From Brevibacterium casei CIP 102111 (GTDB lineage: Bacteria > Actinomycetota > Actinomycetes > Actinomycetales > Brevibacteriaceae), in NCBI RefSeq assembly GCF_900169275.1, contig NZ_FXZC01000001.1, positions 62,001-126,000 on the forward strand: a stretch of 64,000 bases of DNA. Direction: 5' to 3'. The notes under the pieces were generated by a model. It saw only the letters and a list, made by a program, of their open reading frames with translations, had not been told where the DNA came from and did not search any database. How positions within the stretch are numbered: the stretch's first letter is position 1; every line of letters begins with the position of its first letter. Below are positions 1 through 64,000 of this stretch, piece by piece. The translations under genes and the position numbers were made by a program.

Positions 1-1
1 C

Positions 2-1042
2 GCCGTCGCCGAACCCCTCGTCCCCGCCGTGTGCGGCATCGTCCTCGGCGTCGGCGGCTACCTCGTGCTCGCGTGGCCGGTCAGTCTCATCCACTTCCTC
101 GGTCGGCCGATCGGGTATGCGAACATGCTCATGCCGCCGCTGCTGCTCGCAGGCGTCGTCGTCTTCCTCATCCTCGTCTGCGTCCTCTCAGCGCTCGTCG
201 GGCTGCGGAAGGTCACGGTCTCCCCGCTCGGAGTGCGCACGAAGTCGCTTGACCGGAAGTTCCCGCTCGGCCGGGTCATCGCCGTGACCGTCGCGATCCT
301 CCTCCTGCCGGTCGGCCTCCTCCTCGCGAAGTCCGCGGAGCTCGGGTTCGCCGTGGTCATCGCTGCGATCCTCACGGTGTTCCTCCTCGGGCTCATCGTC
401 GTCGACCTCCTCGGCGGGCTGCTCATGCGGTGGTTCGCCCACATCGCCGGCACCCGGGCCTCGTCGTCGGCCAGGCTCATCGCAGCCCGCCTCGTCTCCG
501 ACGAGCCGAAGCGATTCTGGCGCCGGGTCTCCGGGCTGGCGATGACGGCGTTCGTCGCGGCCGTCGGCGGATCGGGCATCGCGCTCATGCAGGTGGGGAT
601 GGACACCGTCGAGGATCCCGCGACCGATGCTCCCGCCGAGGTGGGGGTGTTCTTCGAGGACATGTTCACCGGCATCCTCCTCGTCCTCGGCATCTCGATC
701 GTCCTCATCGCCGTCTCGGCGCTCATCAACCAGGTCGCCGACATCTACGACCGGGCCGACACGTTCGCCGACCTCTATGCCGCGGGCATGGATGTCGACA
801 CGATGCACGCAGCCCTCGTGCGGGCCGTGCTCTCCCCGGTCGTCTGGGTGAGCCTGCTCGCCGGTGGACTCGGCCTCCTCCTCGTCCTGCCCCTGGCCGG
901 TGCGGCGCTCGTGTTCAAGCCGGTCACGTTCTTGACGATCCTCGCGTCAGTGGTCGTCGGTATCGTCGTCATCAGACTCGGCCTCCAACTCGCGAAGCCG
1001 ATTCTCGCCTCGGTGGCGACTGCCGGGCGCGCCCGGGTCTGA
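2..1042 (+). CDS. FtsX-like ABC transporter permease, 3' part (runs off left edge)
   Basis: The reading frame is open to the first complete codon of the window, so the true start lies to the left. The GTG at 29 is only the first start-like codon. The visible part has about seven hydrophobic segments and a cytoplasmic stretch (around residues 145-185, with AARLVSDEPKRFWRR) typical of FtsX/MacB-type permeases with duplicated four-helix modules. Such proteins work with an ATPase in export, antimicrobial-peptide resistance or envelope signalling; the substrate cannot be told from this half. A strong hairpin follows at 1068-1108. Family call is fairly sure, function is not. Confidence 0.6.
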   Translation, partial: AVAEPLVPAVCGIVLGVGGYLVLAWPVSLIHFLGRPIGYANMLMPPLLLAGVVVFLILVCVLSALVGLRKVTVSPLGVRTKSLDRKFPLGRVIAVTVAILLLPVGLLLAKSAELGFAVVIAAILTVFLLGLIVVDLLGGLLMRWFAHIAGTRASSSARLIAARLVSDEPKRFWRRVSGLAMTAFVAAVGGSGIALMQVGMDTVEDPATDAPAEVGVFFEDMFTGILLVLGISIVLIAVSALINQVADIYDRADTFADLYAAGMDVDTMHAALVRAVLSPVVWVSLLAGGLGLLLVLPLAGAALVFKPVTFLTILASVVVGIVVIRLGLQLAKPILASVATAGRARV

Positions 1043-1067
1043 GGGACGTCTGGCAGGACCACCGCAG

Positions 1068-1108
1068 CACCGCCTCGGCGGGCCCTTCGTTCGGTCGCCG
1101 AGGCGGTG
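1068..1108 (+). terminator. Hairpin downstream of the permease gene
   Basis: A perfect 13-bp inverted repeat (CACCGCCTCGGCG and its complement) surrounds a 15-base loop. It begins 26 bases after the permease stop. It has no T tract, which is common for high-GC actinobacterial terminators. Its arms contain the frequent decamer CCGCCTCGGC/GCCGAGGCGG. Confidence 0.55.
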
Positions 1109-1206
1109 ACGAGGATCGCTGTCGATCCCGAGTCGGGCCCGGGTAAAGTGGGATGGCACTGCATCCGGGTCGGGGCCGTGGAACGGCGAGGGAGGAAGTC
1201 TTGGGA

Positions 1207-2544
1207 GTGACGACAGATCAGGAGTTCGACGGCCTGAGGACCCCTCCGCAGGACGTCGAGGCCGAGGAGAGCGTCCTCGGGGCGATGCTCCTGTCGAAGG
1301 ACGCGATCGCCGACTGCGTCGAGTCGATGTCCGGCGACGACTTCTACCGTCCGGCCCACGAGACGATCTACGAGGCGATCCTCGACCTCTACTCGCGCGG
1401 TGAGCCCGCGGACTCGGTGACGGTCGCGAACTACCTGACGAAGACCGGTGACCTCTCGCGCATCGGCGGGCCCGCCTACCTCCACACGCTCATCGCCTCG
1501 GTGCCGACCGCGGCGAACGCCGCGTACTATGCGACGATCGTGCGCGAACGCGCCGTTCTGCGCCGCCTCGTCGAGGCGGGCACGCGGATCGTGCAGATGG
1601 GCTATGACGCCGAGGGCGACACCGATGACGTCGTCAACAACGCGCAGGCCGAGATCTACCGGGTCACGGAGAAGCACACGACCGAGGACTACGTCATCCT
1701 CTCCGAGATCCTCGGCGAGGTGGCGCAGGAGATCGAACGCAACGGCGATACGGATGGGCAGACCGCGGGTGTGCCGACCGGGTTCACCGAGTTCGACCAG
1801 CTCACCAACGGCCTCCACCCCGGGCAGATGATCGTCATCGCCGCGCGCCCCGGTGTCGGCAAGTCGACGCTGGCCCTCGACTTCATCCGCTCGGCGGCGA
1901 TCCACCACAAGCAGGCCGCCGTCTTCTTCTCCCTCGAGATGGGCAAGAACGAGCTCGTCATGCGCCTGCTCTCGGCCGAATCGGAGATCCCGCTGCAGTC
2001 CCTGCGCCGCGGTGAGCTCAGCCCCCACGACTGGACGAACCTCGCTGCGACCGAGGCCCGCATCAACGATGCCCCGCTCTTCGTCGACGACTCGCCGAAC
2101 ATGGCGCTCACCGAGATCCGCGCGAAATGCCGCCGGCTCAAGCAGCAGCACGACCTCAAGATGGTCTGCGTCGACTACCTCCAGCTCATGAGCTCGGGCA
2201 AGCGCGTCGAATCGCGTCAGCAGGAGGTCTCGGAGTTCTCCCGTTCGCTCAAGCTGCTCGCGAAGGAGCTCGAGGTTCCCGTCATCGCGCTCTCCCAGCT
2301 CAACCGCGGCAGCGAGCAGCGCACCGACAAGCGCCCGATGATCTCCGATCTGCGCGAATCCGGCTCGATCGAGCAGGACGCCGACATGGTCCTCCTCATC
2401 CACCGTGAGGACATGTACGACAAGGAGCACGAACGAGCCGGTGAGGCCGACATCATCGTCGCCAAGCACCGTGCCGGACCGACCGGTGACATCGCCGTGG
2501 CGTTCCAGGGAGCGAAGTCCCGGTTCGTCAACATGCCGCAGTAG
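1207..2544 (+). CDS. dnaB: Replicative DNA helicase DnaB
   Basis: This is the hexameric 5'-3' helicase of the replication fork. The 445-residue product has the N-terminal DnaB domain (PPQDVEAEESVLGAML near residue 11), Walker A (ARPGVGKST near 214), the Walker B region MVCVDYLQLMS near 318 and SQLNRGSEQR near 365. I chose GTG 1207 because GGGAGGAAG ends eight bases before it. The upstream ATG at 1153 would add a non-conserved arginine-rich tail, and TTG 1201 is too close to the ribosome site. No intein interrupts the gene, although many actinobacterial dnaB genes carry one. The usual neighbours rpsF, ssb, rpsR and rplI are not beside it here. Confidence 0.95.
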   Translation: MTTDQEFDGLRTPPQDVEAEESVLGAMLLSKDAIADCVESMSGDDFYRPAHETIYEAILDLYSRGEPADSVTVANYLTKTGDLSRIGGPAYLHTLIASVPTAANAAYYATIVRERAVLRRLVEAGTRIVQMGYDAEGDTDDVVNNAQAEIYRVTEKHTTEDYVILSEILGEVAQEIERNGDTDGQTAGVPTGFTEFDQLTNGLHPGQMIVIAARPGVGKSTLALDFIRSAAIHHKQAAVFFSLEMGKNELVMRLLSAESEIPLQSLRRGELSPHDWTNLAATEARINDAPLFVDDSPNMALTEIRAKCRRLKQQHDLKMVCVDYLQLMSSGKRVESRQQEVSEFSRSLKLLAKELEVPVIALSQLNRGSEQRTDKRPMISDLRESGSIEQDADMVLLIHREDMYDKEHERAGEADIIVAKHRAGPTGDIAVAFQGAKSRFVNMPQ

Positions 2545-2604
2545 GGGAAGATCACGCGGGCCAAGATCTACCGCGAGGGCTCCGCCGACGCCTGAGCCGC
2601 TTTG

Positions 2605-2610
2605 TACGAT
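2605..2610 (+). promoter_or_regulatory. -10 box of a leaderless promoter for the LysR gene
   Basis: TACGAT lies seven bases before ATG 2618, the TANNNT spacing expected when transcription starts at or next to the start codon. No ribosome site precedes this start. Confidence 0.5.
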
Positions 2611-2617
2611 GGCAGTC

Positions 2618-3625
2618 ATGGACACGACGCCGAACGACCTGCTCGTGCTGCTCGCGGTCTCCCGGTCGGGGAAGTTCGCGTCGGCTGCCCGGGTTCTCAA
2701 GGTCAACCACACGACGATCTCCCGGCGGATCGCCGCCCTCGAGAAGTCGCTCGGCGGCCGCGTGCTCTCCCGCTCCGCCGAGGGCTGGGAGCTCACCGAA
2801 CTCGGAGCCTCCGCCGTCCGCGTCGCCGAACAGGTCGAGTCCGCGGTCCACAGCCTCGGCGAATCGGGACAGACCCCCGACCCGATCACCGGGGTCGTGC
2901 GGATGTCGGCGACCGACGGGTTCAGCGCCTTTATCGCCTCCCCGGCGGTCGCGAAGCTGCGGCGAGCTCATCCGGGGCTGAGCGTCGAGATCATCACGGT
3001 GACGAGGCAGGCGCTGCAGCAGCGGTCGGGCCTCGACATCGAGATCGTCGTCGGCGAACCCCAGGCCCACCGCGCCGAGGCGCTGCGACTCGGGGAGTAC
3101 GCGCTGGGCATGTACGCCGCCCGCGACTACCTCGCCGAGTGCGGGACCCCGAGCACCGTCGACGAACTCATGGAGCACCAGCTCGTCTACTTCGTCGACG
3201 CGATGCTCCACGTCGACGACCTCGATGCTCCCCGGCGACTCGTGCCGTCGATGAAAGACGGTGTGACCTCGACGAACGTATTCGTCCACGTCGAGGCCAC
3301 CCGCGCCGGCGCGGGCATCGGGTTCCTCCCGTGCTTCATGGCCGACCGGCATCCCGACCTCGTCCGGCTGCTGCCGGGCGAGCTCTCCGAACGCCTGCCG
3401 TATTGGATGGTCCTGCGCACGGATTCGCTGCGCCGTCCCGCGGTCGCCGCCGTTGTCCAGGCGCTGCGGGAGGAGACCGTCTCGCAGGCGGAGGCGCTGC
3501 TCGGCCGGAGCAGACGGGCGGACACTCCGGCCGGGCCCGGCAGTGCTGGACCCGACAGTGCTGGGTCCGGCGGCGCCGCTCTCGTCAGTGCGCCCGATCA
3601 GCCGGCTCGGCGAGGATCGCCCTGA
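2618..3625 (+). CDS. LysR family transcriptional regulator
   Basis: The 335-residue protein begins with a winged helix-turn-helix (residues 1-60, FASAARVLKVNHTTISRRIAALEKS split over the two helices). A periplasmic-binding-protein-like effector domain runs to about residue 285. The last 45 residues are a Gly/Ser/Ala/Pro-rich tail not typical of the family. ATG 2618 is preferred over the in-frame ATG 2609 because of the leaderless -10 box. It converges with the epimerase gene on the other strand and overlaps it by 41 bases. Its target is unknown; the neighbouring 7045-3585 operon is a candidate by position only. Confidence 0.85.
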   Translation: MDTTPNDLLVLLAVSRSGKFASAARVLKVNHTTISRRIAALEKSLGGRVLSRSAEGWELTELGASAVRVAEQVESAVHSLGESGQTPDPITGVVRMSATDGFSAFIASPAVAKLRRAHPGLSVEIITVTRQALQQRSGLDIEIVVGEPQAHRAEALRLGEYALGMYAARDYLAECGTPSTVDELMEHQLVYFVDAMLHVDDLDAPRRLVPSMKDGVTSTNVFVHVEATRAGAGIGFLPCFMADRHPDLVRLLPGELSERLPYWMVLRTDSLRRPAVAAVVQALREETVSQAEALLGRSRRADTPAGPGSAGPDSAGSGGAALVSAPDQPARRGSP

Positions 3626-4523
3626 CTCCCTCTTCGTAGGTGGTGACGGCGAAGTCGGGGAATCGGGAGGCGAACTTCGCGGTGTCGAACACGTTGTCCC
3701 CGCGGTACCGGGGAAGGAGTTCGGCCGCCTCGGCGAGCATCGGATTGAACCGGCTCCCGATCTTGAACACCCACAGCGGCAGCACCGTGTACCCGATCCT
3801 CCGCCCGGTGACCGCCGAGGCGATTCCGATGAGCTGCCGGTAGGTCTGCCGGTTCTCATCGATCGGCAGATGCCACGTCTGCCCGTACGCGTCGGGGGTG
3901 TTGCCGAGGAGCGCGAGCGCCCGCGAGGCATCCGGCGTCCATATGAGCGAGCGCTTCGTGCGCGCGCTCACCGGCACCAGCGGGCGCTTGCCCGCCCTGA
4001 TCCGGTCGAAGACGAGCATGTTCGACCAGCTCTTCGTCTTCCCCGGCCCGTAGAACTCCGGGGCCCGACCGATGAGCGCCTCGATCGTCCCAGCGGCCAT
4101 CTCCTCGAGCAGCATCGTGACGATCTCCGCCCGCACCCGACCCTTCCGGCCGCCGGGCGCGAATCCCGTCGACTCGGTCTGCGGGGCAGGCGTGCCCGGA
4201 TACATGTACGTGTTGTCGAAGAAGACGAGCTTCGTGCCGTGGACCTTGCACGCGTCGATGACGTTCCTCATCATCACCGGGAACTTCTCCTCCCACAGCG
4301 CCGAATCCATCGGCAGTCCCACGGTGAGGTAGGCGATCTCGCTGCCCGCGACGGCGCGCTCGGTCGAGACCGGGTCCATGAGGTCGGCGGCGACGAGCTC
4401 ATCGGTGCCGTTGACCTGTTTGGGTCGCCGGCTGACGAGGCGGATGTCTGTTGTGAAGTTCCGGTGGAGCTCGCGGGCGAGCTCATCGGCGATGGGTCCG
4501 CCGGCTCCGAGGATGGTCTGCAT
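3585..4523 (-). CDS. NAD-dependent epimerase/dehydratase family protein
   Basis: The 312-residue product begins MQTILGAGGPIADELAREL, a GxGGxI Rossmann fingerprint of extended or atypical SDR proteins. A central YMYPGT and a PEFYGPG motif match the active-site and substrate regions of NAD-dependent epimerase-like proteins. The classical YxxxK is not obvious, so I give no reaction. The gene starts two bases after the aldehyde dehydrogenase stop, is preceded by GGGAGTGAAG, and is the last gene of a three-gene operon. Its 3' end overlaps the convergent LysR gene. Confidence 0.75.
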   Translation of the reverse strand: MQTILGAGGPIADELARELHRNFTTDIRLVSRRPKQVNGTDELVAADLMDPVSTERAVAGSEIAYLTVGLPMDSALWEEKFPVMMRNVIDACKVHGTKLVFFDNTYMYPGTPAPQTESTGFAPGGRKGRVRAEIVTMLLEEMAAGTIEALIGRAPEFYGPGKTKSWSNMLVFDRIRAGKRPLVPVSARTKRSLIWTPDASRALALLGNTPDAYGQTWHLPIDENRQTYRQLIGIASAVTGRRIGYTVLPLWVFKIGSRFNPMLAEAAELLPRYRGDNVFDTAKFASRFPDFAVTTYEEGVRAILAEPADRAH

Positions 4524-4525
4524 GA

Positions 4526-6106
4526 TCACTTCACTCCCGGGATGTGCTTGAGCACGCGCAGCGCGCCGGAGACGATGCGGGCGTAGCGTGCGGGATCGGC
4601 CTTGTCCGGTGCACCGACGGGCAGGAGTCGCGAGGCGGCGATGGTCTGCGATTCCGTGTACTTGAGGATGCCGTGCTCCCCGTGACGTCGGCCGAGTCCC
4701 GAGGACTTCATCCCTCCCATCGGAGCGTCGACGGAGCCCCACGCGGCGGCATAGGCGTCGTTGACGTTGACGGTTCCCGCCTGAAGACGGGCCGCCACCC
4801 GGACACCACGGTCCTCATCCGAGGTCCACACGCTGAAGTTGAGTCCGTAGTCGCTGTCGTTGGCCTTCGCGATCGCCTCCTCCTCGTCGGCGACGCGGTA
4901 GAGGCTGACGACGGGACCGAAGGTCTCGTGGGCGAAGACCTCCATCGACGCGTCGACATCGGTGAGGATGGTCGGCTCGAAGAAGAAGGGGCCGAGATCC
5001 GGGCGGGCATTCCCGCCGGCGAGCACGGTCGCTCCCTTCGCCTTCGCATCCTCGACATGGCGGACGACGGTGTCGAGCTGCTTCTGCGAGACGAGCGATC
5101 CCATGTCCCCCGAGTAGTCGAGACCGGCCGAGAGGGTCATGGCACGCGCCGCCGCGGCGAACTTCGTCGTGAACTCGTCCCAGAGGACGCCGGGAACGTA
5201 GATCCGCTCCATCGAGATGCACAGCTGACCGGTGTTGGAGAAGCTCGCCCGCAGCGCCCCGGACACGGCTCTGTCGACATCGGCATCGTCGAGGACGAGC
5301 AGGGCGTTCTTCCCGCCGAGCTCCATCGAGGACTCGATGAGGTTCTCCCCGGCCTGAGCCGCGACCGTCCGACCGACTGCGGTCGAACCGGTGAACATGA
5401 GGAAGTCGGAGTTCTCGATGATCGGCCGGCCGAGCTCGGCACCCGAACCGGTGACGACCTGGACGAGGCCGGGCTGCATGCCCGCCCGTTCGAGCAGTTC
5501 GACGGCCCACAGGGCGGAGAACGGGGTCTGCGCGTCCGGCTTGGCGAGCACGGCGTTGCCGGCGACGATCGCCGGAAGGGCATCGCTGATGCCGAGCGTG
5601 AGCGGATAGTTCCACGGGGAGATCACCCCGACGACACCCTTCGGGTGGTGGAGTTCCCAGACCTTCGTCAGCCCCAGCTGCACACCCTGCCGGCGCTTGG
5701 GTCGGAGGATCCGCTCGGCGGTATGCGCGTAGTAGCGGGCGTTGATGGCGACATCCATGATCTCCTCGAACGCGTGCCGACGGGCCTTGCCGTTCTCGAG
5801 CTGGATGAGGTCGAGGACTTCGTCCTGATGGGCGAGCACGAGGTCGTGGAAGCGCAGGAGCACGCGGGCGCGCTCCTTGATCGGTCGCTCGGCCCACGCC
5901 TGCTGGGCTCTGCGGGCGCGCTCTGCTGCGGCGACGATGTCGGCCTCGGTGCCGTGCGGCACGGTGCCGAGGACTTCACCGGTCATCGCATTGGTGACGT
6001 CCTGAGTGGAGGCGGGATCGGCCACCTCGACGCGGCGTGCCAGGGCCGCGAGCCGGTCGGTGGTGATCCTCGGGGTGAGCCGCCGGGCGGCGGTGAGAGT
6101 GGACAC
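4526..6106 (-). CDS. Aldehyde dehydrogenase (succinate-semialdehyde dehydrogenase type)
   Basis: This 526-residue NAD(P)-dependent aldehyde dehydrogenase shows the substrate/cofactor motif ISPWNYPLTL near residue 165, FTGSTAVGR near 240, the catalytic glutamate in ELGGKNALLVLDD near 268 and the catalytic cysteine in NTGQLCISMERIYVP near 300. It resembles GabD2-like succinate-semialdehyde dehydrogenases of actinobacteria, but the true aldehyde is uncertain. It lies 30 bases downstream of the decarboxylase-family gene and two bases upstream of the epimerase gene, so the three should be co-transcribed. The pairing suggests decarboxylation of a keto-acid and oxidation of an aldehyde in one route. 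Confidence 0.88.
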   Translation of the reverse strand: MSTLTAARRLTPRITTDRLAALARRVEVADPASTQDVTNAMTGEVLGTVPHGTEADIVAAAERARRAQQAWAERPIKERARVLLRFHDLVLAHQDEVLDLIQLENGKARRHAFEEIMDVAINARYYAHTAERILRPKRRQGVQLGLTKVWELHHPKGVVGVISPWNYPLTLGISDALPAIVAGNAVLAKPDAQTPFSALWAVELLERAGMQPGLVQVVTGSGAELGRPIIENSDFLMFTGSTAVGRTVAAQAGENLIESSMELGGKNALLVLDDADVDRAVSGALRASFSNTGQLCISMERIYVPGVLWDEFTTKFAAAARAMTLSAGLDYSGDMGSLVSQKQLDTVVRHVEDAKAKGATVLAGGNARPDLGPFFFEPTILTDVDASMEVFAHETFGPVVSLYRVADEEEAIAKANDSDYGLNFSVWTSDEDRGVRVAARLQAGTVNVNDAYAAAWGSVDAPMGGMKSSGLGRRHGEHGILKYTESQTIAASRLLPVGAPDKADPARYARIVSGALRVLKHIPGVK

Positions 6107-6136
6107 GGTGGTCTGCCTTTCGAACGTATGAGGAGG

Positions 6137-7045
6137 TCAGTCGAGTGAGATGACCCGGGGCATGTGGAGTGCCGCCTGGCCGTGGGTCATGACATCGAAC
6201 ATGAGCGTGCGACCCGTGCGCAGCGAACGGAGATCGTCGGAGACCCGTCCCTCGCCGAGGCGGAGGTCGATGTCCCGCGGGAACAGCGTCGTCCCCGAGA
6301 CCAGGGCATTCGTCTGGTTGAACGTTCCGTGCCAGCCGCCGTCGAAGTGCGTGTACGACGTCAGCGAGGACACCGCGGTTCCCGCGCGATGCCGCTTCTG
6401 CCGCGGGGTCGGCGCGTGGAGTTCGACGTCGGTGCCACCTGAGTCGTTGAGCACCCGTCCGGAGACCGACTGCGCCGTGATGTCGACGTCGATGTCGGTG
6501 ACCCACTTCGGGAAGCCGTAGCCGTCGTGGCCTCGGACCTGGGCGATCTCCGTATTCACCGGCAGTGAGAGGACGTAGGAGTCAAGATGGTTGTTCTTCA
6601 GCGCCGCGATGAGGTCGATGGCCCCGAGCGGACCGTGGTGGGGCGGCTTGACCGCGATCCCCACCGCCGCCTCGGTGTAGAAGTCGATGTCGGCGACGTC
6701 GTAGCGGAAGAGGATGAGCGAGGCGAGGCCGAAGCCGGGGACGACCTCGAGCGGATCGAGAGGCGCGGGAAGGCGATCGCGCAGGGCGCTGGTCGGAGCG
6801 AGCATCGTCAGACGTGCACTCGACATCGCGTAGTAGAAGTTCGGGGTGAAGGTCGGTCCGATCGCCGACTGCACTTCGACCTTGGGCTGGTCGCGGAAGA
6901 AGTCGACGCCGCCCACTCGGGGGTCGCGGGCCACCTCGTCGAGGTCGGTCTGCATCCGGTAGCGGTCGAAGAGTCCGCCGGTGGGGACGGACACGGTGCG
7001 GTTGCCGAGGGTCACTGTCGTGGAGGTATCGCGGTCGATGCTCAT
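6137..7045 (-). CDS. Acetoacetate decarboxylase family protein
   Basis: The 302-residue product has the acetoacetate decarboxylase fold signature. GYGFPKW near residue 175-181 holds the lysine (about K180) in the position of the Schiff-base lysine of the family, and PPHHGPLGAIDLI precedes it. Many family members are lyases, aldolases or dehydratases rather than true acetoacetate decarboxylases, so the substrate is open. I start at ATG 7045 because GGGAG lies seven bases before it; ATG 7057 has no ribosome site. It is the first gene of the operon ending at 3585. The motif at 7096-7110 sits about 50 bases upstream and is also found beside the nearby TetR gene. Confidence 0.78.
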   Translation of the reverse strand: MSIDRDTSTTVTLGNRTVSVPTGGLFDRYRMQTDLDEVARDPRVGGVDFFRDQPKVEVQSAIGPTFTPNFYYAMSSARLTMLAPTSALRDRLPAPLDPLEVVPGFGLASLILFRYDVADIDFYTEAAVGIAVKPPHHGPLGAIDLIAALKNNHLDSYVLSLPVNTEIAQVRGHDGYGFPKWVTDIDVDITAQSVSGRVLNDSGGTDVELHAPTPRQKRHRAGTAVSSLTSYTHFDGGWHGTFNQTNALVSGTTLFPRDIDLRLGEGRVSDDLRSLRTGRTLMFDVMTHGQAALHMPRVISLD

Positions 7046-7095
7046 TGTCACTCCCATTCGCTTCGGTACTCCCGGGTCGAGAGTAGCCAGCCGAA

Positions 7096-7110
7096 GTTAA
7101 CGGTGTCAAC
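7096..7110. promoter_or_regulatory. Putative TetR operator upstream of the decarboxylase operon
   Basis: GTTAACGGTGTCAAC is an imperfect inverted repeat (GTTAAC, 3-base centre, GTCAAC). Its first 12 bases recur in opposite orientation at 7813-7827. It lies 51-65 bases before the decarboxylase-family start. Confidence 0.55.
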
Positions 7111-7217
7111 ATCGAGATGGAGGGAATCATTCCCCTGGGGTGGTGATCTCGTACTCAGGCTGCGGGGGCGGCGCACATGCGCGGTGCGGGGGCGGCGCCT
7201 CAGCCGGCGACGGCGCC

Positions 7218-7790
7218 TCAGTCGGCGGCGACGGCGGCGAAGGCCGCGCGGACGCGGTCGTCGAAGTCGTCGTCATTGCGGCCCAGGGTGCCCTCGAGGT
7301 GGAGCGTGGCCATGCCGTGGGCGAGCGCCCAGCCGGCGGTCGCCATTCCGTGGGCGTCCCGGTCAGGGTGGATCTTGGCTGTGACCTCCTCGATGAGCGC
7401 GAAGACCTGCGCGCACGCCTCACGGCGGGCTTCGTCGTCGGCGAGCTCGGAGCCGAACATGAGCGCGTAGAGCGCGGGATGGTCCTCGGCGAAGTGGATG
7501 TAGACGAGTGCGAGATCGACGAGCGGAACCTCCCCGGCCTCGGTCGCGTCGATGACGGCGCGGAGCGCCGCTTGAAGTTCGCGGAACCCGTGTTCGGCCA
7601 TGGCGGCCTCGATGTCCTGTTTGCTGCCGAAGTGGCGATAGGGCGCGGCCTGCGAGACCCCGACCCTGCGCGCGACGGCGCGCAGCGAGAACGACTCTCC
7701 TTCCTCGAGCATTTCGATCCCCGCCGCCACGAGGGCGGCGCGGAGATTGCCGTGGTGGTGACGTGGCTTCTCGGTGGTCGGCGTTGACAC
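7218..7790 (-). CDS. TetR family transcriptional regulator
   Basis: The 190-residue protein has a TetR-type helix-turn-helix at residues 14-60 (SLRAVARRVGVSQAAPYRHF) and a WHG-type C-terminal ligand domain. I use GTG 7790, which gives a product starting VSTPTTEKPRHHHGN; longer in-frame extensions would run through the divergent promoter. It is transcribed away from the DJ-1/SDR pair, and a candidate operator lies 23 bases before its start. The same motif precedes the 7045-3585 operon, so it probably controls itself, the DJ-1 pair and that operon. This is an inference from the shared site. Confidence 0.85.
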   Translation of the reverse strand: MSTPTTEKPRHHHGNLRAALVAAGIEMLEEGESFSLRAVARRVGVSQAAPYRHFGSKQDIEAAMAEHGFRELQAALRAVIDATEAGEVPLVDLALVYIHFAEDHPALYALMFGSELADDEARREACAQVFALIEEVTAKIHPDRDAHGMATAGWALAHGMATLHLEGTLGRNDDDFDDRVRAAFAAVAAD

Positions 7791-7812
7791 TGCTGTGGTT
7801 CCCCCATACGTT

Positions 7813-7827
7813 GTAGACACCGTTAAC
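7813..7827. promoter_or_regulatory. Putative TetR operator in the divergent TetR/DJ-1 promoter region
   Basis: GTAGACACCGTTAAC is the reverse complement of GTTAACGGTGTCTAC and matches the 7096 site at 14 of 15 bases. It lies between the TetR start (7790, minus) and the DJ-1 start (7885, plus), where a bound repressor would block both. Confidence 0.6.
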
Positions 7828-7884
7828 TTTACCAAGCCGGTCGGCCGAGGAGGTCGGCGGCATCTGCGCCCGGAAGGCATTCCC

Positions 7885-8613
7885 ATGACCTCGGTTCTCT
7901 TCGTCATCACCGCAGCCACCGGCTGGACGCTGCGCGACGGCACCGTCCACCCCACCGGCTACTGGGCCGAGGAGGTCGCCGAACCCTACCGCGTCTTCTC
8001 CGAGGCCGGATGGGACATCACCGTGGCCACCCCGGGCGGCGTCGCCCCGACCCTCGACGAGCTCAGCCTCGGCGTCGCCGGCGGCAGGCCGAAGAAGCGC
8101 CAGGAGATCCGCGACTATCTCGAGTCGATCAAGGACGTCCTCGACCATCCGGTCGCCCTCGACTCCGTCGATGAAGCCGACTACGACGTCGTCTTCTACC
8201 CCGGGGGCCACGGTCCGATGGAGGACCTCGCGGTCGACCCGGTCTCAGGCGAACTGCTCAAGCGCAGACTCGCCTCGGGCAAACCGCTCGCCCTGCTCTG
8301 CCACGCCCCGGTCGCCGTCCTCGCAGCGACGAACGACGACGGCACGAACGCCTTCGCGGGGCGGACGATGACCGGGCTGTCGAATGTCGAGGAACGGCTC
8401 AACCCGTTCGCCTGGAAGGCGAAGTGGCTGCTCGAGGACGCGGTCAAGGACGCGGGCATCCACTATGAGAAGGGCATCATGCCGCTCCGCCCCCATGTCG
8501 TCGTCGACGGCAGCCTCTACACGGGACAGAACCCGGCATCCGCCGAGGCGCTCGCCGACCGCATCCTCGCCGATGTCGAGGGACAGACAGCGGGCACGGG
8601 AGCAGCCCGATGA
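7885..8613 (+). CDS. DJ-1/PfpI family protein (Hsp31/glyoxalase III type)
   Basis: This 242-residue protein has the DJ-1/PfpI fold: YPGGHGPMEDL near residue 105 and the nucleophile motif ALLCHAPVAVL with cysteine about 139 followed by histidine. The size and the TGYWAEEVAEPY motif near residue 24 fit Hsp31-like members, which act on methylglyoxal or on glycated or damaged molecules. GGAAGG lies seven bases before ATG 7885. It overlaps the next gene by ATGA and is divergent from the TetR gene, whose putative operator is in its promoter. Confidence 0.85.
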   Translation: MTSVLFVITAATGWTLRDGTVHPTGYWAEEVAEPYRVFSEAGWDITVATPGGVAPTLDELSLGVAGGRPKKRQEIRDYLESIKDVLDHPVALDSVDEADYDVVFYPGGHGPMEDLAVDPVSGELLKRRLASGKPLALLCHAPVAVLAATNDDGTNAFAGRTMTGLSNVEERLNPFAWKAKWLLEDAVKDAGIHYEKGIMPLRPHVVVDGSLYTGQNPASAEALADRILADVEGQTAGTGAAR

Positions 8614-9401
8614 GGCGTGCACCGCTCGACCACCGCGGCACCACCGCGCTCGTCACCGGCGCGAGCTCGGGTCTCGGCGCCGAGTTCGCACGCCAGTTCG
8701 CCGCGCGTGGGGCCGACCTCGTCCTCGTCGCCCGGCGCCGGGATCGGCTCGAGGCGCTCGCGGATGAACTCACGGCCGCGCACCGCATCACGGTGAACGT
8801 GTTCACTCAAGACCTCGCAACCTCCGACGGGGTGCACGGTCTCCTCTCCGACCTCGAGACCCACGGAATCGCCGTGGACTCGCTCGTCAACAACGCCGGC
8901 TTCGGCATCACCGCCCCGTTCGCCGAGACCGATGCGTACCGCCTCGACGAGATGCTCGCCCTCAACGTCGTCGCCCTCACTCGCCTGACCAGGACGCTGC
9001 TGCCGCAACTGCTCAGTGCTGACCGGGGCGTCCTCGTCAACGTCGCCTCCGCTGCGGCATACCAACCGACGCCGGGCATGGCTGCGTACGGGGCGACGAA
9101 GGCCTATGTCCTCTCGCTCACCGAGGCGATCGCCGAGGAGACGCGCAGGAGCGGCCTCCGCGTCCTCGCGCTCAGTCCCGGACCCACGAGCACGGAGTTC
9201 TTCGCCGTCGCCGGCGGCGACTTCTCCCAGCCGATCAACTTCGAGACCCCGGAGAAGGTCGTGTCCGTCGCGTTCTCCGCCCTCGACCACCCGCAGCCGC
9301 GGTCGGTCATCTCGGGACTGTCCAACCGGGCGATGGTCGCCGCCGCCGGTCTCATGCCGCGCCGGATCGCGCTCTACGCGGCCCGTCGTGCCCTCGAATG
9401 A
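8610..9401 (+). CDS. Short-chain dehydrogenase/reductase
   Basis: The 263-residue classical SDR shows TGASSGLG (cofactor binding, residues 15-22), NNAGFGI near 92 and the catalytic Ser/Tyr/Lys set, with YGATK near 155. It overlaps the DJ-1 gene by four bases, so the two are translationally coupled and probably handle related reactive carbonyl compounds. The substrate is unknown. Known SDRs of this class (YqjQ/DltE-like) reduce ketones or fatty acyl derivatives. Confidence 0.85.
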   Translation: MRRAPLDHRGTTALVTGASSGLGAEFARQFAARGADLVLVARRRDRLEALADELTAAHRITVNVFTQDLATSDGVHGLLSDLETHGIAVDSLVNNAGFGITAPFAETDAYRLDEMLALNVVALTRLTRTLLPQLLSADRGVLVNVASAAAYQPTPGMAAYGATKAYVLSLTEAIAEETRRSGLRVLALSPGPTSTEFFAVAGGDFSQPINFETPEKVVSVAFSALDHPQPRSVISGLSNRAMVAAAGLMPRRIALYAARRALE

Positions 9402-9409
9402 CCTGGTTT

Positions 9410-9415
9410 TAGGGT
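9410..9415 (+). promoter_or_regulatory. -10 box of a leaderless promoter
   Basis: TAGGGT is six bases before ATG 9422, with no ribosome site between them. The gene is therefore probably transcribed from its own start after the SDR gene. Confidence 0.5.
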
Positions 9416-9421
9416 GGTCGT

Positions 9422-9868
9422 ATGAGCATCGACACCGCAGAGATCACCGCATACCTCGACCGCTATGCGCGGTCGCTGAGCGATTTCGACGCCGAGGCGG
9501 CCGCCGGGCTGTGGTCGATCCCCGGCATGATCGTCGACGAGACGTTCTCCGGAGTCCTCGACTCCCGGGAGGCGATGGCCCAGGGACTCGAGCAGTCCTA
9601 CCCCGTCTATCGAAAGCTCGGGCTCGCCTCCGTGGGATACGACCTCCTCGGCGAGGATCACCTGACCGAGGGGCTCATCATGGTCCGGGTGCGCTGGGAC
9701 TTCTTCGACGCCGACGGCGCCCGGCTCACGGACAGCGTCGCCCACTACCTGCTCCGGCGGGAGGACGAGGGGCTGCGGGCGACCGTGTGCGTGCAGACCG
9801 ACGACGTGGAGAAGCTCCAGGCGCTCGCCGCCGAGAAGGGCGTCGACCTCTTCGCTCAGGAGGAGTGA
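9422..9868 (+). CDS. NTF2-like (SnoaL-type) small protein
   Basis: The 148-residue sequence has the length and pattern of an NTF2-like alpha+beta cone: an N-terminal helix (ITAYLDRYARSLSDFD), then strands with GLWSIPGMIVDE and a WDFFDADG hairpin. Family members range from isomerases to non-enzymatic binding proteins. No catalytic residue can be assigned. It appears to be a single leaderless gene. Function is unknown. Confidence 0.6.
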   Translation: MSIDTAEITAYLDRYARSLSDFDAEAAAGLWSIPGMIVDETFSGVLDSREAMAQGLEQSYPVYRKLGLASVGYDLLGEDHLTEGLIMVRVRWDFFDADGARLTDSVAHYLLRREDEGLRATVCVQTDDVEKLQALAAEKGVDLFAQEE

Positions 9869-9948
9869 CCACCCCGCGTGTCGGCGGGCGTCACTGCCTG
9901 ACACATGGTCGAAAAACCGGTGAAACATCCGCTCGCTACGCTGGCCGC

Positions 9949-10392
9949 ATGAGCGAGACGACTCTCACGGCCAGGGCCGAGACGACCGGCGGGATGAACT
10001 TCTACACGCGCAAATGGGTGCGGCCCGAGGACCTCAATGCCAACGGCTCGCTCTTCGGCGGCAGCCTGCTGCGCTGGCTCGACGAGGAGGCCGCGATCTA
10101 TGCGATCGTCCAGCTCGGCAACCACCGCGTCGTCACCAAGCTCATCTCCGAGATCGAGTTCGAATCGTCTGCCCGCGAAGGCGACATCATCGAGATGGGC
10201 TTGGTCGCCACCCACTTCGGGCGCACGTCGCTGACGATGCGGGCGAAGGTACGCAACATGATCACCCGCAGGGTCATCCTCAGCATCGACCGGCTCGTCT
10301 TCGTCGGCGTCGACGAGTTCGGCACGCCGATGCCGCACGGCTACACCACGATCACGTACAAGCGCGACCGGATGACCGCCGAGAACGGATGA
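9949..10392 (+). CDS. Acyl-CoA thioesterase, hotdog fold (YciA-like)
   Basis: The 147-residue protein carries the YciA/BACH thioesterase pattern: DLNANGSLFGGSLLRWLDE near residue 27, with the catalytic acidic residue in the LRWLDEEAA helix, and FGRTSLTMRAKV near 85. Such enzymes hydrolyse acyl-CoA to free acid and CoA. TACGCT at 9937-9942 is exactly six bases before ATG 9949, a leaderless promoter. It converges with the HAD gene, whose stop lies 16 bases away. Confidence 0.82.
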   Translation: MSETTLTARAETTGGMNFYTRKWVRPEDLNANGSLFGGSLLRWLDEEAAIYAIVQLGNHRVVTKLISEIEFESSAREGDIIEMGLVATHFGRTSLTMRAKVRNMITRRVILSIDRLVFVGVDEFGTPMPHGYTTITYKRDRMTAENG

Positions 10393-10408
10393 GAGTCGAG
10401 GGGACCCC

Positions 10409-11077
10409 TCAGCGGCGAGGGGACCCGCCGGGAGCGGTGCGCTCGCCGGCGACCGGTCCGCTCGGGGCGTCGAGGACTCCGAGGGACTCGAGTTCGGTGC
10501 GCAGGTCGTCGGCGCCGGTGAAGACGATGCCGATGATCCCGAGCCGGCGGGCCGCCTCGACGTTGGCCTCGAGGTCGTCGACGAAGACCGTGCGGCCCGG
10601 GTCGAGGCCGAAGCGGGAGAGGAGGAGTTCGAAGATCGCCGGATCGGGTTTGATGAGCTTCTCCCGACCGGAGACGACGACGTCCTCGAGCTCGCTGATC
10701 GCCGGGGCGGCGACGGGCGCGTGATGGATCGTCTCGGCCGACCAGTTCGAGAGCCCGAGTAGCCGGACGCCCGCGCCTTTGAGCTCGGCGACGATGTCGG
10801 CCATCCCCGGGATCGGGCCGGTGAGCGAGTGTTCGAAGCGCTCATAGTAGCGGGCGACGATCTCCCCATGCCGGGGATCGACCCGGGCGGCGCGGTCGAC
10901 CACCTCGGCGACGGTGGCCCCGTTGTCGGCGGAGACGTTGAGGGAGGCGAAGTCAGCCGCGGCGGCGAACTCCTCCCACTCGGCCCGACTCATCTCATCG
11001 GAGAGGGGACCGGTCTGGTCCCAGCCGACGAGGACCTGGCCCAAGTCGAAGACGACGGTCGTGGGGACATCGGACAT
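10409..11077 (-). CDS. HAD family hydrolase (YihX-like)
   Basis: The 222-residue protein has HAD motif I VFDLGQVLVGWD at residues 9-20, motif II LGLSNWS near 105, the motif III lysine in EKLIKPDPAIF near 140 and motif IV VFVDDLEANV near 165. The second motif I aspartate is replaced by glycine, as in the YihX/epoxide-hydrolase-N-like branch, so phosphatase activity is likely but not certain. I start at ATG 11077 (MSDVPTTVV); the longer frame upstream is an arginine-rich extension that runs into the next gene. Confidence 0.8.
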   Translation of the reverse strand: MSDVPTTVVFDLGQVLVGWDQTGPLSDEMSRAEWEEFAAAADFASLNVSADNGATVAEVVDRAARVDPRHGEIVARYYERFEHSLTGPIPGMADIVAELKGAGVRLLGLSNWSAETIHHAPVAAPAISELEDVVVSGREKLIKPDPAIFELLLSRFGLDPGRTVFVDDLEANVEAARRLGIIGIVFTGADDLRTELESLGVLDAPSGPVAGERTAPGGSPRR

Positions 11078-11127
11078 CGGAGCACCGCCTTGGAGTGGAT
11101 TCGTTCCCGGACCCCCTACGCTACCGA

Positions 11128-11841
11128 TCAGCGGCCTCCGTGTCGCATCGCCGCCGCTCCCGCAGACTCCGCACCGGAGTCCGGCCCCATGCGCATCTGC
11201 CATTCCCGTAGGTCGGCCGGAGTGTCGATGTCCGCTCCCAAACCGATGTCCGAGCATTCGACCAGATCGACGAGGTGGCGATGCCTGCGCATCCACGTCC
11301 GCCCGGCTTCGTCGCCGGCGGCCAGCTTCGCGGCTTCTCTGGTCTGCGCCAATGTCATAACGACAGGGTGACCCGGGGCGCCAGCCCACGCGGCTCGGAC
11401 GACCCGACCGGAGACCGCGTCGAGGTGCGCGCACAGTCGAGTGAGCACGGCATCGCCGATGCCGGGCTGGTCAACGAGCATGACGACAACCGGGGTTGCG
11501 TCGTCACTCGGGACACGGACCGCGTGAAAACTTGGCGCCGGCGTCGCGTCACCGCCTCGCCATGAGATCGCATCGATGCCCGCGCGGAACGAGGCCGCCA
11601 TTCCGGACTCGGCATCGGGAACGGCAACGACCGGGATGAAGTCGAGCCCCGCCTCGGCGAGGTGAGAGACGATCCGTCCCCGTCGGGGACCGGCGGTGAC
11701 GACGGGGCTGAGCCCAGCGGCGAGAGCGGTGCGCACGGCCCGGACGACGAGGACGGTGTCCTCCCATGGCAGCAACGCCTTCGGCCCTGAGCCCAGGCGA
11801 CGTCCGCTGCCGGCGGCGAGGACGAGTGCGACGGGTGTCAT
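11128..11841 (-). CDS. mocA: Molybdopterin cytidylyltransferase-like NTP transferase (MocA family)
   Basis: The 237-residue nucleotidyltransferase starts with LAAGSGRRLGSGPKALL, the NTP-binding loop of MobA/MocA proteins, and has VMLVDQPGIGDAV near residue 128 (metal-binding aspartate) and GAPGHPVV near 162. MocA attaches CMP to molybdopterin to make the MCD cofactor of bacterial molybdenum hydroxylases. It overlaps the 3' end of the hydroxylase large-subunit gene by ATGA, so it almost surely makes cofactor for that enzyme. The specific CTP use is inferred from context. Confidence 0.82.
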   Translation of the reverse strand: MTPVALVLAAGSGRRLGSGPKALLPWEDTVLVVRAVRTALAAGLSPVVTAGPRRGRIVSHLAEAGLDFIPVVAVPDAESGMAASFRAGIDAISWRGGDATPAPSFHAVRVPSDDATPVVVMLVDQPGIGDAVLTRLCAHLDAVSGRVVRAAWAGAPGHPVVMTLAQTREAAKLAAGDEAGRTWMRRHRHLVDLVECSDIGLGADIDTPADLREWQMRMGPDSGAESAGAAAMRHGGR

Positions 11842-14708
11842 CGGAGAAGGACCCCCGCATCTGCAAGGCCAGCGAATATCACATCTCTCGTCAATGGAGT
11901 GTCTGTGAAGTGGACGCCGGTCGCCGACCGGATCGCGTTCGCCAGGGCGGGTGCGACGGGGTTGAAAGGGGATTCGCTCATCGACTTGGCACCCTGCGGG
12001 CCGAGCTCGTCTTGGGTGTCAGCGAAGTACACTTCGGTGCGGGGGATGTCGGCGAAGTTCGGTGCCTTGTACTGGCGGAGGATGTCGGTAATGGGCCTGC
12101 CGTTCTCCTCGTCGACGATGATCCGTTCGTGAAGCGCGGCCCCGATCGCCTGGGCGACGCCGCCCTCGATCTGTCCGCGGCACTGGTTGGGGTTCATCAC
12201 GACCCCGGCGTCGGCGGCATGGACGGATTGGAGGATCCGCACCTCCCCGGTACTCATGTTCACCGCCACCCGGAAAGCGTGGACGTTGAACGCCACTGAC
12301 CGCGGTTCCCCACCCCAGTACCCGTCACCTGTCGGCGGGGCACCCGTGGAGGCGAGGGATTCGGCCAACAGAGCGTCGAGCGCCACTGACGGTCGGGAGA
12401 CGGTGGGACCAACGACTGCGGAGAACCGTGCGTTGAGCTCAGGCGGGATCAGGGCGTGGGCATGCTCGCCGTCGATGACGATGTCCTCGGGTCGTGCACC
12501 AAGGCGGGGAGCCGCGAGCGCCCGGAGCTGACTGAGCAGGTGTTTCGTCGCGAGGTCGGTGGCCTTGCCGGCGATCGTCGTGCCCGTTGACCCGAACGCT
12601 CCGGTGTCGTGTTCGACGATGTCGGAGTCTGACTGCCTGAGCGTGATCCGGTCCGTCGTCGTCCCCAAAAGGGTCGAGGCGAGCTGAGCGTGCACGGTCG
12701 AGGTCCCGTTGCCGAACTCGGCTGTGCCGATCCGCAGCACGTAGGTGCCGGACTCGCCGAGGCTGATGTGCGCGTGGGCGATGTGCCCGCGGGGCGGGGC
12801 GGTCGCGATCATCGCGATCGCGTGCCCCTCTCCAACTCTCCACTCATCGTCGAGGTGTTCTTCGTGGCCGGCGGCGATGTGTTCGGCCCAGCGGGTGCGC
12901 CCGCGCGCCATCGCGGTGTTCACCAGTTCGATGCACTGGTCGAGTCCGTAGCTGCCGATGAGGAGATCCTCCTCGGGTTCGTCATGGGTGCTGAGCATCG
13001 GATCGTCCGGGCCGATGACGTTGATCCTGCGCATCTCGAGTTCGTCGATGCCGAGCTTCGCGGCCAGGGAGCTGATCGTCGATTCGACGGCGAAGATCAT
13101 CTGGCTCAGTCCGTACCCGCGGAACGCCCCCGAGGGCATCGTGTTCGTGTAGAGGACCATGGCGTCGACCTTCTTGTTCGGCGCGGTGTAGACGGCCACC
13201 GATTCACCCACCCCGTGAAAGAGGACCCCGGGACCGTGATTGCCGTAGGCTCCGGTATTCGACCGGACGTCGACGGCCAGCGCTGTGAGCCTGCCCCCGG
13301 CGTCGGCTCCGGCGCGCACCCGCATTCGGAAGGGGTGGCGCACGGTCGTCGAGGTGAAGACCTCCTTGCGTGAGAGTTCGAGCTTCACCGGTCGTCCCGT
13401 CGCCATCGTCGCGAGCAACGCGACGTCTTCGCAGAGCACCTCCTGCTTTCCGCCGAAGCCTCCCCCGACGCGTTCGCAGTAGACGCGCACTCGATCGGTC
13501 TCGAGCTCGAAGGTCCGGCACAGAGCACGACGGACGAGGAAGGGCACCTGTGTGCTGCTGCGAACGACGTACCGACCGTCGTCCTCGATCCACGCGAGGC
13601 ACCCGTGGGTCTCGAGCGCCATATGGGAGAGCCTTTGCGTCCGATAGGTCGCCTCGTGGGTGACCGCTGAATTGGCGAGCGCGCCCTCGACGTCTCCGAT
13701 CTCGTGGTGGACTTCGGCGAGGACGTTGTCGTCGGGTCTCGCGATACCCGAATCCGGACCCGCGTCGGGATGGATCGTCGGGGCGTCAGGGGCATCGGCG
13801 GTCTCGACGTCGAAGACTGCCGGCAGGTCCTCATAATCGACTGCGACGAGGCGGGCCGCGCGTTCGGCAGCGCGCTGGGTCTCGGCGACGACGACTGCGA
13901 CCCGCTGACCCCAGTACCGCACGACATCGTCGAAGACGCGAGTGTCCTTCGGATCGTCCTCGACGATCTCATGCTGGGCGGTTGAGAAGCGTCCAGGCGG
14001 GGCGTCCTCGTGGGTGAGGACGGCGACGACACCGGGTTCGTCAAGCGCCTTCGACGTGTCGATTCCGACGATGCGCGCATGCGCCCGGGTGGAATGGACG
14101 AGGGCACCGTGGAGAAGCGGAGCAGGCAGTTCCTCAGGTCTGATGTCCATCGTGTATCGGACGGTGCCGGTGACGACGCCAGGTCCTGCGGGGGCCCCGG
14201 TGCTTGCGCCGACTCCCCTGCATCCGGGGTCGACGTTCCGATGTCCGGCCACGGCGTCCTCGATCGTCCGATACCCCGTGCATCGACAGACGTTGCCCTT
14301 GAGACTGCGCGGCAGATCCTTCTTCTCCTCCTCCGACATCGAGGCGACGGTGCAGATCATTCCCGCCGTGCAGAAACCGCACTGGAATCCGCCGGCGGCG
14401 AGGAAGTCCTCCTGCACCGGGTGGAGGTCGTCGGGGGTGCCGAGTCCGTGGATAGTCGTCACAGACTTCCCCGCGACCCGGTGGGCCGGGTAGAGACAGG
14501 AGTGGACGGCCTCATCGTCGACGATGACGGTGCACGCCCCGCAGTCCCCGCCGTCGCAGCCCTTCTTCACCCCCGTCGCTCCGTGGTCGCGCAGCCACGT
14601 CCGCAGGCACTGTCCCGGTTCGGTGGCCACGGGCACCGCACGCCCGTCGACTGTGGCCGTCGAAGATGCGGTCTGTTGCGCGCGGGGATCATTGTGCCTC
14701 GTCGTCAT
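11838..14708 (-). CDS. Molybdenum hydroxylase: [2Fe-2S] domain fused to Mo-binding subunit
   Basis: The 956-residue polypeptide joins two parts that are usually separate. Residues 1-165 form the iron-sulfur subunit (CDGGDCGACTVIVDD with C51, C56, C59, then C71; CGFCTAG and VCRCTGYRTI for the second cluster). The rest is the molybdopterin-binding xanthine dehydrogenase/CoxL-like domain, with GGGFGGKQEV, GAFRGYG, GAFGSTGTTIAG and the catalytic-glutamate region GAKSMSESPFNP near the C terminus. The fusion resembles aldehyde oxidoreductases of the Desulfovibrio MOP type, but here a separate FAD subunit is encoded upstream. The start ATG 14708 overlaps the FAD gene stop by ATGA. The substrate (purine, aldehyde or N-heterocycle) cannot be told. 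Confidence 0.88.
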   Translation of the reverse strand: MTTRHNDPRAQQTASSTATVDGRAVPVATEPGQCLRTWLRDHGATGVKKGCDGGDCGACTVIVDDEAVHSCLYPAHRVAGKSVTTIHGLGTPDDLHPVQEDFLAAGGFQCGFCTAGMICTVASMSEEEKKDLPRSLKGNVCRCTGYRTIEDAVAGHRNVDPGCRGVGASTGAPAGPGVVTGTVRYTMDIRPEELPAPLLHGALVHSTRAHARIVGIDTSKALDEPGVVAVLTHEDAPPGRFSTAQHEIVEDDPKDTRVFDDVVRYWGQRVAVVVAETQRAAERAARLVAVDYEDLPAVFDVETADAPDAPTIHPDAGPDSGIARPDDNVLAEVHHEIGDVEGALANSAVTHEATYRTQRLSHMALETHGCLAWIEDDGRYVVRSSTQVPFLVRRALCRTFELETDRVRVYCERVGGGFGGKQEVLCEDVALLATMATGRPVKLELSRKEVFTSTTVRHPFRMRVRAGADAGGRLTALAVDVRSNTGAYGNHGPGVLFHGVGESVAVYTAPNKKVDAMVLYTNTMPSGAFRGYGLSQMIFAVESTISSLAAKLGIDELEMRRINVIGPDDPMLSTHDEPEEDLLIGSYGLDQCIELVNTAMARGRTRWAEHIAAGHEEHLDDEWRVGEGHAIAMIATAPPRGHIAHAHISLGESGTYVLRIGTAEFGNGTSTVHAQLASTLLGTTTDRITLRQSDSDIVEHDTGAFGSTGTTIAGKATDLATKHLLSQLRALAAPRLGARPEDIVIDGEHAHALIPPELNARFSAVVGPTVSRPSVALDALLAESLASTGAPPTGDGYWGGEPRSVAFNVHAFRVAVNMSTGEVRILQSVHAADAGVVMNPNQCRGQIEGGVAQAIGAALHERIIVDEENGRPITDILRQYKAPNFADIPRTEVYFADTQDELGPQGAKSMSESPFNPVAPALANAIRSATGVHFTDTPLTRDVIFAGLADAGVLLR

Positions 14709-15634
14709 CTCGGGCTCCGTGTCATCGTGATGTCTCCTGTCGTCCGGCCAGCGAACCATGGCTGAGGGCACCGGGGATCGATGAGTTCGCTCAGGATCTC
14801 CGCTGCGAGACGGTGCGTCATCGCCTCCCGCCACACGGGGGTGCCGTGGATGTCGTCGTGCCATTCGCCGTCGACTGTCTCGGTGATGGCCCGGTGCAGG
14901 CCCGCGTAGGTGGCAGGGTCGGCGGCGTCGGGTCCGAGATCGAGGATGTGGGGCCGCTTCGTCGCTCCCGTGATCGACAGTCGCAGGCGGTCGGGACCGA
15001 CCCGGCGGCCGATGACGAGGGCGGCTGTCCGCCCGCGTTCGGTCAGGGAGATGCGGCGGAAGGCACACGGCTGGGCGAGAGCCTCGATGGGCACATGGAA
15101 GCTGCGGATGAGCTCGCCGGGATCGAGCAGCGTCTTCGCCTCCCCGACGACGAGCTCGGCGACTGGCATCGTGCGCAGGGACCCGGCGGGACCCCAGATG
15201 AGCGCGACCGCATCGAGGCCCGTGAGCAGGGAGATCATCGGTCCGGCGGGCAGTCCGGTGGCGACGTTGCCCCCGATCGTCGAGAGATTCCAGATCTTCC
15301 ATGAGGCGACGAACGAGTCGCAGCACGGAGCGAAGAGGTCGAGGCCCGGCAGATCCCGGGCAAGGCGCGAGACGTGTTCGCCTTCGCCCATCGTGTAGAT
15401 CTCGGCGATCCGGCACGTCGCGGCGATCTCAAGGTCGAGGGGTCCGCCGTCGATGGTGTACCGCCACTGCAGCGGTGTCCATCCTGTCCCGGCGATGTCG
15501 AGGAGGCGCCGCGGCGGCCCCTGGGTGATGTCCGTGCCATACGAGTAGAGCACGGTGCCCCCGGCGAGCCAACTGTCCCCAGGTCGCCACTGCTCGGGAT
15601 CGGCACAGGTGAGCACCTCATCGACGCAGGTCAT
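14705..15634 (-). CDS. Molybdenum hydroxylase FAD-binding subunit (CoxM/XdhB-like)
   Basis: The 309-residue protein has the FAD-binding motif LAGGTVLYS near residue 24 and the second flavin motif STIGGNVATGLPAG near 115, as in CO-dehydrogenase medium-chain subunits. It passes electrons from the Fe-S clusters to the acceptor. Both ends overlap neighbours by ATGA (XdhC gene upstream, fused subunit gene downstream), which fixes the start at 15634. The longer open frame upstream to 16321 is a shadow of xdhC. Confidence 0.88.
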   Translation of the reverse strand: MTCVDEVLTCADPEQWRPGDSWLAGGTVLYSYGTDITQGPPRRLLDIAGTGWTPLQWRYTIDGGPLDLEIAATCRIAEIYTMGEGEHVSRLARDLPGLDLFAPCCDSFVASWKIWNLSTIGGNVATGLPAGPMISLLTGLDAVALIWGPAGSLRTMPVAELVVGEAKTLLDPGELIRSFHVPIEALAQPCAFRRISLTERGRTAALVIGRRVGPDRLRLSITGATKRPHILDLGPDAADPATYAGLHRAITETVDGEWHDDIHGTPVWREAMTHRLAAEILSELIDPRCPQPWFAGRTTGDITMTRSPR

Positions 15635-16875
15635 ATCCACGTGGTCATCGCCTCCGCTCTCGTCAGTGGGGTGCGTTCGGATCGAGTCCCGCGGCCCTGA
15701 GTCGTGGGACTCGCACCGTGGATCGGTCCCGACGTGTCCCGCAGCTGTCGGATCCCCGCCGAGGCGGCCCGTCCGGTCGTCACAGCGATGAGCTCGGCGA
15801 GGACGGCGACGGCGACCTCCTCCGGAGTGCGGGCTCCGATGTCGAGTCCGATCGGCGAGTGGAGGGAGGCAAGCGCCGAGTGTGGAAGGCCGCCGTGGAG
15901 GAGCTCCTGTGCTCGCCGCTCGTGCGTGGTCCGCGAACCCATCGCACCGACGTAGGCGAGATCCATCCGCAGGGCCTTGTCGAGGACCGGGAGGTCGAAG
16001 CGCGGATCGTGGGTGAGCACGATGACAGCAGTGCGGGAGTCGATGCGACCGGCAGCGCATTCGGCCGCGAAGTGATCCCCAGGTCGGGCGACGACGACGT
16101 CGTCGGCTCCCGGGTGGCGGGCGCGGGTCGCGAAGACCGGACGCGCATCGCAGACTGTCACGTGGAGTTCGAGGAGCGAGGCGGCGCGGGCGATGGCCGA
16201 GGAGAAGTCGTTGGCTCCGTAGATGAGCACCCGAGCTCGGGGTCTGCGCGATTCGACGAAGAGCCGGCGCACGGTTGGGCAGTTGGGCACGGAGTCGTCG
16301 CGGACATCGACGACTCCGCAACCGCCTCGGCGCAGGAGCTCCTCAACGACGGCAGCGGAGCTGCCGAGTGACTCAGTGAGGGTTTCAGCCGGGGACGCTC
16401 CGGAGGGCAGCGCGACAGCGGGCAAGGGTGAGTGTCGACGGGGGTGAGGGGCGGGGTCAGGGAGGAGCTGACCGCCCTGCATTGAGGAATGAAGCGGGAT
16501 CTCGCGGATGAGGGCCCCAGTGGACCCGGAGTCCTCGACGAGGGCCCGGACCGCCTCCGCGAGGTGGACCAGCGGCTGGATGAGGACGCTGATATCCCCA
16601 CCGCACATCAGGCCCACCGTGATCCCCGACTCGTCGCTGAAGCCGAAGTCGCAGATCATCGCCTCGTCTCGGGCGAGAGACGCGAGGGCGGCTTCGACGA
16701 TCGCCGATTCGACGCATCCGCCGGAGATGGAGCCGATCGACAGGGAATCGTCGCGCACGGCCATCGAGGTGCCGACGGGACGGGGAACGGATCCTGAGAC
16801 GGCGACGACCGTGGCCACGGCCCACCGCTCGAGGGATTCCAGAGTCGACGAATAGGAGTCGAGACGATCCAACAC
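15631..16875 (-). CDS. XdhC/CoxI family molybdenum-cofactor maturation protein
   Basis: The 414-residue protein has the XdhC N-terminal domain (AVATVVAVSGSVPRPVGTSM at residues 19-38; SGGCVESAIVEA near 52; LMCGGDISVLIQ near 90) and a C-terminal Rossmann domain (VLIYGANDFSSAIARAA near 215; TRDP-like LTHDPRFDLPVL near 285; YVGAMGSRTTH near 305). XdhC proteins bind the sulfurated molybdenum cofactor and insert it into the hydroxylase. It is the first gene of the four-gene operon. GTG 16875 is the start, with AAGGA twelve bases upstream. Confidence 0.88.
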   Translation of the reverse strand: MLDRLDSYSSTLESLERWAVATVVAVSGSVPRPVGTSMAVRDDSLSIGSISGGCVESAIVEAALASLARDEAMICDFGFSDESGITVGLMCGGDISVLIQPLVHLAEAVRALVEDSGSTGALIREIPLHSSMQGGQLLPDPAPHPRRHSPLPAVALPSGASPAETLTESLGSSAAVVEELLRRGGCGVVDVRDDSVPNCPTVRRLFVESRRPRARVLIYGANDFSSAIARAASLLELHVTVCDARPVFATRARHPGADDVVVARPGDHFAAECAAGRIDSRTAVIVLTHDPRFDLPVLDKALRMDLAYVGAMGSRTTHERRAQELLHGGLPHSALASLHSPIGLDIGARTPEEVAVAVLAELIAVTTGRAASAGIRQLRDTSGPIHGASPTTQGRGTRSERTPLTRAEAMTTWI

Positions 16876-16949
16876 GGGGCTACCATTCCTTTCTGCAGCG
16901 CCCGGTAGATAGCCCCTGGTTCAGTGGACTCGCCATAGGCAGTACGAGT

Positions 16950-16979
16950 AGCCTAGATCACTCTTTTTCCGCCTGGCAA
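16950..16979 (-). promoter_or_regulatory. Candidate promoter of the molybdenum hydroxylase operon
   Basis: On the minus strand TTGCCA (16979-16974) and TAGGCT (16955-16950) are separated by 18 bases, about 75 bases before the xdhC start. The 161-base gap is clearly richer in A/T than its surroundings, as expected for a promoter region. Confidence 0.4.
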
Positions 16980-17036
16980 GAGAAGGTTTTCACATAGTGA
17001 TATAGGAACTGCGATACAGATGGCCTCTGTCGGTGC

Positions 17037-17816
17037 TCAGGCGAGAAGGACCTCGACCCCGGCGGCGGTGAGTTCGGCGACCGCCTCGGGATCGGCGTCC
17101 TCGTTGGTGACGAGGACATCGATGTCCTCGAGCGGGCAGATGCGCACGAAAGCGCTCTTGCCGATCTTGGAACTGTCGGCGACGACGACGACCTGCTTCG
17201 CGCGGGAGGCGAGGACTCCGTTGATGCTCGCCTCGCCCTCATCGTGGGTCGTCGCCCCATAGCCGAGAGCGACGCCGTCGACGCCGAGGAAGACGAGGTC
17301 GAGGTTGAGCTGGGAGATGACGTCGTAGGCGATCGGGCCGATGAGCTCGTTCGACTGGGGGCGGGCGACCCCGCCGGCGACGACGAGCTTGATGTGCTGG
17401 CGCACCGTGAGGAGGTTGGCGATGTTGACGGCGTTGGTGACGACGGTGAGCCGGCTGTCGTAGGTGTGGTGGACGAGATCGGCGCGTTGGGCGAGCGCCT
17501 GCGCGGTCTCGCTCACGGTCGTGCCGCCGTTCATCCCCACGGTCATGCCCGGTTTGACGAGTGAGGCGCTGAGCGAACCGATCCGCTCCTTCTCATTCGC
17601 CCGCTGCGCTGACTTGTACTTGATCGGAAGGTCGGCCACCCCGGAGGACACGGCCCCGCCCCGCGTGCGCGTGAGCAGCTGCTGTGCCGAGAGGTGGTCG
17701 AGATCGCGACGGACGGTCGCCGTCGAGACCGCAAGCCTGTCGGCGAGCTCGTTGACGCTCATGTGATCGTTCTCAGCGAGGAGCTCGAGTACTGCGTTGA
17801 GACGCTCATATCGCAT
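17037..17816 (-). CDS. DeoR/GlpR family transcriptional regulator
   Basis: The 259-residue protein has the DeoR helix-turn-helix (SVNELADRLAVSTATVRRDL, residues 20-39) followed by the RGGA linker. The sensor domain shows GMNGGTTVSETAQAL near 92 and LIGPIAYDVI and FLGVDGVALGYG later; this domain senses sugar phosphates in known members. It lies downstream of the enzyme I gene on the same strand. In other actinobacteria DeoR proteins such as SugR control PTS genes, so control of the enzyme I gene is plausible. The inverted repeat at 19519-19532 is a candidate target. Confidence 0.85.
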   Translation of the reverse strand: MRYERLNAVLELLAENDHMSVNELADRLAVSTATVRRDLDHLSAQQLLTRTRGGAVSSGVADLPIKYKSAQRANEKERIGSLSASLVKPGMTVGMNGGTTVSETAQALAQRADLVHHTYDSRLTVVTNAVNIANLLTVRQHIKLVVAGGVARPQSNELIGPIAYDVISQLNLDLVFLGVDGVALGYGATTHDEGEASINGVLASRAKQVVVVADSSKIGKSAFVRICPLEDIDVLVTNEDADPEAVAELTAAGVEVLLA

Positions 17817-17888
17817 CGCGCGACCTCCTGTGCTCCTATGGCATACCGAATGTTGTGCATGAGCGTAGCACTCGGCTTCTCGCCGCGA

Positions 17889-18011
17889 TCAGGCGGAATG
17901 CCGTGAGTGGGGATTCTCGAGGAGTTCGGCGAGCGTGGCCGCTCCCGCGCCTCCGGGCGTGTCCTCGTCGGCAGCATCCTCGTCTCCCTCGCTGGTGGGC
18001 AGCAGTGGTCG
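17889..18011 (-). pseudogene. Possible remnant of ptsH (HPr C-terminal end)
   Basis: Between the enzyme I stop and the DeoR gene, one minus-strand frame runs 40 codons from a stop to a stop with no start codon. Its product, beginning RPLLPTSEGDEDAADED and ending TLAELLENPHSRHSA, looks like the last part of HPr proteins (pattern LTSEGDDADAALxELxxLLE) with a short insertion. No HPr active-site histidine region is present. The similarity is short and judged by eye. If real, it marks deletion of ptsH beside ptsI. Confidence 0.25.
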
Positions 18012-18025
18012 TCAGTCGGTGCGAT

Positions 18026-19399
18026 TCAGGCTCGGTGGGTGGGCTCAGGGGTGCGCAGGTCGGCGGTCGCGAGCGCATGTCGGGCGGCTGCCCGCGCCGC
18101 GCTCGCCGAGGAGGCGCCGAGCGCGGCGACGGCCATCGCCTGGCACTGACCGTGGTCGGATTCCCCGATCGCCTCAGCGACCGCGGGCAGCGCCCGCGGC
18201 GACATCGACAGCGAGGTCACACCGAGTCCGACGAGCACGCATGCGAGGAGCGGGTCGGCAGCCGCCTCGCCGCACACCCCGACGGGTTTGCCGTGCGCGG
18301 TTCCCGCCACGGCGGCGGTGCGCACGAGGCGGAGAACCGCGGGCTGCCACGGATCGTTGAGCTCGGCCACGGCACCAAGCTCCCTGTCGGCTGCCATGGT
18401 GTACTGCGTGAGGTCGTTCGTCCCGATCGAGACGAAGTCGCATTCGGCGAGGATCGCGTCGGCCATCACCGCTGCCGCGGGCACCTCGATCATCACCCCG
18501 GCACGGGAGATGCCGTAGCGCCGGGCGATCATGCGGAAACCCCTGGCTTCGGCAGGGGTCGAGATCATCGGCGCCATCACCCAGGGGTCCACATCCTGCA
18601 CGCGGGCGGCGATGGCGATCGCCCGCAGCTGGTCCTCGAGCAGATTCGTCGTCGCCCGATATCCCCGGACCCCGAGCGCGGGATTGCGTTCGCCGAGGCC
18701 GTGTGACGGGGGCATCGTCGTGTCCGTGCCCGTGTCGAGGGTGCGCAGGATGACCTTGCGCTCCGGGACCTCGGCGAGCACAGAGGAGTAGAGCCGCGCC
18801 TGGACCTCGATGCTCGGTTGCCGGGTGCGCGTGCGGAAGGCGAGTTCGGTGCGGAAGAGCCCGATTCCGTCGGCCTCGCACGCGGCCACCTCGGCCGCTC
18901 CGGCTGCGTCGCCGATGTTGCCGAGGAGTTCGACAGGGTATCCGTCGGCGGTGCGGGTGCCGCCGACGCTGCGTTGTGCGGCCGGTGCCGCTGTGCTGCG
19001 GGCGGGTGACTCCGTGACGTCCGCGACGCGGACCCGGCCGGTCCCGCCGTCGACGCGGACGCGCATGCCGGTGCGCAGGGCGGTGGCTCCGGCGGCGACG
19101 ACAGCGGGGATGCCCAGAGACCGGGCGACGATCGACGTGTGGCTCATCGGACCTCCGGCCTCGGTGATGAGCCCTGCGACGAGATCGGGATCGAGGCCGG
19201 CGGCGTCCGCGGCGGAGAGATCGCGGGCGATGAGCACGGTGGGCTCACGGAGCTCGGGGGCACCGCCGGCCGCCTCCGACTCTCCGTTCTCGGTCAGGGT
19301 CTGCGTGCGCGGGGGTCCGAGCCTCGGTGCCATGAGCTGCACGACGCCGACGCCCGTGCCCGGGCTGACACCGAGTCCGGTGACCACCTCGGCGCTCAC
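18026..19399 (-). CDS. Phosphoenolpyruvate-protein phosphotransferase (PTS enzyme I) lacking the HPr-binding subdomain
   Basis: The 457-residue protein is about 100 residues shorter than normal enzyme I. It keeps GLGVSPGTGVGVVQL at the N terminus, the phospho-histidine motif GGPMSHTSIVARSLGIP (histidine about 86), GIGLFRTELAF, the LRTLDTGTDT region, MIEVPAA, the GTNDLTQYTMAADR active-site block and VGVCGEAA with the catalytic cysteine. Residues about 24-50 replace the roughly 110-residue helical subdomain that binds HPr in E. coli enzyme I. PEP use should be intact, but phosphotransfer to standard HPr is doubtful. GTG 19399 follows GGGAG. The DeoR gene lies downstream and no intact ptsH is in the window. 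Confidence 0.8.
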   Translation of the reverse strand: MSAEVVTGLGVSPGTGVGVVQLMAPRLGPPRTQTLTENGESEAAGGAPELREPTVLIARDLSAADAAGLDPDLVAGLITEAGGPMSHTSIVARSLGIPAVVAAGATALRTGMRVRVDGGTGRVRVADVTESPARSTAAPAAQRSVGGTRTADGYPVELLGNIGDAAGAAEVAACEADGIGLFRTELAFRTRTRQPSIEVQARLYSSVLAEVPERKVILRTLDTGTDTTMPPSHGLGERNPALGVRGYRATTNLLEDQLRAIAIAARVQDVDPWVMAPMISTPAEARGFRMIARRYGISRAGVMIEVPAAAVMADAILAECDFVSIGTNDLTQYTMAADRELGAVAELNDPWQPAVLRLVRTAAVAGTAHGKPVGVCGEAAADPLLACVLVGLGVTSLSMSPRALPAVAEAIGESDHGQCQAMAVAALGASSASAARAAARHALATADLRTPEPTHRA

Positions 19400-19518
19400 T
19401 GGGAGAGACTCCCGGACGTGGAGAGCGGGGTGGCCATCGTTGACTCCTCAACGGTCTGCAGCGAGCGCGGGGTCTGCCGTGCGACAGCGAAGGACTCCGC
19501 CAAGAACATGAGCAGAGT

Positions 19519-19532
19519 TGCATAAAAATGCA
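19519..19532. promoter_or_regulatory. Candidate operator in the enzyme I promoter
   Basis: TGCATAAAAATGCA is a perfect inverted repeat with 5-bp arms in an unusually A/T-rich patch 120 bases before the enzyme I start. A minus-strand TTGACT (-35-like) lies just upstream. A DeoR-type or other repressor could bind here. Confidence 0.45.
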
Positions 19533-19765
19533 CAAAAAGTCAACGGAATGATCGAAAGTCTCACGCTGTGAGCATCGTGGGGCGACGGATTCCGCAGGCT
19601 GAACAGACCGGGAGGATTGCCATAGAATCACTGGTCAGAGAAGCATCCCTCCCGTTATCAGCCTCATCGTCAGCGGCGCGGGCGACGGAAATCGTCGGGG
19701 CGCTGCCATCGGGGCTGTGATCGGTTGAGTGACGATTCGATCATCTTCGATCATCGAGAGGATCG

Positions 19766-19787
19766 GCATATGTGCCGGCACATATGC
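19766..19787. repeat. Perfect 22-bp palindrome
   Basis: GCATATGTGCC is followed directly by its reverse complement GGCACATATGC. It lies just beyond the cold-shock terminator hairpin and does not overlap a gene. It may be a protein binding site or a second terminator arm. Confidence 0.6.
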
Positions 19788-19789
19788 GA

Positions 19790-19827
19790 AGCGGCCGGTG
19801 ACAGCAGACATGCTGTCACCGGCCGCT
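19790..19827 (-). terminator. Terminator hairpin of the cold-shock gene
   Basis: A perfect 17-bp stem (AGCGGCCGGTGACAGCA and its complement) closes a 4-base loop, 68 bases after the cold-shock stop on the minus strand. It has no T tract but is the most stable-looking hairpin in the window. Confidence 0.65.
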
Positions 19828-19895
19828 CCGATCCGCGTCGGGACGATCAGCGCGGAGGCGTCGACCGTCCCGAGGAAGTCTCTGGGCTGGTGGGC

Positions 19896-20099
19896 TCAGA
19901 GGGGGCGAACGGTCGTGGCCTGGAGGCCCTTCTGTCCCATCTCGGACTCGAATTCGACGTTCTGTCCCTCGACGAGCTCGCGGTAACCGGTCGATTCGAT
20001 GGCGGAGTAGTGCGTGAAGACATCGGCCGAACCGTCGTCAGGCTGGATGAATCCGTAGCCCTTCTCCGCGTTGAACCATTTCACGGTACCTGTGGTCAT
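19896..20099 (-). CDS. Cold-shock protein (CspA family)
   Basis: The 67-residue protein is a single cold-shock domain. It contains RNP1-like [13 protein letters not shown]2-like DVFTHYSAI and the N-terminal [12 protein letters not shown]. It binds single-stranded RNA and DNA as a chaperone. ATG 20099 gives the usual family length; the open frame continuing upstream to 20840 is not conserved and overlaps fetB. The long upstream gap fits the long leader common in csp genes, and the hairpin at 19790 ends the unit. Confidence 0.95.
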
Positions 20100-20399
20100 A
20101 TTCTTTGTATCCTTATTCAACTGCGACCGCCGGAGCGGTCTTGATGGTCGGATCCGAGACGGATCCGGCTGTTCACACACAGGGGTCCGAGCGACGGTCG
20201 GCGGGTGCCGCACATCGCCGGGCCGTATGGTGTGAGTTTTCCGTCGGAGGACGCGCGGACGAACCGCAGGTCCGACGGAGATCTGGGGGAGGCGTCGATG
20301 CACGACGCGTATGAGAAGGGAGAAGAGGGAAATGAAGCGATGCCCCCACCCTAGCAGAGTCTGCCGGTGCACGGTCGCGCGGCATCCTAGACTGTCCTC
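20100..20399. other. Cold-shock leader and divergent promoter region
   Basis: This 300-base gap separates the cold-shock gene (minus) from the FetB-like gene (plus). I find no gene. The first 20 bases before the cold-shock start are A/T-rich. The rest may be the cold-shock 5' leader plus promoters; I cannot fold it reliably by eye. Confidence 0.5.
20388..20393 (+). promoter_or_regulatory. -10 box of a leaderless promoter for the FetB-like gene
   Basis: TAGACT lies exactly six bases before GTG 20400, and the same hexamer and spacing precede the thioredoxin gene at 21206. Confidence 0.55.
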
Positions 20400-21149
20400 G
20401 TGACGATCACCGAGGTCCTTCCCTTCCTGGGCGGCATCACCGTCCTCCTCGTCATCACCTTGGCCGTCCTCCGGTTCGCCGAGGTGGGGCTCGGATGGCT
20501 GCCCGTCGTGGCGATCGTGCGCGCCGTCGTCCAGCTCGCCCTTGTCGCCCTGCTCCTGTCCGGGGCGCTCACCGCCTGGTGGTCGGTCGCCGCCTTCGTC
20601 GGTCTCATGCTCACGACTGCCTCGGTGACCTCCCTGCGTCGGGCCCGCGGGCTTCCGCGCGGACCGCTCGGCGCCGTCCTCGGCGTCGTCATCGGCACCC
20701 TCGTCACCCTCGGGCTCGTCCTCGTCCTCGGACTCGTCGATCTCCGGTTCGAACGGGTCATCGCGATCGCCGGCATCGTCTCGGGCAACGCGATGACCGT
20801 GGCCACGCTGTCGATGCGCCGCTTCGCCTCCGATCTCCACACCGGCTGGGGCGAGGTCGAGGCGTGGCTCTCCCTCGGTGCCCAGCCTCGGCGGGCCGGG
20901 AAGCGGCTGCGGCAGACCGCTGTGCGCGAAGCCCTCCTGCCCAACCTCGACCAGACGAAGAACACGGGGCTCGTCACCCTGCCCGGAGCGTTCGTCGGCG
21001 CGCTCTTCGCCGGCGCGGCACCGCTCGAGGCCGCCCAGTTCCAGATCGTCGTCCTCACAGCGATCATGCTCGCCGGGGCGATCACTGCCGTCGTCGCCAC
21101 GCAGGTCGCCTCCGGGGTCGCCCTCAAGCCGGCGGAACCAGCACAGTGA
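20400..21149 (+). CDS. FetB/UPF0014 family ABC transporter permease
   Basis: The 249-residue protein has about seven transmembrane segments and the UPF0014 signatures [18 protein letters not shown] near residue 38, [17 protein letters not shown] near 122 and [19 protein letters not shown] near 185. FetB works with the ATPase FetA in iron export and oxidative-stress resistance in E. coli. No FetA gene lies beside it here, so it may use an ATPase encoded elsewhere. It is a single leaderless gene followed by thioredoxin, a redox-related neighbour. Confidence 0.85.
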
Positions 21150-21205
21150 ACCCTGCTGAAAAGGACAGATGCCTCCATGTGCAGACAGCGCCCATGATCC
21201 GGGTT

Positions 21206-21211
21206 TAGACT
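21206..21211 (+). promoter_or_regulatory. -10 box of a leaderless promoter for the thioredoxin gene
   Basis: TAGACT is six bases before ATG 21218, identical in sequence and spacing to the FetB-like promoter. Confidence 0.55.
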
Positions 21212-21217
21212 GCCCAG

Positions 21218-21634
21218 ATGTCTACGATCGAGATCACCCAGGACAACTTCGAGACGACCATCAACGACAACTCCATCGTCCTCCTCGACTTCTGGGCCGC
21301 CTGGTGCGGCCCGTGCCGCCAGTTCGCCCCCGTCTTCGAGCAGGCCTCCGACGCCAATCCCGACATCGCCTTCGGCAAGATCGACACCGAGGCCCAGCAG
21401 GAACTCGCCGGGCTCTTCGCCGTCACCTCGATTCCCACCCTCGTCGCCTTCCGTGACGGCATCGTCGTCTTCGCCCAGCCCGGAGCGCTCGCCGCCCCGC
21501 AGCTCGAGCAGGTCATCACCGGGGTCAAGGACCTCGACATGGACGCCGTCCGCGCCGAGATCGCCCAGCGCGAAGCCGCATCCGGCTCCGACGGCGCGAA
21601 CGAGGGAGCGACCGAACCCGGTCAGGAGAGGTGA
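21218..21634 (+). CDS. Thioredoxin
   Basis: The 138-residue protein has the thioredoxin fold with the redox motif WCGPC (cysteines about 30 and 33), [13 protein letters not shown], and the cis-proline in TSIPTLVAF near residue 72. It reduces protein disulfides in the cytoplasm; there is no signal peptide. A charged C-terminal tail of about 30 residues ([19 protein letters not shown]) is longer than in E. coli TrxA. Its stop overlaps the methyltransferase start by GTGA. Confidence 0.93.
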
Positions 21635-22368
21635 GCCGCAGACTGCATCCGGGGTCGGCTGGTGAGTGGGAGGAGCGCTACGCCGGCACCGAGGCGGTGT
21701 GGTCGGGCGACCCGAACCCCTCCCTCGTCGACGTCGTCACCGAGCTCGACCTCTCGCCCGGTCGCAGCCTCGACGTCGGCTGCGGCGAGGGCGCCGACGT
21801 CCTCTGGCTCGCCGCCCGAGGCTGGCAGGCGGTGGGCATCGACGTGTCCGCGACCGCCATCGACCGAGCCCGCGGCGCCGCTGCGGCCGCCGGGACGAGC
21901 GCGGACTTCGCGGTCGCGAACCTCACCGACTGGGCCGGAGCGACCGACGCCCGGAGAGCGGCAGCATTCCCTCGCCGAGGCGGCTTCGACCTCGTCACCG
22001 GATGCTTCCTCCACACCCGGATTCCCGACACGCGCGAGGAGCTCCTCTCCCGCCTCGGCGAATTCGTCGCCCCCGGCGGACACCTCATCCTCATCTCCCA
22101 TGCCGGGATCCCGCCGTGGGCCGTCGGCCACTCCGGCGGTGACGACGGGTCGCACGACCACGATGCCGACCACGACGCCCATGCTGGTCACGACGCCCAC
22201 GCCGAGAACGACTTCCGCGGTCCGGAGGAGGACTTCGCCCTGCTCAAGGCGAGCGGAACCGGGGACTGGGAGCTCAACCTCGGCGAGATCCGCACCCGTG
22301 CGGTGACCGCTCCGGACGGGTCCTCAGTCGACCTCGACGACGGCATCCTCGTGGCAAGGAAAGTTTAG
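21631..22368 (+). CDS. SAM-dependent methyltransferase with His/Asp-rich insert
   Basis: The 245-residue class I methyltransferase has WEERYAGTEAVWSGDPN at residues 13-29, the SAM motif LDVGCGEGADVLWLA near 47 and GFDLVTGCFLHTR near 112. These features match TehB/thiopurine-like small-molecule methyltransferases of actinobacteria. Residues about 168-192 form an insert of nine histidines and many aspartates (HDHDADHDAHAGHDAH), unusual for the family and suited to metal binding. Its GTG start overlaps the thioredoxin stop, so the genes are coupled. Confidence 0.8.
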   Translation: MSRRLHPGSAGEWEERYAGTEAVWSGDPNPSLVDVVTELDLSPGRSLDVGCGEGADVLWLAARGWQAVGIDVSATAIDRARGAAAAAGTSADFAVANLTDWAGATDARRAAAFPRRGGFDLVTGCFLHTRIPDTREELLSRLGEFVAPGGHLILISHAGIPPWAVGHSGGDDGSHDHDADHDAHAGHDAHAENDFRGPEEDFALLKASGTGDWELNLGEIRTRAVTAPDGSSVDLDDGILVARKV

Positions 22369-22403
22369 GCATTCTTCACTACACGACGTAGAGGTCGCGG
22401 GGG

Positions 22404-22409
22404 TAGGAT
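22404..22409 (+). promoter_or_regulatory. -10 box of a leaderless promoter for the formate dehydrogenase operon
   Basis: TAGGAT is six bases before ATG 22416. The 47-base gap after the methyltransferase gene holds no ribosome site close to the start. Confidence 0.5.
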
Positions 22410-22415
22410 GACGCC

Positions 22416-25400
22416 ATGGCTCGGTTCAGCTTCCTCGAGTGGCCGGTACTCCGGCAGTTCCGTTCGTCCGACCCCACTGGACGCGGCGAATCCGTCGTGT
22501 CCCCGCAGACGCGCAACACGGTGCCGCGGACGACGACGGCCGACAAGGTCGTCCAGTCGGTCTGCCCCTACTGCGCCGTCGGCTGCGGTCAGCGGATCTT
22601 CGTCAAGGACGACAAGGTCGTCGGCATCGAAGGCGACCCCGACTCGCCGATCTCCCGCGGACGCCTGTGTCCGAAGGGCTCGGCGAGCGAGCAGCTCGTC
22701 AACAACCCCTCCCGACAGACCGAAGTCCTCTACCGCGCCCCCAAGGGCAGGGACTGGCAGAAGCTCGACCTGAGCACCGCGATCGACATGATCGCCGACC
22801 GCTTCATCGACGCCCGCCGCAACCACTGGGAGGACGTCGACGACAAGGGCCACCCGCTGCGGCGGACGATGGGGATCGCCAGCCTCGGCGGGGCGACCAT
22901 CGACAACGAGGAGAACTACTTCGCGAAGAAGCTCTTCACCGCGGCCGGGGCGATCCAGATCGAGAACCAGGCCCGCATATGACACTCCGCCACGGTTCCC
23001 AGTCTGGGAACCTCGTTCGGGCGCGGCGGCGCCACTCAGCCCGTCCAGGACATGGCGAATGCCGACTGCATCGTCATCCAGGGCTCGAACATGGCCGAAT
23101 GCCATCCGGTGGGATACCAGTGGGTGACTGAGGCCAAGGCTCGGGGTGCACGGATCATCCACGTCGATCCGCGCTTCACCCGGACCACGGCGGTGGCCGA
23201 CAAGCACGTCCCGATCCGGGCCGGCTCGGACATCGTCCTCCTCGGTGCGCTCATCAACCGCGTCATCTCCGACGGGCTCTACTTCGAGGAGTACGTCCGC
23301 GCGTACACGAACGCGACGAACCTCATCAGCGACAACTACCTCGATCCCGAGGACCTCGACGGGCTCTTCTCCGGCTACGATCCGGCAACGAACTCGTACG
23401 ACAACTCGACGTGGGCCTACCAGACCGACGAGGCGGGCGTGGCCCTGCGCGACCCCAACCTCAAGGACCCGCGCAGCGTCTTCCAGATCCTCGCCCGCCA
23501 CTACTCGCGCTACACCCCTGAGATGGTCGCCGACAACTGCGGCATCTCGGAGGCCGACTTCGAGTATCTGCTCGAGTCGATCACGACGAACTCCGGACGC
23601 GACCGGACGACGTGCTTCGCCTACGCCGTCGGCTGGACCCAGCACTCGCTCGGCGCGCAGTTCATCCGCACCGCCTCGATCCTCCAGCTCCTGCTCGGCA
23701 ACATGGGCCGCCCGGGCGGCGGCATCATGGCGCTGCGAGGACACGCGACGATCCAGGGCTCGACGGACATCCCGACGCTGTTCAACCTCCTGCCCGGCTA
23801 CCTGCCGATGCCGAGCGCCGGGGTCCATGACACGTTCGACGACTACGTCGCCGCCGTCGGCACCCCGGAGACCCACAAGGGCTACTGGGCCAACGGACGC
23901 AGCTACGTCGTCAACCTGCTCAAGGCCTGGTGGGGCGATGCGGCGACACCGGAGAACAACTTCGCCTTCGACTACCTGCCGCGGATCAACGGCGCCCACG
24001 GGACCTACCAGACCCAGGTGCGCATGCTCAACGACGGCGTCGACGGCTACTTCATCCTCGGCCAGAACCCGGCCGTGGGATCGGCGAACGGGCGCATGCA
24101 GCGCATGGCGATGAGCCATCTCAAGTGGATGGTCGTGCGCGACTTCAGCCTCATCGAATCCGCCACGTGGTGGAAGGACGGCCCGGAGATCGCGACCGGG
24201 GAGCTGAAGACCGAGGACATCGACACCGAGGTGTTCTTCCTCCCCGCCGCCAACCACACCGAGAAGGCCGGGACGTTCACTCAGACCCAGCGCCTCGTCC
24301 AGTGGCGTCACAAGGCGGTCAATCCGCCGGGCGATGCGCAGAGCGAACTCGAGTTCTTCTTCGAACTCGGCAATCGCGTGCGGGAGAAGCTCAAGGACTC
24401 CGACGATCCGCGCGACCGGCCGCTCCTCGACCTCACGTGGGACTACCCCCTCGACGAGGACGGCGAGGTCGACGCCGAGGCCGTCCTCCGGGAGATCAAC
24501 GGCTACCATGTCAGCGGCGAGAAGGCCGGGCAGCCTCTCTCCGTCTACACCGAGATGACCGACGACGGCACCACCGCCGGGGGCTGCTGGATCTACGCGG
24601 GCATCTACAAGGACGGCGTCAATCAGGCCGCCAGGCGCAAACCGCGCACCGAACAGGACGAGATGGCCCTGGAGTGGGCGTGGGCGTGGCCGGCGAACCG
24701 GCGCATCCTCTACAACCGCGCCTCGGCAGACCCCGAGGGCAAGCCGTGGTCGGAGCGGAAGAAGCTCGTGTGGTGGGACGAGGAGAAGGGCCGCTGGGTC
24801 GGTGCCGACGAACCGGACTTCCCTCTCGAACGCGAGCCCTCAGCGCACTCCGACGTCCCCTTCGGCGGGCCCAGCCAACTCGACGGCGACGACCCGTTCA
24901 TCATGCAGGCCGATGGCAAGGGCTGGCTCTTCGCGCCCAGCGGCATGGTCGACGGTCCGCTGCCGACCCACTACGAACCGCAGGAGTCGGGGACGAGCAA
25001 CCCGCTCTACACCCAGCAGAACAACCCGCTGCGCAAGATCATGCGTCGCGAGGACAACCTGTCCGCGCCCGGCGCCGGCTTCCCCGGCTCCGAGGTCTAC
25101 CCCTACGTGTTCACGACCTACCGGCTCACCGAGCACCACACGGCCGGCGGCATGTCACGGTGGCTGTCCTACCTCTCCGAGCTCCAGCCGGAGATGTTCT
25201 GCGAGGTCTCACCGCAACTCGCCGAGGAACTCGGCCTCGAGCCGTACGGGTGGGCGACACTCGTCTCCCCACGCGGAGCGATCGAGGCCCGTGTCCTCAT
25301 CACCGAGCGGATGACGCCCCTGACCATCGGCGGACGCACCGTCCACCAGATCGGCCTGCCCTACCACTGGGGCGTCGGCGGCGACGGGGCGTGGGTCGAC

Positions 25401-26087
25401 GGCGATTCGGCCAACGACCTCCTCGGCGTGACGATGGACCCCAACGTCTTCATCCAGAACGGCAAGTACGTCGCGGGCACCGCGATGGCGGGCCGGCGAC
25501 CGCGCGGCCCCGAGCTCGTCGACTTCGTCGAGAAGTTCCAGCGTGAGGCGGGGCTGACCCCCGAATCGGGCAACGAACTCGTCACCGTGCCGCCGGAGGT
25601 CGTCGACGAGGCGGCCGCCGCGGGATCTCCGGCGACGACCGGCGGACACAACGAGCGTGGAGGCGACTCCGCGGTCGGCGTCACCCCCGGTCGCACGTAT
25701 GGTGCCGACGAGAGCGGAGACTCCGGCGGCGCCTCGGCGAAGGGGCACCGCGAGGTCACGGACTCCGGCGACTCGTCCGACGCCGTGGACGGCCAGGGCG
25801 GGGGCTCGGCCGGTTCGGATCGCCCGACATCGTCGGGAGGCACCGATGCGGTCGGCGGGTCCGAGGCTCAGGCGGGAAGCACCGACGACCAGCCGAAGAA
25901 GCGCGTCGACGCGAACTTCGCCGTCGACGGCGACCCGACCGACGGGGACCCGGACTTCGGCTACGACGCCGAGGGCCGACCGTACGAACCGGTCGATCCC
26001 GAGCAGCCGGCGAACGCCTGGGAGTACGAGAAGCGAGCACGCAGACGCGACGATGAGCGCGCTGAGGAGAAAGAGGAGGACGACTGA
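22416..26087 (+). CDS. fdhA: Selenocysteine-containing formate dehydrogenase, catalytic subunit (UGA read through)
   Basis: An in-frame TGA at 22980-22982 splits two open frames that together make one 1223-residue FdnG/FdoG-like protein. It has a [4Fe-4S] motif CPYCAVGCGQ near residue 50, GRLCPKGSASEQ, then NQARI-Sec-HSATVPSLGTSFGRG with Sec at 189, exactly where FDH-N/FDH-O have selenocysteine. GNAAEAHPVG-like GSNMAECHPVG follows, then DPRFTRTTAVADK, GWTQHSLGAQFIRT and GNMGRPGGGIMALRGH. It oxidises formate to CO2 at a Mo- or W-bis-MGD site. No twin-arginine signal is present. The last 170 residues or so are an acidic, disordered-looking tail. Its stop overlaps the next ATG (TGATG). Confidence 0.92.
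22980..23012 (+). promoter_or_regulatory. UGA selenocysteine codon and SECIS hairpin
   Basis: The UGA (22980-22982) is followed after eleven bases by a perfect 8-bp stem, GGTTCCCA (22994-23001) and TGGGAACC (23005-23012), with loop GTC. Spacing and loop resemble the E. coli fdhF SECIS, whose apical part contains a GGTCT loop. SelB (47137-48984) would bind it to bring Sec-tRNA to the ribosome. Confidence 0.85.
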
Positions 26088-27193
26088 TGGCGGCACCGAC
26101 GCTGGATGGCGGCACCGTCGCGGACGGCCACTGGCACGACTCGACGCACCACCGCAAGGGATTCTTCACCGACACCTCGATCTGCATCGGCTGCAAGGCG
26201 TGCGAGGTCGCGTGCAAGGAATGGAATCACAACCCGCAGGACGGCAACTTCGAGATCCTCGGGATGTCGTACGACAACACGGGTGAGCTCGGTGCCAACA
26301 CGTGGCGTCACGTCGCCTTCATCGAACAGGGCAAGGAGCAGATCGAAGCGGCGAGGGAGTCGGGTCGCAAGCTCGTCAACCTCGGCATGCCCGGGATCCG
26401 CCCGCGCACGGATGAGACCTCAGGCCCCCAGCCGGTGGGCGGAGCAGGCGGCGGTCTGCCGTCGTCGCCGCAGCTCGACGTCGACCTGCTCGCCCCCGGA
26501 GCCCTCGACCCCGTCGACTTCGACGGCGTCGACACGACGCCGCCGGACACCGCGGACTTCCGCTGGCTGATGTCCTCGGACGTGTGCAAGCACTGCACGC
26601 ACGCCGGCTGCCTCGACGTCTGCCCGACCGGTGCGCTCTTCCGCACCGAGTTCGACACCGTCGTCGTCCAGGCCGATGTCTGCAACGGCTGCGGCACGTG
26701 CGTGGCCGGCTGCCCGTTCGGCGTCATCGAACGCCGCGACGACGGCACGATCCGTCCGCCCACGGACCGCAACGGCAACGAGCGGCCCCTGGACACCGAC
26801 GACATTCCGAACATGCACACGGCGAACAAGTGCACGCTCTGCTACGACCGCCTCGTCGAGGGTCAGACCCCGGCGTGCGCGCAGACCTGCCCGACGACGT
26901 CGATCAAGTTCGGCGACCGAGAGGACATGGTCGCCCAGGCGCACGACCGCGTCGCCGAGCTCCATGCGAAGGGACTCACCGAGGCGCGCCTCTACGGGGC
27001 CAACCCCAACGACGGCGTGGGCGGCACCGGATCGGTCTTCCTCCTCCTCGACGAACCCGAGGTCTACGGCCTGCCGCCGGACCCCAGGGTCGCGACGAAG
27101 GACCTGCCCGCGATGTTCGCCACCGCAGGCATCGCCGCGCTCGGCATGATCGCCGCGGCCGGTCTGTCCTTCCTCGGGAGCCGACGTCCATGA
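26087..27193 (+). CDS. fdhB: Formate dehydrogenase iron-sulfur subunit
   Basis: The 368-residue ferredoxin-like subunit has four cysteine clusters: CIGCKACEVACKEWN (residues 28-42), CKHCTHAGCLDVCPTGAL near 166, CNGCGTCVAGCPFGVI near 203 and CTLCYDRLV with PACAQTCPTTSIKFGD near 250-275. They fit four [4Fe-4S] clusters, as in FdnH. A 60-residue Gly/Pro-rich insert lies between clusters one and two. One transmembrane helix near the C terminus (IAALGMIAAAGLSFL) anchors it, as in FdnH. It carries electrons from the catalytic subunit to the membrane protein encoded next. Confidence 0.93.
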   Translation: MAAPTLDGGTVADGHWHDSTHHRKGFFTDTSICIGCKACEVACKEWNHNPQDGNFEILGMSYDNTGELGANTWRHVAFIEQGKEQIEAARESGRKLVNLGMPGIRPRTDETSGPQPVGGAGGGLPSSPQLDVDLLAPGALDPVDFDGVDTTPPDTADFRWLMSSDVCKHCTHAGCLDVCPTGALFRTEFDTVVVQADVCNGCGTCVAGCPFGVIERRDDGTIRPPTDRNGNERPLDTDDIPNMHTANKCTLCYDRLVEGQTPACAQTCPTTSIKFGDREDMVAQAHDRVAELHAKGLTEARLYGANPNDGVGGTGSVFLLLDEPEVYGLPPDPRVATKDLPAMFATAGIAALGMIAAAGLSFLGSRRP

Positions 27194-28569
27194 GCACATC
27201 CGAATACGATTCCTACCGTCCCCCTGAGCCCGAAGGCGGCCGGAAGAAGCGTCGCCGAGGCGGTCGTGGAGGGCCCGGGTCTGGCCGCGGTTCCGGTGGT
27301 CAGGGCGGCTCCGGCGGCGGCTGGCAGAACCGCGGCGCCGACGGCGGACGCGAGATGCCGATGGTCGAGGATGTCGAGTTCACGTCCTACTACGGTCGGC
27401 CCATCGTCAAACCGCCGCCATGGGGACATGAGATCTCGCTCTACCTCTTCCTCGGCGGCCTCGCCGGGGGGTCGACGCTGCTCGGGCTCGGCTCGCAGCT
27501 GAGCGACCGGCCGGGCATGCGGGCGGCGACCCGGCTGACCGCGATCACCGCGACCGCCGTCGGCGGTGCCGCGCTCGTCAAGGACCTCGGGCGTCCCGAG
27601 CGGTTCATCAACATGATGCGCGTGGTCAAGGTGAGCTCCCCGATGAGCCTCGGCACGTGGATCCTCTCCGGGTTCGGCGTCGGGGCGGGCATCACGTCCG
27701 TCATCGAGGTCGACCGGCTGACGAGGGAGAAGCTCATCCCGCTCGGTCCGTTCCGGAAGCTGCTCCACGCCCTCGAGCTGCCTGCGGCCCTCGAGTCGGC
27801 GCTGTTCGCGACCCCGCTGGCCGCGTATACGGCCGTGCTCCTCGGCGACACCGCGGTGCCCACCTGGAACGCGGCCGGCCGCAACGGACTGCCGTATGTC
27901 TTCGTGTCCTCGGCGTCACTGGCCGCCGGTGGTGCGGCGATGGCGCTCTCGCCGGTGCGCGAGGCCGAACCGGCGCGCCTGCTCGCGCTCATGGGGTCGG
28001 CCGGGGACATGTACGCGATGTCGCAGATGAAGAAGCGCATGCACCCGGTCGAGGTCGAACCGATGGAGGACGGCGAACCCGGTCACAAACTCCACCGGGC
28101 CGAGAAGCTCCTCATCGCCGGCGCGATCGGCGCCGCCGTCGTCGAGGTCGGAGCCCGCGTGTTTGCGAAGAAGCTCGGATCGCGGACCGGGGACAAGGCG
28201 CTCGGCGTCGCGAAGGGTGCGGCCAAGGGCGCTGCCTCCGGGTTGGTCTCGGGTGTCGCGTCTCTCAAGGGCGCGGGAGTCGTCAAGGCCGCGGCGAGCG
28301 GGGCGGCCGGTCGCGTCGCCGCCTCGGGCGCCGCGACGGTGGCCGCGAACAAGGCTGGCCGGAGCTGGAAGACGCGGACTCTGCTGCGGACGCTGTCCGT
28401 GGTCAGCGGTGCGGCACTGGCCGCCGCCTCGGCGTACACGCGCTTCGGTGTGCTCGAAGCCGGCATCGAGTCGACGAAGGATCCGCGCCACGTCATCGAA
28501 CCCCAGCGCGCCCGCCTCGCCGAGCGCCGCGCCCGCGGCATCACCGACGACTCGATCACCACCGCGTGA
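27190..28569 (+). CDS. NrfD/PsrC-like membrane anchor of formate dehydrogenase
   Basis: The 459-residue protein overlaps the iron-sulfur gene by ATGA. After a 55-residue Arg/Gly-rich cytoplasmic tail come about eight hydrophobic segments with the NrfD motifs FLGGLAGGSTLLGL near residue 91, VKDLGRPERFINMMRVVK near 136 and SPMSLGTWILSGFG near 153. NrfD proteins exchange electrons with quinone without haem, so this enzyme uses an NrfD anchor instead of the b-type cytochrome FdnI. Residues about 330-400 are an Ala/Gly/Lys-rich stretch (KGAAKGAASGLVSGVAS). Confidence 0.88.
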   Translation: MSTSEYDSYRPPEPEGGRKKRRRGGRGGPGSGRGSGGQGGSGGGWQNRGADGGREMPMVEDVEFTSYYGRPIVKPPPWGHEISLYLFLGGLAGGSTLLGLGSQLSDRPGMRAATRLTAITATAVGGAALVKDLGRPERFINMMRVVKVSSPMSLGTWILSGFGVGAGITSVIEVDRLTREKLIPLGPFRKLLHALELPAALESALFATPLAAYTAVLLGDTAVPTWNAAGRNGLPYVFVSSASLAAGGAAMALSPVREAEPARLLALMGSAGDMYAMSQMKKRMHPVEVEPMEDGEPGHKLHRAEKLLIAGAIGAAVVEVGARVFAKKLGSRTGDKALGVAKGAAKGAASGLVSGVASLKGAGVVKAAASGAAGRVAASGAATVAANKAGRSWKTRTLLRTLSVVSGAALAAASAYTRFGVLEAGIESTKDPRHVIEPQRARLAERRARGITDDSITTA

Positions 28570-28898
28570 CCAGCGCGGTGCTCGGGGAGTGTGTGCGGCT
28601 GCGTGCGCTGGATGGGTGAGGAGCGTCGTCGCGACGCACCTGCAGCGGCACGTCATACCCTTAGCGGCAGTTCCGCGGCGGAACGCCACGTCCTCCGCGT
28701 GGCTGCGCACGAACAACCCTGAGCGCCTAATCCGAGCGTTGCACGGGTTGTTTGTGCGGCTGCACCGACGGGGTGCTTGACGGGGGTCGCCGAGAGGCAC
28801 CCTGGGCATCACGACTTACCTCGGCAGTCATGTCCTACCCTCAGCGGCAGGTCTTCGCAGGAGCGGTACGACCAACCCGCCCGTCGCTTCTGCGCTCC
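28570..28898. other. Intergenic region between convergent fdh and amidohydrolase genes
   Basis: No gene is visible in these 329 bases. The region has the inverted repeat 28706-28758. It also has two related segments, around 28650-28672 (CGTCATACCCTTAGCGGCAG) and 28828-28850 (ACCCTCAGCGGCAG at its end), which look like a diverged direct repeat. Confidence 0.5.
28706..28758. terminator. Inverted repeat between convergent genes
   Basis: CGCACGAACAACCC (28706-28719) pairs with GGGTTGTTTGTGCG (28745-28758) with one mismatch around a 25-base loop. It lies about 140 bases beyond each of the two converging stop codons and may terminate both. Confidence 0.45.
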
Positions 28899-30539
28899 CT
28901 ACCCGTCGACCGCGGGGTCCCGCCAGAGCTCGTCGCCGTCGACGATCGTGCGCAAGACGCGGGAGTCGAGGAGTTCGTCGCGGTCGCCGGCGAACGGGTC
29001 GACGCTGACGACGATGAGATTCGCCCGACCGCCGGGGAGGATCTCGCCGACTCCGTCGGTGAAGCCGCCTGCCTGCGCCCCGGCCCGGGTCAGCCCGTCG
29101 AGCGCCTGCGCGGGCGTGAAGGCCCGCTCGGGATGGTACTCGGCGGGTCCCGGTTCGAGAGCCGAGCGCGTGGTCAGGGCGATGAAGAGATTGTGGGCGG
29201 CCTCATGGGGCGCGGTCGGAGCGTCGGTGCCGAGTGCGATCGGCACTCCCGCCTCCCGGAACCTCTGCCACGGGAAACCGGTCTCCGCACGCTCGTCGCC
29301 GAGCATCGCCTTCCAATTGCCCATGATCGCCGGATCGCAGTGGACCGGCTGCATCGATGCGGTGACCCCGAGGGCCGCCATGCGCCGGATCGTCGCCTCT
29401 GTGCACGATTCGAGGTGTTCGATGCGCGGAGTCCGGATCTTCGGGCCGTTGACCCGCACACACTCCTCGACGAGGTCGAGCGCGATCTCGCTCGCCCGAT
29501 CCCCGATCGCGTGCATGGCCAGCTGCAGACCTGCGGCGTCCGCGGCCGCCGCCACCGGTGCGGCGGTCTCGAACGACCAGATCGGCTCGGCATTCGACCC
29601 GTCCGCGTACGGTGCTCGCATCGCCGCGGTGCACGCATCGATGACCCCGTCGAGGATGAACTTCACCCCGGTGATCCGGAACGAGTCCGTGTCGAACCGC
29701 TCGGCGACGAGGTCGCGCACCTCGGCGGCGCGGGCGACGGCGGCAAGGTCAGCCTCTGGATCACCGGTCGGTCGGAGCAGCCAGTGCGCGCTCACAGGAA
29801 AAGGCAGCCGGCCGTCGCGCTCGAGCCGGCGGAGGAACGTCGCGAGCTCGGTCTCACCGAGAGCCATATCCGTCGCCGCCGTCACCCCGGTCTCGAGGTA
29901 GGTCGCGAACGCGAGGTCGAGGAACCGATCCCGGTCCTCGTCGGTGGTGATCTCATCGAGGTAGGCCCACACGTACTCGATCGCCGCGCTCTCGAGGAAG
30001 AACCCGGTCGCCGCCCCCGTGCTGTCGCGGACAATCCGGCCGCCGGGTGGATCCGGCGTCGTCGCGTCGATGCCCATCGCGTTCAGCGCGGCCGTGTTCA
30101 CCCACGTCGAGTGGACGTCGTTGGAATCGAGGACGACGGGGATGTCGGCGACCGCCTCGTCGATCATCGCCGCGGTCGGCTCCCCGCCCGGCACGGCTTC
30201 GAACATCCAGCTCGCGCCGAGGAGGTACTCCGCATCCGGCTGCTCCTTCCGTGCCTGTCGGAGCCGGTCCTGGATCTGCTCGAGGCTCGTGCAGTCCCGC
30301 AGCTGGACCTTGTCGAGCGCCTGGCCGAACATCGCGAGGTGCGTGTGCGCCTCGACGATGCCGGGGGTGACGAGTGCCCCGCCGAGGTCGGTGACCTCGG
30401 CGTCCGGCCCGGCCGCCGCGACGACGGACTCCCGGTCCCCGACGGCGAGGACACGGCCGGCGTCGAGGGCGACCGCCTCGGCGAGGGGGGAGTGCTCATC
30501 CCCGGTGAAGACGGTGGCGTTGGTGAAGACGGTGGTCAT
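28899..30539 (-). CDS. Amidohydrolase family protein (YtcJ-like)
   Basis: The 546-residue protein belongs to the amidohydrolase_3 group. It has the metal ligand motif VEAHTHLAMFG near residue 62, the MHAIGDRASEIALD block near 340, RIEHLESC near 370 and the final aspartate region LGTDAPTAPHEA near 425. Family members hydrolyse amide bonds of small molecules or N-acyl groups; the substrate is unknown. GGAAGGAC precedes ATG 30539. It lies 45 bases downstream of the MFS gene on the same strand, so imported compound and hydrolase probably match. Confidence 0.85.
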   Translation of the reverse strand: MTTVFTNATVFTGDEHSPLAEAVALDAGRVLAVGDRESVVAAAGPDAEVTDLGGALVTPGIVEAHTHLAMFGQALDKVQLRDCTSLEQIQDRLRQARKEQPDAEYLLGASWMFEAVPGGEPTAAMIDEAVADIPVVLDSNDVHSTWVNTAALNAMGIDATTPDPPGGRIVRDSTGAATGFFLESAAIEYVWAYLDEITTDEDRDRFLDLAFATYLETGVTAATDMALGETELATFLRRLERDGRLPFPVSAHWLLRPTGDPEADLAAVARAAEVRDLVAERFDTDSFRITGVKFILDGVIDACTAAMRAPYADGSNAEPIWSFETAAPVAAAADAAGLQLAMHAIGDRASEIALDLVEECVRVNGPKIRTPRIEHLESCTEATIRRMAALGVTASMQPVHCDPAIMGNWKAMLGDERAETGFPWQRFREAGVPIALGTDAPTAPHEAAHNLFIALTTRSALEPGPAEYHPERAFTPAQALDGLTRAGAQAGGFTDGVGEILPGGRANLIVVSVDPFAGDRDELLDSRVLRTIVDGDELWRDPAVDG

Positions 30540-30584
30540 GGTGTCCTTCCGTGGAGGGGCAGGGTGCGGGGACGGCGGGCGCGG

Positions 30585-31808
30585 TCAGGCGGGGTCCTCG
30601 CCGAGGTGGCTGAGCGTGCGTTCGACGCGGGTCGAGACGCGGGCGATCCACACGGTCGGGATGATGACGACGAAGCTGACGATGCCCATGATGAGGCCGA
30701 AGTTCGCGATGCCGACGGACTCGATCACCCACGCGCCGATGATCGGGGCGAAGCTCGACCCGACGATGTAGGCGCCGATGAGGGGGCCCGACCAGCTGCC
30801 GCGCGCGTCGAGGCCGGCGGCGGTGGCGATGAAGAGGACGAACGCGAACGCGTAGATCGTGTTGACGACGACGATGAGGACGGCGAGGGTGAGCGCATCC
30901 GTGGTCATCCCGATCCAGATCTTCGTGATCCCGCCGAGGAGGAGGGCAGCGGCGAGCGGCACAGCCCGTCCGATCCGGGTGCCGAGGAGGGTGACGACGA
31001 GCATCGCCGCGGCCCCGACGCCGGCGGCGGCGCTGAGCGCGAAGCCGAGGCTCTGCTCGCTCAGACCGACGGCGTCGCCGAGGACGGGTGCGAGCGTCCA
31101 CACGGAGTCCTCGCTCGTGCCCCACACAGGGAAGACGATGAGGACGCCGATGCCGGCGAGCATGACCGTGCGCGGCGTGCGGGACCCGGCGGGCGCCTCG
31201 GCGACGATGTCCGCGGTCGAGTAGTCGGGGGTGTCGGGCAGCCACACGGTCACGGCGAGGCTGATCGCCGCGAGCAGGGCGAGGGCACCGAAGACGGTGA
31301 TCTGGGCGAGCCCGATGACGGGGATGAGGGCGAGGACGACCATGACGAGGAGACGGTTGACGACCCCGCTCGTCGCGCTCACCCGGTTGGGATTGCGGAC
31401 GGCCGCGATCGCCGCGCCCGAGCTCGAGATCGCTGTGCCGACCCCGGCCCCGCCGATGATGAAGCCGGTGACCACCGCGCCCGGGGAGCCTGCGAAGGCG
31501 GCGACGAGGAAGCCGATGATCGCGACGATGAGCCCGATCGAGGCGAGCGTGCGACGGTGGGAGCCGGAGGCGAACCGCGAGGTGGCGAGGCCGACGACCG
31601 CCGAGGCGAGCAGCGCCCACGTGAGGATGTTGCCGGAGGCGATGACGTCGAAGCCGACGTCCTCGAGGACCGACATGATGAGCGGGGCGAGATTGGCCAT
31701 CATCAGACCGGCGAGCGAGACGAGGAAGATCGCCGCGCCGTTGCGCAGTCCCAGCGGCACGCGCGGATCGTCGACGGCGCTCGCCTGGGTCGGTGTCGGT
31801 GAAGTCAT
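30585..31808 (-). CDS. MFS transporter
   Basis: The 407-residue protein has about twelve transmembrane segments in two halves (for example RNGAAIFLVSLAGLMMANL near residue 22 and the loop ASGSHRRTLASIG near 80). It lacks diagnostic substrate residues that I recognise. It is the first gene of an operon with the amidohydrolase and is divergent from a TetR gene, with a perfect inverted repeat between them. The likely role is uptake of the amidohydrolase substrate, by context only. Confidence 0.82.
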   Translation of the reverse strand: MTSPTPTQASAVDDPRVPLGLRNGAAIFLVSLAGLMMANLAPLIMSVLEDVGFDVIASGNILTWALLASAVVGLATSRFASGSHRRTLASIGLIVAIIGFLVAAFAGSPGAVVTGFIIGGAGVGTAISSSGAAIAAVRNPNRVSATSGVVNRLLVMVVLALIPVIGLAQITVFGALALLAAISLAVTVWLPDTPDYSTADIVAEAPAGSRTPRTVMLAGIGVLIVFPVWGTSEDSVWTLAPVLGDAVGLSEQSLGFALSAAAGVGAAAMLVVTLLGTRIGRAVPLAAALLLGGITKIWIGMTTDALTLAVLIVVVNTIYAFAFVLFIATAAGLDARGSWSGPLIGAYIVGSSFAPIIGAWVIESVGIANFGLIMGIVSFVVIIPTVWIARVSTRVERTLSHLGEDPA

Positions 31809-31832
31809 GGACGGCCCCTTTGCCAGAAACTC

Positions 31833-31859
31833 AGTTAACCGAAATGTTTTCGGTTAACT
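31833..31859. promoter_or_regulatory. TetR operator between MFS and TetR genes
   Basis: A perfect 12-bp inverted repeat (AGTTAACCGAAA and its complement) surrounds a 3-base centre. It lies 24 bases before the MFS start and between the divergent genes, the classic place for a self-regulating TetR site. Confidence 0.75.
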
Positions 31860-31943
31860 AGTATGGTGCATGCCACACCCGTCGATGTCAATCCATCGGC
31901 GCCGACCAGCCACTGCCGACCTCGACCCGGGAAAGAGCACTCG

Positions 31944-32546
31944 ATGGCACGACCGACCTCACCGCTGCTGAGCCGAGAGAAGATCGCGCTCGCCGCGATC
32001 GAGATGCTCGACTCCGGGCAGGAGCTCAAGATCCAGCCGCTCGCGAAGCGGCTCGGGGTCAGCCTCTCCTCGCTCTACCACCACGTCGACGGGCGGGAGG
32101 GCATCGTCCACGCGATGCGCGAGGTACTCAGCGGCCAGTACGTGCTGCCGACGCCGGACGGGGACACGTGGCAGGACGCGGTGCGCGCGGGGGTCGGCTC
32201 GCTGTGGCGCCTCTACGCCGACCATCCGCGGGTGATGATCCACCTCCTCGGCGTGACCATCGAAGAACCGCAGACCCTGCGCCTCTACGAATCCCTCGTC
32301 TCTGCTCTCAAGCGGGCGGGGCTGCCCGAGGGCGAGGTCCTCTCGACCGTCGAGGTCCTCGACGCCTTCGCGTTCGGGGTCGCGATCGATGCGCTCTCAC
32401 CGACGGAGATCTTCGACGCCGACGACGAGGACTCCCCGCTCACCGACCTCATCGCCGCGCATCCGACGGGGACCGCGCGCAACGAACAGCTCTATCGACG
32501 GGGCCTCGACATCATCATCGCCGGCATCGAAGCGCGGGTGGGGTGA
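31944..32546 (+). CDS. TetR family transcriptional regulator
   Basis: The 200-residue protein has the TetR helix-turn-helix (IQPLAKRLGVSLSSLYHHVD, residues 31-50) and a C-terminal ligand domain typical of TetR_C_33-like members. I start at ATG 31944 (MARPTSPLLSRE) because the ATG at 31863 would add a 27-residue tail without family character. It probably represses the MFS/amidohydrolase operon and itself through 31833-31859. Confidence 0.83.
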   Translation: MARPTSPLLSREKIALAAIEMLDSGQELKIQPLAKRLGVSLSSLYHHVDGREGIVHAMREVLSGQYVLPTPDGDTWQDAVRAGVGSLWRLYADHPRVMIHLLGVTIEEPQTLRLYESLVSALKRAGLPEGEVLSTVEVLDAFAFGVAIDALSPTEIFDADDEDSPLTDLIAAHPTGTARNEQLYRRGLDIIIAGIEARVG

Positions 32547-32593
32547 GGGTTCGCGGACCGGCTTACGGGAGCGCGAAGCGCGAGTGAACGTGT

Positions 32594-33637
32594 TCAGCGG
32601 AGGTAGTCGGGCGTGTCCAGGGGACGGCGCTCGGGGTTGACGAGGACCCAGGCCACGCTCTGCTCGGTGAGCGTGTCGACAGCCTGCTCCGAGAGCCCGC
32701 CGCCCCGGACCTGGGCGAGTGCGGCATCGACGGCGCGCAGACCATCGTCCGAAAGCGGCACCCCGCTCCGCACATGCCGGGAGAATGCCGTCGCCATCGC
32801 CGCGAAGTCGCGATCCCAGTTCGCCCCGCCGTTGTCGAGGATCTCATGACCGATCCGACCGGCGATGCGGATGACCTCACCCTGCACACTCGCGGAGGGT
32901 CCGGAGCCCGGCACAAGGATCCCCCACAGTTCTGAGAACTGCTTCGTCCATCCCGAGGTAGTGACGGTGATCGCCTCGCCGTCGGCGAGCACGCGAGGGC
33001 GTGCAGGCAGGTCGATATCGAACATCTCAAGGAGATCTGTCATAGCGTCGACCGTCGCGATGCGAGCATTGCCGGCGGCCTGGTACCGGTACAGCGTCGT
33101 CATCGCCTTGCACAGATACGGGCGAGCGTCCTCGCTCAAAGTTCCGCCCCGGGAGGCGAGGAGCCGGACGACGGGCAGTCCTCGTTCGACCTTCGACGGT
33201 TCGCAGCGGATGGCGGCGAGATCGAGTGCCGTCCACCCGAGCGGATCCGTCTCGGTCAGGGTTGCCCCCCGCTCGAGGAGCAAGGCGACGACGTCGACGC
33301 GGTGGTTGGCCGCCGCAGCACACAGCGGCGTGTGCCTGCTTCCGGCTCTGATCGGGTCCGCCCCGCGCTTAATGAGCAGGTCGACGACCTCGAGATCGCC
33401 CGCCGCGGCTCGCGTGACCAGCGGCGACGCGTGGAACTGGTCCTCGGCCTCGATGTCGGCACCGTGGTCGAGCAGCCAGGTGACGCCCTCGGCGGTCACG
33501 GTGCTGTAGGCGAGAGCCGTCTGCTTGCGGTATCCGCCGGGGGCATCGAGCGGCCGAGACTCGAAGATCTCCTGCAGCTCGGTCGGGGAATACGCATCGC
33601 CGTATTCTCGGAAGTCCTTGGGCAGGGTCGTCGCCAT
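32594..33637 (-). CDS. Ankyrin-repeat protein
   Basis: The 347-residue cytoplasmic protein has about three to four ankyrin repeats between residues 38 and 160 (TAEGVTWLLDHGADIEAEDQ, DLEVVDLLIKRGADP, RVDVVALLLERGATLTETD, GWTALDLAA). A C-terminal region without recognised domain follows. Ankyrin repeats bind proteins; no enzymatic domain is visible. It starts 8 bases after selD, and its ribosome site AGGAG overlaps the selD stop, so the two are translationally coupled. Whether it serves selenium metabolism is unknown. Confidence 0.75.
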   Translation of the reverse strand: MATTLPKDFREYGDAYSPTELQEIFESRPLDAPGGYRKQTALAYSTVTAEGVTWLLDHGADIEAEDQFHASPLVTRAAAGDLEVVDLLIKRGADPIRAGSRHTPLCAAAANHRVDVVALLLERGATLTETDPLGWTALDLAAIRCEPSKVERGLPVVRLLASRGGTLSEDARPYLCKAMTTLYRYQAAGNARIATVDAMTDLLEMFDIDLPARPRVLADGEAITVTTSGWTKQFSELWGILVPGSGPSASVQGEVIRIAGRIGHEILDNGGANWDRDFAAMATAFSRHVRSGVPLSDDGLRAVDAALAQVRGGGLSEQAVDTLTEQSVAWVLVNPERRPLDTPDYLR

Positions 33638-33645
33638 CGTTCTCC

Positions 33646-34644
33646 TCAGCGGACGGTGATGCCCGACCCGGCGACGGTCTCGCCGATGACGGGATAGCCG
33701 GGCAGCTCGCCGACGACGAGGAGGCCGCCGGACGTCTGCGCATCGGCGAGGAGGAGGAGATCGTCCTCGGTGACGGTGTCGTCGGTCATCAGGTGCGGGC
33801 GCACCCAGTCGAGGTTGCGGCGGGTGCCGCCGGAGACGAATCCTGCCGCGATCGACTCATCGACCCCGCCGAGGCGGGGGACCTTTGCCGTGTCGATGAC
33901 CGCACCGACCCCCGAGGCCCGCCCCATCTTGAAGAGGTGGCCGAGGAGTCCGAAGCCGGTGACGTCGGTGGCCGCGCGGACGCCTGCGGCCACAGCCTCC
34001 CGGGACGCGGATGCGTTGAGTTCCGTCATCGTCGCGATCGCCTCGGGGAAGACCTCGCCGGTCTGCTTGTGCCGATTGTTGAGTATCCCGACGCCGATCG
34101 GCTTCGTCAGGGTGATCGGCAGTCCCGCCTCGGCGGCGTCGTTGCGCATGATCGCCTCGGGATGGGCGACCCCGGTGACGGCCATGCCGTACTTCGGCTC
34201 GGGGTCGTCGATCGAATGACCGCCGGCGACGGGGCAGTTCGCCTCGGCGGCGACGTCGAGGCCTCCGCGGAGCACCTCGGTGAGCAGCTCGAACGGCAGG
34301 ACCTCGCGCGGCCACCCGACGAGGTTGATCGCCGTGACCGGGGTCCCGCCCATCGCGTAGATGTCCGAGAGCGCGTTCGCCGCCGCGATCCGCCCCCAGT
34401 CGTAGGCATCGTCGACGACGGGGGTGAAGAAGTCGGCTGTGCTCAGCACTGCGAGGTCCTCGCGGATCCGCACCGCTGAGGCGTCATCGCCGTCGTCGAG
34501 ACCGACGATGACCTGCGGGTTCGTCTGCCCGGTGAGGCCGCGGACGGCGTCCTCGAGCTCGCCCGGGGGGATCTTGCACGCACAGCCGCCGCCGTGGGCG
34601 AAACCGGTGAGGCGGTACTCCGAGACGTCGATCGAGGTGTCCAT
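33646..34644 (-). CDS. selD: Selenophosphate synthase SelD
   Basis: The 332-residue protein makes selenophosphate from selenide and ATP, the selenium donor for Sec-tRNA. The active-site loop GGGCACKIPPGEL at residues 19-31 holds the essential cysteine and lysine; cysteine rather than Sec is encoded here. VGLDDGDDASAVRI, LSTADFFTPVVDD, GGHSIDDPEPKYG and TDVTGFGLLGHL are standard metal- and ATP-binding motifs. TAGGCT seven bases before the ATG suggests a leaderless promoter. The downstream ankyrin gene is coupled to it. Confidence 0.95.
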   Translation of the reverse strand: MDTSIDVSEYRLTGFAHGGGCACKIPPGELEDAVRGLTGQTNPQVIVGLDDGDDASAVRIREDLAVLSTADFFTPVVDDAYDWGRIAAANALSDIYAMGGTPVTAINLVGWPREVLPFELLTEVLRGGLDVAAEANCPVAGGHSIDDPEPKYGMAVTGVAHPEAIMRNDAAEAGLPITLTKPIGVGILNNRHKQTGEVFPEAIATMTELNASASREAVAAGVRAATDVTGFGLLGHLFKMGRASGVGAVIDTAKVPRLGGVDESIAAGFVSGGTRRNLDWVRPHLMTDDTVTEDDLLLLADAQTSGGLLVVGELPGYPVIGETVAGSGITVR

Positions 34645-34651
34645 GTGCGCG

Positions 34652-34657
34652 AGCCTA
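34652..34657 (-). promoter_or_regulatory. -10 box of a leaderless promoter for selD
   Basis: On the minus strand TAGGCT is seven bases before ATG 34644. The neighbouring oxidase gene ends only 34 bases upstream of selD, so this box allows separate selD expression. Confidence 0.45.
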
Positions 34658-34677
34658 GCAGGGCGGGCCGACGAGAT

Positions 34678-36447
34678 TCATAGGGTCGGATCGGCGGCGT
34701 GATCGCGCTGGGACCCGGCGTCGGTACGGCCCTTGGGCACCGCCTCGGCGACGATCTTCCCGGGGTTGAGGTTGCGTCCGGGATCGGTGGCGCGGAAGAG
34801 GGAATCGACCATGAACGCGCCCGCCTCGGTGATGTCGTCGACGATCCACGGACGATGCTCGGTGCCGACCCCATGGTGGTGGGAGAGCCCTCCCCCGGAG
34901 TCGATGAACTCCTGCTGCACGGCCTCCTTGACCATTCGGTACTCCGCGAGCGCGGTGTCCTCCTCGGTGTAGGGGATCGCGAACGTGAAGTAGAGGCACG
35001 CGCCTCCGTGATAGCTGTGGGACATGTGGCAGAACATGAAGCCGGGGCCGCCCATCTCGGCGCGGACCTGGGCGAAGCGCTCATGCACGCGCGCATGCAT
35101 GTCCTTGAGGTTCGCCCAGCTCACCCCCGTCTCGCAGACGTCGCCGAAGACCCGGTAGTTGAGGAGGAAGTCGCGCAGGTAGGGCGTGTCGAACTTCTTC
35201 TGGTCGTAGATCGCGCCCGGCCCGGTGCCGAGGCTGATTCCGCCGCGACCTGCGACGATCTTCTTGACCGCGGTCTTCTCGCGTCCGACGTGCTCCTTCG
35301 AGCCCTCGAAGCAGACGTAGGACAGGCACATCCCCTCCGTCGTGTCCCAGCCGCGCGAGCGCAGATAGGCGAAGAGTGCGTCCTGACCGCGGGCGGTGAG
35401 CTTCGACTTCACCGTCGTCGGCTCCGAGACCATGGCGAGGCTGAACCGCGTCTCGGGTCCGTCGGAGAGCCGGGTGAACGTCGGGTTGGCCTCCGAGCGC
35501 GCGATGTCGTGCATCGCCTCGACCCCGGACGCCCAATCCGGGTAGAGGTAGGCGACGACCTCCCTCACCTCCGGCTTCCGGTGGATCCGGACCGTGCATT
35601 CGCTGATGACGCCGAGGCGGCCCTCACTGCCGAGGATCATCTCGTGGACCGAGGGGCCGGAGTCCCGGCCGGGGATCGGCTTGCTCACGACGACTCCGCG
35701 CGGGTGGACGACGCGCATCCCGCGCACGATGTCCTCGATGTCGCCGTACCTGTCCGACTGCATCCCGGACGACCGGGTCGCCGCCCACCCGCCGAGCGTC
35801 GAATAGCTGAACGAATCGGGGAAGTGCCCCATGGTCCACCCGCGGACGCCCAGCTGCTCCTCGAGGTCGGGTCCGTACGCGCCGGCTTCGACCCGCGCGA
35901 GGCCCGAGTACTCGTCGACCTCGAGGACGCGCCGCATCCGACCGAGGTTGAGCGACACGATGGGTCGCTCCTCGTCGGGGTCGGGGGTGACCGAACCGGA
36001 GATGCACGAGCCGCCCCCGTAGGGGATGAGGACGAGATCGTGGTCGAGGACCGCGGTGAGCACCTCGGCGATCTCCTCCTCGCTGCCGGGATGGACGACG
36101 ACATCGGTGAGACGGGGCATCGTCCCGTTCCGGACACGGTAGAGGTCGGGCAGGGAGCGCCCGAAGGAGTGGATGACCCGCAGCTCGTCGTCGACGCTGA
36201 CGTTCTCGGTCCCCACCGCCTCGGCGAGGACGGCGAGGCCATCCTCGCTCACCCGTGAGGCGGGAACGTCGAACCCGCCGAGGTCGGGGATGCGCGGGCG
36301 CGGGGCGTTCCACAGGTCGAGGCCGACCTTCTCCTTCGCGATCGCAGCGAAGGCGGGCTTCGTCTCCCAGCGGAACTCGACGCCGTCGGCGCCCCAGCCC
36401 CACCAGCGGTGTCGCCTGACCTCGTCGACGCTCAGCGGTGCGCTCAC
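34678..36447 (-). CDS. FAD-linked oxidase, alkyl-dihydroxyacetonephosphate synthase-like
   Basis: The 589-residue flavoprotein has the VAO-type FAD domain: LIPYGGGSCISGSV near residue 140, PDSFSYSTLGGWAATRSSGM near 215, YGDIEDIVRGM and GSEGRLGVISECTVRI near 280. The cap domain ends with CHMSHSYHGGACLYFTF and GGGLSHHHGVGTEHRPWI near 540. The SHHHGVG triad is the active-site motif of alkyl-DHAP synthase (AGPS), which swaps the acyl chain of acyl-DHAP for a fatty alcohol. GTG 36447 overlaps the acyltransferase stop by GTGA. The match to AGPS is strong by motif; activity is unproven. Confidence 0.85.
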   Translation of the reverse strand: MSAPLSVDEVRRHRWWGWGADGVEFRWETKPAFAAIAKEKVGLDLWNAPRPRIPDLGGFDVPASRVSEDGLAVLAEAVGTENVSVDDELRVIHSFGRSLPDLYRVRNGTMPRLTDVVVHPGSEEEIAEVLTAVLDHDLVLIPYGGGSCISGSVTPDPDEERPIVSLNLGRMRRVLEVDEYSGLARVEAGAYGPDLEEQLGVRGWTMGHFPDSFSYSTLGGWAATRSSGMQSDRYGDIEDIVRGMRVVHPRGVVVSKPIPGRDSGPSVHEMILGSEGRLGVISECTVRIHRKPEVREVVAYLYPDWASGVEAMHDIARSEANPTFTRLSDGPETRFSLAMVSEPTTVKSKLTARGQDALFAYLRSRGWDTTEGMCLSYVCFEGSKEHVGREKTAVKKIVAGRGGISLGTGPGAIYDQKKFDTPYLRDFLLNYRVFGDVCETGVSWANLKDMHARVHERFAQVRAEMGGPGFMFCHMSHSYHGGACLYFTFAIPYTEEDTALAEYRMVKEAVQQEFIDSGGGLSHHHGVGTEHRPWIVDDITEAGAFMVDSLFRATDPGRNLNPGKIVAEAVPKGRTDAGSQRDHAADPTL

Positions 36448-37382
36448 GTCCTCGTCCCTTCGTCGGTGGTGTGATCTGTGGTGCCCGGTCTGTCGGCTGT
36501 GGCCTGCTTCTCTGCCGCGCCCTGCTTGTCGGGCTGCGGGGCACGGTCGGTGCGCCCGGATTCGTCGCCAGGGACACGTCGGTGGGTGAGTCGGGCGAGG
36601 CCGAGTTCGTCGGCCCCGGCGTCGAAGAGCTCCTCGACCCGGCACTGGACCCGCGCCGTCAGCGCCGGCAGCGACTCCCCGGGCTGGGCGACGACGGGGG
36701 CGCCGACGATGACGCGCACCGGTCGGCGGCCGGGCACCGGCCAGCTCGTGCCCTTCGGCATCGCCTCCGAACCGCCGACGACGGCCGTCGGGACGATGGG
36801 CGCGCCGGTGTCGACGGCGAGTTTGATCGCCCCCACCTTGAAGTCGGCGACGAACCCGTTCTGCTGACGCCCGCCCTCGGGGAAGAGGAGCACGGGCACA
36901 CCTGAGCGCAGCAGGGCGCGGGGCGTCTCGGAGCTGCCGTGGGAGCCCTCCCGGTAGACGGGGAAGGCGTTGAAGAGGAGTCGGACGAACATCCGCTTGT
37001 GCCACGCTGTGAAGAAGTAGTCATAGGCGACCCCGGCGGCGAGCAGACGCGCCTGTCCTCGCGGCAGGCTCTGCGCGATGAGCGGCGCGTCGAGGTGCGA
37101 GGTGTGGTTGGCGACGACGAGGAACCCACCGCGCAGGCCGCGCACCTCGGGATCGATCCGTGCCGAGGGGGTGATCGTCGAGCGGACGAGACCGCGAAAG
37201 AGGACGCGCTGGAGGACGAAGCGCAGCGCCGCGCGCGCCCGGGAGCGGTACATCGCCGTGGACGGGGCGTGCGGAGGTGGGGGTGCTGCGTCCCGCGACG
37301 GCGGGGTCGTCGGCACCTCGGTCGGTGCCGCCGCCGGCACGACTGCGGGCGACTGACCCTGGGGTGTTCTCTCTGCTCTCAT
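36444..37382 (-). CDS. 1-acyl-glycerol-3-phosphate/DHAP acyltransferase family protein (PlsC-like)
   Basis: The protein has the acyltransferase motif VVANHTSHLDAP (NHx4D), FNAFPVYREGS, LLFPEGGRQQNG and a further PTAVVGGSEAMPKG block. It transfers acyl chains to glycerol phosphate, lysophosphatidate or DHAP. I use ATG 37382 (MRAERTPQGQS), which leaves a Pro-rich N-terminal tail of about 40 residues. ATG 37253 (MYRSRAR) is an alternative, and neither has a good ribosome site. The C-terminal 50 residues are charged and low-complexity. It is coupled to the AGPS-like gene by GTGA. Confidence 0.8.
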   Translation of the reverse strand: MRAERTPQGQSPAVVPAAAPTEVPTTPPSRDAAPPPPHAPSTAMYRSRARAALRFVLQRVLFRGLVRSTITPSARIDPEVRGLRGGFLVVANHTSHLDAPLIAQSLPRGQARLLAAGVAYDYFFTAWHKRMFVRLLFNAFPVYREGSHGSSETPRALLRSGVPVLLFPEGGRQQNGFVADFKVGAIKLAVDTGAPIVPTAVVGGSEAMPKGTSWPVPGRRPVRVIVGAPVVAQPGESLPALTARVQCRVEELFDAGADELGLARLTHRRVPGDESGRTDRAPQPDKQGAAEKQATADRPGTTDHTTDEGTRT

Positions 37383-37542
37383 CGCCCGGGGTTCGGAGCC
37401 GACCCCAGAACCGGATGCCGCCTCGGCGAGGAAATTCTCCCCGTCCCTCGTACGGTGCCCCACGCGCGGACGAAGCCGCTCGCGCGGATGGCGCACGTCG
37501 TGCGAGCGAAGCCCCACGTACGCACGGTCGTGGGGCTCGCGT

Positions 37543-38340
37543 TCAGGCACCACGGCGGTCTCTCTCCTCGTTCCGGCGGGAGGTGAGAGCACTCGAGAGT
37601 CGGTGGATCGCCGACCGGGGGGCGATCCGGAGGCCTGCGACGATGGCCTTCCAGCGCAGCTGCGGTACGCTCACGGTCCGACCCCTGGCGACGTCGCGCA
37701 GGCACTCCTCGACGAGGTCGTCGGGGTCGAGCCAGAGGACATCGGGGATCGAGGTCCCGGCGATGCCGGCGCGGGCATGGAACTCGGTGCGCACCCAGCC
37801 GGGCACGAGCGCCGTCACGGTCACCCCGGTGCCGGCGGTCTCGACAGCGAGCGACTCCGAGTAGTTGAGCGCCCAGGCCTTGATCGCGGTGTAGTTGTTC
37901 TGGGTCAGGCCCGAGCTCACCGAGCACACGGTGATGATCCACCCGCGTCCGCGCTTGGTCATCGCCCGGGCCGCGGCACCGCCGATGACGAGCACCGCCC
38001 GCTGCATCACCTCGAAGCCGCGGTCATGCTCCTCGAGGTCCGTGGCGAGCAGGCTCGCCCGCACGGAGAACCCGGCGTTGTTGACGACGACGTCGATGGG
38101 CCGGTCCGACCCGGGGTCCTCGATGCGCGCGGCGACCCGCGTCTGGTCGTCACGGTCGGCGAGGTCGGCGATGAGCGTCTCGACCTCGATCCCGAAGGCC
38201 GAGCGCAGGTCGGCCGCGAAGGTCTCGAGCCTGCCCTCATCGCGGGCGACGAGGACGAGTCCGAGGCCGCGAGAGGCGAAGGCACGGGCGAACGCGGCAC
38301 CGATGCCCGCGGTGCCTCCCGTGATCAGAGCGACATGCAT
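37543..38340 (-). CDS. Short-chain dehydrogenase/reductase
   Basis: The 265-residue classical SDR has TGGTAGIGAAFA (residues 8-19), NNAGFSVRAS near 90 and the catalytic set with SVSSG near 142 and YTAIK near 153. A keto-reduction such as acyl- or alkyl-DHAP to the glycerol phosphate would fit the neighbouring genes, but I cannot prove it. The minus-strand TATCGT seven bases before ATG 38340 suggests a leaderless promoter. It is divergent from the acyl-CoA reductase gene across 130 bases. Confidence 0.82.
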   Translation of the reverse strand: MHVALITGGTAGIGAAFARAFASRGLGLVLVARDEGRLETFAADLRSAFGIEVETLIADLADRDDQTRVAARIEDPGSDRPIDVVVNNAGFSVRASLLATDLEEHDRGFEVMQRAVLVIGGAAARAMTKRGRGWIITVCSVSSGLTQNNYTAIKAWALNYSESLAVETAGTGVTVTALVPGWVRTEFHARAGIAGTSIPDVLWLDPDDLVEECLRDVARGRTVSVPQLRWKAIVAGLRIAPRSAIHRLSSALTSRRNEERDRRGA

Positions 38341-38347
38341 GCTTGTT

Positions 38348-38353
38348 ACGATA
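38348..38353 (-). promoter_or_regulatory. -10 box of a leaderless promoter for the SDR gene
   Basis: On the minus strand TATCGT lies seven bases before ATG 38340 in a locally A/T-rich patch (38341-38370). Confidence 0.45.
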
Positions 38354-38470
38354 CAGTGACCTGCGTCATACTCCGCGATGACCTTGAGGGTGACCGCACC
38401 ACCCATCCGATTCCCCGCCGGCTCCGAATGAGCATCCGAGACCGTTTCCGCGCGACCCGATAGGCAGCAC

Positions 38471-40687
38471 ATGACATCCAGCCGCATTCTCCTGACCGGC
38501 GTGACGGGATTCCTCGGTCAGGCGGTGCTCCAGGCCCTGCTCGAGAGCAGGCCGGACGTCACCATCACCGCTCTCGTGCGTCCCCGGGGCACCCGGTCGG
38601 GCAGGCAGCGCCTCGAACGGCTGCTCACGAAACCGGTCTTCGCCACCTGGATCGGACGGGCCGGTGAGGCCGCCGTGCGGGATGCTCTCACGGCGCGTGT
38701 CGAGGTCCTCGAGGGTGACCTCACCGACCTGCCGCCGCTGCCGCACGCCTTCGACGTCGTCATCCACTCCGCGTCGTCGGTGTCCTTCGACGCCCCCATC
38801 GACGAGGCGTTCCGCACCAACGTCACCGGAGTCGAGCGCCTCTACCGGGCCCTGCGCGAGACCGGGCAGGACCCGCACGTCATCCACGTCTCGACGGCGT
38901 ACGTCGGCGGCATCTCCAAGGGCCTCGCCCAGGAGCGTCGGCTCAGCCACAACGTCGACCACCGCGCCGAGTCCGCGGCCGCCGAACTCGCCCGCGACCG
39001 GGTCGAAGCCGAATCCCGTGCTCCCGAACAGCTGCGCCGCTTCCTCCGCAGCGCCCGCGCCCAGAGTTCCCGGATGGGACCCAAGGCCGTCGCCGCGTCC
39101 GCCGAGGCGGCGCGGGAGGCCTTCGTCGCCGACCGCCTCGTCGAGTTCGGCCGCACCCGCGCCGAATCCCTCGGCTGGACCGACGTCTACACGTTGACGA
39201 AGGCGATGGCCGAACGCGTCGCCGAAGCCGAATGGGCCGACCAGGGCCACCGGGTCTCCTTCGTCCGGCCCTCGATCATCGAATCCGCGCTCCGCCTGCC
39301 CCACCCCGGCTGGATCGACGGCTTCAAAGTCGCCGACCCGCTCATCATGGCCTATGCGAACGGCGGGCTGACCGAGTTCCCCGGCCATGCCGACTCCGTC
39401 CTCGACATCATCCCCGTCGACTTCGTCGTCAACGTCATCCTCGCGCTCGCCGCAGAGGACGAATCCACCGCCGCCGAGGCGGGGGCCCGGTACTTCCATG
39501 TCGTGTCCGGCACGTCGAATCCCCTGCCGTTCCACCAGATGGTGAGCACGGTGCGCGAGTACTTCCTCGACCGCCCGATCCCCGACCCCGAGGGCGAACC
39601 GACCCCGGTTCCCGAATGGAGCTTCCCGAGTTCCGAGCTCATCGAACAGCGCATCCGCCTCAAGGAACTGGGCTCACGTCTCGGGCGGGCCGTCGTCGAC
39701 CGGCTGCCGTCGTCCCGGCGCACCCGCGGGTGGGTCTCGCATCTGAGCCGCGTCGATGCGGGGCTGCGGTCTCTGCGCCAGTTCGCCGACCTCTACCGGC
39801 AGTACACGAAGACCGAGATGGTCTTCGACGACGCGGCCACCCGCCGACTCCACGAACGACTGCCCGCGGACACTGCGCCCGAGCGGGGGTTCGACGTCAC
39901 CGACATCGAGTGGGACCGGTACTTCAAGGACATCCACCTGCCCGCCATCACCGAACTCACCCGCACCTACGCCCGCAACCGGGCGCGCACGAGGCAGGAC
40001 CGCACCACCTCGGCGGGGCTGCTGCCTGCCGGCGATGCGCTCGCCGTGTTCGACCTCGACGGCACGGTGATCTCGACGAACATCGTCCGGCAGTATGCGG
40101 CTGTCGTCCGCGCCACCCAGCCTCCCCACCGCTGGCCGGGAGCGCTCGCCGGCATCGCCGGGATCGTCCCCGGGCTCCTGCGCGCCGAATCCCGTGACCG
40201 CTCCGAGCTCATCCGCATGGTCAACCGGCGCTACCGGGGCTTCCGCCTCGACGAGCTGCGCGCGGTCATCGCGGGCAGCCTCGGGGAGCGGATCCGCGAC
40301 TCGATCCGCCCGCAGGCCCGCACCCTCATCGACGAGCACCGCGCAGCCGGACACCGCACCGTGCTCGTCACCGGTGCTCTCGAAGTCCTCGTCGAACCGC
40401 TCGCCGACCTCTTCGACGAGGTCGTCGCCACCCGCATGGACGTCACCTCGGACGGCGTGCTCTCCGGGTACCTCGCGACTCCGCCGCTCGTCGACGAAGC
40501 CCGCGCGAACTGGCTGCGGAAGTACGCGAGCGGCGTCGGCGCCGACCTCGCGAAGTCGACCGGCTACGGCGATTCGCTCGCCGATGCCGCGTGGCTCGAG
40601 CTCGTCGGCGAGCCGATCGCCGTCACCCCCGACCTCGGCCTCTACGGACATGCCCTGAAGAAGCGATGGAAGGTGCTCGAATGGTGA
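38471..40687 (+). CDS. Fatty acyl-CoA reductase fused to HAD-IB phosphatase-like domain
   Basis: The 738-residue protein starts with an extended-SDR acyl reductase: LLTGVTGFLGQAVL at residues 7-20, VIHSASSVSF near 97, VSTAYVGG near 140, active-site YTLTK near 240 and FVRPSIIESAL near 262. A sterile-domain-like stretch follows. From about residue 520 a HAD domain begins with AVFDLDGTVIST (DxDGT) and ends with GYGDSLADAAWLE. Acyl-CoA reductases make fatty aldehyde or alcohol; HAD fusions of this kind occur in actinobacteria and myxobacteria. It overlaps the next gene by seven bases and starts an operon with two ferritin-like genes. Confidence 0.83.
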   Translation: MTSSRILLTGVTGFLGQAVLQALLESRPDVTITALVRPRGTRSGRQRLERLLTKPVFATWIGRAGEAAVRDALTARVEVLEGDLTDLPPLPHAFDVVIHSASSVSFDAPIDEAFRTNVTGVERLYRALRETGQDPHVIHVSTAYVGGISKGLAQERRLSHNVDHRAESAAAELARDRVEAESRAPEQLRRFLRSARAQSSRMGPKAVAASAEAAREAFVADRLVEFGRTRAESLGWTDVYTLTKAMAERVAEAEWADQGHRVSFVRPSIIESALRLPHPGWIDGFKVADPLIMAYANGGLTEFPGHADSVLDIIPVDFVVNVILALAAEDESTAAEAGARYFHVVSGTSNPLPFHQMVSTVREYFLDRPIPDPEGEPTPVPEWSFPSSELIEQRIRLKELGSRLGRAVVDRLPSSRRTRGWVSHLSRVDAGLRSLRQFADLYRQYTKTEMVFDDAATRRLHERLPADTAPERGFDVTDIEWDRYFKDIHLPAITELTRTYARNRARTRQDRTTSAGLLPAGDALAVFDLDGTVISTNIVRQYAAVVRATQPPHRWPGALAGIAGIVPGLLRAESRDRSELIRMVNRRYRGFRLDELRAVIAGSLGERIRDSIRPQARTLIDEHRAAGHRTVLVTGALEVLVEPLADLFDEVVATRMDVTSDGVLSGYLATPPLVDEARANWLRKYASGVGADLAKSTGYGDSLADAAWLELVGEPIAVTPDLGLYGHALKKRWKVLEW

Positions 40688-41685
40688 TGCAGGGAAGCCG
40701 GAGTGCGGTCGACGTCGAGCATCCGCCGGGTCACGTCGACGGACGCCTGTTCTCCGACGCGGACCATCCGACGGTCCTCGTCACCGACTTCGACGTCCCC
40801 GGCTACCTCGAGCAGGCGCGGGGTCGCATCCCCGTCGACCGTGAGCGCATCGATCTGCCCGCCGAGGCGGCCCGTGACCTGGGATTCCTCTGGCGCTTGG
40901 AGAACTCTGCGCTCGCCGAGACCCGGGCGCTGCTGGCCTCATGGACGGCGAACGAAGCCCGGATCACCGCCTTCGTCACCGCGTGGGGATATGAGCGATA
41001 CTGGCTGGCCAAAGCGCTGCGGGACGTCCTCGATGCCGGTGGCGCGACCGGATCCCCCGCGCCCTCGCGGGTGCCGTCGACCAGGCTGCGCGAGGTCTGG
41101 GTCGAGCGTGCGCTGCCGATCGTCGCTCCCATCGTCGGGGGCGTCGTCAGGGAGCCCGTCACCGCCGGCCACATGGCCCGGCTCGCCGTCCAGGAGGGCG
41201 CCCTCCAGGTCGCGGAGGCCGCCCTGCTTCCGCGGCTGAACGGGGAGGCCCGCCGTGTCCTCGCTGAGGTGGTCGAGCGTCGCGAGGAGATCGTGCGGTT
41301 CTTCCGCACCGAGGCGATCGCCCGCATCACCCGGTCCCGGCGCGAAGCCGTCCTCGCCCGGATCCACCTCGGCTGGCCCTGGGCGCCGCTGCGCGTCGTC
41401 GGTGTGCCCGAGCCCGACGAGGCGGCGGCACTCGCGAGCCTCTTCGCCGAGGGCTCCGACCGGCGGGCGCTCACCGCCTCCGATGCGGTGATCGGGCAGC
41501 AGCTCGCCGGGAACCCTCAGCCGTCGGCGGACGAGGTCCGGGCGGCGCTGCGCACCGCGCGCCGACGGCAGGGTAGTCCAGGCCGACGGAGGGTGACCAA
41601 GGACGGACGGCCCGGCACCGCGGGCAGTCGCCTGCGGCCCAACCGCAGCCGACCGGTTCGAGACAGGAGTGAGAATGGCCTTTGA
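40681..41685 (+). CDS. Ferritin-like paralogue lacking most metal ligands
   Basis: I do not recognise this 334-residue protein as a named family, but it aligns by eye with its downstream neighbour. FVTAWGYERYWLAKALRDVL matches FMTMWNREEFWHGEALAAVL, and the second helix pair also aligns. Of the six expected ferritin-like ligands, the equivalents of E77, H80, E171 and H174 are R, L, R and I here, while the two single glutamates (about E74 and E172) remain. It probably cannot hold a di-iron site and may be a partner subunit. GGAAGG seven bases before ATG 40681 fixes the start. The C-terminal 60 residues are Arg-rich. Confidence 0.6.
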   Translation: MVMQGSRSAVDVEHPPGHVDGRLFSDADHPTVLVTDFDVPGYLEQARGRIPVDRERIDLPAEAARDLGFLWRLENSALAETRALLASWTANEARITAFVTAWGYERYWLAKALRDVLDAGGATGSPAPSRVPSTRLREVWVERALPIVAPIVGGVVREPVTAGHMARLAVQEGALQVAEAALLPRLNGEARRVLAEVVERREEIVRFFRTEAIARITRSRREAVLARIHLGWPWAPLRVVGVPEPDEAAALASLFAEGSDRRALTASDAVIGQQLAGNPQPSADEVRAALRTARRRQGSPGRRRVTKDGRPGTAGSRLRPNRSRPVRDRSENGL

Positions 41686-42460
41686 CTTCGACACCTATGC
41701 CGAGACGTCCGAGGCGGTGAAATGGTCGGACCTCGACTTCGACGTCTTCGACGCGATGCCGTTGGATGCGGACACGCTGCGCACGGTCCGCTACATGTGC
41801 GACGTCGAGTACCACACGACGTGCTTCGTCCGGGAGCTCCTCGTCACCCCCTCGCACCGGGAGGACGCGCCGGCGGCGTTCATGACGATGTGGAACCGGG
41901 AGGAGTTCTGGCACGGCGAGGCGCTCGCCGCGGTGCTGAAGAAGCACGGCATCCACGTCGACTACGACGAGATCAAGGCGAAGCGGGCGGGACTGGGCTG
42001 GAAGCTCGCCCTCGGTCCGGCGAAGCAGTCGCTGCTGTCGAACATGGTCGGCTCCGACTTCATCGCCGTCCACATGGCATGGGGCGCAGCCAACGAGCTC
42101 TCGGCCACCGCAGGCTACCGTCGGATGGCGGCGATGCAGGACCACCCGGTGCTCTCGCCGCTGCTCGAGCGCATCGCCAAGCAGGAGACCCGCCACGTCG
42201 CGTTCTATTCGACGCAGGCGAAGGAACGGCTCGAGGACAACCCGCGCGCGCAGAGGATCGTGCGACTGGCGCTCGGGAGGCTGTGGAAGCCGGTGGGCTC
42301 GGGGATGATGGACGACGCCGAGGTCAAGCACGTGATGACCCACCTCTTCCGGAACCAGACCGCTGAACTCGACAAGCTCGACAAACGCGTGCAGAAGCTG
42401 CCCGGTCTCGGGGACCTGACGATCTTCCGCAGCGCCTTCGCCCGCCTCGGCATCGACTGA
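41675..42460 (+). CDS. Ferritin-like di-iron protein
   Basis: The 261-residue protein has the four-helix di-iron pattern: E45 (CDVEYHTTC), E77xxH80 (EEFWHGEAL), E141 (AANELSATAG) and E171xxH174 (KQETRHVAFYS). Spacings of 32, 64 and 30 residues fit ferritin-like oxygenases and desaturases. A reaction on a fatty chain, aldehyde or ether lipid is suggested by the reductase gene at the start of the operon. AGGAG lies six bases before ATG 41675, and the gene overlaps the preceding one by eleven bases. Confidence 0.75.
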   Translation: MAFDFDTYAETSEAVKWSDLDFDVFDAMPLDADTLRTVRYMCDVEYHTTCFVRELLVTPSHREDAPAAFMTMWNREEFWHGEALAAVLKKHGIHVDYDEIKAKRAGLGWKLALGPAKQSLLSNMVGSDFIAVHMAWGAANELSATAGYRRMAAMQDHPVLSPLLERIAKQETRHVAFYSTQAKERLEDNPRAQRIVRLALGRLWKPVGSGMMDDAEVKHVMTHLFRNQTAELDKLDKRVQKLPGLGDLTIFRSAFARLGID

Positions 42461-42547
42461 GAGGCGCGGCACCGGACTCCGGCACCGCCTCGGCGGCGCA
42501 TGCGAAATCCGCACCACCTCGGCGAGGGAATGTGAACGGGGGAGGGA

Positions 42548-43255
42548 TCAGATGAGCTTCGTCGGATCGGCCGGGTTCCCGGCCTCGGGATGGCAGTCGC
42601 TCAGTGCCCGGCCCTTCGTCAGCCGCGCGACGAGGGGTTCGTTGACGCGGGAGGAGAAGAAGGCGATGAGCGGGCCGCAGAAGAACGCGGTCATGATCGT
42701 GCCGACCCCGACGGGACCGGAGACGAGGATTGCGCCGACGAGGACGATGAGGTCCTGCGGGACGCGCACCCGCTGGTACTTCCACCCGGTGCGGTCGACG
42801 ATGATCGGGGCGATCGCATCGTAGGGCGCGGTCCCGACCCCGGCGGAGATGTATCCGCTGGCACCGAACGCGAAGACGACGATGCCGATCGCGAAGAACA
42901 TCGTCGCACCCCCGTGATCGCCCGGTGCGACGGTGAGCGGAGCGAGGAGACCGGCGAAGAGGTCGATGAAGAACCCGGTCAGCGTCATGTTGATGACCGT
43001 GCCGATGCCGATGTAGCGGCGAGCGAAGATGAGCACGGGAATGAAGAGGATGAGGTTGCTCAGCAGCTGATACGCCCCGAGCGACCATCCGATCCGCTCG
43101 CTGATGCCGATGTTGAGCGCCGTGTACGGGTCGACACCGACCCCTCCGGTCTGGAGGATGGCGGCGCCGAGGCCGATGAGGACGACTCCGGCGAGCGCGT
43201 AGAGCGACCGCAGCGCCAGGGATCCGGGAGCTCTCTCCTTCGCCGCGGCCGCCAT
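42548..43255 (-). CDS. YczE/YyaS-like membrane protein
   Basis: The 235-residue protein has five to six transmembrane helices with GLGAAILQTGGVGVDPYTAL near residue 27, GYISAGVGTAPYDAIAPII near 132 and FFCGPLIAFF near 192. This matches the YczE/YitT-like integral membrane family of unknown function. It starts two bases after the dehydrogenase stop on the same strand, so it belongs to the 45345-42548 operon. A transport role for a sugar acid is possible but unproven. Confidence 0.72.
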   Translation of the reverse strand: MAAAAKERAPGSLALRSLYALAGVVLIGLGAAILQTGGVGVDPYTALNIGISERIGWSLGAYQLLSNLILFIPVLIFARRYIGIGTVINMTLTGFFIDLFAGLLAPLTVAPGDHGGATMFFAIGIVVFAFGASGYISAGVGTAPYDAIAPIIVDRTGWKYQRVRVPQDLIVLVGAILVSGPVGVGTIMTAFFCGPLIAFFSSRVNEPLVARLTKGRALSDCHPEAGNPADPTKLI

Positions 43256-43257
43256 CG

Positions 43258-44310
43258 TCAGGCCTGGAGGTCGATGACGACCTTGATGTCGCCGGGGTGA
43301 TGTTCGAAGGCCCCGAGCGCCTGCGAGAGGGGGACCGTGCGGGAGAGCAGGGAGGTCAGCCATTCGTCGTCGGCGGCGGCCAGCGCCGCGGCTGCCTGCT
43401 TCCAGTGGTCGACGTTGGCGTTGACGGACCCGACGATCGCGACGTTGTCGAGGACGATCGTCTTCCCGATGCTCGCGAGGTCGAGTCGCGTGGGCTCCTG
43501 CGGGTCGTGCATGCCGAGGAGGCAGACGACCTGGTAGGGGGTGACGGCCTCGAGGATGTCGGCGAGGGTCGCCGAGTCCCCGGTCGTGTCGAGGACGATG
43601 TCGGGCTTCACCTCGGCGAGGACGCCGGGGAGATCACCGGAGTGGAACTGCCCGCCGAGGCGGTTGACGAGCTCCTCCTTGTTGTCCCGCTGGGTGGCGT
43701 TGTAGAGATGGACGTCGAGCCCGCGCTGCCGGCCGAGGAGGGCCGCGAGCAACCCGATCGTCCCGCCGCCGACGATGACGACGGACGACGGGTCGAAAAA
43801 CGCGCGCTCGCCGACGCGGAAGACCTGATCCCAGGCCTTCGCGACGACCGAGGTCGGCTCCATGAGCACGCCGGTGCGCCCGAGGCTCGGGTCGAGCTTG
43901 ACGGCGAAGTCCTGCTTGACGACCCACTGCTCGGACCCGAATCCCGGCAGCTCCTTGATCCCGCGTTCGGTGTACTCACCGTTGCGGCACATGTCGAACT
44001 CGCCGTGCGCGCACGCCGGGCACGGCACGGGGTCGGGGCGCCGGACGACCCCGGCGATGAGGTCGCCCGGGGCGAAGGCCGATCCCTCCGGGGCGGCTTC
44101 GACGCGGCCGAGGGACTCGTGGCCGATGATGAGCAGTTCCTCACCCGGAGGCGCCCACCCGTACTGCCCGCCGTTGAGCTCGCGGTCGGTGCCGCACACC
44201 CCGATCGCCAGGCCGGTGACGAGGAGCTCGTCGGCAGCGGGCTCGGGCGTGGGCATGTCGGTGACGGCGAGCGAGTCAGCGGTGCCGGGGGTGATAGTGA
44301 GTGCTCTCAT
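43258..44310 (-). CDS. Zinc-dependent MDR dehydrogenase (glucose 1-dehydrogenase-like)
   Basis: The 350-residue enzyme has the catalytic zinc site GVCGTDRELN near residue 37 and GHESLGRVE near 62, a partial structural zinc lobe CPACAHGEFDMCRNGEY near 98 and the nucleotide fold VVIVGGGTIGLLAALLG near 178. The FGSEQWVVKQDF block and length resemble archaeal and bacterial glucose 1-dehydrogenases. The gluconolactonase-like gene just upstream supports an aldose-to-lactone oxidation. AAGGAC precedes ATG 44310. Confidence 0.82.
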   Translation of the reverse strand: MRALTITPGTADSLAVTDMPTPEPAADELLVTGLAIGVCGTDRELNGGQYGWAPPGEELLIIGHESLGRVEAAPEGSAFAPGDLIAGVVRRPDPVPCPACAHGEFDMCRNGEYTERGIKELPGFGSEQWVVKQDFAVKLDPSLGRTGVLMEPTSVVAKAWDQVFRVGERAFFDPSSVVIVGGGTIGLLAALLGRQRGLDVHLYNATQRDNKEELVNRLGGQFHSGDLPGVLAEVKPDIVLDTTGDSATLADILEAVTPYQVVCLLGMHDPQEPTRLDLASIGKTIVLDNVAIVGSVNANVDHWKQAAAALAAADDEWLTSLLSRTVPLSQALGAFEHHPGDIKVVIDLQA

Positions 44311-44406
44311 CGGGGTCCTTCGTGGTCGTGGTCGGGGTCGTGGGTGGGTGTCGCGTGGGTCGTGAGTGGGTGTCGCCTGGTCGGGCGGCTCGTCAGGCGA
44401 CGTCGC

Positions 44407-45345
44407 TCACCCGTCGAACGGCGCTGCGGGGACCCCGGTGGCGCCGGGGGTGACGGCGAAGACGCCTCCTGCGCCCGGTTGGGTGCCCGGCTCGACGTTC
44501 TCCTGGGTCGTCGTGATGAAGAGGGTGCGCAGATCCGGTCCGCCGAAGGTGCAGGCGGTGACATTGGTGACGGGAAGGTCGACGACCTCGAGGAGGGTGC
44601 CCGCGGCGTCGCGGCATTCGACGCGGGAGCCGCCGTAGATCGCCGTCCACACGTTGTCCTCGGTGTCGACGCAGAGTCCGTCCGGTCCGCCGGCCGGGTC
44701 ATCGTCGTCGAGGGTGAACACGCGACGGGCGTTCCTCAGTCCCGCCGACTCGTCCCAGTCGAGGACCCAGGTGCTGCGGGTGGGGGTGTCGTTGTAGAAG
44801 GCGCGGCGCTCATCCGAGGTCCACGCGATGCCGTTGGAGATGGTGACGTCGTCGAAGACCGTGTTCACCGAGCCGTCGCCGGTGATCCGGTAGAGGGCGC
44901 CGCCGCCCTTGCCCTGGTCGTAGCGCATTGTGCCTGCGAGGAATCGTCCGGCCGGGTCGCACCCGCCGTCGTTGAAGCGGACGTCGGGGTCGGTGACCAC
45001 CTCGGCGATCTCCGTCCATGCCCCGCCGGCGGGATCGTCGGAGACACTGAGTCCGTGCTCGGTGAGGACGGCGATGCCGCCGGCGACGCGGGGGCGCAGG
45101 CATCCGGCGACCGGGCCGGGAACGTCGAGCGCGTCGACCATGTCGGGGGCCACCGGTGTGAGAACTGACCCGGCGGAGGTGCCGCTGACGTCGGCGGTCA
45201 GCGCTTCGGGTCGCACGGTGAGGATCCGTCCGGCGAGCATGTCGACGTAGCGCAGCGTGTTCGCGACCGGTGAACCGTCGTCGGGCCACCACACGGGACC
45301 TTCGGCGTGGAAGGCGACGGGAGGGACGAAGAGCTCTGCTCGCAT
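44407..45345 (-). CDS. SMP-30/gluconolactonase family protein
   Basis: The 312-residue beta-propeller protein has the metal ligands of the family: AEGPVWWPDD near residue 14, TISNGIAWTSDE near 168 and GGPDGLCVDTEDNVW near 218, plus FNDGGCDPAGRF near 123. Such enzymes hydrolyse sugar lactones or related esters using Ca or Zn. It is the first gene of an operon with the MDR dehydrogenase, so the pair may convert an aldose to the aldonate. A G-rich 96-base gap with two copies of GTGGGTGTCGC separates them. Confidence 0.83.
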   Translation of the reverse strand: MRAELFVPPVAFHAEGPVWWPDDGSPVANTLRYVDMLAGRILTVRPEALTADVSGTSAGSVLTPVAPDMVDALDVPGPVAGCLRPRVAGGIAVLTEHGLSVSDDPAGGAWTEIAEVVTDPDVRFNDGGCDPAGRFLAGTMRYDQGKGGGALYRITGDGSVNTVFDDVTISNGIAWTSDERRAFYNDTPTRSTWVLDWDESAGLRNARRVFTLDDDDPAGGPDGLCVDTEDNVWTAIYGGSRVECRDAAGTLLEVVDLPVTNVTACTFGGPDLRTLFITTTQENVEPGTQPGAGGVFAVTPGATGVPAAPFDG

Positions 45346-45492
45346 GCTTCCTGCCTTGTGGGAGGGGCGCTGGACGGGGTCGGTCGGGGACGTCGGTCGT
45401 GGGGTCCACGCTATTGCCGCCGCTCACCTCAGTCAACGCCCCTTGCGGGATGGGGTCCGACCGCGGTGGATCGCCATGTCCGCGGTACCCGG

Positions 45493-45498
45493 TAGAGT
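45493..45498 (+). promoter_or_regulatory. -10 box of the tRNA-Sec promoter
   Basis: TAGAGT ends seven bases before the first base of the mature tRNA, so transcription may start at or next to the tRNA 5' end. Confidence 0.45.
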
Positions 45499-45505
45499 TC
45501 GTTCC

Positions 45506-45601
45506 GGAGGCGTCTGGCGTCCTGGTGGGCCCCCCGGTCTTCAAAACCGGTGAGACCGAGCATCTCGGTCTGGCGGGTTCGATTCCCGTCCGCCTCCGCC
45601 A
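45506..45601 (+). tRNA. selC: tRNA-Sec (anticodon UCA)
   Basis: This 96-base gene folds as a selenocysteine tRNA. The acceptor stem is GGAGGCG (45506-45512) with CGCCTCC (45591-45597), discriminator G and an encoded CCA. The anticodon stem CCGGT/ACCGG has loop CTTCAAA with anticodon TCA at 45541-45543, and the long variable arm is GAGACCGAG/CTCGGTCT-like. The T arm holds GGGTTCGATTCCC. The total length and UCA anticodon are diagnostic. It decodes the UGA at 22980 and lies just before selA. Confidence 0.95.
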
Positions 45602-45676
45602 CAGACATCGCCGGTAAGGATGCTTGCCGGAACGGGACGTGAGCGTGTGCGCGTCGGCACAGAGGAGGAGGCAGCC

Positions 45677-47137
45677 ATGGTCGAGGCCGACCCCCGCCGG
45701 AGCATTCCGCGCACCGATCATCTCCTCGCCCTGCCCGAGGTCGCCGCCGCCCGCGACCGCCTCGGCGAGGCGACGATCCGTGCCCTCATCGCCGACGCCC
45801 AGGACTCCGCCCGGTCAGGGAAGCTTCCCGTCGCCGAGGTGACCCCCACCGTCATCGCGGCCGTGACCACGCGTTCGGCCTCATCGCTCACCCCCGTGCT
45901 CAACGCGACCGGGATCATCGTCCACACGAACCTCGGTCGCGCACCGCTCTCACCTGCGGCGCAGCAGGCCGTCAGCGATGCAGCCGGCTATGTCGACGTC
46001 GAGATGGACCTCGAATCCGGCAAGCGGAGCAAGCGCGGCGTCGGGGCGAAGGCGGCGCTGCTGCGCGCCTGCCCCGCCGCCGAGGACGCGCTCGTCGTCA
46101 ACAACGGCGCCGCCGCCCTGCTCCTCGCCGTGACAGCGCTGCGGGGCAGTGGGGACGCTGCGGATTCGACCTCGCCGGGCCGGTCCGGTCCGGGAACCAC
46201 CGTCCCGGATGAGATCGTCGTCAGCCGCGGGGAGCTCGTCGAGATCGGGGCCGGCTTCCGTCTGCCCGACCTCATGGTCACCACCGGCGCTCGCCTCCGT
46301 GAGGTCGGCACGACGAATCGGACCCACCTGGCCGACTATGCCGCGGCCGTCGGCCCGGCGACCGCGAGCCTGCTCAAGGTCCACACGAGCAACTTCCGCG
46401 TCGACGGCTTCACCGCCGAGGCGACCCTGTCGCAGCTGCGCGGCCTCGCCGACGAGCACAAGCTCCCTCTCATCGCCGACCTCGGCAGCGGGCTCCTCAC
46501 CCCCGACCCGGTTCTGCCGAACGAACCCGACATCGACACCGCCCTCCGGGACGGGGCCGACGTCGTCATCGTCTCCGGCGACAAACTCCTCGGCGGACCG
46601 CAGGCCGGCCTCATCCTCGGCCGGACCGAGGCCGTCGAGCGGATCGCGAGGCACCCGCTCGCCCGCGCGATGCGCACCGACAAGCTCACGCTTGCGGCGA
46701 TCGAGGCGACGATCTCAGGAGCCTCGAACCCCGTTCACGACGCCCTCCACCTCGACCCGGTCGACCTGCGCAGACGCACGGAACGACTCGCCGAGGCGGT
46801 CGGCGGAACCGTCGTTCCTCATGACGGTCGCGTCGGCGGCGGGGGTGCTCCCGGCGTCCCCTTACCCGGGTGGGCGCTCGAGCTTCCCGAGGACTTCGCC
46901 GAACCGCTGCGCCTCGGCGATCCGGCCGTCGTCGCCCGCGTCCACCAGGGCGTGTGCCTCGTCGACCTCCGCAGCGTTCCCGAAACCTCCGACGATGCGC
47001 TCGCCGATGCGATCCGGGCGGCCGCCGAGCGCCTCGGCGGGACCGGCGCAGCGGCTGACCGCGGTCAGGGCGGACCCGGCATCACGGAAACCGCGACGCA
47101 GACGGCCGCGAACGACCGCCTCGGCGAGGGCACCTGA
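45677..47137 (+). CDS. selA: L-seryl-tRNA(Sec) selenium transferase SelA
   Basis: The 486-residue PLP enzyme converts Ser-tRNA(Sec) to Sec-tRNA(Sec) with selenophosphate from SelD. It has VLNATGIIVHTNLGRAPLS near residue 74, VNNGAAALLL near 139, HTSNFRVDGFT near 237 and the PLP lysine in VSGDKLLGGPQAGLI (about K303). GGAGGAGG upstream fixes ATG 45677. A Ser/Gly-rich insert near residues 158-175 (SGDAADSTSPGRSGPG) is longer than usual. Its stop overlaps the selB start (TGATG). Confidence 0.96.
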   Translation: MVEADPRRSIPRTDHLLALPEVAAARDRLGEATIRALIADAQDSARSGKLPVAEVTPTVIAAVTTRSASSLTPVLNATGIIVHTNLGRAPLSPAAQQAVSDAAGYVDVEMDLESGKRSKRGVGAKAALLRACPAAEDALVVNNGAAALLLAVTALRGSGDAADSTSPGRSGPGTTVPDEIVVSRGELVEIGAGFRLPDLMVTTGARLREVGTTNRTHLADYAAAVGPATASLLKVHTSNFRVDGFTAEATLSQLRGLADEHKLPLIADLGSGLLTPDPVLPNEPDIDTALRDGADVVIVSGDKLLGGPQAGLILGRTEAVERIARHPLARAMRTDKLTLAAIEATISGASNPVHDALHLDPVDLRRRTERLAEAVGGTVVPHDGRVGGGGAPGVPLPGWALELPEDFAEPLRLGDPAVVARVHQGVCLVDLRSVPETSDDALADAIRAAAERLGGTGAAADRGQGGPGITETATQTAANDRLGEGT

Positions 47138-48984
47138 TGTTCGTCGTCGCGACGGCCGGGCACGTCGATCATGGGAAGTCGACCCTGGTCAAAGCCCTGA
47201 CCGGGATGGAACCGGACCGGTGGGCCGAAGAGCGCAGGCGCGGGCTGACGATCGATCTCGGGTTCGCGTGGACGACGCTGCCCTCGGGTCGGGAGCTCGC
47301 GTTCGTCGACGTCCCCGGGCACGAGCGGTTCCTCGCGAACATGCTCGCCGGGGTCGGTCCGGCGCCGATCGTCTGCTTCGTCATCGCCGCGGACAAGGGC
47401 TGGCAGGCGCAGTCGAGCGATCATCGGGACGCGATCGCAGCCCTCGGGATCGACCGGGGGCTCATCGTCGTCACCCGCGCCGACCTCGCGCCGGACACCG
47501 TCACGGAGACGGAAGCCCAGGTGAGGGCCGAGCTGCGGGGGACGACGCTCGCCGATGCGCCGATCGTCACGGTCTCGGCGACGACGGGGCAGGGCATGGA
47601 CGAACTCATCGCCCGCCTCGACGAGGTCACCGCCGCCACCCCCGCTCCGGACGCGGACGCGCGCGTGCGGCTGTGGATCGACCGGGCGTTCTCGATCACC
47701 GGGGCGGGCACCGTCGTCACCGGCACGCTCACCGCGGGAACCCTGCGCGCAGGCGACCGGGTGCGCGTCGTCGGCGAGTCCGTCGACCTCGTCACCGGGA
47801 TCCGCGGGATGCAGAGCAGGGAATCCTCCGCCGAGGTCGTCACCCCCGCCGCGCGCGTCGCCGTCAACGTCCGCGACGTCCCCGTCGACGACATCCACCG
47901 AGGTGACGCCCTCATCACGCCCGATGCGTGGCCGATCGTCGAGGTGCTCGACGTGCGCCGGACGATGGGGGAGGCGCTCGCCGACGGCGTCCACGAGCTC
48001 ATGCTCCACATCGGCACCGCCGCCGTGCCCGTGCGCCTGCGCCCCTTCGACGCCGAGCATGCCAGGCTCACCCTCGAGCGACCGCTGCCGCTGCAACTCG
48101 GCGACCGCATGGTGCTGCGCAACCCCGGCAGCCGCAACGTCTTCGCCGGCGTCGTCGTCCTCGACGTCGACCCGCCTGAGCTGGGACGACGCGGCGACGG
48201 GGCGCGGCGGGCCGCTGCGTTGGCATCGCGGCCGGTGACCGGGGACGTCCTCGCCGAGGTGGCTCGGCGCGGAGCCGTCGAACGCGCGGTCCTCGTGCGG
48301 TTCGGCCTGACGGTGCCCGAGACGCTGCCCTCCGATGTCGAGGCGCTGGGTGCCTGGCTCGTGCACGCTCCGACACTCCAGGCGTGGGTGACGGCGGCCA
48401 AGGAAGTGGTGGCGAAGCAGCTCGCCGCACAGCCGATGGCCCCGGGCGTGCCGGTCAAAGCCGTCGTCGGGGCCCTGCGTCGGGTCGATCCGCCGCTGCC
48501 GAGTGCTGGGGCGCAGCCGGCCGCGTCCCCAGGCAGCGGAACCGGGATCGGCGCGCTCGTCGCCGAGGTGATCCGACGGGCCGGTCTCGAGGCGGCCGAC
48601 GGCGTGGTCCGCCCACCCGGTCACCGCGCGGATCTCGGCCCTGCGGAGGCGGGTGTCGCCGAGGTCGAACAACGTCTCAAGGCCAATCCCTTCGATGCGC
48701 CCGAGGCCGATGATCTGCGGGCGCTTCGCCTGGGAGCGCGGGAGCTCGCGGTCGCCGAGAAGGCGGGGAGGGTGCTGCGCCTCGGCGACGGTGTCGTCGT
48801 CTCCCCGCGGACCCCGGCGCAGGCGATGCGACTGCTCGCGGGACTCGATCAGCCGTTCACGACGAGTCAGGCCAGGCAGGCGCTGGGGACGACGCGGCGC
48901 GTCGTCATCCCGCTGCTCGAGCACCTCGACTCCCGCGGGTGGACGAGGCGGCTCGACGGTTCGCATCGCGAGGTCGTGCGGTAG
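47137..48984 (+). CDS. selB: Selenocysteine-specific elongation factor SelB
   Basis: The 615-residue GTPase carries Sec-tRNA to the ribosome and binds the SECIS hairpin. The G domain has GHVDHGKSTLVKAL (residues 7-20), the DVPGHERFLANMLAG switch near 60 and VVTRADLAP near 109. Elongation-factor domains II-III follow (GAGTVVTGTLTAGTLR near 188). Winged helices occupy the C-terminal 240 residues, ending in the basic RGWTRRLDGSHREVVR. It is coupled to selA by one base. Confidence 0.96.
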   Translation: MFVVATAGHVDHGKSTLVKALTGMEPDRWAEERRRGLTIDLGFAWTTLPSGRELAFVDVPGHERFLANMLAGVGPAPIVCFVIAADKGWQAQSSDHRDAIAALGIDRGLIVVTRADLAPDTVTETEAQVRAELRGTTLADAPIVTVSATTGQGMDELIARLDEVTAATPAPDADARVRLWIDRAFSITGAGTVVTGTLTAGTLRAGDRVRVVGESVDLVTGIRGMQSRESSAEVVTPAARVAVNVRDVPVDDIHRGDALITPDAWPIVEVLDVRRTMGEALADGVHELMLHIGTAAVPVRLRPFDAEHARLTLERPLPLQLGDRMVLRNPGSRNVFAGVVVLDVDPPELGRRGDGARRAAALASRPVTGDVLAEVARRGAVERAVLVRFGLTVPETLPSDVEALGAWLVHAPTLQAWVTAAKEVVAKQLAAQPMAPGVPVKAVVGALRRVDPPLPSAGAQPAASPGSGTGIGALVAEVIRRAGLEAADGVVRPPGHRADLGPAEAGVAEVEQRLKANPFDAPEADDLRALRLGARELAVAEKAGRVLRLGDGVVVSPRTPAQAMRLLAGLDQPFTTSQARQALGTTRRVVIPLLEHLDSRGWTRRLDGSHREVVR

Positions 48985-49084
48985 GACGGGCTGGAAAGCG
49001 GCAGGCGGTCCGCGGTGCAGTCAGGGCCGCTGACCAGATGTCCGAGCTCCGGCGGAACAATTGGGGAGGCGGCACAATTGGGGG

Positions 49085-49801
49085 ATGGAACCTCTCACGT
49101 CCGAACGTCGCGTCATCGCCGCCGCCGAGTCGCTGGCGGCGACCTTGGTCGGCAACCCGAACCACACGGTGGCCGCAGCAGTCATGGATACCCGTGGGCG
49201 CATCTTCACGGCGGTCAACGTCTTCCACTTCACGGGCGGACCGTGCGCCGAACTCGTCGCCCTCGGCGTTGCTGCCGCTGCTCATGCCGGACCGCTCGTG
49301 GCCGTGGCTGCGGCAGGCGATGACGGCCGCGGCGTGATCCCTCCCTGCGGGCGGTGCCGACAGGTGCTCCTCGATCTCCACCCGGACGTCACCGTCGCCG
49401 TGCCGAGCGAAGAGCGACCGACGATCCGAGCGATCCGCGAGCTGCTGCCCGACACCTACCGCCACCCCGATGCCCAGGCGGCGCGGATCCTCCGCTTCAA
49501 TGCGCGCTACTACGACAGCGTCGTCGCCGGCACGAAGACCACGACGGTGCGATGGAGGGAGTGGGTCGAGGAGGGTCCTGCCATCCTCTACTTCGAGGAC
49601 GACGAGCGAGGACCTCTGAAAGGGGAGGTCCTGCGCACCTCGAAGGTCGCTCTGCGCGATCTCACTCCTGAGGACCTGGGCGTCGACGATGTCGGCGTGG
49701 TCGAGGAGTACGTCGCTGGTCTGCGCGGCCACTATCCCGACATGCCCGAGGACGCGGTGGTCACCGTCGTCGACTTCGCGCTCGGCCCGGACGACGACTG
49801 A
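49085..49801 (+). CDS. Cytidine deaminase-like domain fused to ASCH domain
   Basis: The 238-residue protein has an N-terminal tetrameric-CDA-type deaminase: the zinc/catalytic motif [11 protein letters not shown] near residue 57 and [14 protein letters not shown] near 88. A C-terminal ASCH domain follows (about 135-230: [20 protein letters not shown], then [16 protein letters not shown]). CDA converts cytidine to uridine; E. coli YqfB, an ASCH protein, hydrolyses N4-acetylcytidine. One polypeptide could do both steps. CACAAT six bases before ATG 49085 suggests a leaderless promoter. It stands alone after selB. Confidence 0.85.
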
Positions 49802-49844
49802 GGAGCGTCGGCGCGAACCCGCCGGGACGCTGACCGCCGGCAAC

Positions 49845-49904
49845 CGCTCGGTTTCGATCCCACCGCGCTGGATCGATCCATGCCATGTGGATCGGAACCG
49901 AGCG
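49845..49904. terminator. Inverted repeat between convergent genes
   Basis: CGCTCGGTTTCGATCC (49845-49860) pairs with GGATCGGAACCGAGCG (49889-49904) with one mismatch around a 28-base loop. It lies between the stops of the CDA-ASCH gene and the M20 hydrolase gene and can serve both. Confidence 0.6.
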
Positions 49905-49938
49905 ATGACCGATTCGCGATCCGCCCCGTGCGCACCCC

Positions 49939-51210
49939 TCACCCCGCAAGCGCACCGCCTGCCAACCGCCGGACCACCTCGGTGAGGTGATGGAGACCGG
50001 AGAGGAGGTCCTCGTCCTTCGTGAACTCCTCAAGGTTGTGCGAGATCCCGGCGACGCTCGGTACGAAGAGCATGACCGTGGGCACCGTGTCCTTGAGATT
50101 CGTCGAGTCGTGCCCGGCCACCGTCATCACCGTCGCCGAGGTGAGCCCGAGGTCATCGGCGACCGCGCGGGCGAGCTCGACGCCGTCCTCGCCGTAGGGG
50201 TTCTGATCCCAGCTGTGCTCGGCGGTGATCTCGATGTCGACCCCGACCTCCTCGGAGATCTTCGCGACCGTGCCCATGAGCGAGGCATGGGCGGCGGCGA
50301 TGACCTCGGCGCTGGGGGAGCGGAGGTCGAGGAGGAGCTCGACCTCGCTCGCGACGACGACCGGCGAATTCGGGTAGACGTTGAGCTCACCGCACGCGGT
50401 GTGCAGCGCTCCGGGCTCGAACTCGTCGACGAGCTCGCGTGCGGCGACGACGAGTCGCGCCGCGCCGAGCAGCGCATCACGCCGATCGGCCATGAGAGTC
50501 GACCCGCTGTGGGCCTGCGCGCCGTGGACGCGGAACTCGAACTTGTGCGCGGCCCACGTCGCATCGACCAGCCCGATCGTCACGCCGTCCTCCTCCATGC
50601 TGCGCCCCTGCTGGACGTGGATCTCGGCGTACGAGGCGATCTCCGGGGCGGTGAAGTCCCCGCGTTCGCCGATCGCATCGAGCGCCTCGGCGACGGTGAC
50701 CCCGTGCGGGTCGGTCGTCGCGAGCGCCGCCTCGAGGTCGGCCTTGCCGGTGAAGACGTTGCTGCCCATCATCGAGGGCTTGAACCGCGAACCCTCCTCG
50801 TTGAACCAGTTGACGACGGCGAGGTTGAACCGCGCCTGCGAGGGGTCGGCGCGGAGTTCATCGGCGATCGCGAAGCACGCGTGCGCGCTCGCCATCACGC
50901 CGTACGCGCCGTCGAAGCGACCGGCCGTCGGCTGCGAGTCCATGTGCGATCCGGTGAGGACGTACGGGGCGCCGGGGGCGAGCTCGAGCAGTCCGAACTG
51001 ATTGCCGATCGCGTCCCGTTCGACGGTGAACCCGTGGTCCTCGAGGAGCCGGGCGAACCACGTCCGCTGCTGCCCGTCGGCCTCGCTCGCGGCCTGCCGA
51101 TCGACCCCGTTGGTCCCCTCGACCGCGCCGAAGCGGGAGTGGACGGCCCAGTCGGCGAGGAAGTCTGCGTCGCGGGTGGCCTGGGTCGGGGTGCTGGGGT
51201 TCTCGTTCAT
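49939..51210 (-). CDS. M20 family amidohydrolase (allantoate/N-carbamoyl-amino-acid hydrolase type)
   Basis: The 423-residue metallopeptidase-fold enzyme has the metal motifs TGSHMDSQPTAGRFDGAYG near residue 92, NWFNEEGSRF near 148 and the conserved EIHVQQGRSMEEDG near 212 (usual HIEQG changed to HVQQG). VAGHDSTNL and VAGISHNLEEF lie near the C terminus. The family splits C-N bonds in allantoate, ureidoglycolate, beta-ureidopropionate or carbamoyl amino acids. It is 31 bases downstream of an MFS gene and near a PucR regulator, so a nitrogen-compound pathway is likely; the substrate is open. Confidence 0.87.
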   Translation of the reverse strand: MNENPSTPTQATRDADFLADWAVHSRFGAVEGTNGVDRQAASEADGQQRTWFARLLEDHGFTVERDAIGNQFGLLELAPGAPYVLTGSHMDSQPTAGRFDGAYGVMASAHACFAIADELRADPSQARFNLAVVNWFNEEGSRFKPSMMGSNVFTGKADLEAALATTDPHGVTVAEALDAIGERGDFTAPEIASYAEIHVQQGRSMEEDGVTIGLVDATWAAHKFEFRVHGAQAHSGSTLMADRRDALLGAARLVVAARELVDEFEPGALHTACGELNVYPNSPVVVASEVELLLDLRSPSAEVIAAAHASLMGTVAKISEEVGVDIEITAEHSWDQNPYGEDGVELARAVADDLGLTSATVMTVAGHDSTNLKDTVPTVMLFVPSVAGISHNLEEFTKDEDLLSGLHHLTEVVRRLAGGALAG

Positions 51211-51241
51211 CGTGTGGACTTTCCGTGCGGGAGCCGAGTGC

Positions 51242-52573
51242 TCAGTGCTTGAAGCCGGGGAGGTCGACGCTCAGCCTCGGCGCGATCGCTCCGGCGAACG
51301 CCGTGAAGAGGGAGAGGAAGACGAGCATCGCCGCGGCCGGCCACCAATGGTCGTTCGCCGAGGCGACGAACCCGGTCGCGAGCAGCGGGATGAAGCCCGA
51401 GAGCATGCCCGCGGCGTTCTGCGCCATGCCCACCCCGGTGTAGCGGGTCGTCGCGGGGAAGAGCCCGGTGAGCACCGTGCCCGATGCCGCATACGGCAGG
51501 GAGAGCGCACCGACGGCGATGGTCATCGCGATGACGATGAGGACCGGCTGACCGGACTCGAAGAGGAGGAACGCGGGGACCGCAATGACCGCCGAGGCGA
51601 TTCCGCCCCAGAGGATGACCCTGCTCGCGCCGTACTTCGCCCCGAGCATCCCTCCCCAGATGAGGATGAGGATCTCGACCGCGGCGGCGACCATGCTGCC
51701 GAGCAGGAGGAGCGAGTCATCGTAGCCGAGGATGTTCACGCCGTAGTAGACGCAGAAGGCGGTGACGAGATAGAAGCCGCCGACGCCGAGGAGTGCCGCA
51801 GCCATGCCGACGATGATCTGCTTCCAACTGCGCTTGAGCGTCGTCGAGATCGGGCTCTTCTCGACCTCACCGGACTCCTCGAGCTGGCGGAAGACCGGGG
51901 ACTCCTCGAGGCGGCTGCGGATGTAGACGGCGACGAGGAGGAGCGGGATGGCGACGAGGAACGGGATCCGCCAGCCCCACGAGTTGAAGTTCTCCTGTGA
52001 GAGGAGCAGGGTCATGACGAAGAAGCCGCCCGAGGAGAGGATCGTGCCGATCGGCGAGCCGATCTGCGGGATCGCGGCGTAGCGGGCGCGCAGGTGGAGC
52101 GGGGCGTTCTCGACGACGAGCGTCATCGCCCCCGACCATTCGCCGCCGACGAAGAGACCCTGCGCGATGCGCAGGAGGACGAGGAGGACCGGGGCGGCGA
52201 ACCCGATCGCCGCGTACGTCGGGAGCATGCCGATGAGGCCGGTGACGATGCCGATGCCGACGATCGTGATCATGAGGACCCGACGACGTCCGATCCTGTC
52301 ACCCATCCGACCGAAGATGATGCCGCCGATGGGCCGCGCGGCCAGACCGACGCCGAAGGTCGCGAACGATGCGAGGGCTGCGGCGGTGGCGTTCTCCGAG
52401 GTGAAGTACTGGACGTTGAAGATCAGCGCGGCGGCGGCGCTGAAGAGGAAGAAGTCATACCATTCGAGCGCGGTGCCGATGAGTGCCCCGACGGCGACCT
52501 TGTTCGCGTCCTTGACGCTGAGTTCCTGCGTCGCGTCGTATTCGATCGCCGAGGTGGTGGGGTCGTTGCTCAT
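51242..52573 (-). CDS. MFS transporter, metabolite:H+ symporter (MHS) family
   Basis: The 443-residue protein has twelve membrane segments and MHS motifs: TALEWYDFFLFSAAAAL near residue 34, the loop GRMGDRIGRRRVLM near 90, VLLRIAQGLFVGGEWSGAMTL near 135 and NSWGWRIPFL near 197. MHS proteins import organic acids, amino acid derivatives or betaines. GGAG precedes ATG 52573. It is co-directional with the M20 hydrolase and divergent from the PucR gene, which probably controls both. Confidence 0.87.
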   Translation of the reverse strand: MSNDPTTSAIEYDATQELSVKDANKVAVGALIGTALEWYDFFLFSAAAALIFNVQYFTSENATAAALASFATFGVGLAARPIGGIIFGRMGDRIGRRRVLMITIVGIGIVTGLIGMLPTYAAIGFAAPVLLVLLRIAQGLFVGGEWSGAMTLVVENAPLHLRARYAAIPQIGSPIGTILSSGGFFVMTLLLSQENFNSWGWRIPFLVAIPLLLVAVYIRSRLEESPVFRQLEESGEVEKSPISTTLKRSWKQIIVGMAAALLGVGGFYLVTAFCVYYGVNILGYDDSLLLLGSMVAAAVEILILIWGGMLGAKYGASRVILWGGIASAVIAVPAFLLFESGQPVLIVIAMTIAVGALSLPYAASGTVLTGLFPATTRYTGVGMAQNAAGMLSGFIPLLATGFVASANDHWWPAAAMLVFLSLFTAFAGAIAPRLSVDLPGFKH

Positions 52574-52748
52574 GCGTGATCTCCGTCGATTGCGTGGGCG
52601 GTTCTGCGATTGTGGGGGCGGGCGTCCGCCTGCGTGGGTCGGGCGTTCGGGTGGGCGGGTGGTGGCGGACGACTGTGTGACTCAGAACATTACCGAGTGA
52701 GATCGCTCGGTCTCCACGGAGAAATGCCGCAGTTATCCCGGTCGGGAT

Positions 52749-52768
52749 TGTGCATATGCACATACACT
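52749..52768 (+). promoter_or_regulatory. Palindrome and leaderless -10 box of the PucR-type gene
   Basis: TGTGCATATGCACA (52749-52762) is a perfect 14-bp palindrome. It ends at the base before TACACT (52763-52768), which is six bases from ATG 52775. A protein bound there would cover the promoter. Confidence 0.6.
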
Positions 52769-52774
52769 GACGAC

Positions 52775-53932
52775 ATGAGTGCGAACGACGGCCGCCTACA
52801 TGATCGGCCGCTGCCCGGCGATCGGCAGCGGTGGTTCGAACTCCTCGACGCCCTCGACCTCGACGAGCTCACCGAGTCCTTCATGGACCGCGTCGTCACC
52901 GTCCCAGGCTACGACCCCGCGCCGATCCCCGTCTCCGAACTGCGCCGCACCGGCAGGAACTCGTTCACCACCCTCATCGACGGTCTGCGCGCCGGCGGCT
53001 TCGACGGGGCCGTTGCCGTCTCGACCGAGGTCGGCGTCTCCCGCGCCCGGGCGGGCATCCCGCTCGAGGCGCTGATGACGGCGATCCGCCACGACTTCAC
53101 CGTGCTCTGGGAGGCGCTCACCCGCGTCGCCACCCGGGACGACGCCGAACTCGTCATCCGCCACACAGGTGACGTGCTCAGCACCGTCGACGAGTACGTC
53201 CTCCAGGTCCAGCGGGCCTACACGGCCGAGCTGCAGCGGATGCGCGCCGAGGAGTCATCCGTCCGCCAGGGCTACATCGCCTCGCTCTTCCAGGATGTGA
53301 ACCCCACGGACGAGCGGTTGGCCACGATCGCCTCGGCGCTGGGGATCGATCCGACCGAGGAGCTCATCGTCGCCGCCTCACGCGAGGAGGACACCCCGGA
53401 CCTGCGCGTCCTCGTCTCCGCACACGAGAGCACGGGCGGGACGATGTTCACCCACCACCTCGGCGGGGTCCTCATCGCCTTCGCATCCGCGGCAGGGGTG
53501 CGGCGGACGGGGATCGACGCCCGCCTCGCCGAGGCGAGGGTCGGGTTGGTCACGGCTGCCGGGATCGCGTCCCTGCGTCGCCTCGCGCTCACCGCCAGGG
53601 ATCTCGCGCAGGCCATCACCCCAGGTGAGACGGGAGCGATGACGTGGAGTCGGGGGTGGGCCAGGCTCGCGGCGCAGGCTCTCAATGCGACGGGAAAGAC
53701 CGTCGGCGGCGACATCGACGAGGCCCTCGCCGCGTGCGGGACGGCGGAGCGGGAGCGCCTCGTCGAGGCGGTCGGGGCGTACCTCGAGACCGGGAGCATC
53801 GGGCGGACGGCGGCCGAGCTCTACTGCCATCGCAACACCGTCGCCAACCGTCTGCGGCGATTCGCCGAGGTGACCGGGGTCGATCCGACGATCCCCGCCG
53901 AGGCGGCCCGCCTCGTCGTCGCGTGGGCGTGA
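52775..53932 (+). CDS. PucR-type transcriptional regulator
   Basis: The 385-residue protein has an N-terminal helical sensor region and a C-terminal PucR/CdaR helix-turn-helix (AVGAYLETGSIGRTAAELYC then HRNTVANRLRRFAEVTG, about residues 330-365). PucR regulates purine degradation in Bacillus, and relatives sense sugars or amines. ATG 52775 is leaderless; the longer open frame from 52610 includes no conserved residues. It is divergent from the MFS/M20 operon and likely its activator. Confidence 0.83.
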   Translation: MSANDGRLHDRPLPGDRQRWFELLDALDLDELTESFMDRVVTVPGYDPAPIPVSELRRTGRNSFTTLIDGLRAGGFDGAVAVSTEVGVSRARAGIPLEALMTAIRHDFTVLWEALTRVATRDDAELVIRHTGDVLSTVDEYVLQVQRAYTAELQRMRAEESSVRQGYIASLFQDVNPTDERLATIASALGIDPTEELIVAASREEDTPDLRVLVSAHESTGGTMFTHHLGGVLIAFASAAGVRRTGIDARLAEARVGLVTAAGIASLRRLALTARDLAQAITPGETGAMTWSRGWARLAAQALNATGKTVGGDIDEALAACGTAERERLVEAVGAYLETGSIGRTAAELYCHRNTVANRLRRFAEVTGVDPTIPAEAARLVVAWA

Positions 53933-54099
53933 GCCTCTGTCGTCGACGAGGTGGGCGCGGTGGGGACGCGGTGCGGGAATCGCTGTCGCCGGCGGGAACG
54001 TCTGTCCCCGGCGGGACGGTCGGGGCATACTTGAGTCACGACGACCGGCAACGGAGCCGGTCGTGCGGTCTATCCGTCCACGTCATGAGGTGAGAAGCC

Positions 54100-54519
54100 A
54101 TGCCGGTCAGTCCCCACGTCTTCATCAGCGGCGGCCAGTGCGCCGCCGCGTTCGAACGCTACCGCGACATCCTCGGCGGTGATCTCACGATCGCGCTCGC
54201 CAAGGACGCGCCTCCCGAGGCGCGGATGCCCGGCGCACCCGAGGATTCGGTCATGCACGCCGAGCTCGACCTCGGTGATTCGCGGATCATGGGCGCCGAC
54301 GATCCGACGGGCACAGGGGACGCGATGACCGGGGTCGCCCTCTTCTATGCCGCTCCCGATCCGGAGGTGGCGAAGCGGATCTTCGACGTCCTCGCCGAGG
54401 GCGGTGAGGTGCAGATGCCGTTCGCGCCGACATTCTGGTCGGCGGGATTTGGGGCGTGCATCGACCAGTTCGGAGTGCCGTGGATGATCGATACGACCCA
54501 GGAGCCTGCTCCGCAGTGA
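54100..54519 (+). CDS. VOC/PhnB-like glyoxalase-fold protein
   Basis: The 139-residue protein has the PhnB/DUF3861-like VOC pattern: HVFISGGQCAAAFERYRDILGG at the N terminus (two strands and a helix), MHAELDLGDSRIMGADD near residue 51, and FWSAGFGACIDQFGVPWMID at the end. Family members include demethylmenaquinone methyltransferase-like and metal-binding proteins; most have unknown function. AGGTGAG precedes ATG 54100. A single gene converging on DUF2332. Confidence 0.8.
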   Translation: MPVSPHVFISGGQCAAAFERYRDILGGDLTIALAKDAPPEARMPGAPEDSVMHAELDLGDSRIMGADDPTGTGDAMTGVALFYAAPDPEVAKRIFDVLAEGGEVQMPFAPTFWSAGFGACIDQFGVPWMIDTTQEPAPQ

Positions 54520-54538
54520 GCCTGAATCGGCCCGGGCT

Positions 54539-54724
54539 GGGTCGGGGTGGAGTTGGGTCGGGGTGGGGCTGTTCGGGACGGGGCTGGGTCCTGGTGGAGC
54601 CGGGTCGGGGTGGACTTGGATCAGGGTGGGGCTGTTCGGATTGGGGTGTGCCGGAGGGTCCGCTGGAGGGTTCGCCGGACGGTTCGACGGACAGTTCGCT
54701 GGACGGTCCGGCGGACAGTCCGCG
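54539..54724. repeat. G-rich 63-bp duplicate and four 12-bp tandem repeats
   Basis: GGGTCGGGGTGG at 54539 recurs at 54602 with most of the intervening sequence (a 63-base period including GGGGCTGTTCGG). From 54677 to 54724 four 12-base units of pattern GGACRGTYCGNN stand in tandem. The block fills the gap between converging genes. The open frames across it look like by-products of the repeats. Confidence 0.75.
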
Positions 54725-54771
54725 TTCGACGGATGCCGTGGTTGCCGAAGTGCTCTGGTTTCACGGAATGC

Positions 54772-55941
54772 CTATGGTGCCTGGGGCAGTGGTGTCCTCA
54801 GGCCCTCGCAGCTCTGCAGGCTCTCGTAGCTCTGCCCGTGGGGTCCGGTGAGGGCGGTTGCGATTCCGTCGACGGCGAGGACGAAGCGGCCGCCGGCTCT
54901 CTCGATGCCGAGGTCACGCAGCTGGTCGCCGATCTCGGGCAGCACGCGCTCGCCCTCGTTGCTCACCCAGACGACGTCGTCGCGGGAGCGCATGAGGTCG
55001 GCGAAGGCGGCTCGGTGTGGTGGGTCGACATAGGCGAGGACAGCGCTGTGGAACACGACGACCTGTGAGTCGGCCGGGGCCTCGGCGATGAGCGATTCCA
55101 CGCCGGCGACGAGATCACCGGTGACCAACCTCGGCGGGTCGGCGGCGGCGATGGCGGCAGCGGCGTCGAGGCGGTCGCGGCGGACGGTGTGCTCGGGCCA
55201 GATGAGCGAGCGCAGCCATGCGCGGTCCTCGGGGTCGGTGACGTCGAGAGGGTTGAGGTCGATCCCCGCGCGCCAGACGACCCCGGGGAGGCGAGTCGGC
55301 GGCGCTGTGCCGGTGAGCGTGCACTCGAGATCGACGGTGCTCGGGCCGTCGGCGGGGTCGAGGTGGACGGTGCCGGGCTCTCCTGTGCCATGCTCCGCTG
55401 AGTCCGACTCCTTGGCGCCGGACTCTCCGGCTCCGGACCCTCCTGTGCCTGCCCCTCCAGCACCTGACTCCCCGTCGCCGATCGAGACGTTCTCCCCGGG
55501 GACGGCGACGGTCCGATATGTGTAGCTGTAGCGATCGGGATAGAGGCACAGCCCCGCCGAGGCGCCGACTTCGGTGAGCGAGATAGGCCCGTTGATCTGC
55601 GCCAACGCCGGCAGCAGGACGGCGCACCGACCGGCCTCGTTCGTCTGCGTCGAGCGGGCGAGCATGAGCGAGCGGGTCTCGTCCCAGTGCTCGAGCAGCC
55701 ACGTGCGCAGCTGCGCGTAGTCGCCTTCACCGGCGCCGAGGTGTCTGGCCGCTCCGAAGAGCAGATTCGCCTGGCGTTTGGGCCGGGGAAGGTCGAGAAG
55801 GAGGCGGAGGATCGCCTCGTCCTCGGCGACACCGCTCGCCCAGTCGACGTAGATCGGGGAGGTGCCGGCCGCCTCGACGCCGGCGAAGTTCCGGTAGTAC
55901 TCGCGCAGAGTCTCGGTGTCGAGATCGGTCATCGGTCGCAT
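54772..55941 (-). CDS. DUF2332 family protein
   Basis: The 389-residue protein matches the actinobacterial DUF2332 family: YRNFAGVEAAGTSPIYVDWA near residue 16, LTEVGASAGLCLYPDRY near 122 (a SAM-binding-like glycine motif), GIDLNPLDVTDPEDRAWLRSLIWPE in two parts near 225-250 and VVFHSAVLAYV near 296. Biochemical function is unknown; a methyltransferase-like fold is possible. Residues about 155-190 are a Gly/Ser/Glu low-complexity insert not expected in the family. ATG 55941 follows GGAAGGGG; ATG 55932 is possible. Confidence 0.78.
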   Translation of the reverse strand: MRPMTDLDTETLREYYRNFAGVEAAGTSPIYVDWASGVAEDEAILRLLLDLPRPKRQANLLFGAARHLGAGEGDYAQLRTWLLEHWDETRSLMLARSTQTNEAGRCAVLLPALAQINGPISLTEVGASAGLCLYPDRYSYTYRTVAVPGENVSIGDGESGAGGAGTGGSGAGESGAKESDSAEHGTGEPGTVHLDPADGPSTVDLECTLTGTAPPTRLPGVVWRAGIDLNPLDVTDPEDRAWLRSLIWPEHTVRRDRLDAAAAIAAADPPRLVTGDLVAGVESLIAEAPADSQVVVFHSAVLAYVDPPHRAAFADLMRSRDDVVWVSNEGERVLPEIGDQLRDLGIERAGGRFVLAVDGIATALTGPHGQSYESLQSCEGLRTPLPQAP

Positions 55942-56450
55942 GCAGTCGTCCCCTTCCGGCCGAAGTCACCGCCGGTGCGGCTCGATCGTCTCCTCATCGT
56001 AGACCGAGCGGTGTCGGCCGGGGCGGTTCGGTGCGGGTGTGCCTCGGGACTGCACCGGTGTGCTTCGGGACTGCGCAGGTGTGCTTCGGGACTGCGCAGG
56101 TGTGCCTCGGGACTGCGCGGCGGCCGCGCCGTGCCCCAGCGTCAGCACCTGCTCGTAGGATCACCCACAACCAGGCCGAGCCGACCCCTCCGCTGTCAGA
56201 CCCTCGATGTGCCTGCGCAGGCGCCACGACGAGGCCACCAACGGTCGCGATGAGAGGACCGCCCCTGATCACAAGCACAGACCATCACACACCCAGCACA
56301 CTTGAGAACAAGAAGAGTTGACGCTGGATTCGAAGAACATAGAACAGTAGTCAAATAGTCGAACAAAAAACAAAGAAAACCATTGGCAACACCGAAATAG
56401 GTGTATACTAGGAGCATTAACACCGACGTTGATGAATGGACCAGGAGGCC
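55942..56450. other. Intergenic region with minisatellite and A/T-rich leader
   Basis: I see no gene in these 509 bases. The left half holds the 21-bp repeat array (56037-56120). From about 56290 the sequence becomes A/T-rich, unlike the rest of the window. It contains TTGGCA (56383-56388) and TATACT (56404-56409), 15 bases apart, as a weak promoter candidate for the HNH gene. Confidence 0.55.
56037..56120. repeat. Four 21-bp tandem repeats
   Basis: Four copies of a 21-base unit beginning GTGTGCYTCGGGACTGC follow each other exactly. Units two and three are identical, and one and four differ at a few bases. The period is a multiple of three and all frames stay open, but no start or ribosome site supports a gene. 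Confidence 0.8.
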
Positions 56451-58835
56451 ATGACTCTCACCCCGGACCGCACCCCGAAGAAGCCGAAGCGCCACGCTCC
56501 GACTCCCTCGCAGAATGCGCCCGGGCCCGATGAGACGTCGACGAACTCCCGCAGGACACCCGCGGCTGATGGTCCACGTGACGAGGCGATCAGCGAGGAA
56601 CTCCAGTCACTGCGCGACCAACTCGCTCAGGCTGGATTCGACCTCACCGGCCACCCCCTCGCCGACGACTTCGACGCCCTCGACCCCGTCACCACCAACG
56701 CCCCGGTCCCCGAGGACCCCGCATTCGACTACTTCTCCACCATCGATGACTCCGATATCGACCTCTTCGGACCTCGCCGAGACAACGGCGGAGAAGAGGC
56801 GGACGAGTGGCCCGGCGATGCTCCCTCACAGGACCCCGAACACCCGATCCCAGACGACACCGCCCATCCCGGCGACCTGCCCGCGACCGCCCGCAATGGC
56901 CAGTCACAGTCGGTGCCGTCGACTCCCGCGAACTCAACCAACACCCCGGGGCCCTTCGCTTCCGGCTCGTCGATCCCGCAGTCTCCTGATGACTCCACAA
57001 CGTCGGTTCCCGTCGGCACCCCCACCACGGACACCTCGGAGACTGTCGGCACAGGCACCGTCGAGACGGCTGATGCTCCTGGGTGGGTGAGTCGCCACCC
57101 TCTGCTCACTGACACCGCGTGGGCGGACCTGTCGGGGTTCGCTCCGGAAGTCACGACCAGCATCACCACCCTCATGGACTTCAGCACCGGGTTGCGCTTC
57201 TTCGACCGACCCATGGGCCCGGATGAGGCTCTCCTGCTCATCGATGGCACCGAGGCCCTGTCCCGGATCACCGAGGCCCTCTCCACCCTGGCCCTGTCGG
57301 TCTACGAACGTGTCGGAACACCAACTGACACAGGTGCCAAGGACACGAAAGCCCTCATCCGGGACCGGCTCAACCTCACCCCGACCGAAGCGAACCGGCG
57401 TACCGAGTTGGCGAAGAACCTCGGGGGCAGGGTCGATACCACCGGACAAGCCCTGCAACCGTTGTGCCCGGAAGTCGCCGAAGGCCTCCATGCCGGGGTG
57501 CTTTCGGCAGGGCAGGCGAAAGCCATCGATGACTGCCTTGATGACCTGCCCGGCTGGGTGTCAGCCGAGCAGCGGGCGGATGTGGAGAAACGCCTCGTCG
57601 ACTATGCACCCCAGGTGCGGGTGAAGGATCTGCGGGGCATCTTCGATCGGATGCTTGCCTATATTGATCCCGACGGGGCTAAACCTTGTGAGGAGACCCC
57701 GCGTACGGACTACTCGGTGACGGTCCGGCCCAAGCGCAACGGGGACTGGGTGCTCGGGGGACTGCTCGACCCGGTGTCCGGGGCGGCATTGAACGGGTTG
57801 CTCACCTCCCGCATCCACTCAGCCACCCCGGATACCGATGCCAACGGCCACAACTCAGGGACCACGGGTGATACGGGAGTCGACAGCGAAGACGCCGGTG
57901 GCACATCGCTGGGACACCCTGCAACTCCGAGCGGCAGCAATGACACTGCCGCCGACCAGGATGCGCTCTTCGAGATTGTCGATCAGGTCCTCCACGGGGA
58001 CCTCCACGATGCGCCCCTGCCGATCCCGCAGGCACCCCCGGATTGGGCGGTCGGTTCGGGAGATGACGGTGACGAGACGGGTCGCGGTACGGACAGCACT
58101 GCTGCCGGCGTCGGTGCCACCGACAGTGCGGCTGCCGGTTTCCCGGTCGGGGTCGGGGTGCGTGAGGACGGCACCCCGGTCGACCTCACCGGGCAGCGGC
58201 CTTCGGCGCGGGCGTGGATCTATGAACGCTTCGCGACCCTGATCTCTCGGATCAGCATGGACCAGGCCGGCACCGGGTCGCCTTACGCTCTCGTGGTGAC
58301 CGCGACCGCTGAGGACCTCGCTCATCGGACTGGGGAAGGCACGACCGGGGTCGAGACCCCGATCCCGATCCACGAACTCGTAACCAACGGGCTCAACGGG
58401 GACGTGTTCTTCCACCTCATGAGTGAGACCGCGCACACGATGCAGGTGATGACGGAGAAACGGTTCGCGAACAAGAAACAGGTCGCGGTCATCACCGCCC
58501 GTGACAAGGGGTGTACGTTCCCCGGGTGTGATGCGCCCCCGGGGTGGTGCGAGGCCAACCATGTGGTGCCCTGGGCCAGGGGTGGGAAGACGACGATCAA
58601 CAATCTGGCTCTGGCCTGCAGTGCCCACCATCACCTGTTGGATCGCTCCGACTGGGAGATGCTCATGCTTCTGGATGGGCGTCCGGCGTGGAGACCACCG
58701 GCGTCGGTGGATCCTGCCCGACGACCACTGTTGCATCCGCGGTTCCTGGCCGAGGAGATCATCGCGTCCCTCTTCGACGACCACCCCGACAGTTCTGACG
58801 AGAACCAGAGCGTTGAGGGTGACTGTCCGGGCTAG
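56451..58835 (+). CDS. DUF222/13E12-type HNH endonuclease-domain protein
   Basis: The 794-residue protein has a long Pro/Thr/Asp-rich N terminus, the DUF222 helical domain (about residues 210-430: ALLLIDGTEALSRITEALS, AKDTKALIRDRLNLTP) and a C-terminal HNH motif (CTFPGCDAPPGWCEANHVVP then INNLALACSAHHHLLD). These proteins are multicopy in actinobacteria (13E12 repeat family in mycobacteria), and their role is unsettled; a mobile or toxin-like nuclease is often suggested. AGGAGG precedes ATG 56451. The A/T-rich leader contrasts with the gene. Confidence 0.85.
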   Translation: MTLTPDRTPKKPKRHAPTPSQNAPGPDETSTNSRRTPAADGPRDEAISEELQSLRDQLAQAGFDLTGHPLADDFDALDPVTTNAPVPEDPAFDYFSTIDDSDIDLFGPRRDNGGEEADEWPGDAPSQDPEHPIPDDTAHPGDLPATARNGQSQSVPSTPANSTNTPGPFASGSSIPQSPDDSTTSVPVGTPTTDTSETVGTGTVETADAPGWVSRHPLLTDTAWADLSGFAPEVTTSITTLMDFSTGLRFFDRPMGPDEALLLIDGTEALSRITEALSTLALSVYERVGTPTDTGAKDTKALIRDRLNLTPTEANRRTELAKNLGGRVDTTGQALQPLCPEVAEGLHAGVLSAGQAKAIDDCLDDLPGWVSAEQRADVEKRLVDYAPQVRVKDLRGIFDRMLAYIDPDGAKPCEETPRTDYSVTVRPKRNGDWVLGGLLDPVSGAALNGLLTSRIHSATPDTDANGHNSGTTGDTGVDSEDAGGTSLGHPATPSGSNDTAADQDALFEIVDQVLHGDLHDAPLPIPQAPPDWAVGSGDDGDETGRGTDSTAAGVGATDSAAAGFPVGVGVREDGTPVDLTGQRPSARAWIYERFATLISRISMDQAGTGSPYALVVTATAEDLAHRTGEGTTGVETPIPIHELVTNGLNGDVFFHLMSETAHTMQVMTEKRFANKKQVAVITARDKGCTFPGCDAPPGWCEANHVVPWARGGKTTINNLALACSAHHHLLDRSDWEMLMLLDGRPAWRPPASVDPARRPLLHPRFLAEEIIASLFDDHPDSSDENQSVEGDCPG

Positions 58836-59026
58836 ATCGGGTGAGAGGGCACAACCCTGTCCGTAGGGGAGTGTGGGCACGACCTTGCCTACAAGCGGAG
58901 TGCCCGGTCAGTGTCGAACTGTTTCTTCGCAACCTTCATGGCCGACATGACCTGAACTATGCGTGCAGGGCCAGTCACACCATCGTCCCGCACTGCACCG
59001 CTGCGCTGTAAGTCCACTGATCGTGC

Positions 59027-60013
59027 TCAGCCTTCGGCCTTGCCCTGACGCCAATAGCCCATGAACGCCACCTGTTTGCGATCGACGCCGACCTCCTGGA
59101 CAAGATACCGACGCAGGCGTTTGACCGGTCCCGCCTCACCGGCGATCCACGCGTAGAACGGCCGGGCCGTGCTGTCGCTCGAACTGCTCTGGGCAGCCTG
59201 CGAGAGCTGGGAGGGAACGTCCCAGAGGATCTCGGAATCGATGTCGACGTCCGGGAGTTCGACGCCCGCGCCTGATCCTCCCACCTCGGCGAGGACCCTT
59301 CTCTCCGCTTTCACCGCCGCCCGGACTGCGGGCTCGAGTTTGGCGCCGAACTCGGCATCACCACGGGGGAGCCATTCGATCTCGAATCCGTCGGGGAGGG
59401 TGAGATCGAGGACATCGGCAGGGCTGGGGACCTCGATGACCGCCTTCCCACGTACGCTGCCCCCGACCAGTGATTCGAGGATCGAGGCGATGGCCGGCAC
59501 GGCGGTCTCATCTCCGGCGAGGAGGAGCTGATCGGCGTCGCCGGATCGGAACTCGATCCCGCCGTAATCGCCGTCGTGATCGCGCGACGGTCCGATGATG
59601 TGAAGGCGGTGACCGATCTCTGCGGTCTCGGCCCAGCTCGCGGCCGGACCCGAATGTCCTGCCTCGTCCGTGTGAAGGACCATGTCGACGACGAGCTCAC
59701 GGACCTCGTCGCGCCACTCGCGGACCGTGTACGTGCGCATGCACCCGCGCAGCGCCTCGTCGAGCTGCAGCCACGCCTGGTACCACGAGGTCCCGGCCTG
59801 TGCCTGCTCGCTGAAGAACCCCACAAGGTCGAAAGCGGGAGCGGTCGTGCCGCCTGGGGGAATGACGAGCTTGATCCTCAGGTCGCGCGGATGGTCGGTG
59901 ACGCCGAAGTCAGCGAGTCCGGGGCCTCCGAACGTGATGCGACGGAAGGCGGGACTGAGATCCTCGATGCCGATGACGGTGGCTTCGAAGGCGTTGATGG
60001 ATGCTCGTGACAC
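59027..60013 (-). CDS. Siderophore-interacting protein (FAD-dependent ferric reductase, SIP/ViuB type)
   Basis: The 328-residue protein has the SIP FAD-binding motif MRTYTVREWR near residue 92 (R-x-Y-T), DVVLH-like VDMVLHTDE, LLAGDETAVPAIASIL near 166 and the C-terminal FYAWIAGEAG and GYWRQGKAEG motifs. It reduces ferric siderophores in the cytoplasm to release iron. GTG 60013 follows AGAGGAG. A DtxR/IdeR-like box lies 77-95 bases upstream, so iron repression is expected. Confidence 0.9.
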   Translation of the reverse strand: MSRASINAFEATVIGIEDLSPAFRRITFGGPGLADFGVTDHPRDLRIKLVIPPGGTTAPAFDLVGFFSEQAQAGTSWYQAWLQLDEALRGCMRTYTVREWRDEVRELVVDMVLHTDEAGHSGPAASWAETAEIGHRLHIIGPSRDHDGDYGGIEFRSGDADQLLLAGDETAVPAIASILESLVGGSVRGKAVIEVPSPADVLDLTLPDGFEIEWLPRGDAEFGAKLEPAVRAAVKAERRVLAEVGGSGAGVELPDVDIDSEILWDVPSQLSQAAQSSSSDSTARPFYAWIAGEAGPVKRLRRYLVQEVGVDRKQVAFMGYWRQGKAEG

Positions 60014-60089
60014 GGGTTCTCCTCTGGCCCCCGCGGTGAGTCGAGACCCCGCGGCGACGATGGACGTTCGTTCACGTCGAGTCTACAGA

Positions 60090-60108
60090 TAAGGGTAGCC
60101 TTTCCACA
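60090..60108. promoter_or_regulatory. DtxR/IdeR (DmdR)-type iron box
   Basis: The 19 bases starting TAAGGGTAGCCTTTCC match the consensus TWAGGTWAGSCTWACCTWA at about 15 positions. It lies in the promoter region of the siderophore-interacting protein gene, where an iron-loaded repressor would act. Confidence 0.65.
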
Positions 60109-60267
60109 CTGTCTGATCGCCGATGTGATTCAACCGACGTCCCGACGGCGGCCGGGTGCGAGCACCGACTCTCCGAGTCAGGTCGGGCGCGCGAAGAGAC
60201 GGCGCACCGGACCGATGCGAGCCGGGTCGTGTTGCGCACCGGCCCGGCCCGCGAACTCCCCGGCCTC

Positions 60268-63200
60268 TCAGTATCCGTAGCCGTCGTTGATGGTGATGAC
60301 GACCTTCCCGTCGACGATCTCAGCCGTCCCGTCCACGGAGAACGTCACCGTGTCATCGAACGTGCCGTCATCATCGAAGAACGAATCATAGTTGCCGGTG
60401 ACGAACGCCTCTCCCTCGGTCACCGAGGTGACGGCCCAGGCAGGACCGCCGTTGGGGCCGGTCGTCTCTCCCAGGTCGTAGTACGGATCCGACGAGCTGT
60501 CCGCCACGGTGACCGTGGGATACGAGGAGATGGACCACTTGATGTTCGTCGCGTCGTAGCTCTCGGCGCTGAACGAGCCGAACGGGCACCCGTCGGGCTG
60601 AGCGACGGTCTTCTGCGCGCAGCTGTCGATGAGGGTCTTCACCTGCTTGTCGACCTCGCTGCGGAACGCATCGGTCGGCTGCGCTGCGAGGAGCGCCGGT
60701 TCGACGCCCTCCATGTCCGCATCGTCGACGCTGCCGGCGAAGAACGTCCGTGCCTCGATGGGGTCGGCGGAGATGAGCTCTGTCTGCTCGGCGAGCCCGA
60801 CTTCGTAGAGCGCCGGGAACGCCGGCAGCGCCAGCTGACTGCCGTCTGTGTCGACATCGATGCCGTTGACTTTGACCGTCGTCAGCCCGGGAGTCTCCAC
60901 CGCGAGGTAGGACAGCTCAGGCGACTGCAGCTTCCAATCGTCGAAGAACAGAGCAGTCTTACCCGACTTGACCAGGGAGAAGTCGGTCGTGCTCTTGCTT
61001 CCTCCCAGGTCGAAGGTCGCCGACACCGTGGCCTGGTCATCGGAGACGTCAGCATCGGCGACGGTGATGTCCGTGGGCAGGGCCTTGGCGGCGCCGAGGA
61101 CGTCGTTGGTGAGCAGCTGCCTCTGCTCCGCCGGCACATCGACATCCGCGATCGACAGCGCCCCTTCGGCGTCTCCGTCGGCCAGTCGGTCGAGGTACTT
61201 CTCCACAGCCGCTTCCGGGCCGAACATCCGACCGTTGACCTGGGTGACGACGATGAGCGCGGCGACGATGACGAGGACCGAGACTCCGCTGATGACGCCG
61301 ACGACGGTGGCCTTCTTCCGGTCGAACGGCTTGGCCGGACCTCCCGACGCGCCGGGGGATCGCCCGTCGTACGCAGACTGCGCTGGTGCCGACGCTGCCC
61401 CGGAATAGGTGCCCGCCTCCGACCACGCGCGCGTGGATCCCGTGCCGGTCTGACTCGGCGATGGGTCTGCGCTCCACGAAGATGAGGGTCCGGCGAAGTC
61501 TGGGGCGGACTGCGCCGCTGATCCCGAGACGGATGGATCCGCAGCCCCGGAGGCGGACTGTGCAGTCGAGCCGGAGGCTGCGTGGAGGGCCGAATCGAAG
61601 GCGGACTGAGACGTCGTCCCGGAAGCAGGTTGTGACGCCGAGCCGGGTGCTGACTGCGAAATCGGATTGCCGCTCGAATCCTGCGGTGCTCCCGACTGCG
61701 GACCGGCCGGGCCGAACGGAGTCTGCGGCGGCGGAGGCGGTGTCTGGCCCGATCGCGTGCCGGAGACCGCGCTGCGATGGATGAGCGGATACTCCGGAGC
61801 GCTCATGCCGAGTTCGCGACCCCAGTGCGGGTGCGTCGCCCGACCGGCGAGGAACCGCGTCACCGCAGGCATCGTCAGCGCCAGGCGCGGCCCGAGCGTG
61901 CGCGAGAGCACCTCGATGAGGCCGCCCCAGACTGCGAAGACGAGGAACGACCACGCCAAGGCGCTCAGTGCGGCCTGTCCGGCAGCCATCGACCCGAAGA
62001 CGTCCGTCGCTCCGGCCGATCCGCGCACGGAGGCCCGCATCGGGATCGCCGTCAGCGAGAGGACCCCCCACACCGCGGCGAAGGCGAGCGGGATCCTCCA
62101 CGCAGAATGCCACTGATTCGGATCCTGACCCTGCACCGTCCACCGCGGCTGCCGCGTCACCGTGGCGACGAGCGTTGCGGCGAGGACCGCGACGACGACG
62201 GCGAGCAGACCCAACCACAGCTGCCCGGGAGCCTCGTCGCTGAAGATCGTCAGCGACTCGGAGAACGTTCCCGAGTCCGAGAAGCCACCCGATCCCGAAC
62301 CGAAGCCACCCTGCATCGAGAACGTCACCCCGCCGAGGTGGACGAGCAGAGTGAGGATGAGACCCATCGTGATGAAGACGAGCGGAACCACCTGGCCGGG
62401 GACGTCGAGACCGAAGGGCAGGACGAAGATCGCCACGATCGACATCACGGCGACCATGACGACGAGATGGACCCATGCGACGAGCAGAGGCGGAACCGCC
62501 CAGCGGAGGAACGGGGCACCGATCGCCTCTGTGCCCTTGAAGTGGCCGGCGACTCGGCCCCACGCGCTCACCGCGGCGATGACGAGCAGAGGGACGAAGA
62601 ACGAGCGCGCAGTCACCGCCGAGAACTCGAACTGCGCGGCACCGCCGCCTTCCATGAGCGCGAACCGTGCCGCGAAGATGAGCTGGAGCAGGAAGAGCAC
62701 GATGGTGAACGCCAGCGCGGAGATTCCGATCTGGATCCACGTCGACCCGCGGTTGGGAGACGGCTGGCGACGCTCGCTCCACCGGGTGAACCACCACAGG
62801 GTCCCGAGGACGACGAGCGTGACGAGCAGGGGGGCGCCGGAGAGGTGGAGCGCGCCGTTCGCGGAGGCGAAGTCCTCGATCTGCAGGTCGAAGCGGAACG
62901 CGGCCGAACCGAACAGGGCCAGAGCCATGAGGACGAATGGAAGGGCGTAGCCGATCTTGTCGGTGTCCGCGCCCATGGTCTGGGAGGCCGAATCGACCTC
63001 GGCGGTCGACATGACAACGACCGTGAGGATGATCGACACGAGGATGCCGGCGGCCAGGGCGATCCCCGGAGGAATGAGCACCGCCTTCCACGTGGCTCCG
63101 CGGGCAAGCGGTGCCAGGTATGTCGCCGCCCGCGGCGAGTGTCCCGCGCTCGATGTGGGATAGGGAATGCCCTGCGGGGTCGCCCCCTGCTGGGGATCCG

Positions 63201-64000
63201 GTGAACCCTGGTACGGCGTGCCCTGCTGGGGGTGTGGCGCACCCTGCGAGGCGGCACCCTGGTACGGCGCATCCTGGTACGGTGATGCTCCCTGGTGAGC
63301 GGGCCCCTGGGGCGGATGCTGCGACCCCGCCCCCTGCCACGGCGGCGTCGACGGGGGATTCGGAGTTCCCTGAGGAGGGGCACCGTGCGTGGATTCGCCC
63401 TGTGGCTGCCGGGACCCGGATCCTTCCGGGGAGTGCGGGGTCCCCTGCTTTGGGGAGGGCGAACCTTCCGGCGAGTACAAGGAGTTCTGCTGGGCAGCGG
63501 CTTCCGGGGAGAAGCGCGGGAACTGCTCGGTCGGCGCACTCGTGTCCGAACCTGAGCCCGGTGCCCTCGTGTCCGAACCCGGTGCGCTCTGAGAAGGTGA
63601 TTCGCGACTGTCCACTGCTGGCACGGCTGTGACGGTGTCTTCCGCATCGGTGCCGCTGGAAGCGGAGCTGTTGGGATTGGAGCTGCTGGTGTCAGAGGTG
63701 CCGGGATCAGAGTTGCCGGGATCAGAGTTGCTGGGATCAGAGCCGCCGAGCGTCGAGCTGCCGGGACCAGATCTGCCGGACGCCGAACTGCCGGGACGGG
63801 TGCTGCTGCGGGCGGGCTCGGCGGAGGGCTTCTTCGGTGCCGCTGAGGGCTTCCCGGCAGCCGACGGCTTCGCAGTTTCTGACGGCTTCGTGGTCCCCGA
63901 CGGCCTCGCGGCTTCCGATGGCTTAGGAGCTTCCGACGGCTTCGCGGGCTTCGACGGTGTCGCGGAGCCCTCCTCGGGGCTGCGCTTCGAACTGTCGGGG
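60268..64000 (-). CDS. Large multi-spanning membrane protein with KPSE-repeat N-terminal region (5' end beyond window)
   Basis: The first start codon in view is GTG 63624, but the frame stays open without any start or stop to base 64000, so the gene begins outside the window. The visible product (about 1240 residues) starts with Lys-Pro-Ser-Glu/Ala repeats (KPSEAPKPSEAARPSG). A Ser/Gly/Asp tract and Gln/Pro/Gly-rich repeats follow (YQGSPDPQQGATPQG). Around ten transmembrane segments come next, then a second Ser/Ala-rich linker and one more helix (VVGVISGVSVLVIVAALIVV). The C terminus is extracellular-looking and Asp-rich, with repeats resembling DUF4878-like cores. No enzyme motif is visible. 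Function is unknown; an envelope or secretion role is possible. Confidence 0.7.
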   Translation of the reverse strand, partial: PDSSKRSPEEGSATPSKPAKPSEAPKPSEAARPSGTTKPSETAKPSAAGKPSAAPKKPSAEPARSSTRPGSSASGRSGPGSSTLGGSDPSNSDPGNSDPGTSDTSSSNPNSSASSGTDAEDTVTAVPAVDSRESPSQSAPGSDTRAPGSGSDTSAPTEQFPRFSPEAAAQQNSLYSPEGSPSPKQGTPHSPEGSGSRQPQGESTHGAPPQGTPNPPSTPPWQGAGSQHPPQGPAHQGASPYQDAPYQGAASQGAPHPQQGTPYQGSPDPQQGATPQGIPYPTSSAGHSPRAATYLAPLARGATWKAVLIPPGIALAAGILVSIILTVVVMSTAEVDSASQTMGADTDKIGYALPFVLMALALFGSAAFRFDLQIEDFASANGALHLSGAPLLVTLVVLGTLWWFTRWSERRQPSPNRGSTWIQIGISALAFTIVLFLLQLIFAARFALMEGGGAAQFEFSAVTARSFFVPLLVIAAVSAWGRVAGHFKGTEAIGAPFLRWAVPPLLVAWVHLVVMVAVMSIVAIFVLPFGLDVPGQVVPLVFITMGLILTLLVHLGGVTFSMQGGFGSGSGGFSDSGTFSESLTIFSDEAPGQLWLGLLAVVVAVLAATLVATVTRQPRWTVQGQDPNQWHSAWRIPLAFAAVWGVLSLTAIPMRASVRGSAGATDVFGSMAAGQAALSALAWSFLVFAVWGGLIEVLSRTLGPRLALTMPAVTRFLAGRATHPHWGRELGMSAPEYPLIHRSAVSGTRSGQTPPPPPQTPFGPAGPQSGAPQDSSGNPISQSAPGSASQPASGTTSQSAFDSALHAASGSTAQSASGAADPSVSGSAAQSAPDFAGPSSSWSADPSPSQTGTGSTRAWSEAGTYSGAASAPAQSAYDGRSPGASGGPAKPFDRKKATVVGVISGVSVLVIVAALIVVTQVNGRMFGPEAAVEKYLDRLADGDAEGALSIADVDVPAEQRQLLTNDVLGAAKALPTDITVADADVSDDQATVSATFDLGGSKSTTDFSLVKSGKTALFFDDWKLQSPELSYLAVETPGLTTVKVNGIDVDTDGSQLALPAFPALYEVGLAEQTELISADPIEARTFFAGSVDDADMEGVEPALLAAQPTDAFRSEVDKQVKTLIDSCAQKTVAQPDGCPFGSFSAESYDATNIKWSISSYPTVTVADSSSDPYYDLGETTGPNGGPAWAVTSVTEGEAFVTGNYDSFFDDDGTFDDTVTFSVDGTAEIVDGKVVITINDGYGY

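Follow-up and report, generated by a model that had tools for sequence, protein, structure and literature searches.

Gene content of the locus

Positions 34678-42460 of the window, the 64,000-nucleotide stretch of Brevibacterium casei CIP 102111 DNA analyzed here, encode six genes arranged as two divergent units that meet near 38.4 kb. The first unit encodes an AGPS-like flavoenzyme, a PlsC-type acyltransferase and an SDR, and faces a unit encoding a fatty acyl-CoA reductase (FAR) fused to a HAD domain followed by two ferritin-like proteins, fer1 and fer2. Gene calls, Pfam domains and helical structure models of both ferritin-like proteins confirm this content, which had been proposed in a first-pass annotation of the sequence.

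The AGPS-like flavoenzyme (34678..36447, minus strand, 589 aa), a candidate alkyl-DHAP synthase on sequence grounds, likely starts at the GTG at 36447 rather than at 37005, since the alignment of relatives begins there; the protein thus begins VSAPLSVDEVRRHRWWGWG. It combines the Pfam domains FAD_binding_4 and FAD-oxidase_C and carries an SHHHGVG motif. Its closest matches in the PDB are the AGPS of Dictyostelium (2uuu; 354 bits, E 1.3e-104) and guinea pig (4bby; 310 bits, E 2.8e-91), with similarity spanning most of the protein, while the next FAD-oxidase family reaches 72 bits. Residues R419, R515, Y578 and H615-617 of guinea-pig AGPS, which we take to be catalytic, are all kept as R326, R425, Y486 and H523-525 in the window protein and are invariant in 18 clade members. 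In contrast, seven GlcD-like paralogue loci present E, E, H and GEH (or similar) at these positions; the GEH-type active site was not found in the AGPS-like protein, which has SHHHGVG instead and scores 114 bits against a GlcD model with a cut-off of 567.9. Both the sequence and the active-site residues therefore disfavor a lactate- or glycolate-type oxidase, the alternative by which the first-pass annotation could have been refuted. The catalytic residues were nevertheless rejected as sole proof of function because a paralogue group in other Brevibacterium, 37% identical and found beside other genes, also keeps them in 8/8 loci. Another AGPS paralogue (a single gene represented by loci L019 and L039) retains all of them except R425.

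The adjacent PlsC-type protein (36444..37253, minus strand; PF01553) is a candidate DHAP acyltransferase whose start is uncertain and may lie as far upstream as 37382; relatives align from about residue 38-45 as counted from the latter. It matches the Pfam Acyltransferase family with HX4D and FPEG motifs, the former kept in 42/42 alignment rows. The SDR (37543..38340, minus strand, with an uncertain start up to 38406; PF00106, adh_short) is a candidate acyl/alkyl-DHAP reductase with YxxxK in 55/55 alignment rows. By sequence comparison both proteins resemble generic members of their families, and context alone makes them candidates for ether-lipid steps. The FAR/HAD fusion (38471..40687, plus strand) joins NAD_binding_4 (PF07993) and a HAD-IB phosphatase-like domain (PF12710) within one 738-aa protein, scores over the TIGR01490 cut-off and matches the fatty acyl-CoA reductase 7eoz in the PDB (E 4.8e-43).

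The two ferritin-like proteins differ in how much of a di-iron enzyme they retain. Structure comparison of the fer2 model (41675..42460, plus strand) reveals the acyl-ACP-desaturase fold, and all six di-iron ligands (4 Glu/2 His) are invariant in 27 sequences. At the sequence level, the match to Pfam FA_desaturase_2 (PF03405) is weak (E 1.3e-4, 21.4 bits, below the 22.7 cut-off), as is the match to DesA2 in the PDB (E 0.011), above which two unrelated helical proteins ranked. Relative to plant-type soluble acyl-ACP desaturases and mycobacterial DesA2, fer2 is only 12-17% identical and differs in having a degenerate fer1-type partner in most loci examined. The fer1 protein itself (40687..41685, plus strand, start within 40666-40687) has no Pfam match, an AF2 model with a pLDDT of 81 and weak Foldseek matches (best E 3.4e-2), and it lacks metal ligands, which are likewise not kept in 20 homologues. 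As to the possible di-iron desaturase suggested earlier, the ligands and fold of fer2 agree with it, and the function is a prediction.

Conservation and co-occurrence of the cluster

The cluster is more than a chance arrangement: its genes are again grouped in further Brevibacterium and in members of other families, with their orders changed. Among 297 genomes of the order, the AGPS clade was found in 62, the FAR/HAD fusion in 71 and both in 62, such that every AGPS-clade genome also has the fusion, and the two lie within 15 kb of each other in 46/62. Genomic co-occurrence was among the checks that the first-pass annotation had put forward, and by this count it is strong. By genus, 16 have both genes, none has AGPS alone, five have FAR alone and 73 have neither. 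The clade count represents 62 of the 82 genomes matching at E 1e-60, with the 20 of 38% identity or less left out; as a contrast, FAR was present in 2 of those 20, whose AGPS-like matches are weaker. In these searches, scoring was limited to a small number of first-look candidates in each genome, with cut-offs of E 1e-60 for AGPS and FAR and E 1e-25 for fer2, and Fisher tests of the co-occurrence ignore phylogeny.

A similar pattern emerges from 80 named loci, where FAR falls inside the fetched flanks in 74, PlsC is linked in 75, the SDR in 79 and all four core genes in 70, in both divergent and co-directional arrangements. No PlsC homologue was seen in four Propionibacteriaceae-type loci with AGPS, SDR and FAR (L081, L082, L088 and L101). 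In the window, SelD adjoins the AGPS-like gene. Selenocysteine genes were rejected as functional parts of the cluster, with Sec/Fdh genes lying in the flanks of only 3/80 loci (L050, L051 and L054) and none seen in B. oceani (L052, whose contig ends beside fer2) or CCUG 69071 (L053).

Ether-lipid signatures in related bacteria

Dimethylacetals (DMA) are the usual signature of vinyl ethers, although a free fatty aldehyde, like any fatty aldehyde in acid methanol, can also give rise to them; Propioniciclava tarda is among the bacteria that have DMA. For four Subtercola species, DMA of i-16:0, a-15:0 and a-17:0 have been published, amounting by our own sums to approximately 21-29% of peak area (PMC5945732 Table 2). 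All 12 Subtercola genomes have AGPS and a linked cluster with both fer genes, and in each the fer pair brackets FAR inside the cluster. S. endophyticus (G338) has the cluster, but DMA and 2-OH-14:0 are both missing from the profile published for it. The available part of PMC10878007 does not mention DMA. In Kineococcus rubinsiae, a-15:0 DMA accounts for 2.9% by GC-MS and anteiso-C15:1 is also present. No ether-lipid data for Brachybacterium were found in the open-access literature, where most subscription papers are missing.

Known vinyl-ether enzymes were sought in the same groups. The CarF/PEDS1 family (PF10520) gave no match in the window's own genome, none over cut-off in the 297 order genomes, among which Subtercola was not searched by name, and none in 14 control genomes, leaving this search without a positive control. 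The PlsA marker PF09989 was absent from 23/25 genomes, among them three Subtercola, Labedella, four of the K. radiotolerans genus and the window's own, and was found in P. tarda and Nigerium as well as in 4/14 control genomes.

A proposed pathway and its alternatives

Taken with the conserved catalytic residues and the co-occurrence of the genes, the presence of a candidate for each core step of ether-lipid synthesis, as first suggested from the sequence, is borne out: acyltransferase, AGPS, reductase and FAR are encoded together in the window and its relatives. The core is probably an aerobic, DHAP-type pathway like that of animals, with lipid support coming from relatives, in the form of the DMA of Subtercola. 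On the basis of homology and context, PlsC would place an acyl group on C1 of DHAP, the FAR domain would supply a fatty alcohol by reducing an activated fatty acid, and the AGPS-like flavoenzyme would exchange the acyl chain for this alcohol to yield alkyl-DHAP, which the SDR would reduce to alkyl-glycerol-3-phosphate. The HAD half may remove a phosphate from a pathway intermediate, which is the weakest core step. Finally, fer2 and its non-catalytic-looking partner fer1 may act on the product as a di-iron desaturase that depends on oxygen, with the 1'-2' vinyl-ether bond (plasmalogen) as the leading guess for what it forms.

The core has a candidate for every step of the animal peroxisomal pathway (GNPAT, AGPS, FAR1 and PexRAP/DHRS7B), and is like it in AGPS similarity and catalytic residues. 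It differs in its generic PlsC and SDR, the fusion of FAR to HAD, the clustering of the genes, the presence of ferritin-like proteins and the lack of a PEDS1 family match over cut-off in the order genomes. According to the available part of PMC9131029, the elb and MXAN_1676-1674 operons of Myxococcus xanthus also use or encode AGPS, FAR, an acyltransferase, a dehydrogenase and a HAD protein (ElbB), spread over two operons. There, however, the multidomain ElbD with ACS and ACP dominates, and CarF makes the vinyl bond. As a point against the proposed reading, the same source reports that ether lipids are only slightly lower in M. xanthus without its AGPS homologue and that ElbD matters more.

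The role of the fer pair is a more tentative matter. The pair is a candidate plasmalogen desaturase because DMA-bearing Subtercola carry it inside the cluster and the known vinyl-ether enzymes were not found, and it may make the vinyl-ether bond, although we hold this with less than even confidence. Desaturation elsewhere on the chain is about equally possible: the core could make saturated alkyl ethers and the fer pair introduce double bonds at another position of acyl or alkyl chains, with the DMA of Subtercola and Kineococcus derived from another desaturase or from aldehydes. Consistent with this reading, the fold of fer2 is nearest to that of acyl-ACP desaturases, enzymes that work inside chains, anteiso-C15:1 occurs in K. 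rubinsiae, and in three genomes (G044, G077 and G254) the fer pair occurs where neither AGPS nor FAR was found at E 1e-60. Moreover, fer2 is absent from 25/62 AGPS genomes and, at E 1e-25, from the 11 genomes of the K. radiotolerans genus with AGPS and FAR, and a fer2 profile left nine of these 11 without a close match (five with none, four with distant ones, E 7.7e-5 to 9.0e-7). Of the 12 AGPS-bearing genomes in that family, only one, from another genus (G086), has fer2, so that if the DMA of K. rubinsiae is a vinyl ether, the pair is rejected as a universal vinyl desaturase. Against chain desaturation stand the bracketing of FAR by the pair throughout Subtercola, the lack of the PlsA marker in all three Subtercola searched and the CarF search of the 297 order genomes, which gave no match over cut-off.

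It is improbable that the products of the cluster are instead fatty aldehydes, alcohols or wax esters, with the AGPS-like protein a 2-hydroxy-acid oxidase and DMA reflecting free or bound aldehydes. FAR enzymes can stop at the aldehyde, and such aldehydes would yield DMA; however, this reading is countered by the AGPS rather than GlcD catalytic pattern, the near-constant linkage of PlsC and SDR, and the finding of no wax-ester synthase family among ten window proteins scanned with Pfam. Least probable is that the relatives' DMA stem from the anaerobic, reductive PlsA/PlsR route and are uninformative on the cluster. That route, whose proteins are unrelated to those of the cluster, would give the same signature, plsA/plsR are reported in some Actinobacteria (PMC9702350, available part), and P. 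tarda and Nigerium carry PF09989. Against it, the marker search, positive in P. tarda and 4/14 controls, was negative in 23/25 genomes, including three Subtercola and the window's own.

Implications

Aerobic myxobacteria have been called the striking exception among aerobes in having plasmalogens (PMC9131029, in the available part of this recent review); DMA have nonetheless been reported in aerobic Subtercola and Kineococcus. The cluster described here is a candidate genetic basis for these DMA lipids of aerobic actinobacteria and predicts ether lipids in other carriers, namely Brevibacterium, Brachybacterium, Dermabacter and Kocuria. With the fer pair, it also puts forward a concrete candidate for a vinyl-ether desaturase of a new class. 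If true, though we hold this with less than even confidence, the pair would be a third, independent vinyl-ether route beside membrane-bound CarF/PEDS1 and reductive PlsA/PlsR, in which a soluble heteromeric di-iron enzyme of acyl-ACP-desaturase fold serves a complete aerobic actinobacterial AGPS pathway. As cluster-bearing relatives show the plasmalogen signature, the origin of ether lipids in aerobic bacteria becomes testable, and the cluster is also relevant to the history of the AGPS pathway that animals share.

Conserved core enzymes of a probable ether-lipid pathway

The six genes form a conserved, aerobic ether-lipid cluster of already known logic, whose core (AGPS, PlsC, SDR and FAR/HAD), where the first-pass annotation saw candidates for the four main steps of animal ether-lipid synthesis, is probably a DHAP-type ether-lipid pathway. 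They lie in two divergent units of a 3.84 Mb genome whose closest named kin are Brevibacterium: the alkyl-DHAP synthase-like flavoenzyme (AGPS, 34678-36447) shares the minus-strand unit with PlsC and the SDR, and the plus-strand unit, ending at 42460, holds the fatty acyl-CoA reductase fused to a HAD domain (FAR/HAD), a degenerate ferritin-like partner (fer1) and a ferritin-like di-iron protein (fer2). The AGPS is 79-82% identical to named Brevibacterium proteins, 86% to B. sp. W7.2 and 88% to XM4083. Its top matches among all PDB sequences (E 1.3e-104 and 2.8e-91; next family 72 bits) are Dictyostelium and guinea-pig AGPS, respectively. PDB alignments pair R326, R425, Y486 and H523-525 with guinea-pig R419, R515, Y578 and H615-617, which we take to be catalytic; the 4bca chain deviates at Y578. 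These residues are invariant across 18 AGPS clade members, and seven GlcD-like paralogue loci carry E/E/H/GEH at these positions, or D/S/H/GEH at one locus. As evidence the residues need caution, since a second AGPS-like group in other Brevibacterium (L031-L038, ~34-37% identity) keeps them at 8/8 loci; no FAR was seen near this group, which at the two loci listed adjoins genes judged by eye to be GlpD-like and diacylglycerol kinase-like. G014 has one more paralogue (L019 and L039), which keeps every catalytic residue except R425.

FAR aligns with the fatty acyl-CoA reductase structure 7eoz (residues 5-494). Across 74 rows (the window plus 73 ORFs found by a simple ORF caller in 80 loci), the FAR glycines, Tyr and Lys and the HAD nucleophile Asp are invariant; the HAD acid position is not conserved (D 37, E 22, Q 10, H 5), so phosphatase activity, judged from sequence, may differ among homologues. 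The PlsC HX4D motif is present in 42/42 rows and the SDR YxxxK Tyr and Lys in 55/55. The sole PDB match of PlsC is a 1-acyl-glycerol-3-phosphate acyltransferase; the SDR has 509 PDB matches to assorted reductases, and among NCBIfam models it scores best against mycolate reductase, though at 143.8 it stays far below the cut-off of 380. We infer the substrates of PlsC, SDR and HAD from genomic context alone.

Linkage and co-occurrence among relatives

The best 80 of at least 426 confirmed loci came from Brevibacterium, Brachybacterium, Dermabacter, Helcobacillus, Kocuria, Jiangella, Georgenia, Occultella, Ruania, Subtercola, Labedella, Streptomyces, Propionibacteriaceae and others. Their flanks, several of which end early at contig ends, hold FAR at 74, the SDR at 79, PlsC at 75 and a fer gene at 22, with the four-gene core complete at 70/80; no FAR was seen at L122, L124 and L126 despite full flanks. 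One locus titled Kocuria sp. 36 (L055) has a Brevibacterium-like cluster (AGPS 78%, fer2 88%), unlike other Kocuria loci, where AGPS reaches only 52-56%; a mislabelled record or gene transfer is possible. The window also holds, in 22416-26087, 33646-34644 and 45506-48984, a complete selenocysteine system of SelD, tRNA-Sec, SelA and SelB together with a formate dehydrogenase gene whose frame contains a TGA at 22980-22982, and an ankyrin-repeat protein adjoining SelD (32594-33637); SelA, SelB and Fdh were assigned by eye. At three of these best 80 loci, all Brevibacterium, Sec or Fdh genes occur near the ether-lipid cluster.

Among 39 close genomes, own included, seven carry high-identity AGPS (G000, G006, G020, G021, G034, G036, G037), all seven with FAR and six with fer2; G028 has FAR and fer2 and lacks high-identity AGPS. 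Across 297 genomes of the order, the AGPS clade (at least 51% identity) occurs in 62, FAR (E 1e-60) in 71 and fer2 (E 1e-25) in 42. FAR accompanies the AGPS clade in 62/62 genomes, within 15 kb in 46; the nine genomes with FAR and no clade AGPS all have a divergent FAR (at most 47%), and two have a weaker AGPS-like match. By genus, tallied by hand, 16 have both, none AGPS alone, five FAR alone and 73 neither (P = 1e-54 by genomes, 4e-14 by genera, both ignoring shared descent). Fer2 is found in 37/62 AGPS-clade genomes and in five others, three of them also without FAR, and lies within 15 kb of FAR in 17/39. In Brachybacterium G034 the fer pair is elsewhere on the chromosome, away from the cluster. 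At L154, L155 and L156, fer1/fer2 sit beside unrelated genes; these loci come from three genomes of one genus in which neither AGPS nor FAR reaches E 1e-60.

Lipid evidence and the ferritin-like proteins

Dimethylacetals (DMA), the usual vinyl-ether (plasmalogen) signature, are reported in Subtercola: S. vilae has i-16:0 at 17.0%, a-15:0 at 3.2% and a-17:0 at 1.9%, and S. frigoramans, S. boreus and S. lobariae have 6.9-13.3% i-16:0 and 9.7-11.0% a-15:0 (PMC5945732, Table 2). That paper gives at most 4% in Agreia and none in Frondihabitans (PMC5945732). AGPS and a linked cluster occur in 12/12 genomes grouped with the genus Subtercola; S. vilae and S. lobariae are among them, and so, probably, are S. 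boreus (G337) and S. endophyticus (G338). In all 12 clusters the stretch between FAR and fer2 (L123:1765-4028 and the matching position at the 11 other loci) holds two additional genes, one for a Lar_N-domain protein of 511 aa and one for a second PlsC. The available text of the S. endophyticus paper gives no DMA for any Subtercola and lists 2-OH-14:0 in 4/5 of its strains. Because the same MIDI peak proved by GC-MS to be a-15:0 DMA in Kineococcus rubinsiae, the peaks of these four strains may, by analogy, be DMA; the published S. endophyticus profile, as far as available, lists neither DMA nor 2-OH-14:0, which is discordant.

The CarF/PEDS1 family PF10520 gave no match over the cut-off in 297 order genomes, a set not known to include any Subtercola, and none in 14 control genomes, hence its sensitivity is not established; one match below threshold spans 39 residues with stops. 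PlsA-type PF09989, searched in 25 genomes, is absent from the window's own genome, three Subtercola and five genomes of the K. radiotolerans family, and present in two, Propioniciclava tarda and Nigerium, in agreement with a review that places plsA/plsR in some Actinobacteria (PMC9702350). These two (G313/L172, G314/L171) each pair an AGPS-SDR-FAR cluster with one 1453-aa PlsA-type open frame, and so possibly, from sequence, have two ether-lipid routes in one cell.

Kineococcus speaks against a vinyl-ether role of the ferritin-like proteins. K. radiotolerans (G071, plasmid match 100%) has AGPS, with FAR unlinked to it and PlsC beside FAR, and genome searches found neither fer2 nor PF09989; its sister species K. 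rubinsiae is reported to have 2.9% DMA. The vinyl bond would there be made by another enzyme, or the DMA would derive from aldehyde. For this reason our confidence in the core stays good rather than high, and formation of the vinyl-ether bond by the ferritin-like proteins is a tentative candidate role. The open-access literature searched held no earlier assignment of such ether-lipid genes in this bacterial group, and the candidate novel element is the putative desaturase beside a cluster of known logic. More broadly, C14:0 2-OH in actinobacterial MIDI reports may be misread anteiso-15:0 DMA (PMC7472656, PMC9287328); if such peaks are DMA, plasmalogens could be commoner in aerobes than recorded.
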